64,000 nt of DNA from assembly GCA_021730785.1 (NCBI GenBank), contig JAKFWF010000019.1:1-64000 (forward strand). Reading direction: 5' to 3'. Positions 1 to 64,000 of this stretch are shown here, piece by piece. Each line of letters opens with the position of its first letter. Positions within the stretch are counted from its first letter, which is position 1. The notes under the pieces were generated by a model, which worked only from the letters and a program-made list of their open reading frames with translations, was not told the origin of the DNA and ran no database searches. Position numbers and translations under genes: made by a program. The stretch comes from Hyphomicrobiaceae bacterium (GTDB lineage: Bacteria > Pseudomonadota > Alphaproteobacteria > Rhizobiales > Hyphomicrobiaceae).

Positions 1-173
1 CCGACGGTATCCTCGCCTGGTTCGACAGCCGCATTGCCAACGGCCTCATCGAGGGCATCAACTCCCTCGTCCAGGCCGCCAAGGCCAAGGCCCGCGGCTA
101 CCGCACGCTCCGCAACCTCACCGCCATAACCTATCTCGTCGCCGGCAAACTCGACCTCAAGCGACCCACTTGA
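1..173 (+). CDS. ISL3-family transposase, C-terminal fragment
   Basis: The reading frame starts at base 3 and gives 56 residues ending in KLDLKRPT. The motif ANGLIEGINSLVQAAKAKAR followed by GYRTLRNL is typical of the C-terminus of ISL3-family DDE transposases, including the catalytic glutamate region (N-x-x-I-E-G). The gene is cut by the window edge, so whether the full transposase is intact is unknown. It ends 14 bases before the presumed IS end, as expected for this family. No following gene reads in from it. Confidence 0.8.
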   Translation, partial: DGILAWFDSRIANGLIEGINSLVQAAKAKARGYRTLRNLTAITYLVAGKLDLKRPT

Positions 174-187
174 AACAGCGGGGAGCC
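1..187 (+). mobile_element. Right end of an ISL3-type insertion sequence (partial)
   Basis: The window opens inside a transposase gene whose stop is at 171-173. The tail just after it, ending in gggagcc near 181-187, resembles the terminal inverted repeat of ISL3-family elements, which begin with GGCT and often carry a GTTTCAAGTG stretch. The left end lies outside the window, so neither the partner repeat nor the 8-bp target duplication can be checked. The boundary at 187 is an estimate. Confidence 0.55.
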
Positions 188-421
188 CGGAACTGTTTGG
201 AGTTGATTGACCGTTCGAAAGGGCTGCCCCACACCGAGGCGAAACACTTGACCAGTCCACGACCTAGAGCCGCGTCGCGGCGTCCCGTTGCTCGCAGGGC
301 TTCCCTTGCTCGAAGCATCACCCTCAGTGATCCGAGAGGATGGCAATCGGTGATTGCGATGGTGCCGTGCAGATGCGACATTCTGGTGCGCATCGGGCAC
401 AGGAAACGCCCCCCTTATGCA

Positions 422-805
422 ATGGATGACGAGATGAAACAGTCTGCAGAGTTCCACAATATCGACGACTTGACCGACGGGCTGCACCGGGAGCTTGGCC
501 CGGGCGTGACGACCCGCATTTTTGCCGGCGAGCAGGCGATGCTGTCCATCGTGACGATTGCCCCCAACGCCGAGGGCAAACTGCATCATCACCCGGAAGA
601 ACAGTGGGGTGTGCTGCTGGAAGGTTCGGCAATCCGCGTCCAGGGAGCAGAGGAAATCGCCGTGAAAAAAGGCGACTTCTGGCGCACGCCAGGCCACGTC
701 CCCCACACCATGCGGGCCGGACCCAATGGCGCCCGCGTCCTCGATATTTTCAGCCCGCCACGACCCGAATACAAGAAGCCCGGTAGCGGCTTCGGCACGA
801 CTTGA
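422..805 (+). CDS. Small cupin-domain protein
   Basis: A 127-residue single-domain cupin. The metal-binding motif 1 is visible as HHHPEEQWGVLLEG (histidines plus a downstream glutamate/glutamine) and motif 2 as PGHVPHTMRAG. Such proteins bind one metal ion in a beta barrel; roles range from sugar binding to dioxygenase or regulatory functions, and nothing here selects among them. The open frame extends upstream to 170, but that part is low-complexity and reaches into the IS end, so I start at ATG 422 (ATG 434 is an alternative); no strong ribosome site is seen for either. It is the first chromosomal gene after the IS. Confidence 0.75.
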   Translation: MDDEMKQSAEFHNIDDLTDGLHRELGPGVTTRIFAGEQAMLSIVTIAPNAEGKLHHHPEEQWGVLLEGSAIRVQGAEEIAVKKGDFWRTPGHVPHTMRAGPNGARVLDIFSPPRPEYKKPGSGFGTT

Positions 806-1421
806 TCGTCGGCTGTGGTGGCCGGCGTCGTGACATTTTCGCCAGCCGCCACCGCGGAACCCCTGCGAGTGATTAGCTCGGAGGCCCGCCGACAGCGCGC
901 GGTCTTGCAGTTGGTGCGGCATGGAACCTATGAAGGAGCTTGCGCCCCGGAGTGGGGCCCTGATGCGATACGTGAGCCACCACAAAAAGCTCGCGGTTGA
1001 AACAGGTTCGGGAAACGTTGCACGAAGGGAGGTTAGCAGTATGGCGATGATCGTCTGCGCGGCTGGCGCGTCGGTTCATTGGACGCCAGACAGGGCGCCC
1101 GGTACCGTAGCGAACGCTCTAGGATACCAGCCGTGACCAATGGGAATGTGGTTCGCGACCTGTTCATGGCAGGGATCGCGTTGTTTGCCTCGGCAGATTC
1201 TTCGCCGACGCGAACGGCCATGATCAGATCGGCCCTGGCCGCGATGCTTGGCTTGGTCGTGGCGTGGCCATTCATTGCCTTCTTCGCGAGGCAATGGCGC
1301 ACCCACCGCGCAAAGGCGCCGGCATGAGCCAGCGTTATCGCCGGCACGCGCGAGGCGCGTTGCCCCACTCCTTCGATCCCTCCCGTGCCCAGACTTTGCA
1401 ACCGAAAAAGAGGACGACCAG
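806..1421. other. 616-base stretch with at most one doubtful small gene
   Basis: Between the cupin and the Bug receptor I see no RNA gene, repeat or recognisable coding region. The one candidate is the small membrane-peptide frame at 1133-1327, listed separately. The segment lies close to an IS end and may be decayed DNA. Confidence 0.5.
1133..1327 (+). CDS. Possible 64-residue single-span membrane peptide
   Basis: A GTG codon at 1133 is preceded by AGGA at 1121-1124 with an 8-base spacer. The frame encodes a hydrophobic stretch near its C-terminus (AAMLGLVVAWPFIAFFA) followed by a basic tail (RQWRTHRAK), the pattern of a small inner-membrane protein with the C-terminus in the cytoplasm. I recognise no family. 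The GC-rich sequence makes chance open frames common, so this is a weak call; an internal ATG at 1220 would give a 35-residue version. Confidence 0.25.
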   Translation: MTNGNVVRDLFMAGIALFASADSSPTRTAMIRSALAAMLGLVVAWPFIAFFARQWRTHRAKAPA

Positions 1422-2393
1422 ATGCCCGACTTCACCCGCAGAACCACAATCTTCGGCGGCGCTGCCACGCTTGCCTTGACGGCCATGCCGGCCGTGGCAC
1501 AAGGCTCCGCAATGACGCTCGTCGTGCCGTTTCCGCCCGGCGGTTCGACCGACACCCTGGCCCGTATTCTGCAGCCGGGCCTGGAAAAGCGGCTTGGACG
1601 AACCGTCATCGTCGACAACAGGCCTGGAGCCGCCGGATCGATCGGTGCGGCGCAAGTTGCGAGGGCAGCGCCGAATGGTTCGTCGATCCTGCTGACGTTT
1701 GATTCACATGCTGTGATCCCAACCCTCCTCGACCAGCCGACGGTCGATGTCGAGAAGGATCTGCAACCGGTTTTCCTGGTCGGCACGGCGCCCTATCTGC
1801 TCGCGACGGGCGAAGCCAAGCCGTTCAAGTCGTTCGCCGACGTGTTGGCGGCGGCCAAAGCCACTCCGGGCAAGGTCAACTTCGGATCGGTCGGCAACGG
1901 CACCATTGGCCATCTCGCCATGACGCTGCTCGGCAAGCGGTCGGGAACCGAATTGACGCACGTCTCGTTCCGCGGCGGCGGCCCGGCCATGAATGACCTG
2001 ATCGGTGGCCACATCGACCTCGTGTGCGGATCGGCTGCGCTGATCATGCCGCACATCAAGGGCGGCAAGGTGCGCCCGGTGATGCAGTTCGGCGTCAAGC
2101 GGCTGGACAAACTGAAGGACACGCAGACCGCGATCGAGGCGGGTTTCGACGGGTTCACCGCCGAGGCATGGTGGGGGGCATTTGCACCGAAGGGCACGCC
2201 GGCCGCTGTCGTTGCGGCGATCGAGACGGCCATGCGGGAGACGCTGAAGGAACCTGAAATCTCGTCGCGATTGATCGAAGCCCAGGAGATGACCTTAACT
2301 CTCGGCGGCCCGGCCGAGCTTGATGTTTTCTTCAAGAAGGAGATCGGCATCTGGGGCAAGGTTGTCCGCGAGAACCAGATCAAGGCCCAATGA
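1422..2393 (+). CDS. Bug-family (TctC-like) periplasmic solute-binding protein
   Basis: 323 residues. The N-terminus TRRTTIFGGAATLALTAMPA ending AVA-Q is a signal peptide with a Tat-like twin arginine. The mature part carries the Bug/TctC hallmark VVPFPPGGSTDTLAR, then VDNRPGAAGSIGA. These receptors bind carboxylated solutes for tripartite tricarboxylate transporters. No TctA or TctB membrane subunit is in the window, so this is an orphan receptor, common in proteobacteria that carry many Bug proteins. The start is set by AGAGGA at 1409-1414, 8 bases before ATG 1422; the longer open frame upstream lacks these features. The ligand cannot be predicted. Confidence 0.92.
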   Translation: MPDFTRRTTIFGGAATLALTAMPAVAQGSAMTLVVPFPPGGSTDTLARILQPGLEKRLGRTVIVDNRPGAAGSIGAAQVARAAPNGSSILLTFDSHAVIPTLLDQPTVDVEKDLQPVFLVGTAPYLLATGEAKPFKSFADVLAAAKATPGKVNFGSVGNGTIGHLAMTLLGKRSGTELTHVSFRGGGPAMNDLIGGHIDLVCGSAALIMPHIKGGKVRPVMQFGVKRLDKLKDTQTAIEAGFDGFTAEAWWGAFAPKGTPAAVVAAIETAMRETLKEPEISSRLIEAQEMTLTLGGPAELDVFFKKEIGIWGKVVRENQIKAQ

Positions 2394-2477
2394 GGCCGGC
2401 GATCGCACGGGCGCATGTACGCCCGTGCCATTGGCAGTGCGCAACTCATATGGCTCGCGACTTGATCGATCGATGCT

Positions 2478-3038
2478 ATGCCCCTCACGCCCGACACGCC
2501 CTTTCAGCGCGCACTCGTGATTGGCTGTTCGGGCGCCGGCAAGTCGACGTTCGCGCGACAGTTGGGCGTGGCAACGGGGCTGCCTGTAACGCACATCGAC
2601 CAGCTGTTCTGGGAGCCGGGGTGGGGCCAGACGCCTGATGACATCCACCGCGCTCGCCTCGCGGCCGTCGTTGCCCAGGACCGCTGGATCATCGATGGGA
2701 CCAACAGCAGTACCTTCGATATGCGGATGGCGCGCACCGATGCCGTGTTCTGGATCGACCGGCCACGGATCGTGTGCATCGCCCGCGTGCTGCGGCGGGT
2801 GGCATCGTCCTATGGGCGGGTCCGCCCCGACATGGCGCCAGGCTGCCCCGAGCGGTTCGACTGGGAATTCCTGAAGTATGTGTGGAATTTCCAGGTCGTA
2901 TACGATCCCCGCATCCATGCCGCGCTGGAGCGCTACGGTTTGCAACAGCGGTCCGTTCGCTTGACCTCGGATGTGGCCAGTGCGCAGTTCCTGCGTCGCT
3001 TGACGCCAACAGCCGCGACAGCAGGTCACTTGCCGTGA
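2478..3038 (+). CDS. P-loop NTPase, adenylate-kinase/topology-modulation (FlaR-like) type
   Basis: 186 residues with a Walker A motif at the N-terminus (VIGCSGAGKSTFAR, about residues 14-27), then HIDQLFWEPGWG and DRWIIDGTN, the pattern of the FlaR/topology-modulation group of small kinases. A region rich in arginines (LRRVASSYGRVRPDMAPG) resembles a lid. Members probably phosphorylate a nucleotide or small molecule, but the substrate is generally unknown. It lies 84 bases after the Bug gene and 27 bases before the RatA-like gene, on the same strand. Confidence 0.8.
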   Translation: MPLTPDTPFQRALVIGCSGAGKSTFARQLGVATGLPVTHIDQLFWEPGWGQTPDDIHRARLAAVVAQDRWIIDGTNSSTFDMRMARTDAVFWIDRPRIVCIARVLRRVASSYGRVRPDMAPGCPERFDWEFLKYVWNFQVVYDPRIHAALERYGLQQRSVRLTSDVASAQFLRRLTPTAATAGHLP

Positions 3039-3065
3039 ATCACACCGCCAGCGTAGCGTCCTGAC

Positions 3066-3530
3066 ATGCCGACATTTTCCACCCGCCGCCGCGTGCCGTA
3101 CACGCCCCGCCAGATGTATGATCTGGTGGCGGATGTGGAGAAATATCCGCTGTTCCTGCCCCTGACGGAAGCGCTGCACATCCGCAAGCGCGAGATGCGC
3201 GGCGGCAGGGACGTGTTCACCGCCGATCTGACGGTCGGCTACAAGGCGATCCGCGAGACGTTCGTCACCGAGGTGACCCTCTACCCGGACGCACCCAAGG
3301 TCGAGACGCGCTATATCGAAGGACCGTTCCGCTATCTGGAGAACCGCTGGCAATTCCATGCCGCGACCGGCGGCTGCGAGATCGATTTCTTTATCGCCTA
3401 CGACTTCAAGTCGCGCATGCTCGGCATGCTGGTCGGTGCCGTCTTCGACCAGGCCTTTCGCAAATTTTCAGATGCCTTCGAGGCGCGGGCGCGGGCGGTC
3501 TATGGCACCCAGGCATTGCCGGTGGGGTAG
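3066..3530 (+). CDS. RatA/Coq10-family START-domain protein
   Basis: 154 residues. The N-terminal RRVPYTPRQMYDLVADVEKY and the later FPLF-like LFLPLTEAL segment identify the polyketide cyclase/START fold of the Coq10/RatA family. Alphaproteobacterial members are usually encoded singly and are thought to bind ubiquinone and help its use, as Coq10 does in mitochondria; E. coli RatA was instead described as affecting 70S ribosome assembly. No antitoxin-like gene (RatB/ubiquitin-like) is adjacent, which favours the Coq10-like role by inference. In other alphaproteobacteria the gene often follows lipA; it does not here. Confidence 0.88.
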   Translation: MPTFSTRRRVPYTPRQMYDLVADVEKYPLFLPLTEALHIRKREMRGGRDVFTADLTVGYKAIRETFVTEVTLYPDAPKVETRYIEGPFRYLENRWQFHAATGGCEIDFFIAYDFKSRMLGMLVGAVFDQAFRKFSDAFEARARAVYGTQALPVG

Positions 3531-3644
3531 CTGGCGACCTGTCGTCGGCGTGTCACCAAAACTGGCCACCATTGCCCTGGCATGCTAGCACCCCAGTGCT
3601 TGTTGTGCTGGGCCGCGAAATGCCATTTCATAGGATGTTTTGCC

Positions 3645-5294
3645 ATGCCGAGGTCGTTGCGGGTCACTATCGTTCGGGCCAGCATCGCACGTGGTTTCGC
3701 CACGCGCTGGCACGCCACGAGCACCATGATCGTCGCGCTCCTGATCGCCATCGCCAGCGTGGGCACCGCGCAGGCGGACTACCTGGCCGCAGGCGACCTT
3801 GGGCGGTTCCTCACGGGCCAGAAACTGCAGCTGGAAGCTACCGATACCCGCCAGCGTTCGACCGTGGCGTTCTATCGGGACGGCACGTTCGTCGAGAGGG
3901 CCGCCGCTGGTCAACCCGCCCGTAATGGTAAGTGGCTGATCGACGGGCGCCGGCTTGAACTCGCGTATGCCGATGGCGGGACCACGTGCCGGAGCCTCTT
4001 CATTGCGCCGGGTGGTCGGCAGGAATGGCGCGAGTGCGACTCGGGGCGGGTGGCGGGCTTGGTCATACGCCCGAAATTCTACGGACCGCTGCCCGCTCTG
4101 AGGCCGGAAAATCAGAACCGGACGGCAGGTGCCCGGCGGGATGACGAGGACAACGCCGCCAAGCCGGCGCCGCCGCCCCAACAGGCGGAACCGCTGCGGG
4201 CTCCCCGCAGCAGCAGCCGTGGCTTGCCAGGCGCATCGCCCGCACTCCCGCCTACTCCCGCGCCGGCCTACGACGTCGTCCCTGTATTCTATGGCACGGA
4301 TCGCGGCGCCAAGCCGACCGACAAGCGTGCCCAGTACGACTTCGGGCGGGCGAAGCGGCTGGAAATCGGCCGCGCCCTGGTGAGCGTGCCGAAGGCGCAT
4401 CAGGTGCCCAACATCGAGCGGCCGTGGGCGTACCGCATCCCGCTGACCAATGTCGTGATTTACCAGGAGGCCGAGGATCCGACAAAGCACTTCACCATGC
4501 AGGAAGTGAAGGCGCTGTCAAAGCAGGAGTATCTGAATCTCATCCGCGAGCGGCTGGCGGCTTCGAGCCGCTTCAAGGATCATGCCGTCGTCTTCGTGCA
4601 CGGGTTCAATACCACGTTCGATTTCGCCGTCTTTCGGGCGGCCCAACTGGCCTATGACCTCAAGTTCGATGGCGTACCCTTCGTCTACAGCTGGCCGTCG
4701 AAAGGGCAGCTCGGGCTGCAGGACTATGGCTATGATCGCGGCAGTGCCGAGCAGGCCGAACCCTATCTCAAGGAATTCCTGCACCTCGTGACACGCGAGT
4801 CCGGTGCCAAGACCATCAGCATCATCGCCCACAGCATGGGCAATCTCGTGCTTTTGCCGGTGCTGCGTGACTTGAAGAATGCGGCGCCGCGTGGCGTCCA
4901 GATCTCACAGATCATCCTTGCCGCGCCGGATGTCGATCGCGATCGGTTCGAAAATCTCGCCAAGGAAATCAGGGGGATCAGCAAAGGCACCACGCTTTTT
5001 GTTGCCGCCAACGACCGTGCCTTGGAGCTGTCGAAGCGCCTGGCCGGCAGCGTTGCCCGGGCCGGCGACAGCCCCGTGGGCGGCCCGCTCGTCATCCCCG
5101 GCATGGATACGATCGATGTCACCGCCACCAGCACCAACATCTTTTCGCTCAACCACTCTGGCTATGCGGAGAAGTCCGCGCTGCTGAACGACATACAACT
5201 GATCATCCAGGCCGGCGAGCGGCCGCCCGAAGCCCGCATCCCGACCCTGCAGAAGGTCACAACACCGCGAGGCGTGTACTGGCGCTATCCCTGA
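3645..5294 (+). CDS. Secreted alpha/beta hydrolase, DUF900 family
   Basis: 549 residues. A long N-terminal segment with a hydrophobic stretch (STMIVALLIAIASVGTAQA) acts as signal or anchor. The region to about residue 140 resembles a small beta-rich domain, followed by a proline-rich linker, then the hydrolase. The catalytic part starts with VPVFYGTDR, carries the oxyanion strand VVFVHGFNTTFDFA and the nucleophile elbow IIAHSMGN (Ser about 397). DUF900 proteins are predicted esterases or lipases of unknown substrate. The start is set by AGGA about 9 bases before ATG 3645; an ATG just before the hydrophobic stretch (3726) is a second option. Confidence 0.85.
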   Translation: MPRSLRVTIVRASIARGFATRWHATSTMIVALLIAIASVGTAQADYLAAGDLGRFLTGQKLQLEATDTRQRSTVAFYRDGTFVERAAAGQPARNGKWLIDGRRLELAYADGGTTCRSLFIAPGGRQEWRECDSGRVAGLVIRPKFYGPLPALRPENQNRTAGARRDDEDNAAKPAPPPQQAEPLRAPRSSSRGLPGASPALPPTPAPAYDVVPVFYGTDRGAKPTDKRAQYDFGRAKRLEIGRALVSVPKAHQVPNIERPWAYRIPLTNVVIYQEAEDPTKHFTMQEVKALSKQEYLNLIRERLAASSRFKDHAVVFVHGFNTTFDFAVFRAAQLAYDLKFDGVPFVYSWPSKGQLGLQDYGYDRGSAEQAEPYLKEFLHLVTRESGAKTISIIAHSMGNLVLLPVLRDLKNAAPRGVQISQIILAAPDVDRDRFENLAKEIRGISKGTTLFVAANDRALELSKRLAGSVARAGDSPVGGPLVIPGMDTIDVTATSTNIFSLNHSGYAEKSALLNDIQLIIQAGERPPEARIPTLQKVTTPRGVYWRYP

Positions 5295-5372
5295 TCCATG
5301 GTCGGTAAAGGCTTGGTAACCGCTCGTGCCGTAATCTGACACCTGATCAGGTAAAGGTAGCGGAGATCGATC

Positions 5373-5726
5373 ATGACCCTCGTCAGGGGATGTATTGTTG
5401 CAGCGGTCGCGCTCATGGCCAGTTCCTGGGCAGATCCGGCACGCGCGGATGAAGCTTATGTGTGTGACGGTGGGCGCATAGCCTACGTGAAGCCCGGCCA
5501 GCTCGACGCGATGAAACAGTTGGACCCGTGCATCGCCAAGTACTTCGAGGCGACGCCGCGCGTGGAGCGGGGGACGCCGCAGCCGGTGTCGACGATTGCA
5601 ACCGGCGCCACCACCACGGGCAGCACCGCAGTGCCACTGCCGCCCCCGTCGACCGGCGACTATCGCAACGTGCGCATCATCAACGCCGCCTCGGCCGCCG
5701 ACGCGATCTTCCGCCATCGGTACTGA
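5373..5726 (+). CDS. Small exported protein of unknown function
   Basis: 117 residues. A signal peptide is clear (VAAVALMASSWADPARA-D). The mature part has a cysteine pair (VCDGG and DPCIAKYF), a proline/threonine-rich linker, and the C-terminal pattern DYRNVRIINAASAADAIFRH, which I associate with alphaproteobacterial hypothetical exported proteins. A disulfide between the two cysteines is plausible. It has its own ribosome site (GGAG before ATG 5373) and ends 59 bases before the convergent BKACE gene. Function unknown. Confidence 0.75.
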   Translation: MTLVRGCIVAAVALMASSWADPARADEAYVCDGGRIAYVKPGQLDAMKQLDPCIAKYFEATPRVERGTPQPVSTIATGATTTGSTAVPLPPPSTGDYRNVRIINAASAADAIFRHRY

Positions 5727-5785
5727 CCACACGAACGGCAGATCGGCAATCGTTCACCTGCGCGCAGTCGGCCGCACGTGCACGG

Positions 5786-6718
5786 TCAGAAATTGACCTT
5801 GTCGCCGCCCTTCAATTGGAGCATCGCGCGCGCTTCGTCGGGGGATGCGATCTCGAGCCCCATGTTCTCGATGATCGAGCGCACGAGCCGCACCTGCTGG
5901 GCGTTGCTGGTGGCGAGTTTGCCCGCACCTGCCCATAAGCTGTCTTCGAGACCGACCCGCACGTTGCCACCGATCGCCACCGACTGCGCCGCGATCGGCA
6001 GCTGGTTGCGCCCAGCCCCCAGCACGCTCCACTGATACTCGCCCCCGAACAAGCGGTCGGCAGTGCGCTTCATGTGCATCACGTCCTCCGGGTGGGGGCC
6101 GATCCCACCCAGGATGCCGAACACCGACTGGATGAAGAATGGCGGCTTGACGAGGCCGCGGTCGGCGAAGTGGCGCAACGTGTAGAGATGGCCGATGTCG
6201 TAGCACTCGATCTCGAAGCGCGTGTTGTTGGCGGCGCATGTGGTGAGGATGCCGGCGATGTCCTTGAAGGTGTTCTTGAAGATGCGGTCGTCGCTCTCGG
6301 CGAGATAGGGTCGCTCCCAGTCGAACTTGAACTCCTTCTGGCGGGCAAGCATCGGGTACAATCCGAAGTTCATCGACCCCATGTTGAGGGACGCCACTTC
6401 CGGCTTGAAATGCGCGCAGGGGCGCAGGCGCTCCTCGACCGACATGGTCGGTGCACCGCCCGTCGTGATGTTGATCACGCAGTTCGAGCGCTGCTTGATC
6501 ACCTTGAGGAACGGCGCGAATGCCTCGGGCGATTGGTCGGGTTTGCCGGTCTTGGGGTCACGGGCGTGCACGTGGACGAGGGCGGCACCGGCCTCGGCAG
6601 CGCCAATCGCGGCATCGGCGATCTCCTCCGCCGTAATCGGCAGGTGCGGCGACATCGACGGCGTGTGGATCGCACCGGTGACGGCGCAGGTGATGATGAC
6701 TTTGCGTTTCATGGTCAT
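5786..6718 (-). CDS. Beta-keto acid cleavage enzyme (BKACE; 3-keto-5-aminohexanoate cleavage-like)
   Basis: 310 residues. BKACE enzymes condense a beta-keto acid with acetyl-CoA to give acetoacetate and a new acyl-CoA, using a metal-bound TIM barrel. The family signature is present: ITCAVTGAIHTPSMSPHLP, then VHVHARDPKTGKPD with the metal-binding HxH, and ITTGG. Which beta-keto acid is used cannot be read from the sequence. The start at 6718 is supported by AGGAG eight bases upstream; longer in-frame options to 6760 are less likely. It is followed on the same strand only after 5.8 kb of other genes, so it is probably transcribed alone or from upstream of the TIGR02186 gene. Confidence 0.9.
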   Translation of the reverse strand: MTMKRKVIITCAVTGAIHTPSMSPHLPITAEEIADAAIGAAEAGAALVHVHARDPKTGKPDQSPEAFAPFLKVIKQRSNCVINITTGGAPTMSVEERLRPCAHFKPEVASLNMGSMNFGLYPMLARQKEFKFDWERPYLAESDDRIFKNTFKDIAGILTTCAANNTRFEIECYDIGHLYTLRHFADRGLVKPPFFIQSVFGILGGIGPHPEDVMHMKRTADRLFGGEYQWSVLGAGRNQLPIAAQSVAIGGNVRVGLEDSLWAGAGKLATSNAQQVRLVRSIIENMGLEIASPDEARAMLQLKGGDKVNF

Positions 6719-6787
6719 GGTTGGATCTCCTGCTCGAAGCTTGATCGGGCGGTGCGTCACAGTTGTGCGGTTGCGCTGACGCCCGCG

Positions 6788-7732
6788 TCAATGGCTGCTG
6801 CGGCGGAATAGGGCGGAGGCAAGCAGGGCTGCCCCCACGGCGACGGCGACCGTAAACACGCCGTACCAGAACGAGTACTCGAAGGCGAAGGTGTGCAGCA
6901 CCCATTCCAGGCCCTGCCTCTCGAGCTTGACGCGGGCCGTATAGGTCGACAGCAGCTGGCCCTCGCGCAACAGGTAGACGCGCGCCACCAGCGGGCCGAC
7001 CGGCACGTTGGCTGGCAATTCGATCGAGGCGCGGAACAGGCTGCGGCCGATGAAGACCACGCCATACTGCTCCTGGACATAAAGCCCTTCTTTCTGCTTC
7101 AGGCGGATCACCGCGCTCTTGAACTCGGCCAGGTCGGCCGTGGTCAAGCCGGTCTCCCAGCCCTTGATCAGGTTCATGCGCACCTGCTCGAAGCCGATGT
7201 CGCTCTCGCGCAGCAACAGCGGGTCGGCGAGTTCGTCAAGCGGGCGGGTGGAGGCGATCGCGTAGTAGCTCGGCACCGCCTCGAACGTCACAGACTGGGT
7301 GTTGATCCAGATGCCGAACACGTTGCTCTTGCGCCGCGACACGAGCCGGCTCGGCGTACCTTCGAGCACGACGACGACATCATACAGTCCCGACTCGGCA
7401 CTGGGCTGGCGGCTGTTGTCGACAGCACCAAACACGACGATTTCCGTACCGGTGAAGCTCGATGTGATGGCAACGCTGCGGGTCGACACGTCGGCTTGCA
7501 CGGTTTCGCGAAGATCAGCTGTTGCAGGCGGTAGTGGTGGCTTCTGGTCGGCAGTTGCGGGGGGCGTGCCTGGGGGGGCTTGCAGCGGCGCCTTGGGCTG
7601 GGCTGGCGCTGCCGGCCGCGTGCGCTTCTGCTGGGGCGAAGGCTGCGCATCGGCGAACTCGACCATCGCCGGGCACGACAGTGCGAGAACTGCCGCACAC
7701 ACCCATTGCCGCATCTTGCCACGCCGCCTCAT
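6788..7732 (-). CDS. TIGR02186-family membrane-anchored periplasmic protein
   Basis: 314 residues: a signal peptide, a long proline/alanine-rich linker, a beta-rich periplasmic domain containing SSFTGTEIVVFGAVD and VVLEGTP, and a single C-terminal transmembrane helix followed by a basic tail (LFRRSSH). This is the alphaproteobacterial TIGR02186 family of unknown function, which regularly sits directly downstream of a TauE/SafE permease. Here its ATG overlaps the TauE stop codon (ATGA, 7729-7732), so the two are translationally coupled. A role in sulfur-compound export or envelope handling is inferred only from that association. Confidence 0.88.
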   Translation of the reverse strand: MRRRGKMRQWVCAAVLALSCPAMVEFADAQPSPQQKRTRPAAPAQPKAPLQAPPGTPPATADQKPPLPPATADLRETVQADVSTRSVAITSSFTGTEIVVFGAVDNSRQPSAESGLYDVVVVLEGTPSRLVSRRKSNVFGIWINTQSVTFEAVPSYYAIASTRPLDELADPLLLRESDIGFEQVRMNLIKGWETGLTTADLAEFKSAVIRLKQKEGLYVQEQYGVVFIGRSLFRASIELPANVPVGPLVARVYLLREGQLLSTYTARVKLERQGLEWVLHTFAFEYSFWYGVFTVAVAVGAALLASALFRRSSH

Positions 7733-8652
7733 GCGAGCTTCCCCGTGGCAATTGAGTAGAGATCGCCGGGCTCGGCGATCAGGCTCCAGCCGATCCGCAA
7801 CGCGACCAGCAGCACGAGGCCGGCCAGCAGGAAGCGCAACTGCTCGCCCTTGAGCTTTTCCCCCGCCACCGCGCCGAACTGGGCGCCAATGACACCGCCA
7901 ACCATCAGGATGAGTGCGAGGATCACGTCGACATTCTTGTTTTCCGTCGCATGCAGAATGGTTGTCGTGGCGGTCACGAACACGATCTGAAACAGCGAGG
8001 TGCCGACGACCACGCTGGTTGGCACATGCAACAGGTAGATCATGGCCGGCACCATGATGAAACCGCCGCCGACCCCCATAATGGCGGCCAGGACGCCGAC
8101 GAACGCGCCAATAACGAACGGCGGAATGGCGCTGATGTAGAGGTGCGAGCGCTGGAATCGCATCTTGAACGGCAGGCCTTGCATCCACGCGTGGCGACCG
8201 GCGCTCCGCTGCGGGACTGCGTGTCCCGCGCGCGCCTTGCGGATCGACCCGATGCTCTCCACCATCATCAGCGTGCCGATGGCGCCGAGGAACGTGACGT
8301 AGCTGACGGCGACCACGAAATCGAACTGGCCGGCGCGGCGCAACTCACGCACCAGGATGACGCCGATGCCAGACCCCAGGACACCACCCGACAACAGCAC
8401 GGTTCCCATCATCAGGTCGATGTTGCGCCGCCGCCATTGGGCGATCGCGCCCGAAACCGATGATGCGACGATCTGCGCGCCTTCGGTGCCAACCGCAACC
8501 GCCGGCGGAATGCCCGAGAAGATCAGCAACGGCGTCATGAGAAAGCCGCCGCCGACGCCGAACATGCCGGACAGAAAGCCAACCGCCGCGCCCATGCCGA
8601 GGAACACCAGAACGTTGGCGGACATCTCGGCGATCGGCAGATAGACGTTCAT
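7729..8652 (-). CDS. TauE/SafE-family anion permease
   Basis: 307 residues with about eight transmembrane helices and an internal repeat: MFGVGGGFLMTPLLIF near the N-terminus and AIMGVGGGFIMVPAMIYLL in the second half, the hallmark of TauE/SafE (sulfite/organosulfonate exporters). ATG 8652 begins MNVYLPIAEMSANVLVFLG, matching how alphaproteobacterial homologues begin; frame extends upstream but is not membrane-like and is disregarded. It forms a coupled pair with the TIGR02186 gene. A sulfite-oxidase-family enzyme lies 2.7 kb away, so sulfite export is a possible but unproven link. Confidence 0.9.
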   Translation of the reverse strand: MNVYLPIAEMSANVLVFLGMGAAVGFLSGMFGVGGGFLMTPLLIFSGIPPAVAVGTEGAQIVASSVSGAIAQWRRRNIDLMMGTVLLSGGVLGSGIGVILVRELRRAGQFDFVVAVSYVTFLGAIGTLMMVESIGSIRKARAGHAVPQRSAGRHAWMQGLPFKMRFQRSHLYISAIPPFVIGAFVGVLAAIMGVGGGFIMVPAMIYLLHVPTSVVVGTSLFQIVFVTATTTILHATENKNVDVILALILMVGGVIGAQFGAVAGEKLKGEQLRFLLAGLVLLVALRIGWSLIAEPGDLYSIATGKLA

Positions 8653-8994
8653 GTGGACGGCCAGACCTTCCTGCAGCCTGTTGGGCCAACACGTTTGGGA
8701 TGCGCACGGCCCCACGAAATCCTGCACCGGGCACTGGAACCGTGCCCTGCGCGCGACAAAAGCGGGTGGATGAGCCATCGGCTGAGGCTCATGCGCATTA
8801 ATGCCGCGTGACAATGGGCGGTCAATGGCAAAAGCGGCCGTGACCCGGGAACGGACCAGTGCTGGTGCCGTTGCCAAGTACGCAACATCTGTGCTGTTGC
8901 AAACGGGCCGCGCCGTCGCTATATCCACGCCATCCCTTAAATTTTGTCCATTCGCCGCCGTCCGGTCGACCGGGCCGGCCGCAGGAGAGCCCCC
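8653..8994. promoter_or_regulatory. Divergent intergenic region between the TauE pair and trcR
   Basis: A 342-base non-coding stretch between two genes pointing away from each other, so it should hold both promoters. A good candidate for the rightward gene is listed separately at 8897-8925. I see no clear leftward promoter or RNA gene. Confidence 0.5.
8897..8925 (+). promoter_or_regulatory. Candidate sigma-70 promoter for trcR
   Basis: TTGCAA at 8897-8902 and TATATC at 8920-8925 are separated by exactly 17 bases. Transcription would begin near 8932, about 63 bases before the trcR ATG. The match is reasonable but imperfect and was found by eye. Confidence 0.4.
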
Positions 8995-9741
8995 ATGAGC
9001 GACCGCAAACCGTTGATGCCGAAAGCCACCGCCGTGTGGCTGGTTGAGAACACGTCATTGTCGTTCGACCAGATTGCGTTGTTCTGCGGGATGCATCTGC
9101 TGGAAGTGAAGGGCATTGCCGATGGCGATGTGGCGGCCGGCATCAAGGGCATGGATCCGATCACGTCCGGACAGCTGACGCGTGAGGAGATCAAGCGCTG
9201 CGAGGAGAACGACGGGGCGAACCTGCGCCTCGCCGCTTCCAAGGTCGAAGTGCCGCCGGTGAAGACCAAGAAGGGGCCGAAGTACACCCCCCTGTCGCGC
9301 CGCCACGATCGGCCGAATGCAGTGCTTTGGCTGCTGCGCAACCATCCCGAACTCAAGGATACGCAGCTGATGCGCCTGGTCGGCACCACCAAGCCGACCA
9401 TTGCCCAGATCCGCGATCGCACGCATTGGAACTCGCCGAACCTGGTGCCGCAGGACCCGGTGACCATGGGCCTGTGCTCGCAGATCGAGCTCGATGCCGA
9501 GGTGCGCAAGTCGGCCGCCCGTCTGGCCAAGGAGCGGCTCGATGCCGGCATCCCCGAGCCCGAGCGTGCGGGCACACTGCTGCCCACCGCCGAGACCACG
9601 GGTGTCAGCGCGGCACAGATCATCCAGCCCAAGGAAAAGCCGGCGCCCAAGGCCGAGACGGAGGCCGAGGAACAGGCCCGCGTGTTTGCAAAGCTCAAGG
9701 AACTTTCCGGCGGCGACAAGGACAAGGACGCCGACGCGTAG
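8995..9741 (+). CDS. trcR: DUF1013 cell-cycle transcriptional regulator (TrcR-type)
   Basis: 248 residues. DUF1013 is an alphaproteobacterial family with helix-turn-helix-like repeats, named TrcR because of cell-cycle control. Two related segments are visible: VWLVENTSLSFDQIALFCG near residue 13 and VLWLLRNHPELKDTQLMRLV near residue 107, each followed by a short helix, plus RRHDRPNAVLWLL and a lysine/glutamate-rich tail. The start is fixed by AGGAG at 8983-8987 ahead of ATG 8995. It ends 9 bases before the convergent glycosyltransferase. The presence of this gene is one of the better hints that the organism is an alphaproteobacterium. Confidence 0.88.
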   Translation: MSDRKPLMPKATAVWLVENTSLSFDQIALFCGMHLLEVKGIADGDVAAGIKGMDPITSGQLTREEIKRCEENDGANLRLAASKVEVPPVKTKKGPKYTPLSRRHDRPNAVLWLLRNHPELKDTQLMRLVGTTKPTIAQIRDRTHWNSPNLVPQDPVTMGLCSQIELDAEVRKSAARLAKERLDAGIPEPERAGTLLPTAETTGVSAAQIIQPKEKPAPKAETEAEEQARVFAKLKELSGGDKDKDADA

Positions 9742-9750
9742 GATGCGCCG

Positions 9751-11220
9751 TCACGCTGCACTCGCAGTCGGCCTCGGCGTTCGCATGGCGCGGCGGACGT
9801 CGGCGGCGAGGGCGAGCCAGATCGGCAGCCATAGCGCCCACACGACGTACCGTTCGAAGACGGCATAGGTGCCAGTGGTGTGGAAATGGAAGGCCGTGTA
9901 GTAGAGCGGCATGACGGCCGCAGCCACATGCCAGCCGTGGCCCGGTTGCAAAACGGCGAACGGCAGCACCCACAGGACATACCAGGGGAATTGTGCCGGG
10001 CTGAGCAGCAGCAGGACAGTCATCGTGCCAGTGGCACGGGCGACCAGATCGCGGGCGCCGGCGATCGGGCGCCAGGCCAGCACCAGCGCTGCCACGGCAA
10101 TTGCGAGCGCCGCTACCGTGCGCACCAGCAGCCCTGGAAGTACGGGGCTTGGCGAGATCGGCGCTAGCAGAGCTGTTGCAGCGCGCTCCAGCAGCGGGAA
10201 CAGGGCGCTGTTCGTCGTCCACTGGGTGGCAAAGCCGACGAACCCGGACGTCTGGCCAATGCCGCCGAGCCACACCGGCAACGCGCAGGCAATGCCAAGT
10301 CCGGCCAGGATCAGCAGCGCCGTGGCCAGACGCAGTGGTGCTCCAACGAGCGGCCGCAGGATCAGCGGTATCAGCAGAACCGGCCAGAGCTTGGTCCCGA
10401 TCGCAAGCCCGAGAACCAGCGCCGCGCTGAGATGACGCCGGCGCACCACCAACAGCAGCGCGGCCAGCACCTGGGGCAGCAGAATGGCCTCCATGTGTGC
10501 GCTATTGGCAAGCTCCTTCAAGACCAGCGGGTTCCACCAGTAGAGCACGGCCCACAAGGGCGACCGGCGGCATGCGGCTAGCAGTGCAACGATCAAAGCG
10601 AACGTCGCGACATCGGCGGCGATGCAGATGATGCGCCATGCCGTCAGGCTCCACGGTGCAAAGTAATAGGCCAGCGCAAATGTCGCCTGCGCGACGGGCG
10701 GATAGATCGTCTTCAGCTCGGGATAGCTGATGTTTTCGAACACGGTGCCCGACGCCTTGGCGAGTTCGAGGCGCAAATCGTCATAGGGCAGGCGGGAGAC
10801 GTCAGCTGGGGCGATGGCATAGGGGTTGAACCCATGGGCCGTCAGCGCGCCGTCCCACAGATAGCGGTTGAAGTCGACTTCCAGGATCGGCGTCGAAGCC
10901 AGCAAGGTGAGCCGCAGGCCAAGCCCGAACAGGAACATAACGGCCGTCAGGGCGCATACATCGGACATGTCGAGGGTTGATGACCTCGCAACGAGTGGTG
11001 TCATCGCGAGGAACCCAACGGCCATGGCGAGAAAGTATGCCGCGAAGGGCGCGATCGGCATCGATGATCGCGGGTGCTCCAGCGCAAATGACGCGCTGAA
11101 CGTAACCGTCACGATAACGCCGAGCGCCAGCACCACGGCAACGCCTGCCCACAACGCACCACGGTGTGCCCGTGCGGTGCGCCGGCGCCCGGTTTCGTGC
11201 CTGCCGGCTGTCACGCGCAC
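9751..11220 (-). CDS. Polytopic membrane glycosyltransferase (GT87 / polyprenol-phosphate mannose type)
   Basis: About 489 residues with 10-12 hydrophobic segments. The sequence VDFNRYLWDGALTAHGFNP and YPPVAQATFALAYYFAP resembles the GT-C acceptor/donor loop with the catalytic D-x-x-R, and FPWYVLWVLPF near the C-terminus is typical of DUF2029/GT87 and mycobacterial mannosyltransferase-like proteins. These use polyprenyl-phosphate sugars on the periplasmic side. The start is uncertain: I use GTG 11220; an open frame continues to ATG 11334. It diverges from the sulfite-oxidase-family gene by about 150 bases. Confidence 0.78.
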   Translation of the reverse strand: MRVTAGRHETGRRRTARAHRGALWAGVAVVLALGVIVTVTFSASFALEHPRSSMPIAPFAAYFLAMAVGFLAMTPLVARSSTLDMSDVCALTAVMFLFGLGLRLTLLASTPILEVDFNRYLWDGALTAHGFNPYAIAPADVSRLPYDDLRLELAKASGTVFENISYPELKTIYPPVAQATFALAYYFAPWSLTAWRIICIAADVATFALIVALLAACRRSPLWAVLYWWNPLVLKELANSAHMEAILLPQVLAALLLVVRRRHLSAALVLGLAIGTKLWPVLLIPLILRPLVGAPLRLATALLILAGLGIACALPVWLGGIGQTSGFVGFATQWTTNSALFPLLERAATALLAPISPSPVLPGLLVRTVAALAIAVAALVLAWRPIAGARDLVARATGTMTVLLLLSPAQFPWYVLWVLPFAVLQPGHGWHVAAAVMPLYYTAFHFHTTGTYAVFERYVVWALWLPIWLALAADVRRAMRTPRPTASAA

Positions 11221-11368
11221 GTTCAGGGCCGCTCGCTCGAGAAAAGTTAAGGCAATCGGTTTTGATGCAACAGCGTATAGCAATTTATGGGCCTGCCCGG
11301 TAGGCCACTTGCAATTCATCTGCTGTTTGCCCAAATTTATTCAGCTTCGTGCGGTTGGGGTGTGCATA

Positions 11369-12775
11369 ATGCCGGAGGTGTTCAAGGGCAAAATTGTGCC
11401 GGGTGGTGGCGCGCGCAACCCTCTGTCCGTGAGCAGTCTAGATCGGCGCATGTTCGTGACGGGCGCGGCGGCAGCGTCCCTGGGCACTAGCTTTGGTGCG
11501 CGAGCAGACCCCCCCCTTGGCTCGTTCCGTTCCGGAGTTGCGGCCACCGAGCGGGAGGCGACACGCAGCACTGGCCGCTATCGCGACGAACTGGTCAAGG
11601 ATTTGTCGCAACTCACCGATCTCAGCTACAAGAGCCAGGGCGCGAAGTGGTGGAACTTCAACACCTTCATCACGCCGATTGAGCAATTCTTCATCCGCAA
11701 CACCTATGCGACGCCACGCCCGCTGCTCGATCCCCGTGTCGATCCGAAGCACTGGCAGCTCAACATCCACGGTAACGGCATCGAGCGCCCGTTGACCCTG
11801 ACCTATGACGACCTGCTGGGCATGCCGTCGCGCTCCATCGTCGCGACGATGGAATGCGCTGGTAACGGCCGCTCGTTGTTCTGGGCCCAGCAGGGCGAGA
11901 GCCAAGTGAAGGGGAACGGCTGGGGCCTCGGCGCGGTCGGTCAGGCCGAGTGGCAATTTGTGCCGATGTCCCACATCCTGGGTCTGGTGGGACTGAAGAA
12001 GACCGCCAAGTGGGCTCTGATGTGGTCCGGGGTCGACAGCAAAATCCCTGGGCAGCCATCTGACACCGGGCGGCCACTGCCGGTGAGCGAACTGTTGCAG
12101 CGCGGCGACGACATCGGCCTCGCTTTCAAGATGAACGGCCTCGATCTGCCGCTCGACCACGGTGGTCCGGTGCGCGTCATAGTGCCGGGATGGACGGGTG
12201 CCGCGTCGATCAAGTGGCTCACCGAGATCAAGATCGCTGATCATAATTTCTGGGCTCCGCTCAATAGCTTCGATCACATCTTTCAAGGGCCGACCTACAA
12301 GGCGCCAAAGGCCGAGCCGGGCGATGAATTCCGCTTCACGACCGCGGACCAAATCCTCGGGCCGATGGTGACGTGGCTGAAGCCGAAGTCATTGCTAACG
12401 CTGCCGATCGTCGTCACCGAACCTCATGCCATGCCTCACAACTACCCGCTCAAACTTGGTGAGAAGCCGCGGGTGAAGGCCGGTAAGCGGTCCATGCTGG
12501 GATATGCCTGGGCACCGCAGCACGGGGTCGCGCGGGTCGACTATCGCATCGACGGCGGCGACTGGCAGGTGGCGCGCGTGCAAGGGCCCAACATGCGCCG
12601 GTACACGTGGGTGCGGTTCCATTTTGAGTGGGATGCGAAGCCTGGCCCGCACGTGATAGAAACCCGGACCACTGACCTTGGCGCCCAGAAGCAGCCGGAA
12701 ACCGAAATCGCCTTCAACTCAGGCGGCTACGAATTCTGGGGCGTGCCGAAGTTTCACGTGGACGTAATGGGGTAA
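11369..12775 (+). CDS. Tat-exported sulfite oxidase/SoxC-like molybdopterin enzyme
   Basis: 468 residues. A Tat signal is present (LDRRMFVTGAAAASLGTSFG, twin arginines about residues 26-27). The molybdopterin domain shows MECAGNGR with Cys 163 as the predicted molybdenum ligand, then GGPVRVIVPGWTGAASIKWL, and a C-terminal dimerisation domain including GVARVDYRIDGGDW. This is the SoxC/sulfite dehydrogenase group, oxidising sulfite or acting as a sulfane dehydrogenase with a c-type cytochrome partner. No SoxD-like cytochrome follows; a rhodanese does, 23 bases on. The frame is open far upstream, but ATG 11369 is the first sensible start, with only a weak ribosome site. Confidence 0.9.
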   Translation: MPEVFKGKIVPGGGARNPLSVSSLDRRMFVTGAAAASLGTSFGARADPPLGSFRSGVAATEREATRSTGRYRDELVKDLSQLTDLSYKSQGAKWWNFNTFITPIEQFFIRNTYATPRPLLDPRVDPKHWQLNIHGNGIERPLTLTYDDLLGMPSRSIVATMECAGNGRSLFWAQQGESQVKGNGWGLGAVGQAEWQFVPMSHILGLVGLKKTAKWALMWSGVDSKIPGQPSDTGRPLPVSELLQRGDDIGLAFKMNGLDLPLDHGGPVRVIVPGWTGAASIKWLTEIKIADHNFWAPLNSFDHIFQGPTYKAPKAEPGDEFRFTTADQILGPMVTWLKPKSLLTLPIVVTEPHAMPHNYPLKLGEKPRVKAGKRSMLGYAWAPQHGVARVDYRIDGGDWQVARVQGPNMRRYTWVRFHFEWDAKPGPHVIETRTTDLGAQKQPETEIAFNSGGYEFWGVPKFHVDVMG

Positions 12776-12798
12776 ATCCAGAATCGGATCAGTGGTAC

Positions 12799-13401
12799 AT
12801 GAGTGTGCTCAGCACCTATTTCCGACTTGCCGTGGTGATGCCGCTGACGGTTGCGGCGATCCTGATCGCCGGCCGCTCGACGGCGGTTGCGCAGGACGAA
12901 CGTCGGCACAGCGCGCGAGCGGCGGCACTCGAAGCGGTCGAGGCGCAGGTGCGTGCGGCGTTCCCCGACATCCAGCATCTGGCGCCCGAGGCGTTGGTCG
13001 CCCTGCTCGCCGCGGCATCGGATCGGATCGTCTTACTCGACGTGCGCACGGCCGAGGAATACGCCGTGAGCAGGCTGCACGGGGCGATCCACGCCGCACC
13101 CGACGGGGACAACGCCGCCGAGATCGCCACGCGCGCCGGCGGCCTCGAAGACAAGATCGTGATCGCCTATTGCTCGGTCGGGCTGCGCAGTTCGCGCCTG
13201 CTGGTGCGACTGGGGCAGGGGTTGAAAGTGAGGGGCGCAACGGAACTGCATAATCTTTCCGGCGGCGCCTTCCGCTGGCGCAACGAGCGGCGGCCGCTGG
13301 TGGCGGCCGGTGGCCAGACCCGAAATATTCACCCCTACAATGTGGTGTGGCGGCAGTTGCTGGTGGATCCGCCCGTTGCCAAGCAGGCTCAGGAGCGCTG
13401 A
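12799..13401 (+). CDS. Exported rhodanese-domain protein
   Basis: 200 residues. An N-terminal hydrophobic stretch (LAVVMPLTVAAILIAG) ending AVAQ is a signal peptide. The rhodanese domain has LLDVRTAEEYAVSRLHGAIH and the active-site loop AYCSVGLRSS with Cys 125. It would transfer sulfane sulfur in the periplasm. It sits 23 bases after the sulfite-oxidase-family gene on the same strand, suggesting one transcript and a shared role in oxidising reduced sulfur compounds. Confidence 0.88.
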   Translation: MSVLSTYFRLAVVMPLTVAAILIAGRSTAVAQDERRHSARAAALEAVEAQVRAAFPDIQHLAPEALVALLAAASDRIVLLDVRTAEEYAVSRLHGAIHAAPDGDNAAEIATRAGGLEDKIVIAYCSVGLRSSRLLVRLGQGLKVRGATELHNLSGGAFRWRNERRPLVAAGGQTRNIHPYNVVWRQLLVDPPVAKQAQER

Positions 13402-13446
13402 TGCGTCAGCCTTCCAAGGCTGCCCCCGGCGCGGAACGCCGACGCA
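13402..13446. terminator. Three-way-junction hairpin between convergent genes, likely bidirectional terminator
   Basis: Right after the rhodanese stop, TGCGT (13402-13406) pairs with ACGCA (13442-13446). Inside lie two perfect hairpins: AGCCTT-CC-AAGGCT (13408-13421) and CGGCG-CGGAA-CGCCG (13427-13441). It precedes the convergent trpF end by 28 bases. No long T run follows, so simple Rho-independent termination is uncertain. Confidence 0.45.
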
Positions 13447-13474
13447 AGCACCGCTGACCGTTCAACCCACGCCG

Positions 13475-14116
13475 TCAGATCGCCTTCGCGTTGGCGATGA
13501 AGGCGCGGATCAAGTCCGCATCCTTTTCGCCTGGGCTGGTTTCGACGCCCGAGGCCACATCGACGCGGGTGGCGCCGGTTTGCCGGATAGCCGCGGCGAC
13601 GTTGGCAGGCGTGAGACCTCCCGCCAGCATATAGGGCACTTTGTCCTTCACGTCGTCGAGCATGCGCCAGTCGAAGGCAACGCCGTTGCCGCCGGGAAGG
13701 TCCGCCCCCTTCGGTGCCTTGGTATCGAACAGGATCAGATCGGCGATCCCGGCAAAGCTCAGCGCTGATGCCGCATCGACTGCGGTTTCGACCTTGATGA
13801 CCTTCATGATCTGCGCGCCCGTTCGCCGCTTGATCTCGGCTGCCCGGGCCGGCGTCTCCGATCCGTGCAGCTGCAGGGTGTCGGGCGCGAGCCAGGGCAT
13901 GATTTCATCGACCAACTCGTTGGCCGGGTCGACCAGGAGGGCTACGATTTTCGCAACGTCGCGCGCGAGGTCGGCAAGGGTGCCCGCCGCTTCGAGCGAT
14001 ACACAGCGCGGGCTCTTGGCGAAAAAGTTGAGACCGACGTAGTCCGCACCCGCGTCGAGCGCGGCCTGCATGGTTGCGGCCGTCTTCAAACCGCAGATTT
14101 TGACCTGTGGTCGCAT
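13475..14116 (-). CDS. trpF: Phosphoribosylanthranilate isomerase
   Basis: 213 residues. TrpF converts phosphoribosylanthranilate to the ribulose form in tryptophan synthesis. The signature VKICGLKTAATMQAALDAGA with the catalytic cysteine, GLNFFAKSPRCV, LLVDPAN, and ILFDTKAP with the catalytic aspartate are all present, plus PYMLAGGLTPANV. In many alphaproteobacteria trpF is next to trpB-trpA; here neither is in the window and trpF instead starts 7 bases after an ornithine cyclodeaminase homologue. ATG 14116 matches the usual N-terminus; the frame is open to 14221. Confidence 0.95.
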   Translation of the reverse strand: MRPQVKICGLKTAATMQAALDAGADYVGLNFFAKSPRCVSLEAAGTLADLARDVAKIVALLVDPANELVDEIMPWLAPDTLQLHGSETPARAAEIKRRTGAQIMKVIKVETAVDAASALSFAGIADLILFDTKAPKGADLPGGNGVAFDWRMLDDVKDKVPYMLAGGLTPANVAAAIRQTGATRVDVASGVETSPGEKDADLIRAFIANAKAI

Positions 14117-14123
14117 GGGGTGG

Positions 14124-15131
14124 CTATCGCTCGTGTTCGTGGCCGGTGTGGTTCGCGTTGCCACCTGAGCGAACCGTGTCCCACACCGCCACTGCCGCTG
14201 CCAGGTCCTCGATCGACGCACCGACAGACTTGAACATGGTGATGTCGTTGGGCGACGTGCGCAGCGACGCCCGGCCCCGGCTCAGTCCATAGAGATCGCC
14301 GAGCACCTGTGCCTCGGTGATTACGCCGGCCTTGAGCGGCATCACGATGTCGCCTGCCTCGTTCAGCCCGCCGATGCGGGTGTCGACCCAGAGCTTCGCG
14401 CGGCTGACGCAGTCGTCGTCGGTTTCTCGCATATCGGGCCGATAGGCGCCGACGCAGTCGAGATGGGTGCCGGCTTTCAGCCACGCGCCCCTCACGATCG
14501 GGGTCGATGAAATAGTGGCCGTTGAGACAATGTCCGCGCGACGCACGGCGGCTTCGAGGTCGGACGTGACGGTGACGTCGAGTCCGGAGGCAGCGAACTT
14601 CGCGGCGACCTTGGCAGCATTGGCCGGCGTGCGGTTCCAGATTTCAACGTGCGTGATGGGGCGCACGGAGGCATGCGCCTGGATCAGGTATTCGGCAAGC
14701 GCACCGGCACCGGCAAGCACCATGTGGGAGGCGTCCGGCCGGCTCAGGTAGCGGCTCGCCAACGCCGAGGCCGCAGCCGTGCGCCAAACCGTCAGCGAGG
14801 GCGCATCCATGACCGCCAGCGGCTCGCCCGACTCCGACGACAGCAGCAGGTAGATGCCCTGGATGCCGGGCTTCGACAGCCGCGTCGTGTTGTCGGGAAA
14901 CATGGTGATGAGCTTGATGCCGATGTAGGGGCCGGCGGTCAGCGCACCTTCGTGCGATGCCTGCCACGCCGGCATCAGCAGCATCATCGCCTCGGGCCGC
15001 CTTTCGAGCGAAATCCTGTGGTGATGACGCAGTGGCGAGATCGCACCGATACGAAATGCGTCGTCGAGGATGTCGACGAGCGCTGGGTAGGACAGGGCGG
15101 CCGAAACCTGGAGGCCGTCGATGAAACGCAT
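14124..15131 (-). CDS. Ornithine cyclodeaminase / mu-crystallin family protein
   Basis: 335 residues. The Rossmann motif (VLAGAGALAEYLIQAH) sits near the middle, preceded by PGIQGIYLLLSSESGEPLAV and WRTAAASALASRYLSRPD, all typical of the family. Members deaminate ornithine to proline or reduce related imines and keto acids with NAD(P)H. The C-terminal region GDLYGLSRGRASLRTSPNDI is also family-like. The start is set at ATG 15131 (MRFIDG); the frame is open to 15173. It is followed by trpF in what looks like one transcript. Confidence 0.9.
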   Translation of the reverse strand: MRFIDGLQVSAALSYPALVDILDDAFRIGAISPLRHHHRISLERRPEAMMLLMPAWQASHEGALTAGPYIGIKLITMFPDNTTRLSKPGIQGIYLLLSSESGEPLAVMDAPSLTVWRTAAASALASRYLSRPDASHMVLAGAGALAEYLIQAHASVRPITHVEIWNRTPANAAKVAAKFAASGLDVTVTSDLEAAVRRADIVSTATISSTPIVRGAWLKAGTHLDCVGAYRPDMRETDDDCVSRAKLWVDTRIGGLNEAGDIVMPLKAGVITEAQVLGDLYGLSRGRASLRTSPNDITMFKSVGASIEDLAAAVAVWDTVRSGGNANHTGHEHER

Positions 15132-15293
15132 GGCTTTCAGCTCATTGGTCGGGTTCTTGCAGGCACTATGCAATGTCGGTGTCCATCGGACAGGTCAGTC
15201 AAATCCTTTTCAAGGTGACAGAACGCAAGCCGAGTAGCCGCTGACTAAGGGGCCGGATATAAGCGCAGTGTGGCGCCTAACCGAGGAGTTGTC

Positions 15294-15569
15294 ATGATCC
15301 GATTTGCCGCCGGGTGCTGTTTCCTGGTCGTTGCATCCTGCGTGGCTTTTGCGGCCGACCGGGTAGCCGCCGACGCGTGCGCCGCCAAGCTCACGCCGGA
15401 TGCCAAGAGCCTGTACGATGCCGTTGCCCCGCACGTGACGCCACAGACCGATCTCGAAGACATCATGACCGCGAAGATCGCGCCACTGGTCATCTTCGGC
15501 TACATCAGCCGCCGGGCCGCCGAAGAGCACGCGCCCGCCGCCGCCGAGTGCCTGAAGCTGCTGATGTAG
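15294..15569 (+). CDS. Small exported protein of unknown function
   Basis: 91 residues. ATG 15294 follows GAGGAG at 15283-15288, a strong ribosome site. A signal peptide (FAAGCCFLVVASCVAFAA) precedes a short helical mature part containing two cysteines (DACAAKL near its start and AAECLKLLM at the end), probably joined by a disulfide. No family recognised. It ends 34 bases before the convergent YgiQ gene. Confidence 0.7.
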   Translation: MIRFAAGCCFLVVASCVAFAADRVAADACAAKLTPDAKSLYDAVAPHVTPQTDLEDIMTAKIAPLVIFGYISRRAAEEHAPAAAECLKLLM

Positions 15570-15603
15570 GCATGATAAGAGGCTGCCAGGTGTGCGGCCG
15601 TGC

Positions 15604-17787
<2,184 letters not shown>

Positions 17788-17899
17788 GGGTTGGGCTTTC
17801 GGGCAGAGGCGGGCGCACGCTGCGCCCAGATCAACGATGCCAGTATCAGCAAATGCTCTTGTTCTCAATTGTTGCAGTGCGTACTTTTGCTGCCGTGGC

Positions 17900-18304
17900 T
17901 CACACCAGCGCCCGCACCATGGCGATATAGGTGAGCCCATGCACGAACTGGTCCATACCCATCGCACGCCAGAACGCATCGTTCTGGAACGTCCATTGAT
18001 TGGCTTTCACCACCTGCTCCTTGATCCAATCGCAGTGATAATGGACCAGGAATTCCGCACCGAGCACGACCAGCCCGTGCTCTTGGTTGACTGGCGGCAG
18101 GATCAGCAGCAGCGGCGCTGAAAGCAGCACGTGGATCGCCGCGTGTAGTAGTCCGCCAGGATGTCCGTAGCGCCCCTTGTTCGACCACTGGTACTTCGCC
18201 TGCAGGAAGAAGTCGCCGATCATGTGCTTGAATGCCAGATAGGCAAGGGCCAGCAGCACGACATCGTGCGCTCCGAGCTTGAAGGGCAGGATCAGCTCCG
18301 GCAT
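17900..18304 (-). CDS. DUF3307 membrane protein
   Basis: 134 residues with about four hydrophobic stretches. [19 protein letters not shown] with the D-F-x-L-Q motif, [16 protein letters not shown] and YHCDWIKEQ are typical of DUF3307, whose function is unknown. The histidine- and aspartate-containing membrane segments suggest metal or cofactor binding, but this is only inference. It lies 43 bases after the cyclase gene and so could be its co-transcribed partner. Confidence 0.85.
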
Positions 18305-18347
18305 GGCGGCCTCGCCGGGAGGGTGCGACGCAGCGTCGAGGTGTCAG

Positions 18348-20069
18348 TCATGCTCTCATGCGCTCCTTGCCGCCGCCCCCGGCGCCTGCCACCTCTAGGG
18401 ATGGCAGATCGCGAGCCGCCTTGACAATCAGGATTTCAAGTCGCGAGTCAGAACCGCGCACCTCGATCGTCTGACGCGGAGCGATCGTGGCATCAAGGCC
18501 AGCCGAAGCAGCAACCGCCTGCGACAGAATGAGCTGGCAGTGGTGGTCCTTGGTGAGCGCTTCGAGCCGGCTCGCCTCGTTGACCGTGCGTCCGATGACC
18601 GTGACGGCCGCGCTGTCGGCATCGCCGATCCGACCGATGACGACGGGCCCGGCGTGGATGCCGATGCCGATTCTGATGCCGCCAGCCACCTCGGCGGCGA
18701 GGCGCTGGTTGAAACCGTCGAGGGCGAGGTCGATCGACCGCGCGGCAGCCAGCGCCTGGCGGCAGCCGGTTTCGAGGCCAACGTCCCGTCCGAACACCGC
18801 CATCAGTCCGTCCCCCATGTACTTGTCGATCCAGCCGCCCTCATGGCGGATCGCTTCACCTACGGTCGCGAACAGCTGATTGAGCAGGAACACGATGTCG
18901 AAAGGCAGGCGGTCTTGCGACAGCCGGGTGAAGCCGCGGACATCGAGGAACATGATGGCGACGTGCTTTTCGACACCGTCGGCATCTGCCATGGACTGCA
19001 CCATGCGGGCGAGCGGCTGTGCCGTTGGCGCCACGAGCCGGGTGATGCCGATGTCGTGCTGGGGGCGCAACTGGCAGGCCAATCGCACGTTCTCCGCCGC
19101 GCCGATCCGGGCCAGTGTCGCGCGCTCGGCAGCTTGCGGAGGGGCAAGCCCCTCGGCGCCATGGTCGATACGGACGCGGCAGGTCGAGCATCTGGCGCGG
19201 CCACCGCATACCGAGGCATGGGGAATGCGCTGGGTACGGCTGATCTCCAGCAGACTCGCGCTGATGGGGCTGCGCACCGTCGGGCCGGCGCTGTAGGCAA
19301 CGCTGATCGAGGGTGCGCGAAGTGCCGCGTGTTGCCTTATCCCGACGGCCGCGGCCACAAGCGTGAGGATGCCGGCATAGATTGCCCAACTGGTCATGCG
19401 CACATCGATCATCGCGGCAACTTGGGTGGCATCCGGCCAGTGCATCGCCGCCCGTGCGACCTGCAGCGCGTCTGGACTGGCGAACTGGACATGCGCCTCC
19501 CGTGCGGCCGCCAGAAAGCCCGTCAACGCCAGCAGCGGCACGGCAACAGCGGTTGCCAGCAGCCAGTACTTCGCCCTGCCATACCAGTGCTTCGTGCGCA
19601 GCCAGTACATGAGACCGATGCAGCCGTGCAGCCACACCACCAGCAGCAGTGCCGACTGCAGCAGCGCATCTGCCGGCCAGAGCAGGTACGCGACCGAGGT
19701 ATAGGAGTAGTCGAACCCGGTGCGGCTGGTGAAGTACGTTATGGCGACCACATGCGGGATCAGCAGGATCGGCACCAGAATGCCCGACGCGATCTGCAGC
19801 CATTCCCAGTGCGGCATGACCACTGCGCGACGGGCGGCCAGCTTGCCGAGGCCGAGGCCGACGTGCAGCGCGGCGGCGAATGGCAGTATCACGCGTCCGA
19901 TCGCCGACTGGGTCGCGGCCAACCGCCAGTCTTGGACGGCATTTGCGGCGTCGAGACCGGCCAGGGCAGCGGCATGATTGAGGAAATGCGCGAGGGCAAA
20001 GGCGAACAGAACCAAACCGCTGGCGAGCCGGAAGGGCTGAAGTCGCGGATCACTGAGCTTGTCCAGCAT
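18348..20069 (-). CDS. Membrane-anchored [2Fe-2S] class III adenylate cyclase
   Basis: 573 residues in three parts. Residues 1 to about 245 hold six or so membrane helices with several histidines (28, 32, 69, 87, 106, 148), reminiscent of a haem-binding cytochrome b anchor. Residues about 255-345 are a plant-type ferredoxin domain with Cys 288, 294, 297 (CGGRARCSTC) and Cys 332. Residues about 365-545 are a class III cyclase: metal Asp 376 (FLDVRGFT) and Asp 420 (DKYMGDGLMAVF), Lys 416 and Thr 490 suggesting ATP as substrate, Asn 497 and Arg 501 for catalysis. So all catalytic residues look intact. It follows the cyclic-nucleotide-binding gene by 12 bases. I infer redox control of cAMP synthesis. 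Confidence 0.92.
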   Translation of the reverse strand: MLDKLSDPRLQPFRLASGLVLFAFALAHFLNHAAALAGLDAANAVQDWRLAATQSAIGRVILPFAAALHVGLGLGKLAARRAVVMPHWEWLQIASGILVPILLIPHVVAITYFTSRTGFDYSYTSVAYLLWPADALLQSALLLVVWLHGCIGLMYWLRTKHWYGRAKYWLLATAVAVPLLALTGFLAAAREAHVQFASPDALQVARAAMHWPDATQVAAMIDVRMTSWAIYAGILTLVAAAVGIRQHAALRAPSISVAYSAGPTVRSPISASLLEISRTQRIPHASVCGGRARCSTCRVRIDHGAEGLAPPQAAERATLARIGAAENVRLACQLRPQHDIGITRLVAPTAQPLARMVQSMADADGVEKHVAIMFLDVRGFTRLSQDRLPFDIVFLLNQLFATVGEAIRHEGGWIDKYMGDGLMAVFGRDVGLETGCRQALAAARSIDLALDGFNQRLAAEVAGGIRIGIGIHAGPVVIGRIGDADSAAVTVIGRTVNEASRLEALTKDHHCQLILSQAVAASAGLDATIAPRQTIEVRGSDSRLEILIVKAARDLPSLEVAGAGGGGKERMRA

Positions 20070-20081
20070 GCCGGCAGCCTG

Positions 20082-20555
20082 TCAGGCGCTGGGCCGTTCT
20101 AGGGCCAGAAGCCGGCTGCGGGCCTGTGACAGTTCGGTCGACGTCTTGGTCAACCGAAGCGCCAGGATTTTCATGATCTCCACGGTCAATTCCGGGAACT
20201 CGGTAAGCAGGCTGAGAAACTGTGCCTTCGTCACGCGCAGCGTATCGAGCCGCGTAAAGGCCTTGACGGTCGCGGTGCGCGGCACGTCGCACAGCACGGC
20301 GACCTCGCCGACGATGGCATTGCGCTCGACCTTGGCGACGGAGACGGGGCCCTGCGGGCTGTCGACCAGGATGTCAGCCTGCCCATCGATGATGACAAAG
20401 GAGGCGTCACCCTCCTCGCCCTGGAGAAAGAGGGTTTGGCCCGGTTCATAGACGATGCGCTCGGATGTAAATGCCAGCAGCTTCAGCTTTTGCGCATCGA
20501 TGTGGGCGAACAGGGGGATTCGCCGCAACACGGCAACTTCGTCCTGGATGCTCAT
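20082..20555 (-). CDS. Stand-alone cyclic-nucleotide-binding domain protein
   Basis: 157 residues made of a single CRP-type cyclic-nucleotide-binding domain. The phosphate-binding cassette is complete: IVGEVAVLCDVPRTATV, with the conserved Gly-Glu and Arg-Thr-Ala. The domain is followed only by a helix (IMKILALRLTKTSTELSQAR) and there is no helix-turn-helix or kinase, so it is a receptor without its own output. It would signal by contacting a partner. It lies 19 bases after the pseudo-ABC gene and 12 bases before the cyclase, so ABC protein, receptor and cyclase probably form one transcript. Confidence 0.93.
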   Translation of the reverse strand: MSIQDEVAVLRRIPLFAHIDAQKLKLLAFTSERIVYEPGQTLFLQGEEGDASFVIIDGQADILVDSPQGPVSVAKVERNAIVGEVAVLCDVPRTATVKAFTRLDTLRVTKAQFLSLLTEFPELTVEIMKILALRLTKTSTELSQARSRLLALERPSA

Positions 20556-20574
20556 GTGACGGCCCTGTTTTCCT

Positions 20575-23331
20575 TTAGGCGACCAGTCGCTTCAGTTGCT
20601 TGCTGCTGTCCATCAATTTGGCCGGCGTGCCGTCGGCTGTGATGCGACCGTCGTGAAACACTAGCACTCGGTCGAACAATTCCACCAGCGCAGGGCTCGC
20701 CAGAACCCAAAAAACAGTCATTCGTGGTTTTTTTTCCACGGTCCCCACTTCGTTCGTAGTTCCCGATTTCGGCCGAGCCTTGGGTTTCGCCTTGGCCAGT
20801 GCGGCCATGATCGCCCGCTGGTTGCGTGGATTGAGGTTGGCGAGCCCCCGGTTGACAATCAGGATGTCGGGTTCTTTCAGCAGGGCGCGGGCCAGCGCGA
20901 GCTTCTGGCGCTGGGCCTGGGTCAGGCGCTTGCCGCCATTGCCGACGACGAAGCTGAGACCGGCTTCGAGCACGGTGTCGCGCAGATTGAGATCAACTAG
21001 CGTTTCGCGGATCGCCTGATGCACCTTGTTTGGTGCGTCGGCAAGGCCATGGGCAATGCGCCCGAACAGGATGTTGGCCTCGAGCGACGAGCCGACATTG
21101 TAGTGTTCGGGCTCATAGATGGCCACGGTCGCGGACTTGCCGGCACGGATGCGCTCGATCAAGCGCCGGCGTGCCGCGATGATGAGCGTGCGGATATCGT
21201 CGGTGAGAAGGTTCAGGCGGTGGCGGGGCTCGATGTAGCGCAGCGCCAACCCGAGCAGCAAGCCGCGGTCGGTCTTGTCGGCTGCGACGTAGTCACGATC
21301 GCCGAGGCGGGCAAGCATGGTCTTATAGGTTGGCAACTCTTCCGGCTTGACGAAACTCAGGCGGTCGAAAAAGGGGTGGTTTGGCGGCAGGTCGGCGAAC
21401 AGTTCGACGACGGTTGCCGCGATCTTGCGACCCACATCGTAGAGCTGCTGATCGAGCGCATTCTCAGCTAGAATGTCAAGGAAGAGCCGGTTGCGCGGCA
21501 GGTTCTCCGCTTCGAACTCCTTACTAAGGGCGGCCCCGAACACCAGGTTTTCCGCAATCGTCGCCTGATTCTGGAACCGGTCGGGATCGAAAGGCTCGAC
21601 CATGTGGGCAATCGATGCCTTGGCAAGCCTCGCCTTCAGCGCTGCTCGGGCCGTCAGGATCGGAGTTTCTATGGCGCGGCTGGCGCTTGCGTCCGGTTGA
21701 CTGCGCAAGCCGAACTCGAACACCTCGTCGTCCATTTCGACGAGCGTCAAGGCCTTGAGGATGCGCTTGTCGATGTGGCTCGCATCCGCGACGCCGAGGC
21801 GATCATAGTCGATCCAGTCTGCACTCCAGTCGAGTTCGCTGTTGCCGCTGGCACGGGCTTCTTCGAGGTCGCGCTTCAATCCGGACTGCCCGCTCAGCGA
21901 TCGCTGCGGATGGTTCATGAGCGCAGACAGCAGGCACGCACGGATCGAAAGGTTGCGCAGGTAAGTATCGGGCCCGACGTAGGCGATGCGGCGGCCGGTG
22001 ACTGCGGCGCTGATGGCATCGAGTGGCTGATCGCCAATGCGGATGTGGCCGGCGGTTGGCGGAACCAGCTGGGCCAGTGCTTCGGCGGTGATTTCGGCGC
22101 CGGCATTGACCTCGCCCACGGCGGCCACCCATTCGCCCGGCGCCAGCGCGAAATCGACCGGCTCGAGCACCATCGTGCCAGTGTCGTCGGTGATGGTCAG
22201 TCCCGATACGGCCAAGGGTTGCGAGAGGTTGGCTACGACGCCCGGCGTCGGCGCCTGCAGCGCCGCTGTGATCATGGGTTGCGGCGAGAATTGCTCGCAC
22301 ACCTGATTGTATTTGATCTCCACGTCCTGCCGCTGCTGGTCCCAGTCGATCAGCTCTTTGATTGGACCAGGCAGATCCTTGTAGGCTGCGATCACAGCCA
22401 CCAGCTGGCCGATGTCGAGGCTACCCGAGATGGCAAAGTAGCCGCCGATCAGGAAGAACAGGAACGGCGTCAGCTGGGCCAGGAAATTGTTCAGGAATTT
22501 GACGAAGAATTTGCGCTGAAACAGCTCGTAGCGGATGAAGAAGATGCGCCCAAGCCGGTTTGAGATATCGGCCCGCTCGAAGTTAGAGGTGTCATTGGTA
22601 CGCACTTCGCCGATGCCTTCGACCACCTCGGCAACGCGGCCGGCGAGATCGCGCGCGGTCAGCTGCTGCTGCTTGCCAAGCACCAGCAGCCGCTTGCGCA
22701 GGCGCGGGATCAGAAACGCCTGAATCAGCACGATGCTGGCGGCGATCAGTCCAAGCCAGATGTTCTGCACCATGATGAAGATCATGGCGGTCAGCGCTTG
22801 GCCGGACAAGAACACCGGCTGCACGAATGCGTCGCCGATGAAGCCGCCGAGCGGCTCCACTTCGTCCTTGATCATGGTCGCTACTTCCGCCGGCTTCACC
22901 TTCTTGAAGTAGGGCATGGGGAAGCGCAGAACGCGGTCGACCAGCTCGTAGCGCAGGCGGCGCAGCATGCGCTCGCCCAGGCGGCCTTTGAACGTATTGA
23001 TGTAGAACTTGAACAGGCCGTTGATGCACACGAGCCCGAGGAATACGAAGCTCAGGCCCACGAGGTAACCCATGCGGCTGAGTTCGAAGCCGCTGAACAA
23101 GTTGAGGTTGCTTCCGCCAAGCCACTGCGGCAGCGCGAACTTCAGCTCAAGGAACCGCGCCGTCGCATCGGGCGTCATAAAGCCGCGCCCTTGGATCGGG
23201 CCGTTGACGATCGCCTTCGGCAGATCGAGCGCCAGGAAAAGAAATGGCATCGAGATCAGGATCACGCCGATGATCCAAATCTGATCCCGCCGCGTGTGCT
23301 GCCAGATGTAACTGAAAAGATTGGAATTCAT
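20575..23331 (-). CDS. Divergent ABC transporter protein with degenerate nucleotide-binding domain
   Basis: 918 residues. Residues 1 to about 330 are an exporter-type transmembrane domain (six helices, LGERMLRRLRYELVDRVLRF, then PYFKKVKPAEVATMIKDEV). The second half has an ABC-ATPase layout but every catalytic motif is changed: Walker A has Ala 412 and Glu 413 in place of Lys and Ser/Thr (VGEVNAGAEIT), signature reads LTQAQ (803-807), Walker B ends Asn 827-Arg 828 instead of Asp-Glu, and the H-loop histidine is Ser 879. Between Walker A and the signature there are about 390 residues instead of about 100, holding repeated Q-loop-like segments. ATP hydrolysis is unlikely. It is the first gene of the minus-strand run and diverges from the glycosyltransferase operon. 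Confidence 0.88.
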   Translation of the reverse strand: MNSNLFSYIWQHTRRDQIWIIGVILISMPFLFLALDLPKAIVNGPIQGRGFMTPDATARFLELKFALPQWLGGSNLNLFSGFELSRMGYLVGLSFVFLGLVCINGLFKFYINTFKGRLGERMLRRLRYELVDRVLRFPMPYFKKVKPAEVATMIKDEVEPLGGFIGDAFVQPVFLSGQALTAMIFIMVQNIWLGLIAASIVLIQAFLIPRLRKRLLVLGKQQQLTARDLAGRVAEVVEGIGEVRTNDTSNFERADISNRLGRIFFIRYELFQRKFFVKFLNNFLAQLTPFLFFLIGGYFAISGSLDIGQLVAVIAAYKDLPGPIKELIDWDQQRQDVEIKYNQVCEQFSPQPMITAALQAPTPGVVANLSQPLAVSGLTITDDTGTMVLEPVDFALAPGEWVAAVGEVNAGAEITAEALAQLVPPTAGHIRIGDQPLDAISAAVTGRRIAYVGPDTYLRNLSIRACLLSALMNHPQRSLSGQSGLKRDLEEARASGNSELDWSADWIDYDRLGVADASHIDKRILKALTLVEMDDEVFEFGLRSQPDASASRAIETPILTARAALKARLAKASIAHMVEPFDPDRFQNQATIAENLVFGAALSKEFEAENLPRNRLFLDILAENALDQQLYDVGRKIAATVVELFADLPPNHPFFDRLSFVKPEELPTYKTMLARLGDRDYVAADKTDRGLLLGLALRYIEPRHRLNLLTDDIRTLIIAARRRLIERIRAGKSATVAIYEPEHYNVGSSLEANILFGRIAHGLADAPNKVHQAIRETLVDLNLRDTVLEAGLSFVVGNGGKRLTQAQRQKLALARALLKEPDILIVNRGLANLNPRNQRAIMAALAKAKPKARPKSGTTNEVGTVEKKPRMTVFWVLASPALVELFDRVLVFHDGRITADGTPAKLMDSSKQLKRLVA

Positions 23332-23659
23332 GGCGCTCTTTGGGCTTGGAATGCGGGTAGCCGAAGATCAGGAAAGCTAAACTAGCACTTCGAGGACCGC
23401 TGCGGGGAGGCAGCAACCGTGGCCGTCAGTTATCTGTGCTGTCACAATGTTGTGTTGCATTTTTATTTCACAATCAACGGTGAGTTTGGGAAGCCCCGAC
23501 CAGCTCGACGATGCTATACGTGGAGTGTGGATGTGGAACTGCCTGTATGTTGCGACGATTTTCAACAGAATGGGATATACCGACTGCCGCTGACTCACTG
23601 ACGGGCCATGCGGCCGCAATGCCGGCCTGCCGCGGCGGCGATCTTTATGGAGCCATGTC
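23332..23659. promoter_or_regulatory. Divergent control region between the pseudo-ABC module and the glycan operon
   Basis: A 328-base AT-richer stretch between two divergent operons, so it should carry both promoters. It contains a cluster of TGTG/CACA half-sites at 23435-23472, listed separately. Nothing here looks coding. I could not assign -35/-10 boxes with confidence in either direction. Confidence 0.55.
23435..23473. promoter_or_regulatory. Cluster of TGTG/CACA half-sites
   Basis: TGTG at 23435-23438 and CACA at 23443-23446 form a short inverted repeat with a 4-base centre; TTGTG at 23450-23454 and CACAA at 23469-23473 form a second with a 14-base centre. The spacing differs from a CRP site (TGTGA-N6-TCACA), so the bound regulator, if any, is unknown. 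Confidence 0.3.
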
Positions 23660-24883
23660 TTGCGGATCAAGAGTAATCAGTTCAGAATTTTGATCTACAG
23701 CCACGACACGTTCGGGCTCGGTCACCTTCGGCGCTGTCGTGCGATTGCGCACGCTATGGTCGACCACCGCACGGACATTTCGTGCCTGATCCTGTCGGGC
23801 TCGCCGATCATTGGGGCCTATGGCTTCCTCCCGCGCGTGGATTTCATCCGCTTTCCGGGCGTGGTGAAGCTGCGCAACGGGTCCTATACGCCGCGCGGTC
23901 TCGACATCTCGATCGGCGACGCCATAAAGATCCGCGAAACGCTCATACGCTCCACGGCCGAAGTGTTCCGGCCGCACATGTTCCTGGTCGACAAGGAGCC
24001 GCTCGGCCTGCGCGGCGAGGTGGGGCCCACGCTCGAGATGTTGAAAGAGCAGGGGACCCGCCTCGTGCTCGGCTTGCGCGACATCATGGATGATCATGAC
24101 CAGTTGGCGGAGGAATGGGACCGCAAGGCCGCCATGCCGGCACTGGAAGAGCTGTACGACACGATCTGGGTGTATGGGTCCGAGCACATCTACGATCCAC
24201 TGGTGGGCCTGCGGGTGTCGGCCGCCGTGCGCAACAAGATGACTTACACCGGCTATCTGCGCCGCGATCTGGCGACCGAGGCCGAACACGATCGGCCGCA
24301 GGCGACGGCACTGCCGGACAAGTTCATCCTGGTGACCACGGGCGGCGGCGGCGATGGTGCCTCGCTCGTCGATTGGGTCCTCAAGGCTTACGAGAGCGAC
24401 CCATCCATCCCGCATAATCTGGTCGTCGTGCTCGGGCCGTTCATGGCGACCGAAGCGCAGGCGGCGTTCAAGGAACGGGCGGCGCGGCTGCGCAACGTCG
24501 ACATGATGACGTTTCTGCCGGATCTTGACCGGGTCATGAGCAGGGCGTCGGCGGTGATCGGCATGGGTGGCTACAACACGTTCTGCGAGATCCTGGCGGC
24601 CGACAAGCCAGCCCTCATCGTGCCGCGCACGGTGCCCCGGCTCGAGCAGTTCATCCGCGCCGATCGCATGTCGAAACTCGGTCTCGTCAGCATGCTGGTG
24701 GACGACGAGCATCGGTCTGTCGCGGCCATGGCTGATGCGATCTGGAAGCTGCCAAACCGTCCTGCCCCTTCAACCGTGCAGCTGGCGGGCTACCTCGACG
24801 GCTTCCAGACCATCAATCGGACCATCGACGACTGGTTCGTTTCATGCCAATCCGAGAAGGCGCGATTGGAACTGGTGGATTGA
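23660..24883 (+). CDS. MurG/GT28-like glycosyltransferase, first gene of glycan operon
   Basis: 407 residues. The N-terminal motif YSHDTFGLGHLRRCRAIAH is the glycine-rich loop of GT-B enzymes of the MurG/GT28 superfamily, and the C-terminal donor-binding half has VVLGPF, FLPDLDRVMSRASAVIGMGG and NTFCEILAADKPALIVPR. No family member of known sugar can be named. Start is a TTG at 23660 preceded by GGAG at 23649-23652 with a 7-base spacer; no in-frame ATG precedes the conserved loop. Seven bases separate it from the next gene. Confidence 0.85.
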   Translation: MRIKSNQFRILIYSHDTFGLGHLRRCRAIAHAMVDHRTDISCLILSGSPIIGAYGFLPRVDFIRFPGVVKLRNGSYTPRGLDISIGDAIKIRETLIRSTAEVFRPHMFLVDKEPLGLRGEVGPTLEMLKEQGTRLVLGLRDIMDDHDQLAEEWDRKAAMPALEELYDTIWVYGSEHIYDPLVGLRVSAAVRNKMTYTGYLRRDLATEAEHDRPQATALPDKFILVTTGGGGDGASLVDWVLKAYESDPSIPHNLVVVLGPFMATEAQAAFKERAARLRNVDMMTFLPDLDRVMSRASAVIGMGGYNTFCEILAADKPALIVPRTVPRLEQFIRADRMSKLGLVSMLVDDEHRSVAAMADAIWKLPNRPAPSTVQLAGYLDGFQTINRTIDDWFVSCQSEKARLELVD

Positions 24884-24890
24884 AGGTGCG

Positions 24891-26189
24891 ATGAGCGGAT
24901 TGCGTGACGATGCGGGAGGCGACACGGCTTTGGCCGTCATCATGAAGGGCTACCCGCGCCTGTCCGAAACGTTCATCGCCCAGGAACTGCTCAGTCTGCA
25001 GCGGCGCGGCATTCCCTTTACGATCTATGCGCTGAGGCAACCGACCGACGCGCGCGTGCATCCAGTCCACGAGGCGATCAAGGCCCCTGTGCGTTATTTG
25101 CCGGAGTATCTCTATCAGGCGCCGCTGCGGGTGGTCAGCGCTTGGCAACGTGCGCGTACGCAACCGGGATATCGCGCAGCGCGCAGCGCCTGGCTGAAGG
25201 ACCTGCGGCGCGATCCGACGCCGAATCGCATTCGCCGGTTCGGGCAGGCGATGATCCTTGCCGATGAATTGCCGACCGCAACACGCCACCTCTATGCGCA
25301 TTTCCTGCACACGCCGGCCTCCGTCACGCGCTATGCCGCGCTGACCCGCCGCCTGTCCTGGAGCGTGTCGGCGCATGCAAAGGACATCTACACGCAGCCC
25401 GCATGGGAAAAGGCCGAGAAGATCGCCGGTGCATCGTGGGTCGTCACTTGCACGTCGGCCAATGTCGACCACTTGCGGGCGCTTGCCGGCGCGCACACGG
25501 GTAAGGTCGGTTTGCTCTATCATGGGCTCGATTTCGACCGTTTCGCGCCGTTCGATCGCGTGCCTGATGCCCGCACCGGCGCGCCGGGCCAGGCCCCGGT
25601 ACAACTGCTGTCGGTTGGCCGCGCGGTCGAGAAGAAGGGCTACGACGTCCTGCTGGCGGCGCTCGGCCAACTGCCTGCCGATCTTGCCTGGCACATGACG
25701 CACATCGGCGGCGGCGAACTGCGCGCGAAGTTGCAGGCCAAGGCGCGCCAGCTCGGCATCGCCGATCGGATTTCCTGGCAAGGGGCGAGGACCCAGGAAG
25801 AGGTGCTGGCGGCCTATCGTGCGGCGGACCTGTTCGTGCTTGCTTCGCGCATTGCCGGCGATGGGGACCGCGATGGCTTGCCGAATGTGCTGATGGAAGC
25901 GCAGAGCCAGGCCCTGTGTTGTTTGTCGACGGCAATCTCCGGCGTGCCCGAACTGATCCGCGACGGGCAGACGGGCGTGCTGGTGGCGCCGGGCGACGTG
26001 GCGGCACTGGCGCACGTCCTCAATGCCCTCATTCGCGATCCCGCGCGGCGCCATGTGCTCGGCAAGGCCGGTGCTGCACGCGTGCGCAGTGCGTTCGGTC
26101 ACGAGGCGGCCATCGACCGGCTGGCCGATTTGCTGCGGGCGGAAATTGCCGGGCAGGCGACCACTCCCATTGCAGCCGCTGCCCGATGA
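24891..26189 (+). CDS. GT4-family glycosyltransferase
   Basis: 432 residues. The GT-B fold is clear: VIMKGYPRLSETFIAQELLS at the N-terminus, as in colanic-acid/exopolysaccharide GT4 enzymes (WcaL-like), LLSVGRAVEKKGYDVLLAAL at the start of the donor domain, and the E-x7-E region with GLPNVLMEAQSQA. A nucleotide sugar is transferred with retention in this family. ATG 24891 lies 7 bases after the previous stop with AAGGTG just upstream. The gene ends in an ATGA overlap with the next one, showing tight coupling. Confidence 0.9.
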   Translation: MSGLRDDAGGDTALAVIMKGYPRLSETFIAQELLSLQRRGIPFTIYALRQPTDARVHPVHEAIKAPVRYLPEYLYQAPLRVVSAWQRARTQPGYRAARSAWLKDLRRDPTPNRIRRFGQAMILADELPTATRHLYAHFLHTPASVTRYAALTRRLSWSVSAHAKDIYTQPAWEKAEKIAGASWVVTCTSANVDHLRALAGAHTGKVGLLYHGLDFDRFAPFDRVPDARTGAPGQAPVQLLSVGRAVEKKGYDVLLAALGQLPADLAWHMTHIGGGELRAKLQAKARQLGIADRISWQGARTQEEVLAAYRAADLFVLASRIAGDGDRDGLPNVLMEAQSQALCCLSTAISGVPELIRDGQTGVLVAPGDVAALAHVLNALIRDPARRHVLGKAGAARVRSAFGHEAAIDRLADLLRAEIAGQATTPIAAAAR

Positions 26190-27319
26190 AGGTCGCCTTC
26201 TATGCGCCGCTCAAGTCGCCGGACCATCCAACGCCGTCCGGCGACCGGCTGATCGGGCGCATGCTGCTTGCGGCGCTCAGGGCCGGCGGGCACGATGTGA
26301 CGCTGGTGTCGCGGCTGCGTGCGTTCGACGGGCAGGGCAGCGCACGGCGGCAGGCGCGGATCGCGGCCTTCGGTGCCTGGCAGGCGGGGCGCCTCTTGCG
26401 CCGGTTCGATCGCGATGTGGAAAAGCCTGACGTGTGGCTCACCTATCATCTGTACCACAAGGCGCCCGATTGGATCGGGCCGGTGGTCGCGCGTGCGCTC
26501 GCTATTCCCTATTGCGTCGCCGAAGCGTCGTCCTCGGCACGCGCAGCCCATGGACCCTGGGCGGTCGGGCATCGTGCGGTGGTCGAGGCACTGGCGCAAG
26601 CAGCACTCGTGATCAGCCTCAATCCCAAGGACGAGCCGGGCATCCGCCAGCATGTGGGCGCAGCAACGCGCCTGGTCCGCGTCGCACCGTTTCTCGATGG
26701 CGCACCGTTTCGAGCAGCCGCTGGCCCGCGCACGGCAACGCGCGCGCGACTTGCCGCTCAGTTTGGCCTGGATGCCGGGCGACCCTGGCTGCTGGCGGTC
26801 GGCATGCTGCGGGCCGGCGATAAGGCTGCGAGCTTTGCGGTTCTGGCCCGGGCGCTCGCGCTCCTTCGTGACCGGCCCTGGCAACTGATCGTGGTCGGCG
26901 ATGGGGTGGCGCGCGGCACTGTCGAAGCCGACTTCACAGGTTTTGGCGCGCGGGTGCGGTTCGTAGGGCAGCAGCCGGTCGAGGCGGTTGCCGATTTCAT
27001 GGCGACGAGCGATCTGCTGGTGTGGCCTGCTATCAACGAGGCGATCGGGATGGTGTTCATCGAGGCGGCCATGGCGGGGCTTGCCGCAGTTGGCGCCGAC
27101 CGGCCCGGTATCGCCGCGGTTGTCGAGCACGGCGTCACCGGGTTCCTCGTGCCGGAGCATGACGCGTCGGCCTTTGCTGCGGCCACCACCGCGCTGCTCG
27201 ATGATGCGCCACTGCGTGCACGCATGGGAGTTGCCGCGGCAGCGCGTGCTGCAGCGCAAAATGACCTTCGGACCGCCGGCGCGCTAGTGTGCCGGGAACT
27301 GGAGGCCGTAGCCCGATGA
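26186..27319 (+). CDS. GT4-family glycosyltransferase
   Basis: 377 residues. KVAFYAPLKSPDHPTPSGDR at the N-terminus is followed by a GT-B donor domain with LLAVGMLRAGDKAASFAVL and EAIGMVFIEAAMAGLAAVGA (the E-x7-E segment), then RPGIAAVVEHGVTGFLV. Its ATG overlaps the preceding stop (ATGA) and its own stop overlaps the next ATG. The N-terminal P-x-P-S-G-D-R pattern is seen in a subset of rhizobial glycosyltransferases. Substrates unknown. Confidence 0.88.
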   Translation: MKVAFYAPLKSPDHPTPSGDRLIGRMLLAALRAGGHDVTLVSRLRAFDGQGSARRQARIAAFGAWQAGRLLRRFDRDVEKPDVWLTYHLYHKAPDWIGPVVARALAIPYCVAEASSSARAAHGPWAVGHRAVVEALAQAALVISLNPKDEPGIRQHVGAATRLVRVAPFLDGAPFRAAAGPRTATRARLAAQFGLDAGRPWLLAVGMLRAGDKAASFAVLARALALLRDRPWQLIVVGDGVARGTVEADFTGFGARVRFVGQQPVEAVADFMATSDLLVWPAINEAIGMVFIEAAMAGLAAVGADRPGIAAVVEHGVTGFLVPEHDASAFAAATTALLDDAPLRARMGVAAAARAAAQNDLRTAGALVCRELEAVAR

Positions 27320-28470
27320 AGCCACGCGTTCTCTTCTACGTGCAGCATCTACTAGGGGTTGGCCACGTCAAACGGGCGGCGGCCATCGCGCGCGCGGCTG
27401 CACGCGACCTCGATGTGCACGTGGCATTGGGCGGCGAACCTGTGGCGCTCGCCGACTTCGGGGCAGCAACCCTGCATCAGTTGCCGTGGACGCGCGCCGA
27501 GGACGTGACCTTCGCGACGCTACTCGATGCCGACGGCCGGCCGATCGACGCCGCCTGGCAGCAGCGGCGCAAGTCGATGGTGCTGGCGCTGGCGGAACGG
27601 ATCGATCCACACGTTCTGCTCGTGGAACACTTTCCATTCGGCCGCGGTAAATTCGCCTTCGAACTGCTCCCCCTGTTCAAGATGATCCGCGCAGCGCCTG
27701 GCCATCGGCGCATCCTATGCTCGGTGCGCGATGTGCTGGTGGAGAAGAGCGATGGCGCGAAATCTGCCAGGATCTTGGGCCTCGTGCGTCAGTGGTTCGA
27801 CGGCGTACTGGTGCACGGAGACAAGCAGGTGATCCCCTTCGAAGCCACGTTTCCAGCGGCGGCGGCAATCGGGGAATTGCTGGAATACACGGGGTATGTG
27901 GTCGATGGCGCAGACCGTCCGATGATCGGGGCCTTGCGTTCACAGGACAGTGAGATCGTCGTGTCGATCGGCGGTGGCGCCGTGGGACAGGAGCTGCTGC
28001 AGGCAGCGTTGGCCGCCGCACAAGCAGGCGTACTCGCGCCGCGGCACTGGCGTCTGCTCGCCGGCACTAATCTGCCTGAGCCGCAGTTCCAGGCCCTGCG
28101 GGCCCAAGCGGCCGGCGACGCGCGTGTGACGGTCGAGCGGGCGCGGCCGGATTTCCGCCAGTTGCTGGGCAACGCCAGCCTGTCGATCTCGCAGGCGGGC
28201 TACAACACGGTGATGGACGTCCTGGTCGCTGGGTGTCCAGCCGTGGTCGTGCCGTTTGCCGCCGAGGCCGAGGGCGAGCAGTTGTTCCGCGCCCGGGAGT
28301 TCGAACGGCGCGGCCTGCTGACGGTGCTAGAAGAGGGGCGGTTGACCCCCCAGGCACTTGCAACCGCCGCAACAGCTGCGTTGACGCAACCGAGCGCTGG
28401 CCATGGCATCGACCTCGACGGCGCGCGCGCCGCTGCCCGGGCGCTGCAGCGATGGGCAGGTGCCGCATGA
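27316..28470 (+). CDS. Second MurG/GT28-like glycosyltransferase
   Basis: 384 residues, distantly similar in plan to the first gene of the operon: YVQHLLGVGHVKRAAAIARA forms the N-terminal glycine loop and VVSIGGGAVGQELLQAAL plus ISQAGYNTVMDVLVAGCPAV the donor half. The two therefore bracket the two GT4 genes. Start ATG 27316 overlaps the previous stop; its stop overlaps the deacetylase ATG. A polyprenyl- or lipid-linked acceptor is suggested by MurG similarity, but that is inference. Confidence 0.85.
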   Translation: MKPRVLFYVQHLLGVGHVKRAAAIARAAARDLDVHVALGGEPVALADFGAATLHQLPWTRAEDVTFATLLDADGRPIDAAWQQRRKSMVLALAERIDPHVLLVEHFPFGRGKFAFELLPLFKMIRAAPGHRRILCSVRDVLVEKSDGAKSARILGLVRQWFDGVLVHGDKQVIPFEATFPAAAAIGELLEYTGYVVDGADRPMIGALRSQDSEIVVSIGGGAVGQELLQAALAAAQAGVLAPRHWRLLAGTNLPEPQFQALRAQAAGDARVTVERARPDFRQLLGNASLSISQAGYNTVMDVLVAGCPAVVVPFAAEAEGEQLFRAREFERRGLLTVLEEGRLTPQALATAATAALTQPSAGHGIDLDGARAAARALQRWAGAA

Positions 28471-29240
28471 ACTCCAACGATGAGGCCTGGCACCCGTTGC
28501 TGGCTGAACTCGACGCTTGGCATGCGGGTGGCCGCCTCGCCACATTGTGGTGGCGTGACGACGATGCGGTCGCTCCGACGCCAGCCCTCGACCGCATGCT
28601 CAGGCTGGTCGAACGCTTCCGGGTGCCGCTGGGGCTGGCCGTCATTCCAGCGCGGCTGACAGCTGACCTGGCGTCCCATCTTCGCGATCTGCCGCTGGTA
28701 TCGGTTTTGCAGCACGGGTACCTGCATCGCAACTACGCGACTGCAGGCGAGCGTGCAGCCGAGTTCGGTGCCCAACGGCCGCTGGAGCTGCGGTTGCGTG
28801 AGACCAGTGAGGGCCGGCGCATCCTTGAGCAGTTCCAGCATGCCGTGCCGATCTTTGTGCCACCCTGGAACCGCTATGACCGCGCGATCGCGCCTGGACT
28901 TGCCCAGCAAGGACTGCGTGCCGTGTCTGCATTTGCTGCATCTGAGCAACTATCGGGCAAGATTTGCGAGTGCAATTGTCAAGTGGACATAATAAGTTGG
29001 CGCATCACGCGGGGGTTTGCCGGATTGGACAAAACAGTGAGAAAACTCACCGAGCACTTGCGGGCGCGCCGTTTGGGCGAGCTGCCTATCGAGCAGGCAA
29101 CGGGTGTTCTGTCGCATCATCTGGACCATGACGATGGGTGCTGGGAATTTCTGGAAGCCGTGTTTGCTCGGACCGTTACGCATCCAGCTGCCAAGTGGAT
29201 CACGCCGATGGACGCCGTGGCACGGATCGAGAGCCCATGA
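28467..29240 (+). CDS. Polysaccharide deacetylase-type protein
   Basis: 257 residues with a NodB-like TIM barrel. The metal-site motifs are recognisable: WWRDDDAVAP (motif 1 aspartates), LQHGYLHRN (motif 2 H-x3-H) and FVPPWNRYD (motif 3, where the usual Arg is replaced by Val). C-terminal segment LSHHLDHDDGCWEFLE holds more histidines. It probably removes N-acetyl groups from the product of the four preceding transferases. Its ATG overlaps the preceding stop, and its own stop overlaps the start of the ABC transporter ATPase, an unusual junction. Confidence 0.85.
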   Translation: MNSNDEAWHPLLAELDAWHAGGRLATLWWRDDDAVAPTPALDRMLRLVERFRVPLGLAVIPARLTADLASHLRDLPLVSVLQHGYLHRNYATAGERAAEFGAQRPLELRLRETSEGRRILEQFQHAVPIFVPPWNRYDRAIAPGLAQQGLRAVSAFAASEQLSGKICECNCQVDIISWRITRGFAGLDKTVRKLTEHLRARRLGELPIEQATGVLSHHLDHDDGCWEFLEAVFARTVTHPAAKWITPMDAVARIESP

Positions 29241-31141
29241 TTGCACCCACAAGCAAGCCGCGCACCAATATCCTCGAGGTCCGCAATCTGCGGGTGGCTT
29301 TCGATACGCCTGGTGGCGCGATCCATGCCCTGCGCGGTATCGATTTTCGCATTACCGAGCGCGAGACCGTGGCGCTCGTCGGCGAAAGCGGATCGGGCAA
29401 GAGCGTCACCGCCCAGGTGCTTATGGGATTGCTGCCGAAAGTCGCCCGGATCAGTTCGGGCGAGGCGCTGTTCCGCGATCCCAAGACCGGCACCGTCACC
29501 GACCTGGCCAAGCTGTCGCCAGCGACCGCAGAGTTCCGAGCAATCCGTGGCGGGCGCATCTCGATCGTATTCCAGGAACCGATGACGTCGATGTCGCCGC
29601 TGCACCGCGTCGGCGCCCAGATCCAGGAGGCGCTGGAACTGCACGACAACGTCACGGGCGCGGCGGCTAAGGCGCGCGTCATCGACATGCTGCGGCTGGT
29701 GCGCTTCCCCGATCCCGAGCGCGGCTACAAGAGCTACACGTTCGAGCTGTCGGGCGGTCTGCGGCAGCGGGCGATGATCGCGATGGCGCTGGTGTGCAAT
29801 CCGGCGCTGCTGGTGGCGGACGAGCCGACGACGGCGCTCGACGTGACGGTGCAAGCCCAGGTGCTCGGTTTGATCCGGGACTTGCAGCGAGAGCTCGGTA
29901 TGTCGGTGCTGATGATCACGCACGACATGGGCGTGGTCGCCAACATGGCCGACGAAGTGGTGGTGCTCTATCGCGGCGAGGTGATGGAGGCGGGCACGGC
30001 GGACGACATTTTCCGCTCCCCCCGACACGCCTATCTGAAGGCGCTGATGGGGGCGGTGCCCCGCATCGATGCCGACCCGGCGACTCGCCTGATGCCGCTG
30101 GCAAGCCCGGACGAGGGAGTGCCGGCCACGCTGGCGAAGCAGCGGCCGGTGGTACGCCCCGATGCGCCGCCGCTGCTGACGGTCAAGGATCTGGTCAAGA
30201 CCTACAGCATCCACGCGGAGAGTTTCGGCTTGAAGAAGACGGCGGCCAGGGTCGTCAAGGCGGTGTCGGGCGTCAGCTTTACCATCAATGACGGCGAATG
30301 CCTCGGTCTCGTTGGCGAAAGTGGATGCGGCAAGACCACCGTGTCGAAGATGATCATCGGCGCAGTGCCCGTCGACAGTGGCTCGGTGCTGTACCAGGAC
30401 GGCGACAGTTCGGTCGATCTTGCTGTCATGAATGATGCGGCGCGCAGCGCCTATCGCCGCCGCATGCAGTACATTTTCCAGGATCCGCAAGGCTCGCTCA
30501 ACCCGCGCATGACGGTGCTCGATGCCGTCTCGGAGCCGCTCAAGGTCCAGGGCATTGGCGACAAGGCCTCGCAGCGGGCGCGAGTCGAGGAGCTGCTCGG
30601 CCTGGTCGGCGTTGACCCTCGCTTTCTCAACCGCTACCCGCACAGCTTCTCCGGCGGCCAGAAGCAGCGGCTCGGCGTGGCCCGCGCGCTGACGCTCGAA
30701 CCGAAGCTGCTGCTGCTCGATGAACCGGTGTCGGCGCTCGATGTGTCGACGCAGGCGCAGGTGCTGAACCTGCTCAATGATCTGCGGGCCAACCTGGGCT
30801 TGACCTACCTGTTCATCTCGCACAACCTTGCCGTGGTGAATTATGTTGCCGATCGGGTCGCCGTCATGTGTGCCGGCCGTCTGGTCGAGGTTGCGCCGCG
30901 GCGCGCGCTGTTTGCCGATCCGCGGCACCCCTATACTCGGGCATTGCTTGCGTCCGCGCCGTCACCTGATCTTGATCGCCGCCTCGATTTCGAGCTGATC
31001 CGCGACGGGGCGGCGACCGACCCAGGTAAATGGCCGGCGCCATTCGATGATCGCGAGGGTGTCGCGAACGAACTCGTCGAAGTCGGGCCTGGCCATTTCG
31101 TCCGTGCCCGCGTCGACGCCAAGGTCAAGGAGCTGGTGTGA
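29237..31141 (+). CDS. Dpp/Opp-type ABC transporter, fused double ATPase
   Basis: 634 residues containing two complete ATPase halves. The first has Walker A GESGSGKS (about residues 49-56), signature LSGGLRQR and Walker B LLVADEPTTALD; the second has GESGCGKTT (about residue 359), FSGGQKQR and LLLLDEPVSALD. This DppD-DppF fusion drives uptake of peptides or oligosaccharides. Its ATG overlaps the deacetylase stop (ATGA at 29237-29240), so it is translated together with the glycan operon. The C-terminal part carries the oligopeptide-type tail (HPYTRALLASAP). Confidence 0.95.
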   Translation: MIAPTSKPRTNILEVRNLRVAFDTPGGAIHALRGIDFRITERETVALVGESGSGKSVTAQVLMGLLPKVARISSGEALFRDPKTGTVTDLAKLSPATAEFRAIRGGRISIVFQEPMTSMSPLHRVGAQIQEALELHDNVTGAAAKARVIDMLRLVRFPDPERGYKSYTFELSGGLRQRAMIAMALVCNPALLVADEPTTALDVTVQAQVLGLIRDLQRELGMSVLMITHDMGVVANMADEVVVLYRGEVMEAGTADDIFRSPRHAYLKALMGAVPRIDADPATRLMPLASPDEGVPATLAKQRPVVRPDAPPLLTVKDLVKTYSIHAESFGLKKTAARVVKAVSGVSFTINDGECLGLVGESGCGKTTVSKMIIGAVPVDSGSVLYQDGDSSVDLAVMNDAARSAYRRRMQYIFQDPQGSLNPRMTVLDAVSEPLKVQGIGDKASQRARVEELLGLVGVDPRFLNRYPHSFSGGQKQRLGVARALTLEPKLLLLDEPVSALDVSTQAQVLNLLNDLRANLGLTYLFISHNLAVVNYVADRVAVMCAGRLVEVAPRRALFADPRHPYTRALLASAPSPDLDRRLDFELIRDGAATDPGKWPAPFDDREGVANELVEVGPGHFVRARVDAKVKELV

Positions 31142-33189
31142 TGGCCGCCAAATTCGCAAGGTTCCTAGGTTGGGTTAGGACGCCCTGTCACGACCGTAAC
31201 CCGACAACTTCCGGGACTGCCCGCGGAATGTCGAATTGCGACCGGCACGGTGGGCGGGCCAGCCCAACCTGCGGTCAGTTCGCGCTTGCCGCCTGCCTAA
31301 CGCTGGCCCTTGCCACCTCCGCCCACGCGCAGAAGCCGCTCGTCGATTCGCCTCTGTTTGCCGAACGGCTCAAGTCCACCAAAGAAGATAAGCTGCCGCC
31401 GATCGAGAAGCGGGTGCCTGTGGAACCCCTGATCGTCACCTTCGACGGCAAGACGACGACGGCGGGTCGGCACGGCGGCATGATGACCCAGCTCATGGAG
31501 CGTTCCAGCGACATCAAGCGCATGTCGGCCTACGGCTATGCCCGCCTCGTCGGGTACACGCCGAAATACGAGGTCGTGCCCGATATCCTCAAATCCGTCG
31601 ATGTGAAGGAAGGGCGCGAGTTCACCTTCGTCCTGCGCAAGGGCCACAAATGGTCGGATGGCGCGCCCTTCACCACCGAGGACTTCCGCTATTGGTGGGA
31701 GGACATGGTGACGAACAAGGAACTCACTCCGGAAAGTCCGCCCAAGGAAATGCGGGTCGACGGCAAGCCGGCCAAGGTCGAAGTCATCGACAAGGAGACG
31801 ATCCGCTATACCTGGGAAGGGCCGAACCCGTTTTTCCTGCCGGCATTGGCCGCTGCCTCGCCGTTCATGATCTACCGGCCGGCGCACTACCTGAAGCGGT
31901 TCCACAAGCGCTACACCAAGGCCGACAAGCTCGAAGAGCAGATCAAGAAGCGCAAACGCCGCGACTGGGTCGACCTGCACTACAACCGTGACCGCACGGC
32001 TCGCCTCGACAACCCCGACATCCCCGTGCTCGATCCCTGGATCAACACCACGCAATCTCCGTCCGAGCGCTTCATCTTCGAGCGCAACCCGTACTACCAT
32101 CGGGTCGACGAGAACGGATTGCAGCTGCCCTACGTGGATCACATCGCGGTGACGATTGCCGCCTCCAAGCTGATCGCCGCCAAGGTTGGTGCCGGTGAAG
32201 CCGAACTTCAGGCACGTGCATTGCAGTTCAACAACTATACGGTGTTGAAGCGCAGCGAAGCGCGGCAGGATTACAAGGTCCGCCTGTGGCGCAATGCGCG
32301 CGGCTCGCAGATCGCGCTGTACCCGAACCTGAACACCAACGACGCCGGCTGGCGCGAGTTGTTACGCGAGGTGCGCTTCCGGCGTGCCCTGTCGCTCGCC
32401 ATCGACCGGCGCGAGATCAACCAGGTGATTTACTTTGGCCTCGCCCGCGAAAGCGCGAACACGATGATGCTGGAAAGTCCGCTCTACAAACCCGAGATGC
32501 AGAGCATGTGGTCGAAGTTCGACCTCCCCCAGGCCAACAAGCTGCTCGACGAGCTGGGGTTACTGCAGCGTGACAGCCGAGGCATCCGCCTGATGAAGGA
32601 TGGCCGTCCGGTCGAGATCATCGTCGAGACGGCGGGCGAAGGCGCGGAGCACTCGGACGTCCTCGAACTCGTGCGTGATACCTGGGCCAAGGCCGGGGTT
32701 TCGCTCTTCATCAAGCCGCAAATCCGCGAGGTTATGAGCCGCCGCGTGAAGGCGGGAGCGGCCGTCATGTCGGTGTTCTTCGGTGTCGACAGCGGCGTCG
32801 CCAATGCCGATACGCCGCCGATGGAATTTGCGCCGACGCTCGAGACGCAGCTGCAATGGCCGCAGTGGGGCATGCACTACACCTCGAGCGGGCACAGCGG
32901 CGTGAAGGCCGATATGCCGGAGGCGATTCGTCTGTCCGAACTGTACCACAACTGGTCGGTCGCCAAGTCGACGGACGAGCGCCGGGACATCTGGCAGGAG
33001 ATGCTCAACATCTACGCCGAGAACGTGTTTTCGATCGGTATGATCAATGCCGTGCCGCAGCCGGTGGTGATTTCGAACAAGGTGCGCAACGTGCCGGACA
33101 CTGCGCTTTACTCCTGGGAGCCGGGCGGCCATTTCGGCGTTTACCGGCCTGACCAATTCTGGCTCGTCGAATTGAAACAGGGTTCCTGA
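31141..33189 (+). CDS. ABC transporter periplasmic solute-binding protein, SBP_bac_5 family
   Basis: 682 residues, long for the family (usually 500-600). The signal-peptide core is FALAACLTLALATSAHA-Q. The mature part has the SBP_bac_5 hallmarks KGHKWSDGAPFTTEDFRYWW, NPYYHRVDENGLQLPYVD and VRFRRALSLAIDRREINQVI. The start is open: ATG 31141 overlaps the ATPase stop as TGATG and gives an n-region of about 45 residues; ATG 31228 would give an ordinary 33-residue signal. It binds peptide-like or oligosaccharide solutes. Confidence 0.92.
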   Translation: MAAKFARFLGWVRTPCHDRNPTTSGTARGMSNCDRHGGRASPTCGQFALAACLTLALATSAHAQKPLVDSPLFAERLKSTKEDKLPPIEKRVPVEPLIVTFDGKTTTAGRHGGMMTQLMERSSDIKRMSAYGYARLVGYTPKYEVVPDILKSVDVKEGREFTFVLRKGHKWSDGAPFTTEDFRYWWEDMVTNKELTPESPPKEMRVDGKPAKVEVIDKETIRYTWEGPNPFFLPALAAASPFMIYRPAHYLKRFHKRYTKADKLEEQIKKRKRRDWVDLHYNRDRTARLDNPDIPVLDPWINTTQSPSERFIFERNPYYHRVDENGLQLPYVDHIAVTIAASKLIAAKVGAGEAELQARALQFNNYTVLKRSEARQDYKVRLWRNARGSQIALYPNLNTNDAGWRELLREVRFRRALSLAIDRREINQVIYFGLARESANTMMLESPLYKPEMQSMWSKFDLPQANKLLDELGLLQRDSRGIRLMKDGRPVEIIVETAGEGAEHSDVLELVRDTWAKAGVSLFIKPQIREVMSRRVKAGAAVMSVFFGVDSGVANADTPPMEFAPTLETQLQWPQWGMHYTSSGHSGVKADMPEAIRLSELYHNWSVAKSTDERRDIWQEMLNIYAENVFSIGMINAVPQPVVISNKVRNVPDTALYSWEPGGHFGVYRPDQFWLVELKQGS

Positions 33190-33190
33190 C

Positions 33191-34174
33191 ATGTTGCGCT
33201 ATTTGATCAAGCGACTGATTACGATGATGGTGACGCTGGCCATCATTTCGGTTCTCGTATTCGTCGTCATCAAGCTGCCGCCCGGCGACTACATGACGAC
33301 CTACATCGAGGAACTGCGGGCCCAGGGCGAGCAGGTCGATCAGGCGCGCATCGAATTTCTGCGCAAGCGCTATGGTCTCGATCAACCGGGCTGGCGGCAG
33401 TATCTGACGTGGGCGGTCGGACTGCTGCACGGCGATCTCGGCTGGTCTTTCGAATACGATCAACCGGTGAACAAGCTGATCGGCGAGACGCTGTTGCTGA
33501 CCATCATTCTGAAATTTGCGACCATTTTCTTCATCTATGCGGTTGCTTTCCCTGTCGGCGTTTACTCGGCGACGCACCAGTACAGCTGGAGCGACCACGG
33601 GCTGACATTTCTCGGCTTCCTTGGCATTGCGATCCCAAATTTCCTGTTCGCACTGATGATCCTGTATGCCGCGAACGTGTGGTTCGGCACGTCGATCGGC
33701 GGGCTGATGGATCCAAGCTACATCGACAAGCCCTGGAGTTGGGGTAAGGCAATGTCCGTACTCGAACACCTGTGGGCGCCGGTGCTGGTGATCGGCATCA
33801 CCGGCACGGCCGGCATGATCCGCCGGCTGCGCGCCAACCTGCTCGATGAACTGCAAAAGCAGTATGTGACGACCGCGCGCGCCAAGGGCATGTCCGAGCG
33901 CCGGCTGCTGCTACGCTACCCTATGCGCGTCGCCTTGAACCCGTTCATAGCCGACGTCGGGTCGCTGTTGCCGCAACTGGTCTCGGGCGCAGTGATCGTT
34001 TCGGTGGTGATGAGTTTGCCGACCAGCGGGCCGCTGCTGCTGTCGGCGCTGCAGTCGCAGGATACCTACCTCGCGGGCTCGTTCCTGATGTTCCTGGCGA
34101 CACTGACCGTGGTCGGCATGTTTCTCTCGGACGTAGCGCTCGCCATTCTCGACCCCCGAATCCGGCTGGAGTGA
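33191..34174 (+). CDS. ABC transporter permease, DppB type
   Basis: 327 residues with six membrane helices. The N-terminal RYLIKRLITMMVTLAIISVL and LRKRYGLDQP, and the EAA-like loop YVTTARAKGMSERRLLLRYP, match DppB/OppB permeases. It starts one base after the binding-protein stop. It pairs with the DppC-type permease that follows to form the channel. Confidence 0.95.
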   Translation: MLRYLIKRLITMMVTLAIISVLVFVVIKLPPGDYMTTYIEELRAQGEQVDQARIEFLRKRYGLDQPGWRQYLTWAVGLLHGDLGWSFEYDQPVNKLIGETLLLTIILKFATIFFIYAVAFPVGVYSATHQYSWSDHGLTFLGFLGIAIPNFLFALMILYAANVWFGTSIGGLMDPSYIDKPWSWGKAMSVLEHLWAPVLVIGITGTAGMIRRLRANLLDELQKQYVTTARAKGMSERRLLLRYPMRVALNPFIADVGSLLPQLVSGAVIVSVVMSLPTSGPLLLSALQSQDTYLAGSFLMFLATLTVVGMFLSDVALAILDPRIRLE

Positions 34175-34179
34175 GCGCC

Positions 34180-35370
34180 ATGCAGGATACCGCGCCGCAT
34201 ATTCCCGCCATCGCGCCGGCCGATCGGCTGCCGCATTTCGTTTCCACCGCGCCGTTCGAGCCCGGCCAGGCGGTGCCGATGAGCGCTGCCCTTGAAGATT
34301 ACTACACGGCGTCCGCGACCAAGATGATGTGGTGGCGCTTCCGCCGGCACAAGGTTGCCGTGTTTTCCGGCGTGGCGCTGTTGATTGCGTATTTCATGAT
34401 CCTGTTCGTCGAGATGATCGCCCCCTACGGCCTCGATCGGCGCAATACCGACTTCATCTACGCGCCGCCGCAGGGGCTCCACCTGTTCCATGAGGGCAGG
34501 CTGGTGGGTCCGTTCGTGTATCCACTGAAATACAGTCTCGATCTGCAGACCTTGAAGCGCAACTACACGCCGGACCAGACCAGGCCGCAGCCGGTGAGGT
34601 TCTTCTGCAAAGGCGATGACTACACCTACCTCGGACTGATCTCCGGCAACTTCCACTTCATGTGCCCGCCGCGGGACGGCACGATGTACCTGATGGGCAC
34701 CGACCGCCTCGGGCGCGACCTGTTTTCCCGTCTCTCCTATGGAGCGCGCATTTCGCTGACGATCGGGCTGGTCGGCATCACCGTGTCGTTCCTCCTCGGC
34801 ATCACGATCGGCGGCATCGCCGGCTTCTTCGGCGGCTGGGTCGACAACGTGGTGCAGCGCGTGATCGAGATTTTGCGCTCGATCCCCGAGCTGCCGCTAT
34901 GGCTCGCCCTGTCCGCCGCACTCCCCGCCAATTGGAGCCCGATTCTCGTCTACTTTGGCATCACCATCATCTTGGGGCTGCTCGAATGGCCGGGACTGGC
35001 GCGCGCGGTGCGCTCGAAGCTGCTGTCGCTCAGGCAGGAGGACTATGCCGTTGCGTCACGCCTGATGGGGGCGAAGCCGCCACATATCATTGCCCGCCAC
35101 CTGCTGCCGAACTTCATGAGCCACCTGATCGCTTCCGCGACGCTCGCCATTCCAGCGATGATCCTCGGCGAAACGGCGCTGAGCTTCCTCGGGCTCGGCC
35201 TGCGTCCGCCGGTGACGAGCTGGGGCGTGCTGCTGTCGGAAGCCCAGAACATCGAGTCGATCGCACTCTATCCCTGGCTACTGATCCCGATGATCCCAGT
35301 GATCATCACCACGCTGGCCTTCAACTTCCTGGGCGATGGCCTGCGCGACGCGGCCGATCCCTACAATTGA
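34180..35370 (+). CDS. ABC transporter permease, DppC type, with enlarged periplasmic loop
   Basis: 396 residues, longer than usual (about 300). After the first helix (VALLIAYFMILFVEMIAPYG, about residues 65-84) there is a periplasmic segment of about 85 residues before the family motif LMGTDRLGRDLFSRL (about 171-185); this is normally 15-30 residues. The EAA-like loop is YAVASRLMGAKPPHIIARHL. ATG 34180 has GGAG eight bases upstream; a GTG at 34171 overlapping the previous stop is possible. The long loop may contact the large binding protein. Confidence 0.92.
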   Translation: MQDTAPHIPAIAPADRLPHFVSTAPFEPGQAVPMSAALEDYYTASATKMMWWRFRRHKVAVFSGVALLIAYFMILFVEMIAPYGLDRRNTDFIYAPPQGLHLFHEGRLVGPFVYPLKYSLDLQTLKRNYTPDQTRPQPVRFFCKGDDYTYLGLISGNFHFMCPPRDGTMYLMGTDRLGRDLFSRLSYGARISLTIGLVGITVSFLLGITIGGIAGFFGGWVDNVVQRVIEILRSIPELPLWLALSAALPANWSPILVYFGITIILGLLEWPGLARAVRSKLLSLRQEDYAVASRLMGAKPPHIIARHLLPNFMSHLIASATLAIPAMILGETALSFLGLGLRPPVTSWGVLLSEAQNIESIALYPWLLIPMIPVIITTLAFNFLGDGLRDAADPYN

Positions 35371-35511
35371 GACTCGAGACAGCAGCGGCTACAGCGCCAA
35401 CCGCAGCCGTTAACCGCGATACGGTGAAGGCGGTGTGTCACCTTGGGCCGGTGGCACAACACTTGTAGGTAGGCAGCAGGCCACCTCACGTGTGCGGATG
35501 CGTTTCGACCC

Positions 35512-36969
35512 ATGCAGCGACTGAACCCGGCGCCCGCGTCCTCGCGTCCACTTTGCGTCGATCTCGACGGAACGCTGGTGCGCACGGACACGCTTGTCGA
35601 AGCGCTCCTGCAACTCATTCGAAGCAACCCGCTCGTGCTGTTCTTGATGCCGGGGTGGCTGGCGTCGGGACTAGCGAGCTTCAAGCGCGAGGTCGCGCGC
35701 CGCCTGACGCTCGATCCGGCCGATCTGCCCTACGATGAAAAATTCCTCGAATTCCTGCGGGATGAGCGCGCCAAGGGGCGCACGCTCATTCTCGTCACCG
35801 CGGCCGACCGGGCCCAGGCTGAGCGGGTCGCTGCCCACCTGAAGCTGTTCGACGAGGTGATCGCCAGCGACGGGGTGAGGAACCTCAAGAGCGCGGCGAA
35901 GGCCAAGGTGCTGGTCGAGCGCTTCGGCATCGGCGGCTACGACTATGCCGGCAACGAGATGGCCGACATGGCCGTGTGGCGGCACGGCGACGGCGTCATC
36001 CTGGTCAACGCGGAGCCGAACGCCGCAGCCCGCATCAAGGCGGAGCGCGGCGTCGTGGCGGAGTTTGCCACCGTTTCACCGGGCACCGGACGATCGCCCT
36101 ATCTGGGGGCATTGCGGCCGCACCAGTGGCTCAAGAACGCGCTCGTGTTCGTGCCTTTGCTGCTATCGCACAAGCTGTTCGAGACCGGCGCCGTGTTGCA
36201 GGTCTCGCTGGCCTTTGTCGCCTTCTCGCTGACGGCGTCGGCGGTGTACCTGATCAACGATCTCGTCGACCTCAAGGAGGATCGCCGGCATCCGCGCAAG
36301 CGCAACCGGCCGTTCGCCAGCGGCGCCGTGCCGCTCGCCTGGGGACTGCTCATGGCGCCCCTATTGCTGGCCGCGGCCTGTCTCATCACGCTCGCGTTGC
36401 CGCTGCCGTTCGCCGGCATTCTGGCTGCCTACTTTGCAGCGACGCTCGCCTATTCGTTCTTTTTCAAGCGCACCATGCTGTTCGACGTCCTGGTGCTGGC
36501 TGGGCTCTATACGTTGCGCATCATCGCCGGCTCGGCTGCCCTCGACATTCCCCGCTCGTTCTGGCTGCTGGCCTTTTCGATCTTCCTGTTCTTTTCGCTG
36601 GCCCTCGTTAAGCGCTACATCGAGCTTGCCGACATGGGGCCGGGCGCCGACGCGCGCGAGCGGGGGCGAGGCTACCGCGCGGTCGATCTTGAGACACTGT
36701 CCCAGTTCGGGATCGGCAGCGGGCTGATGGCCGTGCTGGTGCTCGCCCTCTACATCGACAGCCCGACCGTGAAGGCGCTGTACCGCAACCCGGAAGTGAT
36801 CTGGCTGCTGTGCCCGCTGATGCTGTATCTCATCTGCCGGTTCTGGATTCTGGCGCGGCGCGGGGAAATGCACGACGATCCGATCATTTTTGCCATCCGT
36901 GACTGGCGCAGCCAGTATGTTGTGGCGATGGCTGGCGCCGTACTACTGGTTGCGATCCTGTGGCCATGA
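35512..36969 (+). CDS. HAD phosphatase-UbiA prenyltransferase fusion (decaprenyl-phosphate phosphoribosyltransferase type)
   Basis: 485 residues. The N-terminal HAD domain has CVDLDGTL (Asp 17, Asp 19) and a second motif (ILVTAADR) before residue 100. The C-terminal membrane part (about residue 195 on) has LRPHQWLKNALVFVPLLL and the UbiA metal motif NDLVDLKED (Asn 249 to Asp 257), the pattern of DPPR synthase rather than ubiquinone synthesis. This would load phosphoribose onto polyprenyl phosphate and then remove the 5-phosphate. A fused phosphatase fits that two-step need. The gene starts a three-gene cluster. Confidence 0.88.
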   Translation: MQRLNPAPASSRPLCVDLDGTLVRTDTLVEALLQLIRSNPLVLFLMPGWLASGLASFKREVARRLTLDPADLPYDEKFLEFLRDERAKGRTLILVTAADRAQAERVAAHLKLFDEVIASDGVRNLKSAAKAKVLVERFGIGGYDYAGNEMADMAVWRHGDGVILVNAEPNAAARIKAERGVVAEFATVSPGTGRSPYLGALRPHQWLKNALVFVPLLLSHKLFETGAVLQVSLAFVAFSLTASAVYLINDLVDLKEDRRHPRKRNRPFASGAVPLAWGLLMAPLLLAAACLITLALPLPFAGILAAYFAATLAYSFFFKRTMLFDVLVLAGLYTLRIIAGSAALDIPRSFWLLAFSIFLFFSLALVKRYIELADMGPGADARERGRGYRAVDLETLSQFGIGSGLMAVLVLALYIDSPTVKALYRNPEVIWLLCPLMLYLICRFWILARRGEMHDDPIIFAIRDWRSQYVVAMAGAVLLVAILWP

Positions 36970-36979
36970 GTGCACGCCC

Positions 36980-38287
36980 ATGAGCCGATACCAGTCGTGG
37001 GGGCGCTACCCGAAGGTGCTGCAATCTGCTCGCGTCCTGGCGGGGAGTGGCGCGCGACTCGATCTCGCCGCGGGCGAGTGCGTTTTGCCGTTTGGCAATG
37101 GCCGCAGCTATGGCGACAGCTGCCTCACGGGCGGCACGTTGCTCGACACCGCGAAACTCAATCGCATCATCGCGTTCGACACTGAAACGGGCGTCGTGCG
37201 CTGCGAAGCCGGACTGCTGCTGTGCGACCTGACGGCGGCCACGTTGCCGGCCGGCTGGTTCGTTGCGGTGACGCCAGGCACGCAGTACGTCACCATCGGC
37301 GGGGCGATCGCCAATGACGTGCATGGCAAGAACCATCACGTCCGCGGCACGTTCGGCGCCCACGTGCGGGCGTTCGAGCTGCTGCGCAGCGACGGCACAC
37401 GACGCGTCTGTTCGGCGACCGCCAATGCCGAGTTGTTCGCGGCCACCATCGGTGGGCTCGGACTGACGGGACTGATCAGCTGGGCTGAGATCCAGCTGAT
37501 GCCGGTCGCCTCCAGCACGATCGACCAGACCATTACGCCGTTTGCCAACCTGGCGGACTTCATGGAGCTTGCCGTCGCCTGCGATGCGACCCACGAATAC
37601 AGCGTCGCCTGGATCGACAGCCTCGCCAGCGGCGCCAACCTCGGGCGCGGTCTCTACATCAAGGGCAATCATGCGCGCGAGGCGGACGCGCGCGGGGCAG
37701 CCTCCTCCGGCCAGCGCCTGTCCGTGCCGTTCGAACTCCCGGTGCCGCTGATCGGCACCACCACGCTGCGGGCGTTCAACGCGCTCTATCGCCGGCAGAC
37801 GCTCGGCCGGGAAAAATCAGCCAGCGTCGGCTATCGGCCGTTCTTCTATCCGCTCGATGCGATCGGCGGCTGGAACCGTCTTTATGGCCCACGCGGGCTG
37901 TTGCAACACCAGTCGGTGGTGCCGCTTGGACCCGGGCTCAGCGTCGTCGCCGAACTGCTGGAACGCAGCCAGCGCGCCGGCTTCGGCTCGTTCCTCACTG
38001 TCCTCAAGGTGTTCGGCGCGAACGCGTCGCCTGGCCTGTTGTCATTCCCCATGCCCGGACTGACCTTGACGCTTGATTTTGCCAACAGCGGACCGGCGGT
38101 GTTCGCCCTGCTCGATCAGCTGGATGAGGTCGTGCTGGCGTCGGGCGGGCGGATCAATCCCTACAAGGATGCGCGCATGCGGCCTGCGACTTTCGCTGCC
38201 TCCTTCCCCGGGGTGTCGCAGTTTCGTGCCCACATCGACCCGGCGTTCTGCTCGTTGTTTTGGACACGCGTCGCAGGTGCCGCATGA
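36980..38287 (+). CDS. DprE1-like FAD-dependent oxidase
   Basis: 435 residues. The FAD-binding motif FGNGRSYGDSCL (about residues 38-49) is characteristic of DprE1-like polyprenylphosphoryl-ribose oxidases; TPGTQYVTIGGAIANDVHGK follows near residue 100. This enzyme oxidises the 2-hydroxyl of the ribose, the first half of epimerisation to arabinose. The usual partner reductase DprE2 is not adjacent. ATG 36980 is 10 bases after the UbiA-fusion stop. C-terminal PYKDARMRPATFAASFPG is typical of VAO-fold oxidases of this group. Confidence 0.9.
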   Translation: MSRYQSWGRYPKVLQSARVLAGSGARLDLAAGECVLPFGNGRSYGDSCLTGGTLLDTAKLNRIIAFDTETGVVRCEAGLLLCDLTAATLPAGWFVAVTPGTQYVTIGGAIANDVHGKNHHVRGTFGAHVRAFELLRSDGTRRVCSATANAELFAATIGGLGLTGLISWAEIQLMPVASSTIDQTITPFANLADFMELAVACDATHEYSVAWIDSLASGANLGRGLYIKGNHAREADARGAASSGQRLSVPFELPVPLIGTTTLRAFNALYRRQTLGREKSASVGYRPFFYPLDAIGGWNRLYGPRGLLQHQSVVPLGPGLSVVAELLERSQRAGFGSFLTVLKVFGANASPGLLSFPMPGLTLTLDFANSGPAVFALLDQLDEVVLASGGRINPYKDARMRPATFAASFPGVSQFRAHIDPAFCSLFWTRVAGAA

Positions 38288-39672
38288 AACATGCCGATCT
38301 GACGCTGCCCTGGTGGTTCGACGGTTTCTTGACGCGGTTGCTCTCGATATTCGTGCTCGTGCATGCGGCGCTCGCCGTGTTCATGCCGGGCGGCGCGGCC
38401 AGCATGCTGCTGGGCGACCGGGCGGGCGATCGGCTGAAGGCGCTCGACCAGCTGTTCGCGCAACCAGACTTCGACTCGGTGATGCGCATCATTTTCCGCA
38501 TCGGCTCGCCCGGCGACTGGCTGCTGTTCGCGCCGGCCTACCGGCTGGCCGGTGCCTATGGCGTGATGGCGCAGAACATCGCGCTGTATGCGGTTGCGCT
38601 CGTGCTGTTCTACCGCCTGTGCGAGGCAATCGCGACGCAACCGGTGGCGCGTATCGCGACCGTGGCGTGGGCCCTGCTGCCGGCGACGATCTTTCATCCC
38701 CATGCGCTGGTGACGGAGGCGATCTGCAACCCCCTGCTCGTCGCCCTTGCCTATGTGCTCGTGCGCCTCGCGACGCGCGACGAGGTGAGCTGGCGCGATC
38801 TGCTGCTGGCCGGTGTGCTCTGCGGTGTCCTGGCGTTCGTTCGGCACATTTATCTGCTGCTGCCGGTCGCGGCTGCCCTGTGGCTGTTGGTGATGCGGCC
38901 GAACGGGCTTGGGCCGGCGCGCAATGCTGCTGCCGTGTTCGCGCTCGGCTTCGTGTTCACGGGGCTGTGGTGGGGCGTCATTGCGATCGGGCAGCAGCGC
39001 TATGAGCTTGGCCGCAGCATCGGCGGACTGGAAGCCAACCTCTATCTGCGCGCCGACCGCATGGCGGTGATGGGCAGCATTGCGCTGCCGCAGACCTATC
39101 TCGATCGCCGGGCGAAAGCCGGGCGGGAGCTTGCCACGCTGGAGCCGGCCGAATTCGTGGGCTTCACGGCGCAGCACCCGGTCCTGTTCGCCAAGACGGT
39201 GGTGTCGGACGCCTTCAACCTCATTGCCAATCCGGGCGTTGCCATGCTGGCCGGACGCTATTTCGGACTGTTTGATCTGGGCGAGCGTAATTACCGGGAT
39301 CTCAACAAGTGGCGCGAGATGCGCGAGCGCGAAGGCCCGCTCGGCGTCGCGAAACTGCTGTGGCAGACCTCGCCGACCGGGTTCGCCTTCAACGTCGGCG
39401 GCAGCCTGCTGTGGTTGGCCTTTCTGGTGCTGGCGGCGGGCGGGGCGTGGACGTTCGCGCGCGATCAAGACGTGCCGCCCGGAGTGCGCATTCTGATCCT
39501 CGGGCTCGCCGCCTACGTGCTGGTCCTGACGAGTGCGACGGCCGGCTACACGCGCTGGGACCACCGCTCCGGCATCGAATTCATCCTGGCGTTCTGGTTC
39601 GCGGTGGGCTGGCGCGAACTATCAGCATTGACCACGCGTCGCGCACAGATTGCCAACCTGCGCAGGTGGTAA
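38284..39672 (+). CDS. Polytopic membrane protein, probable GT-C glycosyltransferase
   Basis: 462 residues with about 10-12 hydrophobic segments. Between the first and second helices lies a periplasmic loop with aspartates (GDRAGDRLKALDQLF), as in GT-C arabinosyl/mannosyl transferases of the GT39/PMT superfamily, and TFHPHALVTEA-type residues occur later (ATIFHPHALVTEA). It overlaps the DprE1-like gene by ATGA (38284-38287). In context it may transfer a polyprenyl-phosphate pentose to a surface glycan; assignment to a named family is uncertain. Confidence 0.7.
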   Translation: MKHADLTLPWWFDGFLTRLLSIFVLVHAALAVFMPGGAASMLLGDRAGDRLKALDQLFAQPDFDSVMRIIFRIGSPGDWLLFAPAYRLAGAYGVMAQNIALYAVALVLFYRLCEAIATQPVARIATVAWALLPATIFHPHALVTEAICNPLLVALAYVLVRLATRDEVSWRDLLLAGVLCGVLAFVRHIYLLLPVAAALWLLVMRPNGLGPARNAAAVFALGFVFTGLWWGVIAIGQQRYELGRSIGGLEANLYLRADRMAVMGSIALPQTYLDRRAKAGRELATLEPAEFVGFTAQHPVLFAKTVVSDAFNLIANPGVAMLAGRYFGLFDLGERNYRDLNKWREMREREGPLGVAKLLWQTSPTGFAFNVGGSLLWLAFLVLAAGGAWTFARDQDVPPGVRILILGLAAYVLVLTSATAGYTRWDHRSGIEFILAFWFAVGWRELSALTTRRAQIANLRRW

Positions 39673-39828
39673 CTGCGCTGCCGTGTCCTGCGGCTCTCCC
39701 ATGGCTTTCCCAATTGCGCATCCCCACATTTTGTCGGACACTCCGTAGGCCTGACGTGTTTTCACCACGGCCATCCCAAGGGGGCGTGGATCATTTCGCA
39801 AGAAGTCGTATCGGTAAGGGAGAATGCA

Positions 39829-41097
39829 ATGAATAAGAACATGACGCGGATGGGGCTGTTGTTGGCCACCAGCGCGGTTGCCATGGCGGCCACCACCTTC
39901 ACGGCGCTTGGCCAGACAGCCCCGGCACCTGCCCCGGCAACTGCAGCGCCAGTCCCTCTGCCGCCGGGCTCGCCGCTGATCGGCCGGCCTGACGGGGCAG
40001 CTGCCGCCAAGCTGGTGCCGGTCCCGCCGCCGCCCCTGCCGACCGCGCTCGACAAGCTGCCGCTCGACAAGTTGAAAGTACCGAAGGGCTTCAGGATCGA
40101 GGTCTGGGCCTCCAACGTGCCGAACGCGCGTTCCATGCGTCTGGGTGACAAGGGGACCGTGTTCGTCGGCAGTCGCTTGCAGGACAAGGTACACGCCATC
40201 GTCGACAAGGATGGCAAGCGGACCGTCAAGGTCATCGCATCCGGCATGCACCGGCCGAACGGTCTCGCCTTCAAGGACGGCACGCTCTACATCTCCGAGC
40301 TGTCGAAGGTGTCAAAACTCGAGAAGATCGAGGACAATCTCGATACGCCGCCGAAGCCGATTCTGATCTACGACGATCTGCCGAAGGACGAAGCCCACGG
40401 CTGGAAGTTCATCGGCATCGGCCCTGACAACAAGCTGTATATTCCGGTCGGCCAGCCCTGCAATAACTGCCTGCCACCCGACACCCACGCCCAGATCCGC
40501 CGCATCGATCTCGATGGCAAGAACATGGAGGTCGTGGCCAAGGGCGTTCGCAACACGGTGGGCTTCGACTGGCATCCCGTCTCGAAGCAGCTTTATTTCG
40601 GTGACAACGCCCGCGACTGGGCGTCCGAAGATCTGCCGGAGGATGAGCTGAACCGTGTGACCAAGGTTGGCCAGCATTTCGGCGCCCCGTTCTGCTACCA
40701 GGGCGACTTCCTCGATCCGGAATTCGGCTGGGGCCGTGCGTGCAGCGAGTTCGAAAAGCCGATTGCCAAGATGGGCGCGCACACGGCCGTTCTCGGCATG
40801 CGCTTTTATACGGGCAACCAGTTCCCGAATGACTACAAGAACGGCATATTCATGGCCCGTCACGGATCGTGGAACCGCTCGATCAAGCTTGGTGGCGATA
40901 TCGTTCACGTCAAGCTGAAGGCGGATGGCTCGGTGCAGTCGATGAAGCCGATCGTCACGGGCTTCATCCAGGACAACAAGTTCGTTGCCCGGCCAGCCGA
41001 TGTCTTGCAGCTAAAGGATGGTTCGCTGTTGATTTCCGACGACTTCAACGGTGCGATCTATCGCTTGAGCTATGATCAGAAGCTGGCTCAAAAATAA
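39829..41097 (+). CDS. PQQ-dependent soluble sugar/sorbosone dehydrogenase
   Basis: 422 residues. A signal peptide (LLLATSAVAMAATTFTALGQ) and a proline/alanine-rich linker precede the six-bladed propeller. Family motifs are FRIEVWASNVPNARSMRLGD, CNNCLPPDTHAQIRRIDLD, DWHPVSKQLYFGDNARDWAS and MARHGSWNRS. Members oxidise L-sorbosone or aldoses with PQQ in the periplasm. AGGGAGA sits 6-12 bases before ATG 39829. The gene precedes a dihaem cytochrome and the PQQ operon on the same strand, so all three parts of a quinoprotein respiratory branch are together. Confidence 0.92.
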   Translation: MNKNMTRMGLLLATSAVAMAATTFTALGQTAPAPAPATAAPVPLPPGSPLIGRPDGAAAAKLVPVPPPPLPTALDKLPLDKLKVPKGFRIEVWASNVPNARSMRLGDKGTVFVGSRLQDKVHAIVDKDGKRTVKVIASGMHRPNGLAFKDGTLYISELSKVSKLEKIEDNLDTPPKPILIYDDLPKDEAHGWKFIGIGPDNKLYIPVGQPCNNCLPPDTHAQIRRIDLDGKNMEVVAKGVRNTVGFDWHPVSKQLYFGDNARDWASEDLPEDELNRVTKVGQHFGAPFCYQGDFLDPEFGWGRACSEFEKPIAKMGAHTAVLGMRFYTGNQFPNDYKNGIFMARHGSWNRSIKLGGDIVHVKLKADGSVQSMKPIVTGFIQDNKFVARPADVLQLKDGSLLISDDFNGAIYRLSYDQKLAQK

Positions 41098-41192
41098 GCG
41101 ACTGGTCGATGCGGCCGGGAAGTGGCACCACCACGCCCCGGCCGTTTCATGTCGGCTGTGTATCCGCCGCCCTGCAATGATCGGAGACTTGT

Positions 41193-41777
41193 GTGCGGAA
41201 CTTGGTATTTGCCTTGGTGTCGGTCGTCGGCGCCGCCCTCTCGATGGCAACGTGCCCCGCCATCGCCGCTTCATCCCAGGAGCGGTTCGAGCAGTGTCTC
41301 AGCTGTCACGGCGGCAAGGGCCAGTCGGAAAACCCTGAAACGCCCTCGCTCGGCGGCCAGCCGGAGGATTATCTGCTCACGCAAATGTTCACATTTCGCG
41401 AAAAGTTGCGCAAAAGCGATTTGATGAACGAAATGGCCAAGGACTTGAGCGACGACGATCTGCGGAATTTCTCGATTGCCTTGGCAAAGCTGCCCGCGCC
41501 TGCGCCCGCGACAACGCCTGCCGATGCGGCCCGGGTCGAGCGCGCCAAGATCTTGATCGTGCAGGGCAAATGCGGCATCTGCCACCAGGAAAACTTGGCC
41601 GGTAAGGATCAGGTGCCGCGGATTGCGGCCCAACGCGAAGACTATTTGCTGAAGTCGCTTCGCGAGTACAAATCCGGCGTCCGTGTCGGCTATGATCCGG
41701 CGATGATCGAAGTGATGCGCACCATCACCGAGGATAACATCGTCGACCTCGCGCATTATCTCGCGCGCACGCCATAA
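41193..41777 (+). CDS. Dihaem c-type cytochrome
   Basis: 194 residues with two CxxCH haem sites, CLSCH (Cys 35 to His 39) and CGICH (Cys 127 to His 131), after a signal peptide (FALVSVVGAALSMATCPAIA). The two halves look like a duplicated cytochrome c domain, as in c4/c553-like carriers (SLGGQPEDYLLTQM and RIAAQREDYLLKSL align). Start is GTG 41193 with GGAG six bases upstream. It is the likely electron acceptor for the adjacent dehydrogenase. Confidence 0.92.
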   Translation: MRNLVFALVSVVGAALSMATCPAIAASSQERFEQCLSCHGGKGQSENPETPSLGGQPEDYLLTQMFTFREKLRKSDLMNEMAKDLSDDDLRNFSIALAKLPAPAPATTPADAARVERAKILIVQGKCGICHQENLAGKDQVPRIAAQREDYLLKSLREYKSGVRVGYDPAMIEVMRTITEDNIVDLAHYLARTP

Positions 41778-41816
41778 TTCCGGGTTCACCCATCATCGAC
41801 ATCATCGATGGTCAAC

Positions 41817-41845
41817 TTGACAGCTGGCGCAATTGCGGTCAGCTT
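41817..41845 (+). promoter_or_regulatory. Possible promoter upstream of pqqA
   Basis: A perfect TTGACA (41817-41822) lies about 90 bases before pqqA. With 17-base spacing the -10 position reads CAGCTT, a poor match, so this is weak support for a sigma-70 promoter. Confidence 0.3.
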
Positions 41846-41909
41846 CGTTTGGTTCGTGGCCGCGAGAGCGGTACTCAGCCCTCACACTCAGACACTGCGG
41901 GAGTTGGCA

Positions 41910-42020
41910 ATGATCAAGAAAGAATGGCGCAAGCCAGAGATTTGCGAAGTCGAAGTTGGCATGGAAGTCACCAGCTACCAGACCGCAGAGATCGAAGTGG
42001 ATACCGAAGTCCTGTTCTGA
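41910..42020 (+). CDS. pqqA: PQQ precursor peptide PqqA
   Basis: A 36-residue peptide, at the long end of the range for PqqA. The cross-linking pair Glu 19 and Tyr 23 sits in MEVTSY, with the required three-residue spacing; PqqE joins them and the PQQ skeleton is cut out. ATG 41910 has GGGAG (41899-41903) six bases upstream; a longer frame to 41808 lacks such a site and is disfavoured. A hairpin follows the gene (42063-42085). Confidence 0.95.
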   Translation: MIKKEWRKPEICEVEVGMEVTSYQTAEIEVDTEVLF

Positions 42021-42062
42021 TCGGTCGCATTTCCCGTTGGCCGACCATGGCACTGACTTTGT

Positions 42063-42085
42063 ACGGCGGCTCGCAAGGCCGCCGT
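42063..42085 (+). terminator. Hairpin between pqqA and pqqB, likely partial terminator
   Basis: ACGGCGGC (42063-42070), a 7-base loop TCGCAAG, and GCCGCCGT (42078-42085) form a perfect eight-base-pair stem followed by TATCTTTT. This is the layout of a leaky Rho-independent terminator, which would leave pqqA transcript in excess over pqqB-E. Confidence 0.6.
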
Positions 42086-42110
42086 TATCTTTTCTGCCGG
42101 GGGTTGCCTA

Positions 42111-43043
42111 GTGCTGATCAAGATCTTGGGGGCCGCGGCTGGCGGCGGATTTCCGCAATGGAACTGTAACGCTGCAACCAGCCGGGCTGCATGGTCGAAT
42201 GCGGCAGGGGTCAAACCCTGCACGCAGTCATCGCTGGCAATCAGCGCCGACGGCGACCGCTGGATCCTGCTCAACGCCTCGCCCGACATCCGCCAGCAGA
42301 TTGCCGCGACACAGGCGCTGCATCCCCGTGCCAAAGGCACCCTGCGCAATAGTCCGATCCAGGCGGTTGTGCTGACCAATGCCGATGTCGATCATGTGGC
42401 GGGATTGTTGAGCCTGCGGGAGCGGCACCCGCTCACCCTCTACGGCAGTTCGCGGGTGCTCGATGTGCTGGCGGCAAACAGCATCTTCAACGTTTTGCAT
42501 CCAGACCACGTCACCCGCCGCCCCCTCGTGCTCGGCGAACCCAATGCCATCGCCCACCATGGCCGCGACCTTGGCATCACCGTCGAGCCGTTTGGTGTTC
42601 CCGGCAAGATCGCCCTGTATCTGGAAGATGCCGCCGCGGGGCCCGGCCTTGGCACCCGCGAGGGCGATACCATCGGCCTGAAAGTCACCGCGACCGCAAC
42701 CGGACACGCCTTCTACTATCTGCCGGCCTGCGCCGCAGTCGATGCAGGCCTGCGCCAGCGGCTGAGAGGCAGCAGTCTCGTGTTCTTCGATGGCACGCTG
42801 TTCACCGATGATGAACTCGTCAAGCAAGGCCTGTCGGACAAGACCGGCGCGCGCATGGGCCACATCAGCATGGCTGGACCCGATGGCGCGATGGCGGCGT
42901 TCGCTGATCTCGACGTTGCCCGCCGCATCTTCATCCACATCAACACGTCCAACCCAGCGTGGATCGAGGGGTCGCCCGAGCGGCGCGAGATTGAAGCGGC
43001 AGGTTGGGAAATCGCCTGTGACGGCATGGAGGTGAGGCTGTGA
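42111..43043 (+). CDS. pqqB: PqqB, PQQ biosynthesis metallohydrolase
   Basis: 310 residues, the normal length. The N-terminal LIKILGAAAGGGFPQWNCN and metal-site TNADVDHVAGLL, where standard metallo-beta-lactamase HxHxDH becomes NADVDH, identify PqqB. It is proposed to hydroxylate the tyrosine part of the precursor. Start is GTG 42111 with a G-rich stretch upstream. It overlaps pqqC by four bases (GTGA). Confidence 0.97.
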   Translation: MLIKILGAAAGGGFPQWNCNAATSRAAWSNAAGVKPCTQSSLAISADGDRWILLNASPDIRQQIAATQALHPRAKGTLRNSPIQAVVLTNADVDHVAGLLSLRERHPLTLYGSSRVLDVLAANSIFNVLHPDHVTRRPLVLGEPNAIAHHGRDLGITVEPFGVPGKIALYLEDAAAGPGLGTREGDTIGLKVTATATGHAFYYLPACAAVDAGLRQRLRGSSLVFFDGTLFTDDELVKQGLSDKTGARMGHISMAGPDGAMAAFADLDVARRIFIHINTSNPAWIEGSPERREIEAAGWEIACDGMEVRL

Positions 43044-43786
43044 GCGAGACACGCATTCTGTCGCCGGATGATCTGGAAGCCGCGTTGCGCCAGATCGGCG
43101 CCGAGCAGTATCACGACAAGCATCCGTTCCACGCCCTGCTGCATCACGGCAAGCTGAACAAGGGCCAGGTGCAGGCGTGGGCGCTCAACCGCTATTGCTA
43201 TCAGGCAGCGGTGCCGCGCAAGGACGCAGCCCTCCTCAGTCGCACCCACGATATCGCCTTGCGGCGCGAATGGCGGCATCGCATCGAGGATCACGATGGC
43301 GGCGGGCGCGGCAATGAGGAAGGCGGCATCGAGCGCTGGCTGGTGCTGACCACGGGCCTTGGTCTCGACGCCAGCTATGTGGTGTCGACCAAGGGCGCGC
43401 TGCCCGCCACCCGATTCGCGGTCGAAGCTTATGTGCGCTTTGTGCGTGAGGAAACGCTGCTAGAAGCGGTTGCCTCGTCGCTGACCGAGTTGTTCGCTCC
43501 CAAGATCCACCAAGAGCGGATCTCTGGCATGCTGGAGAACTATGAGTTCATCACCGATGATGTGATGCGCTACTTCAAGCGGCGGCTCGGCCAGGCGACC
43601 GAGGATGCCGATTTCGCCCTCGCCTACGTCAAGGCGCACGCCCACACCGCCGAACAGCAAGCCGCCGTGCTGAACGCTCTGCGCTTCAAATGCTCGGTGC
43701 TGTGGGCGCAACTCGATGCGCTGTATTTCGCCTACGTGACGCCGGGCCTCGTTCCGCCGGGTGCATTTGTTCCGGGAAAATCGTGA
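43040..43786 (+). CDS. pqqC: PqqC, pyrroloquinoline-quinone synthase
   Basis: 248 residues. Cofactor-free oxidase that performs the final ring closure and eight-electron oxidation to PQQ. Typical sequence: YHDKHPFHALLHHGKLNKGQ, NRYCYQAAVPRKDAALLSR, and HDGGGRGNEEGGIERWL. GTG 43040 overlaps the pqqB stop; the stop overlaps the pqqD ATG (TGATG). Confidence 0.98.
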   Translation: MSETRILSPDDLEAALRQIGAEQYHDKHPFHALLHHGKLNKGQVQAWALNRYCYQAAVPRKDAALLSRTHDIALRREWRHRIEDHDGGGRGNEEGGIERWLVLTTGLGLDASYVVSTKGALPATRFAVEAYVRFVREETLLEAVASSLTELFAPKIHQERISGMLENYEFITDDVMRYFKRRLGQATEDADFALAYVKAHAHTAEQQAAVLNALRFKCSVLWAQLDALYFAYVTPGLVPPGAFVPGKS

Positions 43787-44079
43787 TGACGGGCCGCGAA
43801 CGCATCATCCTGACCACCCACTCGCAGCCCGCACTGGCGCGTCATGTCAAGCTGCGGATGGACGACACCCGCCAGCGCTGGGTGCTGTTGGCCCCTGAAC
43901 GGCTGCTCAACCCGAGCGACACCGCGATCGCCGTGCTGCAGTTATGTGATGGCCAGCAGAAGGTCGAGGATATCGCGGCCAAACTGGCCGCCGAATTCGA
44001 CGCGCCGGCAGCGGCCATCCTTGACGACATCCTGCCCGTCCTCCAGGATTTGGCCGACAAGGGTTATGTCACGGCGTAA
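43786..44079 (+). CDS. pqqD: PqqD, PqqA-binding chaperone
   Basis: 97 residues. Small RiPP-recognition protein that binds PqqA and presents it to PqqE. Family features include VKLRMDDTRQRWVLLAPERL, LNPSDTAIAVLQLCDG and VEDIAAKLAAEFDAP. It is a separate gene rather than a fusion to PqqC, as found in some methylotrophs. Confidence 0.96.
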   Translation: MTGRERIILTTHSQPALARHVKLRMDDTRQRWVLLAPERLLNPSDTAIAVLQLCDGQQKVEDIAAKLAAEFDAPAAAILDDILPVLQDLADKGYVTA

Positions 44080-44101
44080 GCTGGAAAGAGCACCGGACCG
44101 A

Positions 44102-45241
44102 ATGACAGCGCCCGCGCCCATTCCGGCCCGCGTCCCCGCCCCCGTCGGCCTGCTGGCTGAGCTCACGCATCGTTGCCCGTTGCAGTGTCCGTACTGCTCC
44201 AATCCGCTCGAGCTGGAACGGCAGGCGAGCGAATTGTCGACCGCGCAATGGATCAACGTCCTCGATCAGGCAGCCGATCTCGGCGTCCTGCAGCTGCATC
44301 TGTCCGGCGGCGAGCCAACCGCACGGCGCGACCTCGAACAGCTTGTGGCGCATGCGGCCAAGCGACAGCTCTATTCGAACCTCATCACCTCCGGCTATGG
44401 CGTCACGCGGGATCGTCTCGCAGCCTTGACGGCCAGCGGGCTCGATCACTTGCAGATCTCGATCCAGGATTCAGATCCGGTCAATGCCGACAGGATTGCG
44501 GGCGTGCCGGGCGCGCATGCACGCAAGGTTGCCCTTGCCGGTTTTGCCCGTGCGCTCGACCTCGCCCTGACGATCAACGCGCCGATCCACCGCCAGAACG
44601 TCGATAACCTGGCGGCGATCATCGAGTTCGCCGTGTCACTGGGTGCGCGGCGGGTGGAGGTGGCGCACGTGCAGTATTACGGCTGGGGCCTGGCGAATCG
44701 GGCAGCGCTGTTGCCCACGCGCCAGCAGGTGGTGCAGTCGATCGACGTGGTGGCCAAGGCGCGGCACCAGTACAAGGGCGTCGTCACGTTCGACTTCGTG
44801 GCGCCAGATTATTACGCCAAACGCCCAAAGCCCTGCATGGGGGGGTGGGGTCGCGGCATCATTAACGTGACGCCGTCAGGCAAGGTGCTGCCGTGCCACG
44901 CGGCGCAATCGATCCCGGCGCTGAAATTCGACAGCGTCACGGACCGCCCGCTGCGCGATATCTGGGCCAACTCCGAAGCGTTCAATGCCTATCGTGGCAC
45001 CGCCTGGATGAAGGAGCCGTGCCGGTCCTGCGAGTTCAAGGAAGCCGACTGGGGGGGCTGCCGCTGTCAGGCGCTGGCCCTCACAGGGGACGCCGCCAAT
45101 GCCGATCCGATGTGCGCGAAGTCGCCCTCGCACGGCGAAATCGCCAAGCTGGCGCTGGTTGAGTCCACCGCTGCCGACCCTCCCGCCCTGATCTATCGCA
45201 CGCCGGCCAGTGCAGCAGGTGCACGATCACCGACCGGTTGA
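44102..45241 (+). CDS. pqqE: PqqE, radical SAM peptide cyclase
   Basis: 379 residues. Radical SAM cluster motif CPLQCPYC (Cys 25, 29, 32) near the N-terminus; C-terminal SPASM domain with PCMGGWGRGIINVTPSG, LPCHAA, EPCRSCEFKEADWGGCRC and DPMCAKSPSH. It forms the Glu-Tyr carbon-carbon bond in PqqA. It begins 22 bases after pqqD, so the operon is complete except for a separate pqqF/G-like peptidase. Confidence 0.97.
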   Translation: MTAPAPIPARVPAPVGLLAELTHRCPLQCPYCSNPLELERQASELSTAQWINVLDQAADLGVLQLHLSGGEPTARRDLEQLVAHAAKRQLYSNLITSGYGVTRDRLAALTASGLDHLQISIQDSDPVNADRIAGVPGAHARKVALAGFARALDLALTINAPIHRQNVDNLAAIIEFAVSLGARRVEVAHVQYYGWGLANRAALLPTRQQVVQSIDVVAKARHQYKGVVTFDFVAPDYYAKRPKPCMGGWGRGIINVTPSGKVLPCHAAQSIPALKFDSVTDRPLRDIWANSEAFNAYRGTAWMKEPCRSCEFKEADWGGCRCQALALTGDAANADPMCAKSPSHGEIAKLALVESTAADPPALIYRTPASAAGARSPTG

Positions 45242-45317
45242 TGCTGAAATACGCTCATCAATGCCCGTGTGGAGCATTGCGAACCAGCACTTCGTATTGG
45301 CATCGTGCACGGCAAGA

Positions 45318-46196
45318 CTATCGCTGCATGCCGGCCATGGCTTCGAGCACAGCGCAAACAGCAGCCACGTCTTCGCCGTCGCGACCCATGGCCAACGCCG
45401 CGTCATACAAGGTGCGCGTGGCGGTGAACAGCGGGGTCGGACAATCGAGGCCGGAAGCGAAGTCACCGATCACGGTCATGTCCTTCTTCCAGGTGCGCGA
45501 ACGCATGGTGGCTGGCACATAGCAGTTGGCCGCCATCATCGGCGCGCGCAGTTCAAAGACTCGCGAATTGCCAGCCCCTGCGCCGACCGCCTCGATCACC
45601 TGCTCGGGGTCGAGCCCTGCTTTCATGGCGAGCACGAGCGCTTCGCCGGCGGCGACGTTGTGGATCGCGACCAGAAGGTTCGCGACAAACTTCATCTTGC
45701 TGCCGTTGCCATAGGGGCCAAGGTCGAAGGTCTTGCGGGCAAAGCCCAGGAACACGGGCTCGAGGCGCTTGATGGCGTTTGTGTCGCCGCTGGCGAAGAC
45801 GACGAGATCCTTCGTCCGGGCTTGGGCGCCAGTGCCGGAGAGCGGGCAATCCAGCGCCAGGTGTCCAGCACTTGTCAGCACATCGCCGAAGGCGGTCTTG
45901 TCGGCGAGCGACAGCGTCGACGTCTCGATGACGGTCCGCGCTTTGGCATGCGACGCGGCGATCGCGGTTGCGGTCTGCTGCACGGCTTTGGCGTTCGGCA
46001 GGCTCACCAGAATATCCTGCGCCGTTTCAGCTACGGCGGCAGCGCTTGCGGCCACTTCGACGCCTGCTGCCTTCGCCGCTGCAACCGCGGTGGCGTCGAG
46101 ATCGAAACCGACCACATTGAAGCCGGCGTGCCGCAGGTTGCGCGCCATGGCGCCGCCCATGATGCCGAGGCCAATCATTCCGATAGTGTTTTGCAT
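45318..46196 (-). CDS. NAD(P)-dependent beta-hydroxyacid dehydrogenase
   Basis: 292 residues. Rossmann motif IGMIGLGIMGGAMARNLRHA, substrate-site DCPLSGTG and the catalytic lysine in GNGSKMKFVANLL define the 3-hydroxyisobutyrate/tartronate semialdehyde reductase family. It is the first gene of the catabolic island and faces away from the plus-strand run starting at 46471. A second paralogue lies at 54146-55036. Confidence 0.92.
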   Translation of the reverse strand: MQNTIGMIGLGIMGGAMARNLRHAGFNVVGFDLDATAVAAAKAAGVEVAASAAAVAETAQDILVSLPNAKAVQQTATAIAASHAKARTVIETSTLSLADKTAFGDVLTSAGHLALDCPLSGTGAQARTKDLVVFASGDTNAIKRLEPVFLGFARKTFDLGPYGNGSKMKFVANLLVAIHNVAAGEALVLAMKAGLDPEQVIEAVGAGAGNSRVFELRAPMMAANCYVPATMRSRTWKKDMTVIGDFASGLDCPTPLFTATRTLYDAALAMGRDGEDVAAVCAVLEAMAGMQR

Positions 46197-46470
46197 CTGC
46201 TCGGCTCTGTCCTGGAGTTCATGGGCGCACTTGCGTGTCGGCAGAAGATTATCATGATCGCCACGACGACGGCCGAAGCGATGACATTGGGTTGCTGATC
46301 CGGAAAATAAGCCAAAGCAGGCTTGTCACCAAGGCGCTTTGCGGAGCAACATCGAATGAGGTCAGTTGATCATCTCGCGGCATGACGGCGGGAGATTTTG
46401 GAGTTTAACGAATGGTTGGGGGCGAAGGGGACGCTATGCGTAGGGCCAACGAACAGTCGAGCAAGGCGCG

Positions 46471-47382
46471 ATGACGATGCCGAAACAGGGAATGTCGCCG
46501 CGCGACCGGGCGGCCTATTCCGCCATCGTCGATCGGCCGCGATTGGTCCTGCCAAACGATGGGCGCATCGTCGTGTGGACCATCGTCAATCTCGAAGTGT
46601 GGGACATTAACCGCCCCATGGCGCGCCAGGTGATCCCGCCGCCGACCGGTGTCTCCCTCCTGCCGGACGTGCCGAACTGGACCTGGCACGAGTACGGCAT
46701 GCGCGTTGGCGTCTGGCGCTTCTTCGACCTCTACCGCCGCCTCGGCATGCGTCCGACGCTGTCGATCAATGCGCGCGTGATCGAGGACTACCAGCGGGTT
46801 GCGCAGGAAGCGCGCGATGCGGGCTGGGAGTTCATGGGCCACGCCTACGAACAGGGACCGATCCACAAGGTCGAAGACCAGCGCGCCATGATCGCCCAGA
46901 GCGTCGACGTGATCCGCCGCTTTACCGGGAAGCCGCCCGTCGGCTGGCTCGGGCCGGGACTGACGCAGACCTTCGATACGCCAGATCACCTGGCAGCTGC
47001 CGGCATCAAGTACATCGGCGACTGGGTCTACGATGATGAGCCGACAACAATTGCCACCGCGCACGGACCGCTGGTCACGCTGCCGTACTCGGTCGAGCTG
47101 AATGACATCCCGATGATGATCATTCAGCACCACGAAGCGGCCCACTGGCAACAGCGGTGCACGGATTACTTCGACCAGTTGTACGACGAAGGGGCGACAC
47201 GGCCGCGCGTGATGGCCATGGCCATTCACCCCTACATTTCCGGTCAGCCGCATCGCATCAAGTATCTTGAAGCCGTCTACGACCATATCAACAGCCGCCC
47301 GGGCGTCGTCCATTGGAACGGCGAGCAGATCCTCGAGTGGTATCAAGGCGAAACCGAGCGCCTGAGGCACGCTGCGGTATGA
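46471..47382 (+). CDS. PuuE-like polysaccharide deacetylase-fold hydrolase
   Basis: 303 residues. Fits the cofactor-independent allantoinase/PuuE group of the NodB fold: VWTIVNLEVWDINRP at the N-terminus, FMGHAYEQGPIHKVED and VGWLGPGLTQT in the middle, then MAIHPYISGQPHR. These hydrolyse amide or ureido bonds of small molecules rather than glycans. It overlaps the first Liv permease by ATGA, tying it to transport of its substrate. A second homologue lies right after the transporter. Confidence 0.88.
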   Translation: MTMPKQGMSPRDRAAYSAIVDRPRLVLPNDGRIVVWTIVNLEVWDINRPMARQVIPPPTGVSLLPDVPNWTWHEYGMRVGVWRFFDLYRRLGMRPTLSINARVIEDYQRVAQEARDAGWEFMGHAYEQGPIHKVEDQRAMIAQSVDVIRRFTGKPPVGWLGPGLTQTFDTPDHLAAAGIKYIGDWVYDDEPTTIATAHGPLVTLPYSVELNDIPMMIIQHHEAAHWQQRCTDYFDQLYDEGATRPRVMAMAIHPYISGQPHRIKYLEAVYDHINSRPGVVHWNGEQILEWYQGETERLRHAAV

Positions 47383-48230
47383 GCGTGTTCCAGGTTCTGA
47401 ACGGTTTGACGTTCGCCGCGCTACTGTTCATCGTGGCGAGCGGTTTCACGCTGATTTTCGGGCTGCTGCGCATCGTCAACCTGGCGCATGGCGCGCTGTA
47501 CCTGCTGGGCGGCTACATCGGCCTCACGGTTGCCACCGCGACCGGCAGCTACCTGTTGAGCGGTATCGCTGCCATGGCGGGCATCGCGCTCGCCGGATTG
47601 CTGCTCGACCAGACGTTGCTGCGCTGGGTCAAGGGCCATGATCTGCGCCAGGTGCTGCTGACGCTCGGCGTTGCTCTCGTGCTGAACGATCTCACGCTCG
47701 TCATCTGGGGTGGCGATACGTTCAGCGTGCCCATCCCGTCGGTGTTGCAGGGGGCGGCAAACGTCGGCAGCGTGTTCTACCCCAAGTTCCGCCTGTTCGT
47801 GCTTGGCGTTGGCATTCTCACTTTCATCTGCCTGTGGCTGATGCTGAACAAGACGCGGCTCGGTGCGCTGATCCGGGCCGGTGTCGACGACGCGGAAATG
47901 GTCGAGGCCTCCGGCATCAACATCCAACGCGTGTTCCTGCTGACGTTCATGCTCGGCTCAGCGCTCGCCGGTCTGGGCGGCTGGCTCGGGGGGGCGTTCC
48001 TAACGCTCTATCCCAGTGCCGATTCGGAAATCCTGGTCTTCAGCATGGCCGTCGTCATCATCGGTGGTCGCGGCAGTCTGATCGGCGCGGCCGTCGGCAG
48101 CATCCTGATCGGCATGTTGAACACCTTCGGCCAGGTGTGGTTTCCGGAATTGGCTTACTTCGTCATCTTCGGCCCAATGGCGTTGCTGCTTGCGTTCCGC
48201 CCGCTCGGCCTGTTCGGGAGGGCGACATGA
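47379..48230 (+). CDS. Liv-type ABC transporter permease (LivH)
   Basis: 283 residues, about eight membrane helices. Typical LivH features: LNGLTFAALLFIVASGFTLI, then IVNLAHGALYLLGGYIGLT, and VVIIGGRGSLIGAAVGSILI near the C-terminus. Imports branched amino acids, amides or similar small solutes. Coupled by ATGA at both ends. Confidence 0.95.
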   Translation: MSVFQVLNGLTFAALLFIVASGFTLIFGLLRIVNLAHGALYLLGGYIGLTVATATGSYLLSGIAAMAGIALAGLLLDQTLLRWVKGHDLRQVLLTLGVALVLNDLTLVIWGGDTFSVPIPSVLQGAANVGSVFYPKFRLFVLGVGILTFICLWLMLNKTRLGALIRAGVDDAEMVEASGINIQRVFLLTFMLGSALAGLGGWLGGAFLTLYPSADSEILVFSMAVVIIGGRGSLIGAAVGSILIGMLNTFGQVWFPELAYFVIFGPMALLLAFRPLGLFGRAT

Positions 48231-49192
48231 CGGACGGCGAGAGACGACATCCAGCCTGGGTCTCATGGGCGTCGAGCGTGGGCGTTCTCGCCGTGCTGGC
48301 GACGCTGCCGTTCGTGCTGAAGAGCTATCACCTCGGCATCGCCACGCAGATCCTGATCTTTGCAATCCTCGCCATGTCGATCGACGTGCTGGCCGGATTT
48401 TCAGGGCGCACGCCGCTCTGCCACGGCGCGATCTTCGGGACGGCCACCTATTTCGTCATTTACAGTGTCAACATCTGGGACTTGCCGCTGCCCGCCGCGC
48501 TCCTTGTCGGGGTCGCCGCCGCGACGGTGCTGTCGGCCGTGTTCGCCATTCTGGCCGTGCGCGTGTCGGGGGTGTATTTCCTGCTGCTGACGCTGGCGCT
48601 CGGCCTCGTGGTGTGGGGCGTCTGCCTGCGCTGGTCGCAGGTGACGGGCGGGGAAAATGGATTGCGCGGCGATCTGCGCCGCGGCGCATTGGCCGACATC
48701 AAGGTGTTCTATGCCATCGCCGCCGCCACGAGCCTGTTCGCCTACATTGCCATGCGGCGCTTCGTGAACTCCCCCTTCGGTCTGACTTTGCGCGGCATCC
48801 GCGACAGCGAGAGCCGGATGGCAAGCCTTGGCTACAACGTGACGCTGCATGTCTTCCTGGCGTTCGTCGTATCAGGCTTCTTTGCCGGCCTCGCCGGATC
48901 GATCTATGCGGTATTCAACAACTACGTGAGCCCGTCGGCGGTGGCCCTGCCGCAATCCGTGCAAGGGCTGCTGATGGCCATCGTCGGTGGCATCGGCACG
49001 CTGGTTGGCTCCTACGTTGGTGCGGCACTCATCATCATGCTCGAACTGTTCGTATCGGCTTTCACCGAGCGCTGGCAGATCGTGCTCGGCAGCGTGTTTG
49101 TCGCTATCATGTTGTTTGCACCTGAAGGTATCGTCGGCAAAATCAACCAACTGACGCGTCGCCACTCGCAGTCCAAGAACACAAATCCATGA
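48227..49192 (+). CDS. Liv-type ABC transporter permease (LivM)
   Basis: 321 residues with about nine membrane helices. The LivM motif GFSGRTPLCHGAIFG, GGENGLRGDL and LRGIRDSESRMASLGYN are present, along with AIVGGIGTLVGSYVGA. ATG 48227 overlaps the previous stop. Confidence 0.95.
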   Translation: MTDGERRHPAWVSWASSVGVLAVLATLPFVLKSYHLGIATQILIFAILAMSIDVLAGFSGRTPLCHGAIFGTATYFVIYSVNIWDLPLPAALLVGVAAATVLSAVFAILAVRVSGVYFLLLTLALGLVVWGVCLRWSQVTGGENGLRGDLRRGALADIKVFYAIAAATSLFAYIAMRRFVNSPFGLTLRGIRDSESRMASLGYNVTLHVFLAFVVSGFFAGLAGSIYAVFNNYVSPSAVALPQSVQGLLMAIVGGIGTLVGSYVGAALIIMLELFVSAFTERWQIVLGSVFVAIMLFAPEGIVGKINQLTRRHSQSKNTNP

Positions 49193-49200
49193 GGAAACCC

Positions 49201-50454
49201 ATGATCAATCGCAGAAAACTGCTGCAGACCTCGAGTGCCGTTGCCGCTGTGAGCAGCCTCGGCTTTCCCGCTGTCGTCCGCGCCCAGAAGGCGCCGATCA
49301 AGATCGGCCTGATGGCGCCGCTGACCGGTGTGCTGGCAGCCGGCGGCAAGGAACTGGTCGAAGGGTTCGAACTGTGGTGGGAGCGCAACGGCAAGGAGAT
49401 CGCCGGTCGCAAGATCGAGATCACGGTCGAAGACGACGCGTCGAACCCCGATACCGCGCTGCAGAAGGCGCGCCGCCTCGTCGAGCAGACCAACGTCCAT
49501 TTCCTGATCGGCAACATCACCGCCAATACGGGCCTCGCGGTCGCCAACTACGTCAAAGGCAATGGCGTCCCTTATTTCATCCCGGTCATCGCCGCCGACG
49601 ATCTCACCCAGCGCAACCGCATTCCAAACGTCCTGCGCATTGCCGGCTATACCGGCAGCCAGATGACGCGACCCTTGGCCGACTGGTCTCTCAAGGCCGG
49701 CTACAAGAAGGTCGCGACTGTCAGTCAGGACTATGCCTATGGCCACGAAATGTGCGGTGGCTTCTGCCAGACCTTCACGGAGGGTGGCGGGCAGATCGTG
49801 CAACAGTTCTGGCACCCGCTGAACAATTCGGATTTCAGCCCCTATCTCGGTCAGCTGCAGGGGCTCGGCGTAGACGCGATCTTCGGCATGGAGACAGGGG
49901 CGGACGCATCGCGCTTCCTGCAGCAGTACACGAGCTTCGGCCTCAAGGGCAAAATCCCGCTGATTGGCGCCATGAACGTCGCGGACCAATCGGTCATTCG
50001 TACGCTCGGCGACGAGCCGATGGATGTCGTATCGTGCGCCATGTTCGCCGAGGGTGGTCAGGACGAGGCGACCAAGGCGTTCGTCGCCGGCTATGAGGAG
50101 CGCTATCAGAAGCTGCCGTCGGTGTTTGGTACCACGCACTATTCGGGCGCCAAGTGGCTGACCGAGGCTCTCACCGCGATCGGCGGCAACGTCGAGGACC
50201 GGGAGGCGCTGTTGAAGGCGGTGCGTGGCATCGAGTTGAAAGGCACGCCGCTCGGCTCGGTCGTCAAGCTCGATCCCTATGGCCACCCCGTCTACAATGT
50301 ATTCATCCGCAAGGTGGTGAAACGGGCCGACGGCAAGAAGTGGAACGTGCCGATCGCCACCTATGAAAACGTCAGCCAGTTCTGGAAGTACGATCCCGAA
50401 ACCTACATGAAGCAGCCCTCGTATTCGCGCACCTTCCAGGGCATCAAGAGCTAA
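49201..50454 (+). CDS. Liv-type periplasmic binding protein
   Basis: 417 residues. A Tat-like signal (NRRKLLQTSSAVAAVSSLGF) ends at AVVRAQ. The mature part KIGLMAPLTGVLAAGGKELV is the type I periplasmic-binding fold of leucine/amide receptors; SQDYAYGHEMCGGF and FGTTHYSGAKW follow. GAGGA at 49191-49195 sets ATG 49201 as the start. The ligand may be the substrate of the adjacent deacetylase-fold hydrolases. Confidence 0.93.
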   Translation: MINRRKLLQTSSAVAAVSSLGFPAVVRAQKAPIKIGLMAPLTGVLAAGGKELVEGFELWWERNGKEIAGRKIEITVEDDASNPDTALQKARRLVEQTNVHFLIGNITANTGLAVANYVKGNGVPYFIPVIAADDLTQRNRIPNVLRIAGYTGSQMTRPLADWSLKAGYKKVATVSQDYAYGHEMCGGFCQTFTEGGGQIVQQFWHPLNNSDFSPYLGQLQGLGVDAIFGMETGADASRFLQQYTSFGLKGKIPLIGAMNVADQSVIRTLGDEPMDVVSCAMFAEGGQDEATKAFVAGYEERYQKLPSVFGTTHYSGAKWLTEALTAIGGNVEDREALLKAVRGIELKGTPLGSVVKLDPYGHPVYNVFIRKVVKRADGKKWNVPIATYENVSQFWKYDPETYMKQPSYSRTFQGIKS

Positions 50455-50580
50455 CAGCATCGAACACTCGGCCTTTCTCGCGGTTTTGTAGCCTGGAGCG
50501 CGGGAAAGGCTGGTGTTCTTGTCCTGTTGTCGGTGCGACGATTTCCTTGTCGCCCGAGCCACTCTGAGCGCGCGAGTCCC

Positions 50581-51348
50581 GTGTCCAACCCGCCCAAACC
50601 CCTGCTTGATCTGACCGCCGTCGTCATGCAGTTCGGCGCGCTCCGCGCGGTCGACGTGGCGGCGATGAGCATTGCAATCGGTGAACGGCGGGCCGTGATC
50701 GGGCCAAATGGTGCCGGCAAGACGACGCTGTTCAACACCATCACCGGCGTGCTGCGGCCGACCTCGGGCCGGATCGCGTTCGACGGTCACGACATCACGC
50801 GTCAACTGCCGCACCGGCGCGCCAAACTCGGCATCGCCCGCACCTTCCAGATCACCAATCTGTTTCCGACACTCAGTGTCATGGACAACATGAAACTCGC
50901 CTTGCGCGGCTTGAAGCCCCGCAAGTTCTCGATGTTCGGCGATGGGGCGCTGACTGCCGAGGAGCGCAGCATTGCGGAACACGCCCTCGGCATGACCCGG
51001 CTTGGTGAGCGGCAAAGCGCGATCGTGCGCGACATGTCCTACGGCGAGCAAAGACAGCTCGAACTCGCCATGGCGCTGTCCTCGACCCCGCGCCTCTTGC
51101 TGTTCGATGAGCCGGCGGCGGGCCTGTCGCCGGCCGAGCGCACGATCGTCGCCGAGATCGTTCGTTCGCTCCCGCGTGACATCACGGTCGTTCTGATCGA
51201 GCATGACATGGATCTGGCGCTGGGCCTCGTCGACTACGTCACCTGCATGTACGAAGGCCGCGTGCTGGTCGAGGCGAGCCCGGCGGAAATCCGCAGTAAT
51301 GCGACCGTGCAGGACGTGTATCTGGGAAAGGCGCGCCACCATGCCTGA
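50581..51348 (+). CDS. Liv-type ABC transporter ATPase (LivG)
   Basis: 255 residues. Walker A GPNGAGKTTLF, signature MSYGEQRQLE and Walker B LLLFDEPAAGLSP are intact; LivG-type insert PRKFSMFGDGALTAEERS is present. GTG 50581 is chosen over TTG 50527 because conserved sequence starts just after it; ribosome site is weak. The gap of 126 bases after the binding-protein gene is the largest in this run. Confidence 0.92.
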   Translation: MSNPPKPLLDLTAVVMQFGALRAVDVAAMSIAIGERRAVIGPNGAGKTTLFNTITGVLRPTSGRIAFDGHDITRQLPHRRAKLGIARTFQITNLFPTLSVMDNMKLALRGLKPRKFSMFGDGALTAEERSIAEHALGMTRLGERQSAIVRDMSYGEQRQLELAMALSSTPRLLLFDEPAAGLSPAERTIVAEIVRSLPRDITVVLIEHDMDLALGLVDYVTCMYEGRVLVEASPAEIRSNATVQDVYLGKARHHA

Positions 51349-52060
51349 GAGCGGCACGCTCGAGGTCGGGGACCTGCACAGTTACTATGGCGCAGCTCAC
51401 GTACTGCACGGCGTCTCGCTGACCCTCGCAAGGGGCGAGATCGTCGCTCTGCTCGGCCGCAACGGCATGGGCAAGACGACGCTGATCCGGTCGATCATGG
51501 GGTTGTCACCACCGCTCGTGCGCCAGGGGCACGTGCGTTGGAAGGGCGAAGACTTAACGGCGCTGAGGCCGCACGCCATCGCCCAGCGGCGCATCGCGAT
51601 CGTGCCGCAGGGGCGCCGGCTCTACGCTTCGCTCAGCGTTACCGAGCATCTGACCATGCTCAAGAACGCGCGCGCCAAGGACGGCTGGACCCTGGACAAG
51701 GTATTCGGACTGTTCCCGCGCCTGGCCGAGCGCCGCCACCATCGCGGCAGCCAACTGTCGGGTGGCGAACGCGGCATGCTGGCTGTCGGCCGTGCGCTGA
51801 TGGTCGACCCGGAGGTGATCCTGATGGATGAACCCTCGGAAGGACTTGCCCCCGTCATGGTGCAGCACCTGGAAGGCATCATCGCCTCGCTGAAGGCCCT
51901 CAATCTCGGCGTGCTGCTGGTGGAGCAGAACCTCTACAGCGCACTCGAAGTGGCCGATCGCGTGTACATCATGGAAACCGGGCGGATCGTGCACGAAGGA
52001 ACGGCGGTCGAATTGCGCAAGACGCCCGATGTACTGACACGCTTTCTCGGCGTGCATTAG
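51341..52060 (+). CDS. Liv-type ABC transporter ATPase (LivF)
   Basis: 239 residues. Walker A GRNGMGKTTLIRSIMG, signature LSGGERGMLAVGRAL and Walker B VILMDEPSEGLAPVMV define LivF. ATG 51341 overlaps the LivG stop by 8 bases. The transporter is therefore complete: two permeases, receptor and two ATPases. Confidence 0.95.
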   Translation: MPESGTLEVGDLHSYYGAAHVLHGVSLTLARGEIVALLGRNGMGKTTLIRSIMGLSPPLVRQGHVRWKGEDLTALRPHAIAQRRIAIVPQGRRLYASLSVTEHLTMLKNARAKDGWTLDKVFGLFPRLAERRHHRGSQLSGGERGMLAVGRALMVDPEVILMDEPSEGLAPVMVQHLEGIIASLKALNLGVLLVEQNLYSALEVADRVYIMETGRIVHEGTAVELRKTPDVLTRFLGVH

Positions 52061-52073
52061 AGTGAGGTCGCTC

Positions 52074-52961
52074 ATGTCGCTTGCGGGCCATGGTCGCTAC
52101 GCCTACTCGGGCATTGCCGAGCGCGCGGTCTATGACTGGCCGAACGGCCGTCGGCTGGCGGTATACATCGCGCTCAATCTCGAGCATTTCGCTTTTGGCG
52201 AGGGGCTCGGCGCGGAACTGGCGCCGGGCGGGCCGCAACCAGATGTGATGAACTTTGCCTGGCGCGACTACGGCAATCGGGTCGGCAGTTGGCGCCTGCT
52301 CGAACTGTTCGACGCCTTGCAGGTGCCGTGTGCGGCCCTCGTCAACACGTCCATGTACGACTACGCGCCATCACTCCTGGCGGCCCATCGCCGCCGTGGC
52401 GACGAGTTCGTCGGCCATGGGCGCACGAACGCCGAGCGGCAGGGCACGCTCGACGAGACTGGGGAGGCGGCTCTCATCAGGGACTGCACCCAGACCATGG
52501 CACAGCACGAGGGCACGCCGCCGCAGGGTTGGCTTGGACCCTGGATCTCGCAATCGCGCGCCACACCGGACCTGCTGCAAGAGGCGGGATACTCCTATCT
52601 GCTCGACTGGTGCCAGGACGACCAGCCCGTGTGGTTCAAGACGCGGCGCGGGCGCATCCTGTCTGTGCCCTATCCGCAGGAACTCAACGACATCCCCATG
52701 ATTGTCGGACGCAAGCTCGATGGCTCGGCTTTTGCCGACATGATCATCGACAATTTCGACGAACTGCTGGAGGAGAGCGCGCGCCGTCCGTTGGTGATGG
52801 GCCTCGCGCTGCATGCCTACCTGGTTGGCCAGCCCTATCGCCTGCGCCATCTGCGGCGCGCGTTGCAGCACATCGTGGCGCGGCGCGCGGACATCTGGAT
52901 CGCGACGCCCGGCGCCATTGCAGCTCATGCCGCTGGACTGCCGGCTGGCGTCGTCGTCTGA
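52074..52961 (+). CDS. Second PuuE-like polysaccharide deacetylase-fold hydrolase
   Basis: 295 residues, a distant paralogue of the gene at 46471: VYIALNLEHFAFGEGLG, FVGHGRTNAERQGTLDE, GWLGPWISQSRATPDLL and LPYPQ-like VPYPQELNDIPMI. Both share the N-terminal NLE and the ELNDIPM segment. GAGG at 52064-52067 sets ATG 52074. It closes the transporter run after LivF with a 13-base gap, so both hydrolases are likely co-expressed with uptake. Confidence 0.85.
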   Translation: MSLAGHGRYAYSGIAERAVYDWPNGRRLAVYIALNLEHFAFGEGLGAELAPGGPQPDVMNFAWRDYGNRVGSWRLLELFDALQVPCAALVNTSMYDYAPSLLAAHRRRGDEFVGHGRTNAERQGTLDETGEAALIRDCTQTMAQHEGTPPQGWLGPWISQSRATPDLLQEAGYSYLLDWCQDDQPVWFKTRRGRILSVPYPQELNDIPMIVGRKLDGSAFADMIIDNFDELLEESARRPLVMGLALHAYLVGQPYRLRHLRRALQHIVARRADIWIATPGAIAAHAAGLPAGVVV

Positions 52962-52973
52962 TCGGCAGAACGC

Positions 52974-54113
52974 TCAGCGCCGCATCTTGACCACGACCTT
53001 GATCGCATCCTCGACGCGGTCGCGGGCGTAGCGGATCGCCTCCGGCAGTTCTTCGAGCATGAAGGTGTGAGTGTGGATCAGCGTGGCGTCGAAGCGCTTG
53101 GTGCGCATGAACGCCTCGGCGCGGTGCGTCGCGCTTTTGCCTTCGCCGCGGATGCCATAGAGGTAGATGTTGTTGCGAACGATGTGGCCGATGTCGACGA
53201 TGTCGGGGGCATGCGGGAAGGCGGCGAGGCAGATCTTGCCGCCGCGGTTGCACATTTTGGCTGCCGCCGTGATGGCGCCCGGTGCACCGGAACACTCGAC
53301 GACGTAGTCGACGCCCTTGCCGCCATTGAACCGGCGCACCGCTTCGACTGGATCTTCACGCGTCACGTTGACGACGTGATCGGCGCCAAGTTGCCGCCCC
53401 TTCTCGAGCCGTGCATCGCGCGTGCCGGTCAGGATCACAGGGTACGCACCGAGCGCCTTGGCCACGGCGACGCCGAGCAAGCCGATGGGGCCCGGGCCGG
53501 TCACCACCACGCTTTCGCCGGCGACGAGCCCGCCCAGCTCGGTCAATCCGTACATCGAGGTGCCGGCGGTGACGACAAGCGTCGCCTCCTCGTCGCTCAT
53601 CGTGTCGGCGATCTTGATCAGCGTGTTGATGTTGTTGATGGCATACTCGGCAAAGCCGCCCTGCGAGGTGAACCCGTTGGCGCGATGGCCCTTGTCGACT
53701 TCGCCGTAGTTGAGCCCGTAGTTGAGGCAGGATGTATACATGCCCATGCGGCAGCGTTTGCACTGGCCGCAGCCCGCGTGGATCTCGACGGTCACGCGGT
53801 CGCCGATGGCGAACTCGTCGACGCCTGGTCCAAGCGCCGCCACGGTGCCCATGTACTCGTGGCCGGGCGTCCAGTTTTTATTGAACGGCGGTCCGCCCTG
53901 GATCATCGCCGGCGGGCCAGACTTGATCACGTCGAGGTCGGTCGCGCAGATCGCCACGGCATCGATGCGCACCAGCACTTCGGCCCGATGTGGCACCGGT
54001 GTCGGCTTGTCAGTGAGGATCAATTGCTCGGGGTCGCCCAGCACCCAGGCGCGATAGCGATCGGGGATCGGCATCTTGGCAAGGTCGGTCTTGACGCTGG
54101 GGGGAGTGTACAT
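52974..54113 (-). CDS. Zinc-dependent medium-chain dehydrogenase
   Basis: 379 residues. Catalytic-zinc residues appear in VAICATDLDVIKSG and GHEYMGTV; the structural zinc loop is CGQCKRCRMGMYTSC with four cysteines; the NAD site is VVVTGPGPIGLLGVAVAKAL. Probably an alcohol/polyol dehydrogenase. Convergent with the second hydrolase with a 12-base gap. Confidence 0.93.
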   Translation of the reverse strand: MYTPPSVKTDLAKMPIPDRYRAWVLGDPEQLILTDKPTPVPHRAEVLVRIDAVAICATDLDVIKSGPPAMIQGGPPFNKNWTPGHEYMGTVAALGPGVDEFAIGDRVTVEIHAGCGQCKRCRMGMYTSCLNYGLNYGEVDKGHRANGFTSQGGFAEYAINNINTLIKIADTMSDEEATLVVTAGTSMYGLTELGGLVAGESVVVTGPGPIGLLGVAVAKALGAYPVILTGTRDARLEKGRQLGADHVVNVTREDPVEAVRRFNGGKGVDYVVECSGAPGAITAAAKMCNRGGKICLAAFPHAPDIVDIGHIVRNNIYLYGIRGEGKSATHRAEAFMRTKRFDATLIHTHTFMLEELPEAIRYARDRVEDAIKVVVKMRR

Positions 54114-54145
54114 CGACGCAGTCCCAAAGTCGGTTGGCGCAATAC

Positions 54146-55036
54146 TCAGGAATTAGGCTGCCGTTTCGACCAGTAGGCCGGCAACCAGGAACCATCGCGC
54201 GGTCCCCAGCCCTCGCCAGCGGCATCATCATAGACCGCGAGCGTGCGCTCGACGAGCGGCAGTGTGCGGCCGCGGATTTTCGCCTCCGCAAGCATGGTGC
54301 GCAAATCCTTGCGAATGCTGTCGATGTCGAAGGTCGCCGGTCCCGGATCTTTGCCCGAGAGGGCAGCAGCGATCGCCGGGCCACGAACTTTTAGCACGTT
54401 GGCGCCGCCCGACGTGTCTGAGAACAGTTCGATCAGCGCCGCGTTGTCGAGGCCGAGATGCCCGCACAGCGTGTAGGCTTCGCCAAGCGCCTGATAGGCC
54501 ACCAGCAGCGGCAGGTTGATGGCGAGCTTCATGCTGGCGCCAGCACCGACCGGGCCCACGTGCTCGATGCGGCGGCAGAGCTGTTCGAGCAACGGCCTGG
54601 CGCGCGCGACATCGGCCGGGGCACCGCCGACAAGCCCGATCAGGCGCCCCTGGCGCGCCGGCATGGTCGTGCCGCCGACCGGGCACTCGACGAACGCGGC
54701 GCCGGTGGCCTGCGCCTGTTCAGCGATGTTGCGCACCTGCGACGGCAATACCGTGCTCATCTCGATTATCATCTTGCCGCGCAGATCGGCGGCGAGCAGA
54801 CCGCTTGCGCCGGTGTAGACGGCTGCCATCGCCTCGGCGTTGGTCAGAATGGCGATGATCGTCTCGACGTGGGTCGCCAGATCCTGCGGGCTCGCGGCCA
54901 GCTGTGCGCCGGCCTCGATCAGTGGCTTCGTCTTTTCGGGCGAACGGTTCCAGACCGCCACGGTGTGGCCGAGTTCGAGCAGCCGCAAGCCGATCGCCGC
55001 GCCCATGTTGCCAACGCCCGCAATGCCGATGTGCAT
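54146..55036 (-). CDS. NAD(P)-dependent beta-hydroxyacid dehydrogenase (second)
   Basis: 296 residues. HIGIAGVGNMGAAIGLRLLE is the Rossmann loop, VECPVGGTTMPARQG the substrate loop and GAGASMKLAINLPLL holds the catalytic lysine. AGAGGG lies about seven bases before ATG 55036. The zinc dehydrogenase begins 32 bases downstream, so they may share a transcript. Confidence 0.9.
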   Translation of the reverse strand: MHIGIAGVGNMGAAIGLRLLELGHTVAVWNRSPEKTKPLIEAGAQLAASPQDLATHVETIIAILTNAEAMAAVYTGASGLLAADLRGKMIIEMSTVLPSQVRNIAEQAQATGAAFVECPVGGTTMPARQGRLIGLVGGAPADVARARPLLEQLCRRIEHVGPVGAGASMKLAINLPLLVAYQALGEAYTLCGHLGLDNAALIELFSDTSGGANVLKVRGPAIAAALSGKDPGPATFDIDSIRKDLRTMLAEAKIRGRTLPLVERTLAVYDDAAGEGWGPRDGSWLPAYWSKRQPNS

Positions 55037-55156
55037 CTTGCTGCCCTCTGGAGCTGTCAAACCTGATCCGTCCGGTGCGCCTGCTAGCACTCACGTCCGG
55101 CACCGCCAACGTAGCCGATCCGCGAACGAACCGCCGCGTTGTCCGTATACCACCGC

Positions 55157-57283
55157 TCAAAGCGCAGCCACCAGCCGTTCGCGCGTCAGCGGCAGGTCGC
55201 GCAGCCGCACGCCGAGTGCCACAGCAACTGCGTTGGCGATGGCAGCTGCCGTCGGGCCTTGCGCCACTTCGCCGACACCGAGCGGCGGGTCATCCGGCCG
55301 CTCCATGAGATGGATCGCGATCTCAGGTACGTCCGAAAACCGCAGGATCGGATAGGTATCCCAGCTGCGGCTGGCCACTCGACCACCGTCAAAGTGCACC
55401 TGCTCCTTCAGCGTCCAACTCGCAGCTTGAAGGATCCCGCCCTCGACCTGGTTGCGAACGCCGTCCGGATTGACCACAAGCCCCGCGTCGACCGCGCACC
55501 AGACGCGTTCGAGCCGCACGTCCGCATCGACGCGCACATCGACGACCAACGCCAGATAGCCGGCACGGTTTTTGTAGCGGCTGTAGGCAATGCCGCGGCC
55601 ACAGCCATCACCCGATCGTACGCCGGCCTGCCAATTGGCCATCGCTGCGGCCTTCTCCAAAACCGACCGGGCGCGCGGATCGGCCAGCAGCTGCAGACGA
55701 TAGCTGACCGGATCGACCCCGGCGGCATCCGCCAGTTCATCCATGAAGCTCTCGATCGCGAACACGTTGGCGAAGGCGCCCAGTCCGCGCATGGCCGAGG
55801 TGCGCGGCTCGAGATCGGCAATCAGATGATTGTGCACGGTCTGTTGCGCGACGGCATAGGGCAGCCAGGCGTTGCGCATGCCGCTGCCGCCGGCCTGCTC
55901 CGGCATCTCCTGCGGGATGGTTCGTGGCGGCTGGCCGGCCAGCGCCTCGGCGCCGAGCAGATTGACGCCGCCATTTGCGCCCGGACGGCGCACATGCGGA
56001 CCGCCCCAGATGGCGGTCGTCCAGGTCTGCGGCAGGCCCGACGGCGACAGCGTAGCCTCCAACTCGACGCACATGGGCGTCCCGAGTGGCGCGGCGGCGA
56101 GTTCATCAGCGCGACTCCACAGCACCCGCACCGTCTCGCCGGGCCGCGCACGCGCCGCGATTGCCGCATCGCAGGCCGCATCGTCAGCGCCGTTGTGGCC
56201 GTAGCAGCCCGCACCCGGCGCATGGATCACCCGGATGGCCGCCACATCGAGGTGGAGCGCCTTGGCGAGCGCTGCGCGCAGGGGAACCACGCCCTGCGTG
56301 TGCGACCAGACGGTCAGCGCCGTGCCGTCGAAGCGCGCCAGGGCGCAGGACGGCCCGATCGAGGCATGCGCCAGGAATGGTTTGGTATAACTGCGCTTCA
56401 GGCTACGGGCATCGGCGACGACGGCGGCACCGGCCTCGCCGCGCGTGGTGGTGGTGCTTGCCGCCACCCGTGTGCGCAGATGCTCGGCCGACGCATGATC
56501 CGGGGGCGGCGGCTGGCCACCGCTCCATCGCAGCTTGGACGCAAGCCGCTCAGCCGCGCGTTCGGCTGCGGCTTCGTTCGGTGCGACGACGGCGATGAAG
56601 CGATCTATCCGCAGAATTTGCGCCGCGCCGGCGAGGGCAGCCGTGACCACGTGATCATCCGGCATCTCCGGCTCGGCATCCGGCCACGGCTGGCGCAGCG
56701 CGCGGGCATGCAGAACGCCCGCCGGCAACATGTCATGGATGAACACGCCCGGGGCGCCCATGATCTTGCCGGCCAGGTCCGCGCGCTGCAGGTTCGTGCC
56801 GATCAGCCGCCGTTCGTGCGCGGGTTTGAGCGGTGCCGTACCGGTCGCATGTCGCGTGAGATCGAGCGCTGCCGCCAGTTGCCAGTAGTCGAGGCCCGTC
56901 GGCATACCATCCCGCACGAACGCGCCGTCGCGGACGCTCACTGCCCGCGTTTCGCAGTCGAGCCTATGCGCTGCCGCCGCGCACAACAGCATTCGAACTT
57001 CCGCGGCGACGAGCCGCACGGAGGCCCCGGAGCTCTCGATCGACATGCTGCCGGCCGTGACGCCTTCGGCTGGTGTCGATGCAGTATCGCCCGACCGCAC
57101 ATCGATACGGGAGGGCGCCACGTCCAACTCGTCGGCCGCAAGCTGCAGGATTGCCGTCAGGATGCCCTGGCCCAGTTCGACTTTGCCGGTCGAAATGCGC
57201 ACGCGGCCGGGCGTGTCGAAGCCGATCCATTGCTCGAGACGTGGATTATCCTGTATGCCAACCGGTAGCGCATTGGCGATCAT
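55157..57283 (-). CDS. Molybdenum hydroxylase large subunit (IorB/NicB-like)
   Basis: 708 residues. Xanthine-dehydrogenase-superfamily molybdopterin subunit; GKVELGQGILTAILQLAADE, GVTAGSMSIESSGASVR, MRGLGAFANVFAIESFMDEL and the C-terminal GVGEVAQGPTAAAIANAVAV with the catalytic glutamate region (GVGE) are present. Such enzymes hydroxylate N-heterocycles such as nicotinate or isoquinoline. ATG 57283 overlaps the stop of the iron-sulfur subunit. No cytochrome subunit follows. Confidence 0.9.
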   Translation of the reverse strand: MIANALPVGIQDNPRLEQWIGFDTPGRVRISTGKVELGQGILTAILQLAADELDVAPSRIDVRSGDTASTPAEGVTAGSMSIESSGASVRLVAAEVRMLLCAAAAHRLDCETRAVSVRDGAFVRDGMPTGLDYWQLAAALDLTRHATGTAPLKPAHERRLIGTNLQRADLAGKIMGAPGVFIHDMLPAGVLHARALRQPWPDAEPEMPDDHVVTAALAGAAQILRIDRFIAVVAPNEAAAERAAERLASKLRWSGGQPPPPDHASAEHLRTRVAASTTTTRGEAGAAVVADARSLKRSYTKPFLAHASIGPSCALARFDGTALTVWSHTQGVVPLRAALAKALHLDVAAIRVIHAPGAGCYGHNGADDAACDAAIAARARPGETVRVLWSRADELAAAPLGTPMCVELEATLSPSGLPQTWTTAIWGGPHVRRPGANGGVNLLGAEALAGQPPRTIPQEMPEQAGGSGMRNAWLPYAVAQQTVHNHLIADLEPRTSAMRGLGAFANVFAIESFMDELADAAGVDPVSYRLQLLADPRARSVLEKAAAMANWQAGVRSGDGCGRGIAYSRYKNRAGYLALVVDVRVDADVRLERVWCAVDAGLVVNPDGVRNQVEGGILQAASWTLKEQVHFDGGRVASRSWDTYPILRFSDVPEIAIHLMERPDDPPLGVGEVAQGPTAAAIANAVAVALGVRLRDLPLTRERLVAAL

Positions 57284-57753
57284 GGCGCCCGCTCCGCCAT
57301 GGCGGCAGCGGCCCGTTCGACCGCCCGGATGACCCGCACATGCGCCCCGCAGCGACACAGATGCGGCTCGAGCGCTGCGATCACGTCGGCTCGTGTCGGC
57401 CGTGGCGTTCGGTCGAGAAGCGCCTTGGCCGACATGAGAATGCCTGAGAGGCAATAGCCGCATTGCCCCGCCTGCTCGTCGATGAAGGCCTGCTGCAGGG
57501 GATGCAAGCGACCGTCGATGGCAAGCCCTTCGAGCGTAGTGATGCAATGGCCGCCGAGTGTGTCGACGGGCTGAGTACAGGCGTAGGCCGGCTGCCCATC
57601 GACCAGGACCATGCAGGCTCCGCACTGCTCCTCGCCGCAGCCGAACCGCGCAGCCGTCAGACCGAGATCGTTACGCAGGACATCGAGCAGCGTGCGGTTG
57701 CTCGCCGCCAGTTCTGTGGCATGGCCGTTGATCCGCAGTGAGAAGGTCGTCAT
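57280..57753 (-). CDS. Molybdenum hydroxylase [2Fe-2S] subunit
   Basis: 157 residues with both iron-sulfur sites: CGEEQCGACMVLVDG plus a later cysteine (YACTQP), and CGYCLSGILM with LCRCGAHVRV. It forms the electron-transfer subunit for the following gene, to which it is coupled by ATGA. Starts 46 bases after the LLM gene ends on the same strand. Confidence 0.95.
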   Translation of the reverse strand: MTTFSLRINGHATELAASNRTLLDVLRNDLGLTAARFGCGEEQCGACMVLVDGQPAYACTQPVDTLGGHCITTLEGLAIDGRLHPLQQAFIDEQAGQCGYCLSGILMSAKALLDRTPRPTRADVIAALEPHLCRCGAHVRVIRAVERAAAAMAERAP

Positions 57754-57799
57754 GGCACTGCCTCAAGCACAGCCGAGCCACGGTGACGCTGCGGATCGC

Positions 57800-58906
57800 T
57801 CATTTGGACGCTCGCTTCGATGCGGCGATGGCGGCGTTGACCTTCGGCATGACCTCTTCGGCCATCAACACCATGGAGCGGCGACCGAGTTCGGCATCGG
57901 CCCAATCGTGCCCTGCGTAGAGCAACGTGCCGAAATCTCCGATTTCATCCCGGAACGCAAGCAGCTGGTCGGCGACCTTGTCCGGTGTGCCCCAGATGAC
58001 GAGCCGATCGCAGACATAGTCGAGCGTGACGGCGCTGTCGGGCATGTCACGCGAGGTCTTGAACAGTTCCGCACGGCCATTCTTGACCAGCTTGGTGACG
58101 AGCGAACCGTAATATTGGCGATAGGGGCTGGTGGCCGCGGTGGCGTAGTCGCGTGCGGTTTTTTCGTCGTCGGCGACGAAGATGCTCTTGGCGACCCGCC
58201 AGTTGGCGGCGTTGGCCGGGCGGCCGGCCTTCTGACAGCCTTCGACGTACTTCGGCCAGTGGCTCTTGACCCACACGGGCATCAGGAAGTTGGCCGAGAT
58301 CGGTTCCCAGCCCCGCGCCGCCGCCTCGGTGACCCCCTTTGAATGCGGTGCAACGGCAGTGACCACGATGGGCGGGTGCGGCCGCTGCAGCGGCTTGCCG
58401 ACGACCCCCTGGCCGATCTCGGTCAGCAGCGTGCGCCTGGTCGAAATCTTCCAGTGCTTTCCGTCGAGATCATAGGGCGGATCTGTCATCCACAGCGCCA
58501 GCACGTGGTTGATCGCCTCGAGGAACATTTCGTTCCGGTTGGCATCGAGATTGCCGAAGATCTCTGCGTCTGAAAGCAACCCTCCGGGCGAGATGCCGAA
58601 GATCAGCCGGCCATCGAGCATGTGGTCGAGCATGGCGAGATTGGCCGCCACTTGCGCTGGATGAGCGTTGGGCAGATTGACGGTGCCGGTGCCGAGACGT
58701 ATCTGCTTCGTCGCGTCGGCGAGCGAGGCGATGAACATGGCGCAAGAGGTGATGTTCTCGGCCAGATCGGTGACGTGCTCGCCGACATAGCCTTCCGTGT
58801 AGCCGAGCCGGTCGGCTAGAATGAATGCCTCACGATCCTCGCGCAGCGCCACCCGCCAGTCCTTCGAGAGGGGATGGATCGGCATGGTGAAGAAGCCAAG
58901 GTTCAT
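57800..58906 (-). CDS. LLM-class flavin-dependent oxidoreductase
   Basis: 368 residues. Luciferase-like TIM barrel: NLGFFTMPIHPLSKDWRVAL, GYTEGYVGEHVTDLAENITS, IRLGTGTVNLPNAHP, DHMLDGRLIFGISPGGLLSD. Such enzymes use reduced flavin and oxygen to open or hydroxylate substrates. GGAG lies seven bases before ATG 58906. It is the first gene of a run with the molybdenum hydroxylase, so the two may act in sequence on a heterocycle. Confidence 0.92.
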   Translation of the reverse strand: MNLGFFTMPIHPLSKDWRVALREDREAFILADRLGYTEGYVGEHVTDLAENITSCAMFIASLADATKQIRLGTGTVNLPNAHPAQVAANLAMLDHMLDGRLIFGISPGGLLSDAEIFGNLDANRNEMFLEAINHVLALWMTDPPYDLDGKHWKISTRRTLLTEIGQGVVGKPLQRPHPPIVVTAVAPHSKGVTEAAARGWEPISANFLMPVWVKSHWPKYVEGCQKAGRPANAANWRVAKSIFVADDEKTARDYATAATSPYRQYYGSLVTKLVKNGRAELFKTSRDMPDSAVTLDYVCDRLVIWGTPDKVADQLLAFRDEIGDFGTLLYAGHDWADAELGRRSMVLMAEEVMPKVNAAIAASKRASK

Positions 58907-59217
58907 GCGCGGAACTCCGTCGATCTGTTCACAATGCCGGTTGGCGGTAGCGGAGGTGGGCAGCGAACCGAATTCATGAAAATGATGGGGTGGCATCCAT
59001 TGCCATGACGCTTCGCGCCACGGGTGCAAAGGGGCTCGCGCCCGCTTGACATTGCGCCGAGACCGTCAACGTCGGCAAGGCCAGCACCAGAACATCAGTC
59101 ATGATCGCGCATCATGCCGCATCATGTCGTTCACAAGCAGCCGACCGCCTGATAGGTGTGCGGTTAAGTGATGGCGATGTCGCACCCGCGCGGCACATCG
59201 AGCGGAGGATTGGAGCC

Positions 59218-59655
59218 ATGGCAGCTTACAGGCTGGTCGCACCCGCCGGCTCCTTCGATGTGTGGCCCGCCGGCATGCGGGACGAACTGGCCACCAATGC
59301 CATGAGCCCGATCGTCGGTTCGACGCTGGTTTCCGAAACCGACAAGGTCCGCGTCTGGCACTTGCTGATTGCGGCCGGCACGCGCTGCAGCTTCCACCGA
59401 CATGTGCTCGACTACTTCTGGACCTGCCACACGCATGGCCAAGCGCGCGGTTACTACGAAGACGGATCGATCACCGATACGACGCATTTTCCGGGCGACA
59501 CCAAGCATATGCACTATGCCAAGGGCGAGCATCTGCTGCATGCCGTTGCAAACATCGGCACGACCGATCTGCTGTTCACGACCGTCGAGTTTCTCCAATC
59601 CGCCAACGCAGCCCTGCCCGTACCCGACGCGGTGAGGCTCAAAGTCGTCGCATAA
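59218..59655 (+). CDS. Cupin-like small protein
   Basis: 145 residues. A cupin pattern is visible: CSFHRHVLDYFWTCHTHGQA with several histidines and later KGEHLLHAVANIGTTDLLFT. GGAGG at 59204-59208 sets ATG 59218; frame to 59101 is disregarded. Its stop is 46 bases before the amidohydrolase. Could be a ring-opening dioxygenase or isomerase, unproven. Confidence 0.75.
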   Translation: MAAYRLVAPAGSFDVWPAGMRDELATNAMSPIVGSTLVSETDKVRVWHLLIAAGTRCSFHRHVLDYFWTCHTHGQARGYYEDGSITDTTHFPGDTKHMHYAKGEHLLHAVANIGTTDLLFTTVEFLQSANAALPVPDAVRLKVVA

Positions 59656-59701
59656 TGCACGTTGGCGCGCCGTCCCGACTCAGAACGACAAAGGTTGACA
59701 C

Positions 59702-60760
59702 ATGACCCAGTGGAACAAGTATGCGCCGACTGCGGCGCGGGTGCATGGCAGGCCGGGACGCGAAGTGCGGCCCGCCAGCGTCACCATCGATATCCACGCC
59801 CACGTCGGGGTCCCCGCGGCCGCCGAGATCGCCAAGCCGCATCTCGACCCGGCGACGATCCCGCTCTTCCGGTTTGCGAACGCCGAGACCCGCGCCCTCA
59901 ATCAAAAGCAGGAAGCCGACATCATAGCGCGTGCCCCACTGGGAAACCGCATCGCCGATCTCGACGCGATGGGCATCGACATCCAGGTCTTGATGCCACC
60001 GCCACCGCAATGTTACTACACGGTGCCGCTCGACATCGCCGTGAAGGCGACCCGTGTGCTGAACGACGGCATCGCCGAGTTCATAGCGCTGCGTCCCGAT
60101 CGCTTCGCCGGCCTCGGCAGCGTGCCGATGATGGATGCGGGTGAAGCCGTGAAGGAACTAGAGCGCTGCATGGGCCCCCTCGGCCTGAAGGGCGTGCAGA
60201 TTTTGACCAACATCGCCGGCAAGGAACTCTCCGATCCGGCGTTCGCCCCGTTCTGGACGCGTGCCGAACAGCTCGGCGCGGTGGTCCTGCTGCACCCGCT
60301 CGGCTTCACCAGCGGCGAGCGCCTGCAGCGCTTTTCGTTCAATAATGTCATCGGCAATCCGCTGGAGACGACGATCGCGCTGCACTATCTGATCTTCGAC
60401 GGAGTGCTCGAGCGCCATCCCAAACTGAAGATCATTGCTGTGCACGGCGGCGGCTATCTCGCCTCCTATGCGGGGCGCATCGACCACGCCTGGGGCGCGC
60501 GCTCAGATTCCCATGGCGACCTGCCGCATCCACCGACCACGTACCTGAAGCGTGTGTTCTTCGACACGATTGTGTTCACACCGCATCAATTGCAGGAACT
60601 CGTGCGGCTCTACGGTGTCGACCAGATCGTGATGGGAACCGACTATCCCTTCGACATGGCCGATTATGATCCGATCGGTCACGTGATCGGCTGCGGGTTC
60701 GACGCGGCAACCAGTGCAGCGATCTGCGGAGGAAACGCAAAGCGATTACTTGGGTTGTGA
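59702..60760 (+). CDS. Amidohydrolase-family protein (ACMSD-like)
   Basis: 352 residues. Metal-site motif IDIHAHVGVP at the N-terminus, LLHPLGF, IIAVHGGGYLASYAGR and GTDYPFDM at the C-terminus match the amidohydrolase-2/aminocarboxymuconate-semialdehyde decarboxylase group. It would decarboxylate or hydrolyse a ring-fission product. Follows the cupin on the same strand and completes a possible aromatic/heterocycle pathway. Confidence 0.92.
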   Translation: MTQWNKYAPTAARVHGRPGREVRPASVTIDIHAHVGVPAAAEIAKPHLDPATIPLFRFANAETRALNQKQEADIIARAPLGNRIADLDAMGIDIQVLMPPPPQCYYTVPLDIAVKATRVLNDGIAEFIALRPDRFAGLGSVPMMDAGEAVKELERCMGPLGLKGVQILTNIAGKELSDPAFAPFWTRAEQLGAVVLLHPLGFTSGERLQRFSFNNVIGNPLETTIALHYLIFDGVLERHPKLKIIAVHGGGYLASYAGRIDHAWGARSDSHGDLPHPPTTYLKRVFFDTIVFTPHQLQELVRLYGVDQIVMGTDYPFDMADYDPIGHVIGCGFDAATSAAICGGNAKRLLGL

Positions 60761-60849
60761 CGTGCGTCAGGTCTGGCCGGCAAGCTCGGCTTCACCGTCG
60801 GAGTGAACTTGGAACGGCCTTCAGCCCTCCAGGCATCCCGACCAGGGTC

Positions 60850-60900
60850 TGAGGCCTTGGAACCATAAACAGTGGGTTTCCAAAGGCCTCAGGCCTTTGG
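60850..60900. repeat. Nested palindrome with two alternative hairpins
   Basis: TGAGGCCTT (60850-60858) can pair with AAGGCCTCA (60883-60891), extended with two bulges to a 15-bp stem. Alternatively CCAAAGGCC (60880-60888) pairs perfectly with GGCCTTTGG (60892-60900) around a 3-base loop. It lies between the convergent amidohydrolase and tRNA-Pro and may act as a terminator or be a dispersed palindromic repeat. Confidence 0.6.
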
Positions 60901-60992
60901 TGGCGCCTATGGGGCGGCGCACCTTGCCTCCGCAGAAGCGCAACTCAACCGCCAGATTCAGGTTGAAGGTCTTCATAACTATCACGCAATTT

Positions 60993-61069
60993 TGGTCGGG
61001 GCGGCGGGATTCGAACTCGCGACTTCTTGCTCCCAAAGCAAGCGCTCTACCAGGCTGAGCTACGCCCCG
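60993..61069 (-). tRNA. tRNA-Pro, anticodon UGG
   Basis: 77 bases from 61069 down to 60993. The acceptor stem CGGGGCG pairs with CGCCCCG, followed by discriminator A and an encoded CCA. The anticodon stem is CTTGC/GCAAG around the loop TTTGGGA, giving anticodon TGG. The T-arm has GTTCGAATC. Confidence 0.97.
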
Positions 61070-61147
61070 TAACGACTAACGCAGGCCTGTAGTGCCTGTT
61101 CCGGCGAGGGGCGTCAAGCAACGCGATCACCGCCGAAAACGCCGCGT

Positions 61148-61660
61148 TTATTTCGCCTGCGTGCCGAACACCTTGTGCAGCACCTTGTCGCCGGGCTTCA
61201 GCCCGAGCTTCATGGCGGCGCCGGCCGTCAGTTCCAGCACAGCGGTGACGTCGCCTTCGGACGCGATCACACGTTCGGACAACGGCTCCGTATTGGCGGC
61301 AATGCGATGCACGATGCCGTCGCCGCGAATGAACACCATGTCGAGCGACGCGTAGGTGTTCTTCATCCACATCGTGATCTCCTGCGGCGTGCCGTAGGGG
61401 AACAGCATGCCGGTGTTGTCCGGCACCTTGGGACGAAACATCAGGCCGCGGGCCTTTTCCTCCAGCGTGTCGGCAACCTCGATATCGATCACGTGGCGCG
61501 CACCCTTGGTCTCGAGGATCAAGGTCTCGCGACGCATATCGGCCTCCGCAGGCAGAGCCATGACGGCAGGCAGCAGGAAGACGGCCAAGAACAACAGGGC
61601 CACCCGAAGGGCAGCCCTGTGCGAAACTTTCAAAACGCTATTGCGCTGGTGCATGCGCAT
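61148..61660 (-). CDS. DUF192 exported protein
   Basis: 170 residues. Signal peptide (VALLFLAVFLLPAVMALPAEA) then the DUF192 domain: IEVADTLEEKARGLMFRP, GMLFPYGTPQEITMWMKNTY, LDMVFIRGDG, and GDVTAVLELTAG. Function unknown. ATG 61660 begins 13 bases after the cold-shock gene; the pair beside tRNA-Pro is a common alphaproteobacterial arrangement. Confidence 0.92.
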   Translation of the reverse strand: MRMHQRNSVLKVSHRAALRVALLFLAVFLLPAVMALPAEADMRRETLILETKGARHVIDIEVADTLEEKARGLMFRPKVPDNTGMLFPYGTPQEITMWMKNTYASLDMVFIRGDGIVHRIAANTEPLSERVIASEGDVTAVLELTAGAAMKLGLKPGDKVLHKVFGTQAK

Positions 61661-61673
61661 CTTGATAGTCGGA

Positions 61674-62279
61674 TTAGTGCTGCGATGGCAAGTTCGAAGG
61701 TAGGCCATCGGGGCGCATTTCAGCAGCCATGCAACCTTTCGACCCATGCCCCCAGCGCACTTGCACGATCTGTCCGGGGCGCAGTTCGGTGAAGCCGAAC
61801 CGGCGCAAGGTCTCCATGTGAATAAACACATCTGGCGTACCATCGCCGCGGGTGAGGAATCCAAAACCACGCACCCGGTTGAACCACTTCACCATAGCGC
61901 GCTCCCAATCGCTTTCAGCGGTTACGACCACGTGCGTGCGCTGGGGCAGCTGCGATGGATGGATCGCGGTACTGTCGTCGAGGCTCAGGATGCGGAATGC
62001 CTGCAAACCTTTCGGCCGGCGCAGGACCTGGGCGTGCACCCGGGCGCCTTCGTAGGCGGTCTGGTGGCCACCGGCGCGCAGGCAGGTGACGTGAAGCAGC
62101 ACGTCCGGCAGGCCGTTGTCCGGCACAATAAAACCGTAACCTTTTGAAGCATCAAACCATTTAATCGCGCCTGCGACCTCGAAGACTTCGAGACCTTCGG
62201 CATTCCGAGCGCTGTTGACTTCGGCGAGCAGTGTCGGATCGATCCCCGCGAGATCACCGAGCTTGTCGTCCCCCATCAT
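61674..62279 (-). CDS. Double cold-shock-domain protein
   Basis: 201 residues with two cold-shock domains. First: [19 protein letters not shown] with RNP1 KGYGFI and RNP2-like VLLHV; second: [19 protein letters not shown] with RGFGFL and VFIHM. The linker carries [13 protein letters not shown]. Binds single-stranded nucleic acid. Start at ATG 62279 (or 62276) is supported by AAGGGG seven bases upstream. The 552-base upstream gap may include a long leader. Confidence 0.93.
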
Positions 62280-62831
62280 CGTCTTACCCCTTGCACTTGT
62301 TACCGTTGCATGCCGCCAACTCGCGGACCCCTGATCCTGCGCCGTACTCAGACCCCTCTGAAGCGCCGAATCAGTAGTGACATCAACATGCCAAAAAGGG
62401 GCTTTGGCGAACAGAGGCAATTGCGCCCCAGGTCCGCACAAAGTTCGGCGAGGGGCTTTGCACAGCTTTCAATTCAGTTTGGCAACCGCATGAATTTGAA
62501 CGCAGAAAAAATTCGCAGAATCCGGGCTTTGCTGATCTGAAGCAAGTGTCACTTTGTCGGGGATGACTCTGCCGGGGATGAGTTCAGCATTTTGCGTCAG
62601 GTTGATCTCGACCCGTCACATCACCCGATTCGACGGTTATCATGCGGGCGCTGATGAATGACTTGTTGCGTGGCGTCCCCGCACTTGTTCGTCTAGTTGT
62701 CCCCAGCCGGGCGGACAGGGTGTCGCATCCCCTCGCCGACAAGAAACCGCACCGAATGAACTTGTCGCAAAAGTCGGTGGCGCGTAAGCAGCAGGCTTGA
62801 TGGGATTTAACTTCGGCAATCGGGAGGCAGA
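62280..62831. promoter_or_regulatory. 552-base divergent gap between cold-shock and glyoxalase genes
   Basis: No convincing gene is visible. It should contain both promoters and possibly a long cold-shock leader. A short direct repeat CGGGGATGA occurs twice, about 13 bases apart, near 62559-62581. I could not define promoter boxes. Confidence 0.5.
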
Positions 62832-63272
62832 ATGCGTTATCTCCACACCATGGTTCGGGTTGCCAATGTCGAAGCGAGCCTCGATTTCTATTGCCGCAAG
62901 TTGGGAATGGAGGAAACGCGCCGGGTCGAGAGCGAGGCTGGGCGCTTCACGCTGATCTTCCTCGCGGCCCCTGAGGACAAGACCCGCGGGATCGCCGAGC
63001 GCGCGCCGCTGCTTGAGCTGACCTACAACTGGGATCCGGAAGCCTACACGGGCGGGCGCAACTTCGGGCACCTAGCCTTCGAGGTCGACGATATCTACGC
63101 AACCTGCGACCGTCTCATGAAGGCGGGCGTCACCATCAATCGCCCACCGCGCGATGGCCGCATGGCATTCGTGCGCTCGCCCGACAACATCTCGATCGAG
63201 CTGCTGCAGAAGGGCGAATCGAAGGCGAAGGCGGAGCCCTGGGCGTCGATGGCCAACACCGGCGTCTGGTAG
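62832..63272 (+). CDS. gloA: Lactoylglutathione lyase (glyoxalase I)
   Basis: 146 residues. [19 protein letters not shown] at the N-terminus gives the first metal ligand (His 5); [23 protein letters not shown] and SIELLQ provide the remaining Glu/His/Glu ligands. It converts the methylglyoxal-glutathione hemithioacetal to lactoylglutathione. ATG 62832 is preceded by GGGAGG at the usual distance. Confidence 0.93.
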
Positions 63273-63304
63273 TCGGCGCCACGGATCCAGCGGAGGCATA
63301 GACC

Positions 63305-63580
63305 ATGGCAAGAGACAACCCCGCGCCGCCCACTGGTGGCGGTCAGCACAAGATTACGGCGAAGGATGTGGCATCAACGACCGCGATCGGCAGCGCGGTG
63401 CGCCTGGGAGCTGCGCTGCATAAGGGTGCCGGCCGGGCAACTGCCACCGGCGTTGCGACCGGGGCCGCCGACAAAGTCACCAGGAAAAGGGCGGGCGAGC
63501 CCGGCTACTGGCTGACCGCGCTGGTCGTTGCCGGGGTGATGTTCGGCACGCTCGCCTTGATGATCGTATTCGGGAAGTGA
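63305..63580 (+). CDS. Small membrane protein of unknown function
   Basis: 91 residues. An alanine/threonine/glycine-rich N-terminal half (ATATGVATGAADKV) is followed by one transmembrane helix (LTALVVAGVMFGTLALMIVF). GGAGG upstream of ATG 63305 supports translation. Its stop overlaps the next gene's GTG. Confidence 0.7.
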   Translation: MARDNPAPPTGGGQHKITAKDVASTTAIGSAVRLGAALHKGAGRATATGVATGAADKVTRKRAGEPGYWLTALVVAGVMFGTLALMIVFGK

Positions 63581-64000
63581 GCGCGCCAGCACGGGGCACG
63601 GCCGCCATTCTCGGTGCCGGGCCGGCCGGACTGATGGCTGCAGAACGGCTGTGTGCCGCCGGCCTCGCGGTCGCGATCTATGATCAGATGCCGACGGTCG
63701 GCCGCAAGCTGCTGATGGCCGGTCGCGGCGGGCTCAATCTCACGCACAGCGAGGATTTGGAGCGATTTCTGCCGCGCTACGGCGCAGTTCCCCCGGTGCT
63801 GGGCGATGCCATCCGTTCCTTTCCTCCTGCCTCCCTGCAGGCCTGGGCGGAGGGCCTGGGGCAGGAACTGTTCGTCGGCTCTTCTGGGCGGATTTTTCCC
63901 AAGGCGATGAAGGCATCGCCGCTGCTGCGAGCCTGGCTGGCGCGGCTCACGGGCCAGGGCGTGGTGGTGCACACGCGCCATCGCTGGGTCGGCTGGGACG
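63577..64000 (+). CDS. TIGR03862-type flavoprotein, N-terminal part
   Basis: Cut by the window end after 141 residues. The FAD-binding loop AILGAGPAGLMAAERL and GRKLLMAGRGGLNLTHSE are typical of HI0933/BaiN-like flavoproteins; SGRIFPKAMKASPLLRAWL points to the TIGR03862 branch. Start is GTG 63577 overlapping the previous stop (GTGA). Confidence 0.88.
   Translation, partial: MSAPARGTAAILGAGPAGLMAAERLCAAGLAVAIYDQMPTVGRKLLMAGRGGLNLTHSEDLERFLPRYGAVPPVLGDAIRSFPPASLQAWAEGLGQELFVGSSGRIFPKAMKASPLLRAWLARLTGQGVVVHTRHRWVGWD

Follow-up and report, generated by a model that had tools for sequence, protein, structure and literature searches.

What does a cyclic-nucleotide receptor with no output domain act on, when its gene lies in a tight run with those of an ABC protein and a class III cyclase? 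The question is raised by a locus in the 64,000-nucleotide stretch of DNA analysed here (the window), whose features are collected in Table 1. The three genes are all on the minus strand, with 19 bases between the ABC gene and that of the cyclic-nucleotide-binding (CNB) protein and 12 bases between the CNB and cyclase genes, exactly as a first-pass annotation of the sequence had it. That annotation proposed a three-gene circuit in which cAMP controls the ABC protein through direct contact with the receptor. Our analysis suggests that cAMP exerts direct control over a sugar machine at the cell surface, and not via gene switching. The DUF3307 gene of the locus was found in the window only, among 109 sequences searched. 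Rfam gave no matches in window positions 15000-36000, and a promoter and terminator scan found signals no commoner than in shuffled sequences.

Table 1. Features of the locus in window coordinates
Feature	Positions	Strand	Residues	Remarks
DUF3307 membrane protein	17900..18304	-		43 bases downstream of cyclase; Pfam
Class III cyclase	18348..20069	-	573 aa	6TM His-rich anchor + 2Fe-2S ferredoxin domain; Pfam Fer2 + Guanylate_cyc
Cyclase catalytic domain	18447..18968	-	368-541	PF00211
Cyclase 2Fe-2S ferredoxin domain	19059..19271	-	267-337	PF00111
Bare CNB protein	20082..20555	-	157 aa	Pfam PF00027 (cNMP_binding)
CNB phosphate-binding cassette	20268..20309	-	83-96	GEVAVLCDVPRTAT
Pseudo-ABC protein	20575..23331	-	918 aa	Pfam PF00664 (ABC_membrane) + PF00005 (ABC_tran)
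Exporter-type TMD of pseudo-ABC protein			~1-345	
NBD of pseudo-ABC protein			~367-918	large insertion
Walker B position	20848..20865	-	823-828	ILIVNR; ends NR, not DE
Q-loop/helical module copy 3	20941..21162	-	724-797	sole copy leading into signature
Q-loop/helical module copy 2	21376..21636	-	566-652	profile match
Q-loop/helical module copy 1	21688..22005	-	443-548	profile match to copies 2, 3
Walker A position	22093..22116	-	406-413	GEVNAGAE; Lys absent, acid replaces Ser/Thr
Glycosyltransferase, GT28-C type	23660..24883	+		PF04101; divergent from ABC gene; same family beside ABC-CNB elsewhere
Glycosyltransferase, group 1	24567..26189	+		ORF, true start internal
Glycosyltransferase, group 1	25916..27319	+		ORF, true start internal
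Glycosyltransferase, GT28-C type	27289..28470	+		
Opp/Dpp-type ABC importer	29138..35370	+		double ATPase, SBP_bac_5 protein, two permeases

Conservation of the ABC-CNB pair

Relatives of the window ABC protein were found in 29 of 61 genomes of the window's order and in 35 of 115 of its class, and in none of the 74 genomes sampled from other classes of the phylum; 262 plasmid records, mainly from Rhizobium and Sinorhizobium, carry them as well. We compared 70 loci from 66 genomes and 62 families of Alphaproteobacteria, leaving out the wide flanks of G232 (same genus as G214) and of a second partial match in G166. The CNB gene lies directly downstream of the ABC gene at 57 of the 70 loci and is fused to the C-terminus of the ABC protein at another nine, a total of 66/70. 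Labrys okinawensis (L138) supplies a further fusion, and Pfam finds the ABC and CNB domains in one frame in L052, L064 and L138. The four loci without a CNB gene are L066, at a contig end, L215 (G146), L217 (G167) and L225 (G196), the ABC protein of the last being a divergent, partial match. A relocated CNB gene (53% identity; L231) lies beside GT28 and GT4 genes in G146, the ABC gene being elsewhere in that genome, and in G196 a CNB (43%) is encoded away from the ABC gene and has no other gene of the locus nearby. G167, a 2.0 Mb genome given as 100% complete, retains the ABC gene beside glycosyltransferases and yielded neither a CNB match nor a detectable class III cyclase. At L231 the ABC gene is gone from between the CNB and the GT28/GT4 genes.

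The linkage holds at the level of whole genomes. The best CNB match sits at the ABC locus in 28 of the 29 ABC-positive genomes of the order (83.9-318 bits), and no CNB match above 74.7 bits or 35% identity was found in the 32 ABC-negative genomes. More distant second CNBs in ABC-positive genomes reach 116.9 bits, and orthology is therefore set by position and not by the 74.7-bit limit alone. In a quick tree of 75 rows, with SH-aLRT support only, fused proteins occupy three places: a clade of seven (SH-aLRT 99), L213, and L052 with L138 (99). The L052 and Labrys fusions are nested among separate-gene rows, and the L213 fusion and those of the seven-member clade possibly have one origin. G244 encodes three fused proteins (L221, L222, L223) with weak CNB scores of 62-73 bits, a diverged fused subfamily.

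Because of these fusions and the near-obligate pairing, contact between the CNB and ABC proteins is well supported by the comparison, and the unfused members would make it too; the structural matches of a fused model run over residues 27-913 and barely cover its CNB part. The direct contact proposed by the first-pass annotation is thus strengthened, while its fixed circuit does not hold. A cyclase gene lies within 2 kb at 18 of the 70 loci, glycosyltransferases being the commoner neighbour, and we rejected the three-gene unit as a conserved entity. The survey of co-occurrence across Alphaproteobacteria that the annotation called for finds the receptor constant and the cyclase variable. Judged by gene content, the conserved core is the pair of pseudo-ABC protein and bare CNB protein, not the trio.

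An exporter fold with an abnormal ATP site

The window ABC protein joins an exporter-type TMD to an NBD fold, as ABC exporters of type IV do. In its AlphaFold2 model (pLDDT 83.4, pTM 0.76) the NBD matches that of ComA (3vx4; Z 29.7, rmsd 1.9, 239 residues aligned) and the whole chain matches TmrAB (5mkk_B; Z 29.2, rmsd 9.4 over 447); SUR chains are also among the structural matches. The ATPase had been called dead-looking, and rightly so. The protein has none of the marks of a hydrolysing ABC protein, namely Walker A GK[S/T], Walker B Asp and Glu, LSGGQ and the H-switch. Its Walker A position reads GEVNAGAE, its Walker B position ends in NR, with Arg at the place of the Glu, and its signature is LTQAQ, so that the key places of the ATP site hold Ala, Glu, Asn and Arg, whereas the other ABC proteins of the same genome, fetched as controls, carry GK[S/T], DE and a signature of the form S-x-G-Q/E in 7/7 cases.

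These changes extend to the family. GK[S/T] occurs in 0/69 pseudo-ABC sequences (0/143 in a larger, redundant set), and no protein among the 69 combines Lys, Ser/Thr, Asp and Glu. Taken singly, the Walker A Lys is kept in 21/69 and an acid stands at the Ser/Thr place in 47/69; Walker B has its Asp in 13/69 and its Glu in 22/69; the H-switch His is found in 13/69, the second signature Gly in 11/69 and the D-loop Asp in 48/69. A site so abnormal makes an ordinary pump unlikely, and the alignment suggests that the ABC protein of this family is probably a non-hydrolysing, MsbA-like protein.

The strongest competing account sees the ABC protein as a glycolipid flippase that ATP still drives through an unorthodox site, with an acid standing in for the Walker A Ser/Thr and Asn for the Walker B Asp, while the CNB protein does no more than tune it. 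Lys is kept together with acid/Asn and Glu in 63/143 sequences, a set rich in Reyranella, and that part of the family may therefore still hydrolyse ATP. The frequency of the D-loop Asp points the same way, as does a pairing of residues in the 69 less redundant sequences, where 33/47 of those with an acid at 413 have Asn at 827 and 9/10 of those with Ser/Thr have Asp, as if the ATP site were constrained. The Ser/Thr-Asp rows, however, fall mostly in one clade of the tree, so that the pairing may be a single event; for the same reason a coupled charge-swap decay of the site is kept merely as a rival. The low counts of Lys, H-switch His and second signature Gly, together with the four residues at the key places of the window protein, also speak against an ATP-driven flippase, which we consider unlikely.

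The NBD is enlarged as well, by approximately 270 extra residues that lie after the Walker A half and ahead of the signature. Profile-profile comparison resolves three tandem copies of a Q-loop/helical segment, that is, two extra modules; the copies match one another with probabilities of 96.4 (copies 1-2), 95.0 (1-3) and 98.8 (2-3), and four control pairs, formed with the middle segment and a TMD segment, score below 1. We know of no ABC protein with a triplicated Q-loop/helical module, from a search that was not exhaustive, and the arrangement would present an NBD architecture that is new and calls for an explanation.

The receptor and its ligand

The CNB protein was said to lack an output domain, and Pfam agrees: PF00027 stands alone in 157 aa, with no DNA-binding domain and hence without the C-terminal HTH by which CRP/FNR proteins are recognized. 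The pocket is intact. Its cassette has the Gly-Glu and Arg expected of a cNMP-binding protein, with Gly83 in 66/66 CNBs, Glu84 in 62 and Asp84 in 4 of the 66, and Arg93 in 66/66 (140/140 in a larger, redundant set). Since the pocket is invariant, the ligand is likely to be a cyclic nucleotide; the recurrence of cyclases beside the pair and the joint absence of CNB and cyclase from G167 point to cAMP. A KLLAFTSER-like stretch at CNB residues 25-33 (~20457-20483, minus strand) precedes the pocket and is conserved in separate and fused CNBs; it is a candidate for the contact surface.

A different ligand, such as cGMP, ppGpp or another nucleotide, would make the adjoining cyclases incidental. The invariant Arg is followed immediately by Thr in 56/66 CNBs (a PRTAT pocket), a residue that favours cGMP in eukaryotic kinases, and cGMP kinases are among the top PDB sequence matches of the CNB protein. 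There is also a precedent for ppGpp. The report on HetC of Nostoc PCC 7120 describes an ABC protein with an N-terminal CNB that is needed for function and binds ppGpp, not cAMP, and with an essential ATPase Glu (PMC10986499). Against another ligand stand the cyclases of several architectures that recur beside the pair, the adenylate-cyclase Lys and Thr of the window cyclase, and the loss of CNB and cyclase together in G167; on balance we think it improbable.

The window cyclase and cyclases at other loci

The class III cyclase of the first-pass annotation proved to be one, with Fer2 and Guanylate_cyc domains and its catalytic residues in place. Aligned to 1WC1 and 2W01, it keeps the two Asp, which we take to bind metal, the Lys and Thr, presumably the adenine-type pair, as well as Asn and Arg in the VNxASR motif, and it looks catalytically alive. 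The ferredoxin Cys (CxxxxxCxxC...C) are kept in an alignment of six relatives, where four predicted TM stretches of the anchor contain His. At the level of sequence it therefore has the anchor His, ferredoxin Cys and catalytic residues of a ferredoxin-type 6TM class IIIb adenylate cyclase, and it is predicted to belong to cluster 1 of PMC4821796 and to be of the di-haem/ferredoxin type. In that paper, Beltz et al. place cyclases of this class in cluster 1 and predict that four intramembrane His hold two haems (PMC4821796). The His-rich 6TM anchor, ferredoxin and class III catalytic domain are shared with the cluster 1 cyclases and with CyaC of S. meliloti, which PMC10463352 describes as redox-sensitive via two haem B. 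CyaC is reported with TetR/LysR regulators and not with an ABC protein.

The 18 loci with a cyclase within 2 kb are concentrated in the window's order, at 15/30 vs 0.28, the number to be expected if the cyclase genes counted in each genome were placed uniformly; related loci share ancestry, and the attached P value is not to be read literally. Outside the order there are 3/40. Two weak matches, L047 (30 bits) and L206 (42 bits), are counted among the 18, and the counts are lower bounds because L066, L059, L064, L049, L155 and L220 reach a contig end less than 1.6 kb downstream. The adjoining cyclases are of the Fer2 type in the window, L042, L044, L046 and L051, of a membrane type without Fer2 in L045, L054 and L062, of a CHASE2 type in L052 and of an AAA/TPR type in L138. 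Class III cyclases are present in 29/29 ABC-positive genomes of the order, 34/35 other ABC-positive genomes and 20/32 ABC-negative ones, as judged over the curated cut-off in searches at E 1e-3 (order, positive) and 1e-5 (others), uncorrected for kinship; the sole ABC-positive genome without one is G167.

The ferredoxin-type cyclases adjoining the pair in L051 (9352-11043) and L209 look degenerate, with neither the adenine Lys nor the catalytic Asn left, and are possibly pseudo-cyclases that act as sensors. In part of the order the genes run ABC-CNB-MBL-cyclase, an MBL-fold gene lying within 2 kb at 14/70 loci. The MBL-fold hydrolase follows the CNB gene, often before the cyclase, in L045, L048, L054-L058, L060-L063, L065 and L149. 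It is possibly a cyclic-nucleotide phosphodiesterase, the match to the NCBIfam model of that family being weak (38 bits, cut-off 400) and RNase Z models scoring higher.

The glycan neighbourhood

Glycosyltransferases of two families, divergent or co-directional, lie within 5 kb at 47/70 loci; they are absent at that distance from 23/70, some of them cut by contig ends. These neighbours suggest that a glycan would be the substrate or the partner of the ABC protein. Opp-type genes were seen at 7/70 loci, most flanks being too short to reach such genes, and Opp importer genes lie beside glycosyltransferases and the pseudo-ABC gene in S. medicae, S. meliloti and R. etli. The ABC-CNB pair is carried on pSymB of S. 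meliloti and p42e of R. etli, in a cluster whose opposite end is formed by a cyclase gene; the order in S. meliloti R14 and in the R. etli strains CFN 42 and Mim1 is cyclase, Opp importer, glycosyltransferases, ABC, CNB. A UbiA prenyltransferase gene with a HAD domain (35512-36969, plus strand) lies past the Opp genes of the window and possibly belongs to a polyprenyl-sugar pathway. PMC10945364 calls SMb20813 the msbA homologue, a tag with no established link to the pSymB ABC-CNB locus. The idea that the protein forms a heterodimer with an adjacent canonical ABC protein was rejected, the recurring ABC neighbour of the window being the Opp/Dpp importer, and a neighbour cluster that lumped ABC ATPases was left out of the evidence.

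It could also be that the ABC protein transports nothing and is a membrane scaffold or receptor that joins the glycosyltransferases and the CNB protein, much as SUR serves the KATP channel. This would agree with an exporter fold retained despite an abnormal ATP site, with an NBD enlarged by extra modules, and with G167, where the ABC protein persists with the glycosyltransferases and without the CNB. Yet the TMD is conserved about as well as the rest of the protein (mean 0.66 vs 0.50-0.68 for other segments), and no obvious other exporter was seen among the neighbouring genes inspected. We regard a pure scaffold as quite improbable.

A proposed model for cAMP control of the ABC protein

Our best explanation, which we hold to be somewhat more probable than not, is that the CNB subunit lets cAMP control an MsbA-like pseudo-ABC protein that belongs to a glycan pathway. 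The CNB protein would be a dedicated regulatory subunit of the ABC protein, itself of exporter fold, probably homodimeric and likely to have lost the usual hydrolytic chemistry, its NBD enlarged by the two additional Q-loop/helical modules. Once bound by the CNB, cAMP would set the state of the ABC protein, either replacing the ATP cycle or adding to it; control would run from receptor to transporter-like partner, and as the output the glycan product of the adjoining glycosyltransferases would be flipped, exported or assembled. In the window's lineage the source of cAMP next door would be the 6TM di-haem/ferredoxin cyclase; given that cyclase type, the redox state of respiration would control the glycan machine with no transcriptional step. 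A narrower form of this explanation, that the ATP cycle was given up in favour of the CNB subunit and that the protein serves a glycan intermediate as a flippase, scramblase or channel gated by cAMP, is a tentative possibility.

Several findings count against this explanation. Adjacency of a cyclase is rare outside the order, the L051 and L209 cyclases look degenerate, and the ABC protein of G167 persists without a CNB; the CNB mostly has Thr after its Arg, the CNB of HetC binds ppGpp, some ABC members keep Lys and Glu, and 23/70 loci have no glycosyltransferase within 5 kb. If the model is true, a cAMP-gated ABC protein would be a direct output of cAMP in Alphaproteobacteria besides the CRP-type regulators. 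PMC10463352 counts 28 adenylate cyclases in S. meliloti, leaves open how their cAMP signals stay separate, and names Clr, a CRP-like protein, as cAMP receptor. With the ABC-CNB pair on pSymB and p42e, the CNB protein becomes a candidate for a second cAMP receptor, non-transcriptional and with its partner named, in the genetically tractable S. meliloti and R. etli.

Relation to known systems

Among the open-access literature matches listed, we found no published description of a system of pseudo-ABC and CNB proteins, with or without a cyclase. CNB-regulated membrane proteins are already known, and the CNB-ABC pairing has one described cousin, HetC. SUR and CFTR are ABC proteins turned regulator or channel, and the window protein would likewise put the ABC exporter fold to a non-pumping use. 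Here, however, the protein is bacterial and a cyclic-nucleotide receptor takes the place of the kinase or Kir channel; should the ABC protein prove cAMP-gated instead of ATP-driven, it would be a bacterial case of the repurposing seen in SUR and CFTR. With MsbA, TmrAB and ComA the protein shares the TMD and NBD fold and differs in the lack of GK[S/T] from all 69 members compared, in the altered Walker B, signature and H-switch, in the extra modules and in its CNB partner. HetC resembles it in joining an ABC exporter fold to a functionally needed CNB domain in one protein (PMC10986499). HetC has a C39 peptidase and an N-terminal CNB, whereas no peptidase domain was found in the window ABC protein or the fused L052, L064 and L138, the CNB is C-terminal or separate, the ATP site is abnormal and the Q-loop module is triplicated.

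Pycsar systems also have cyclase and CNB genes as neighbours, and PADLOC Pycsar models match the window cyclase domain (PycC, 1.2e-26) and the CNB protein (TIR-type effector, 6.9e-14). An antiphage system of cyclase, CNB and membrane effector is nevertheless very improbable. The matches cover shared domains only and there is no TIR or short TM effector, where Pycsar cyclases always come with a CNB-TIR or CNB-TM effector; a cyclase is missing within 2 kb at 52/70 loci, the glycosyltransferase neighbours are conserved, and the window flanks are metabolic genes. Pycsar cyclases are pyrimidine-specific, and the window cyclase has a Lys and Thr presumably of the adenine type.

Action of the CNB protein on transcription through a separate DNA-binding partner, the ABC linkage being a passive operon, finds encouragement in the database label 'Crp/Fnr family transcriptional regulator' on some members and hardly any credence from us, as the protein lacks an HTH and is found fused to the ABC protein. 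The rhizobial CNBs L148, L150 and L226, which bear this label in some records, are too short for an HTH.
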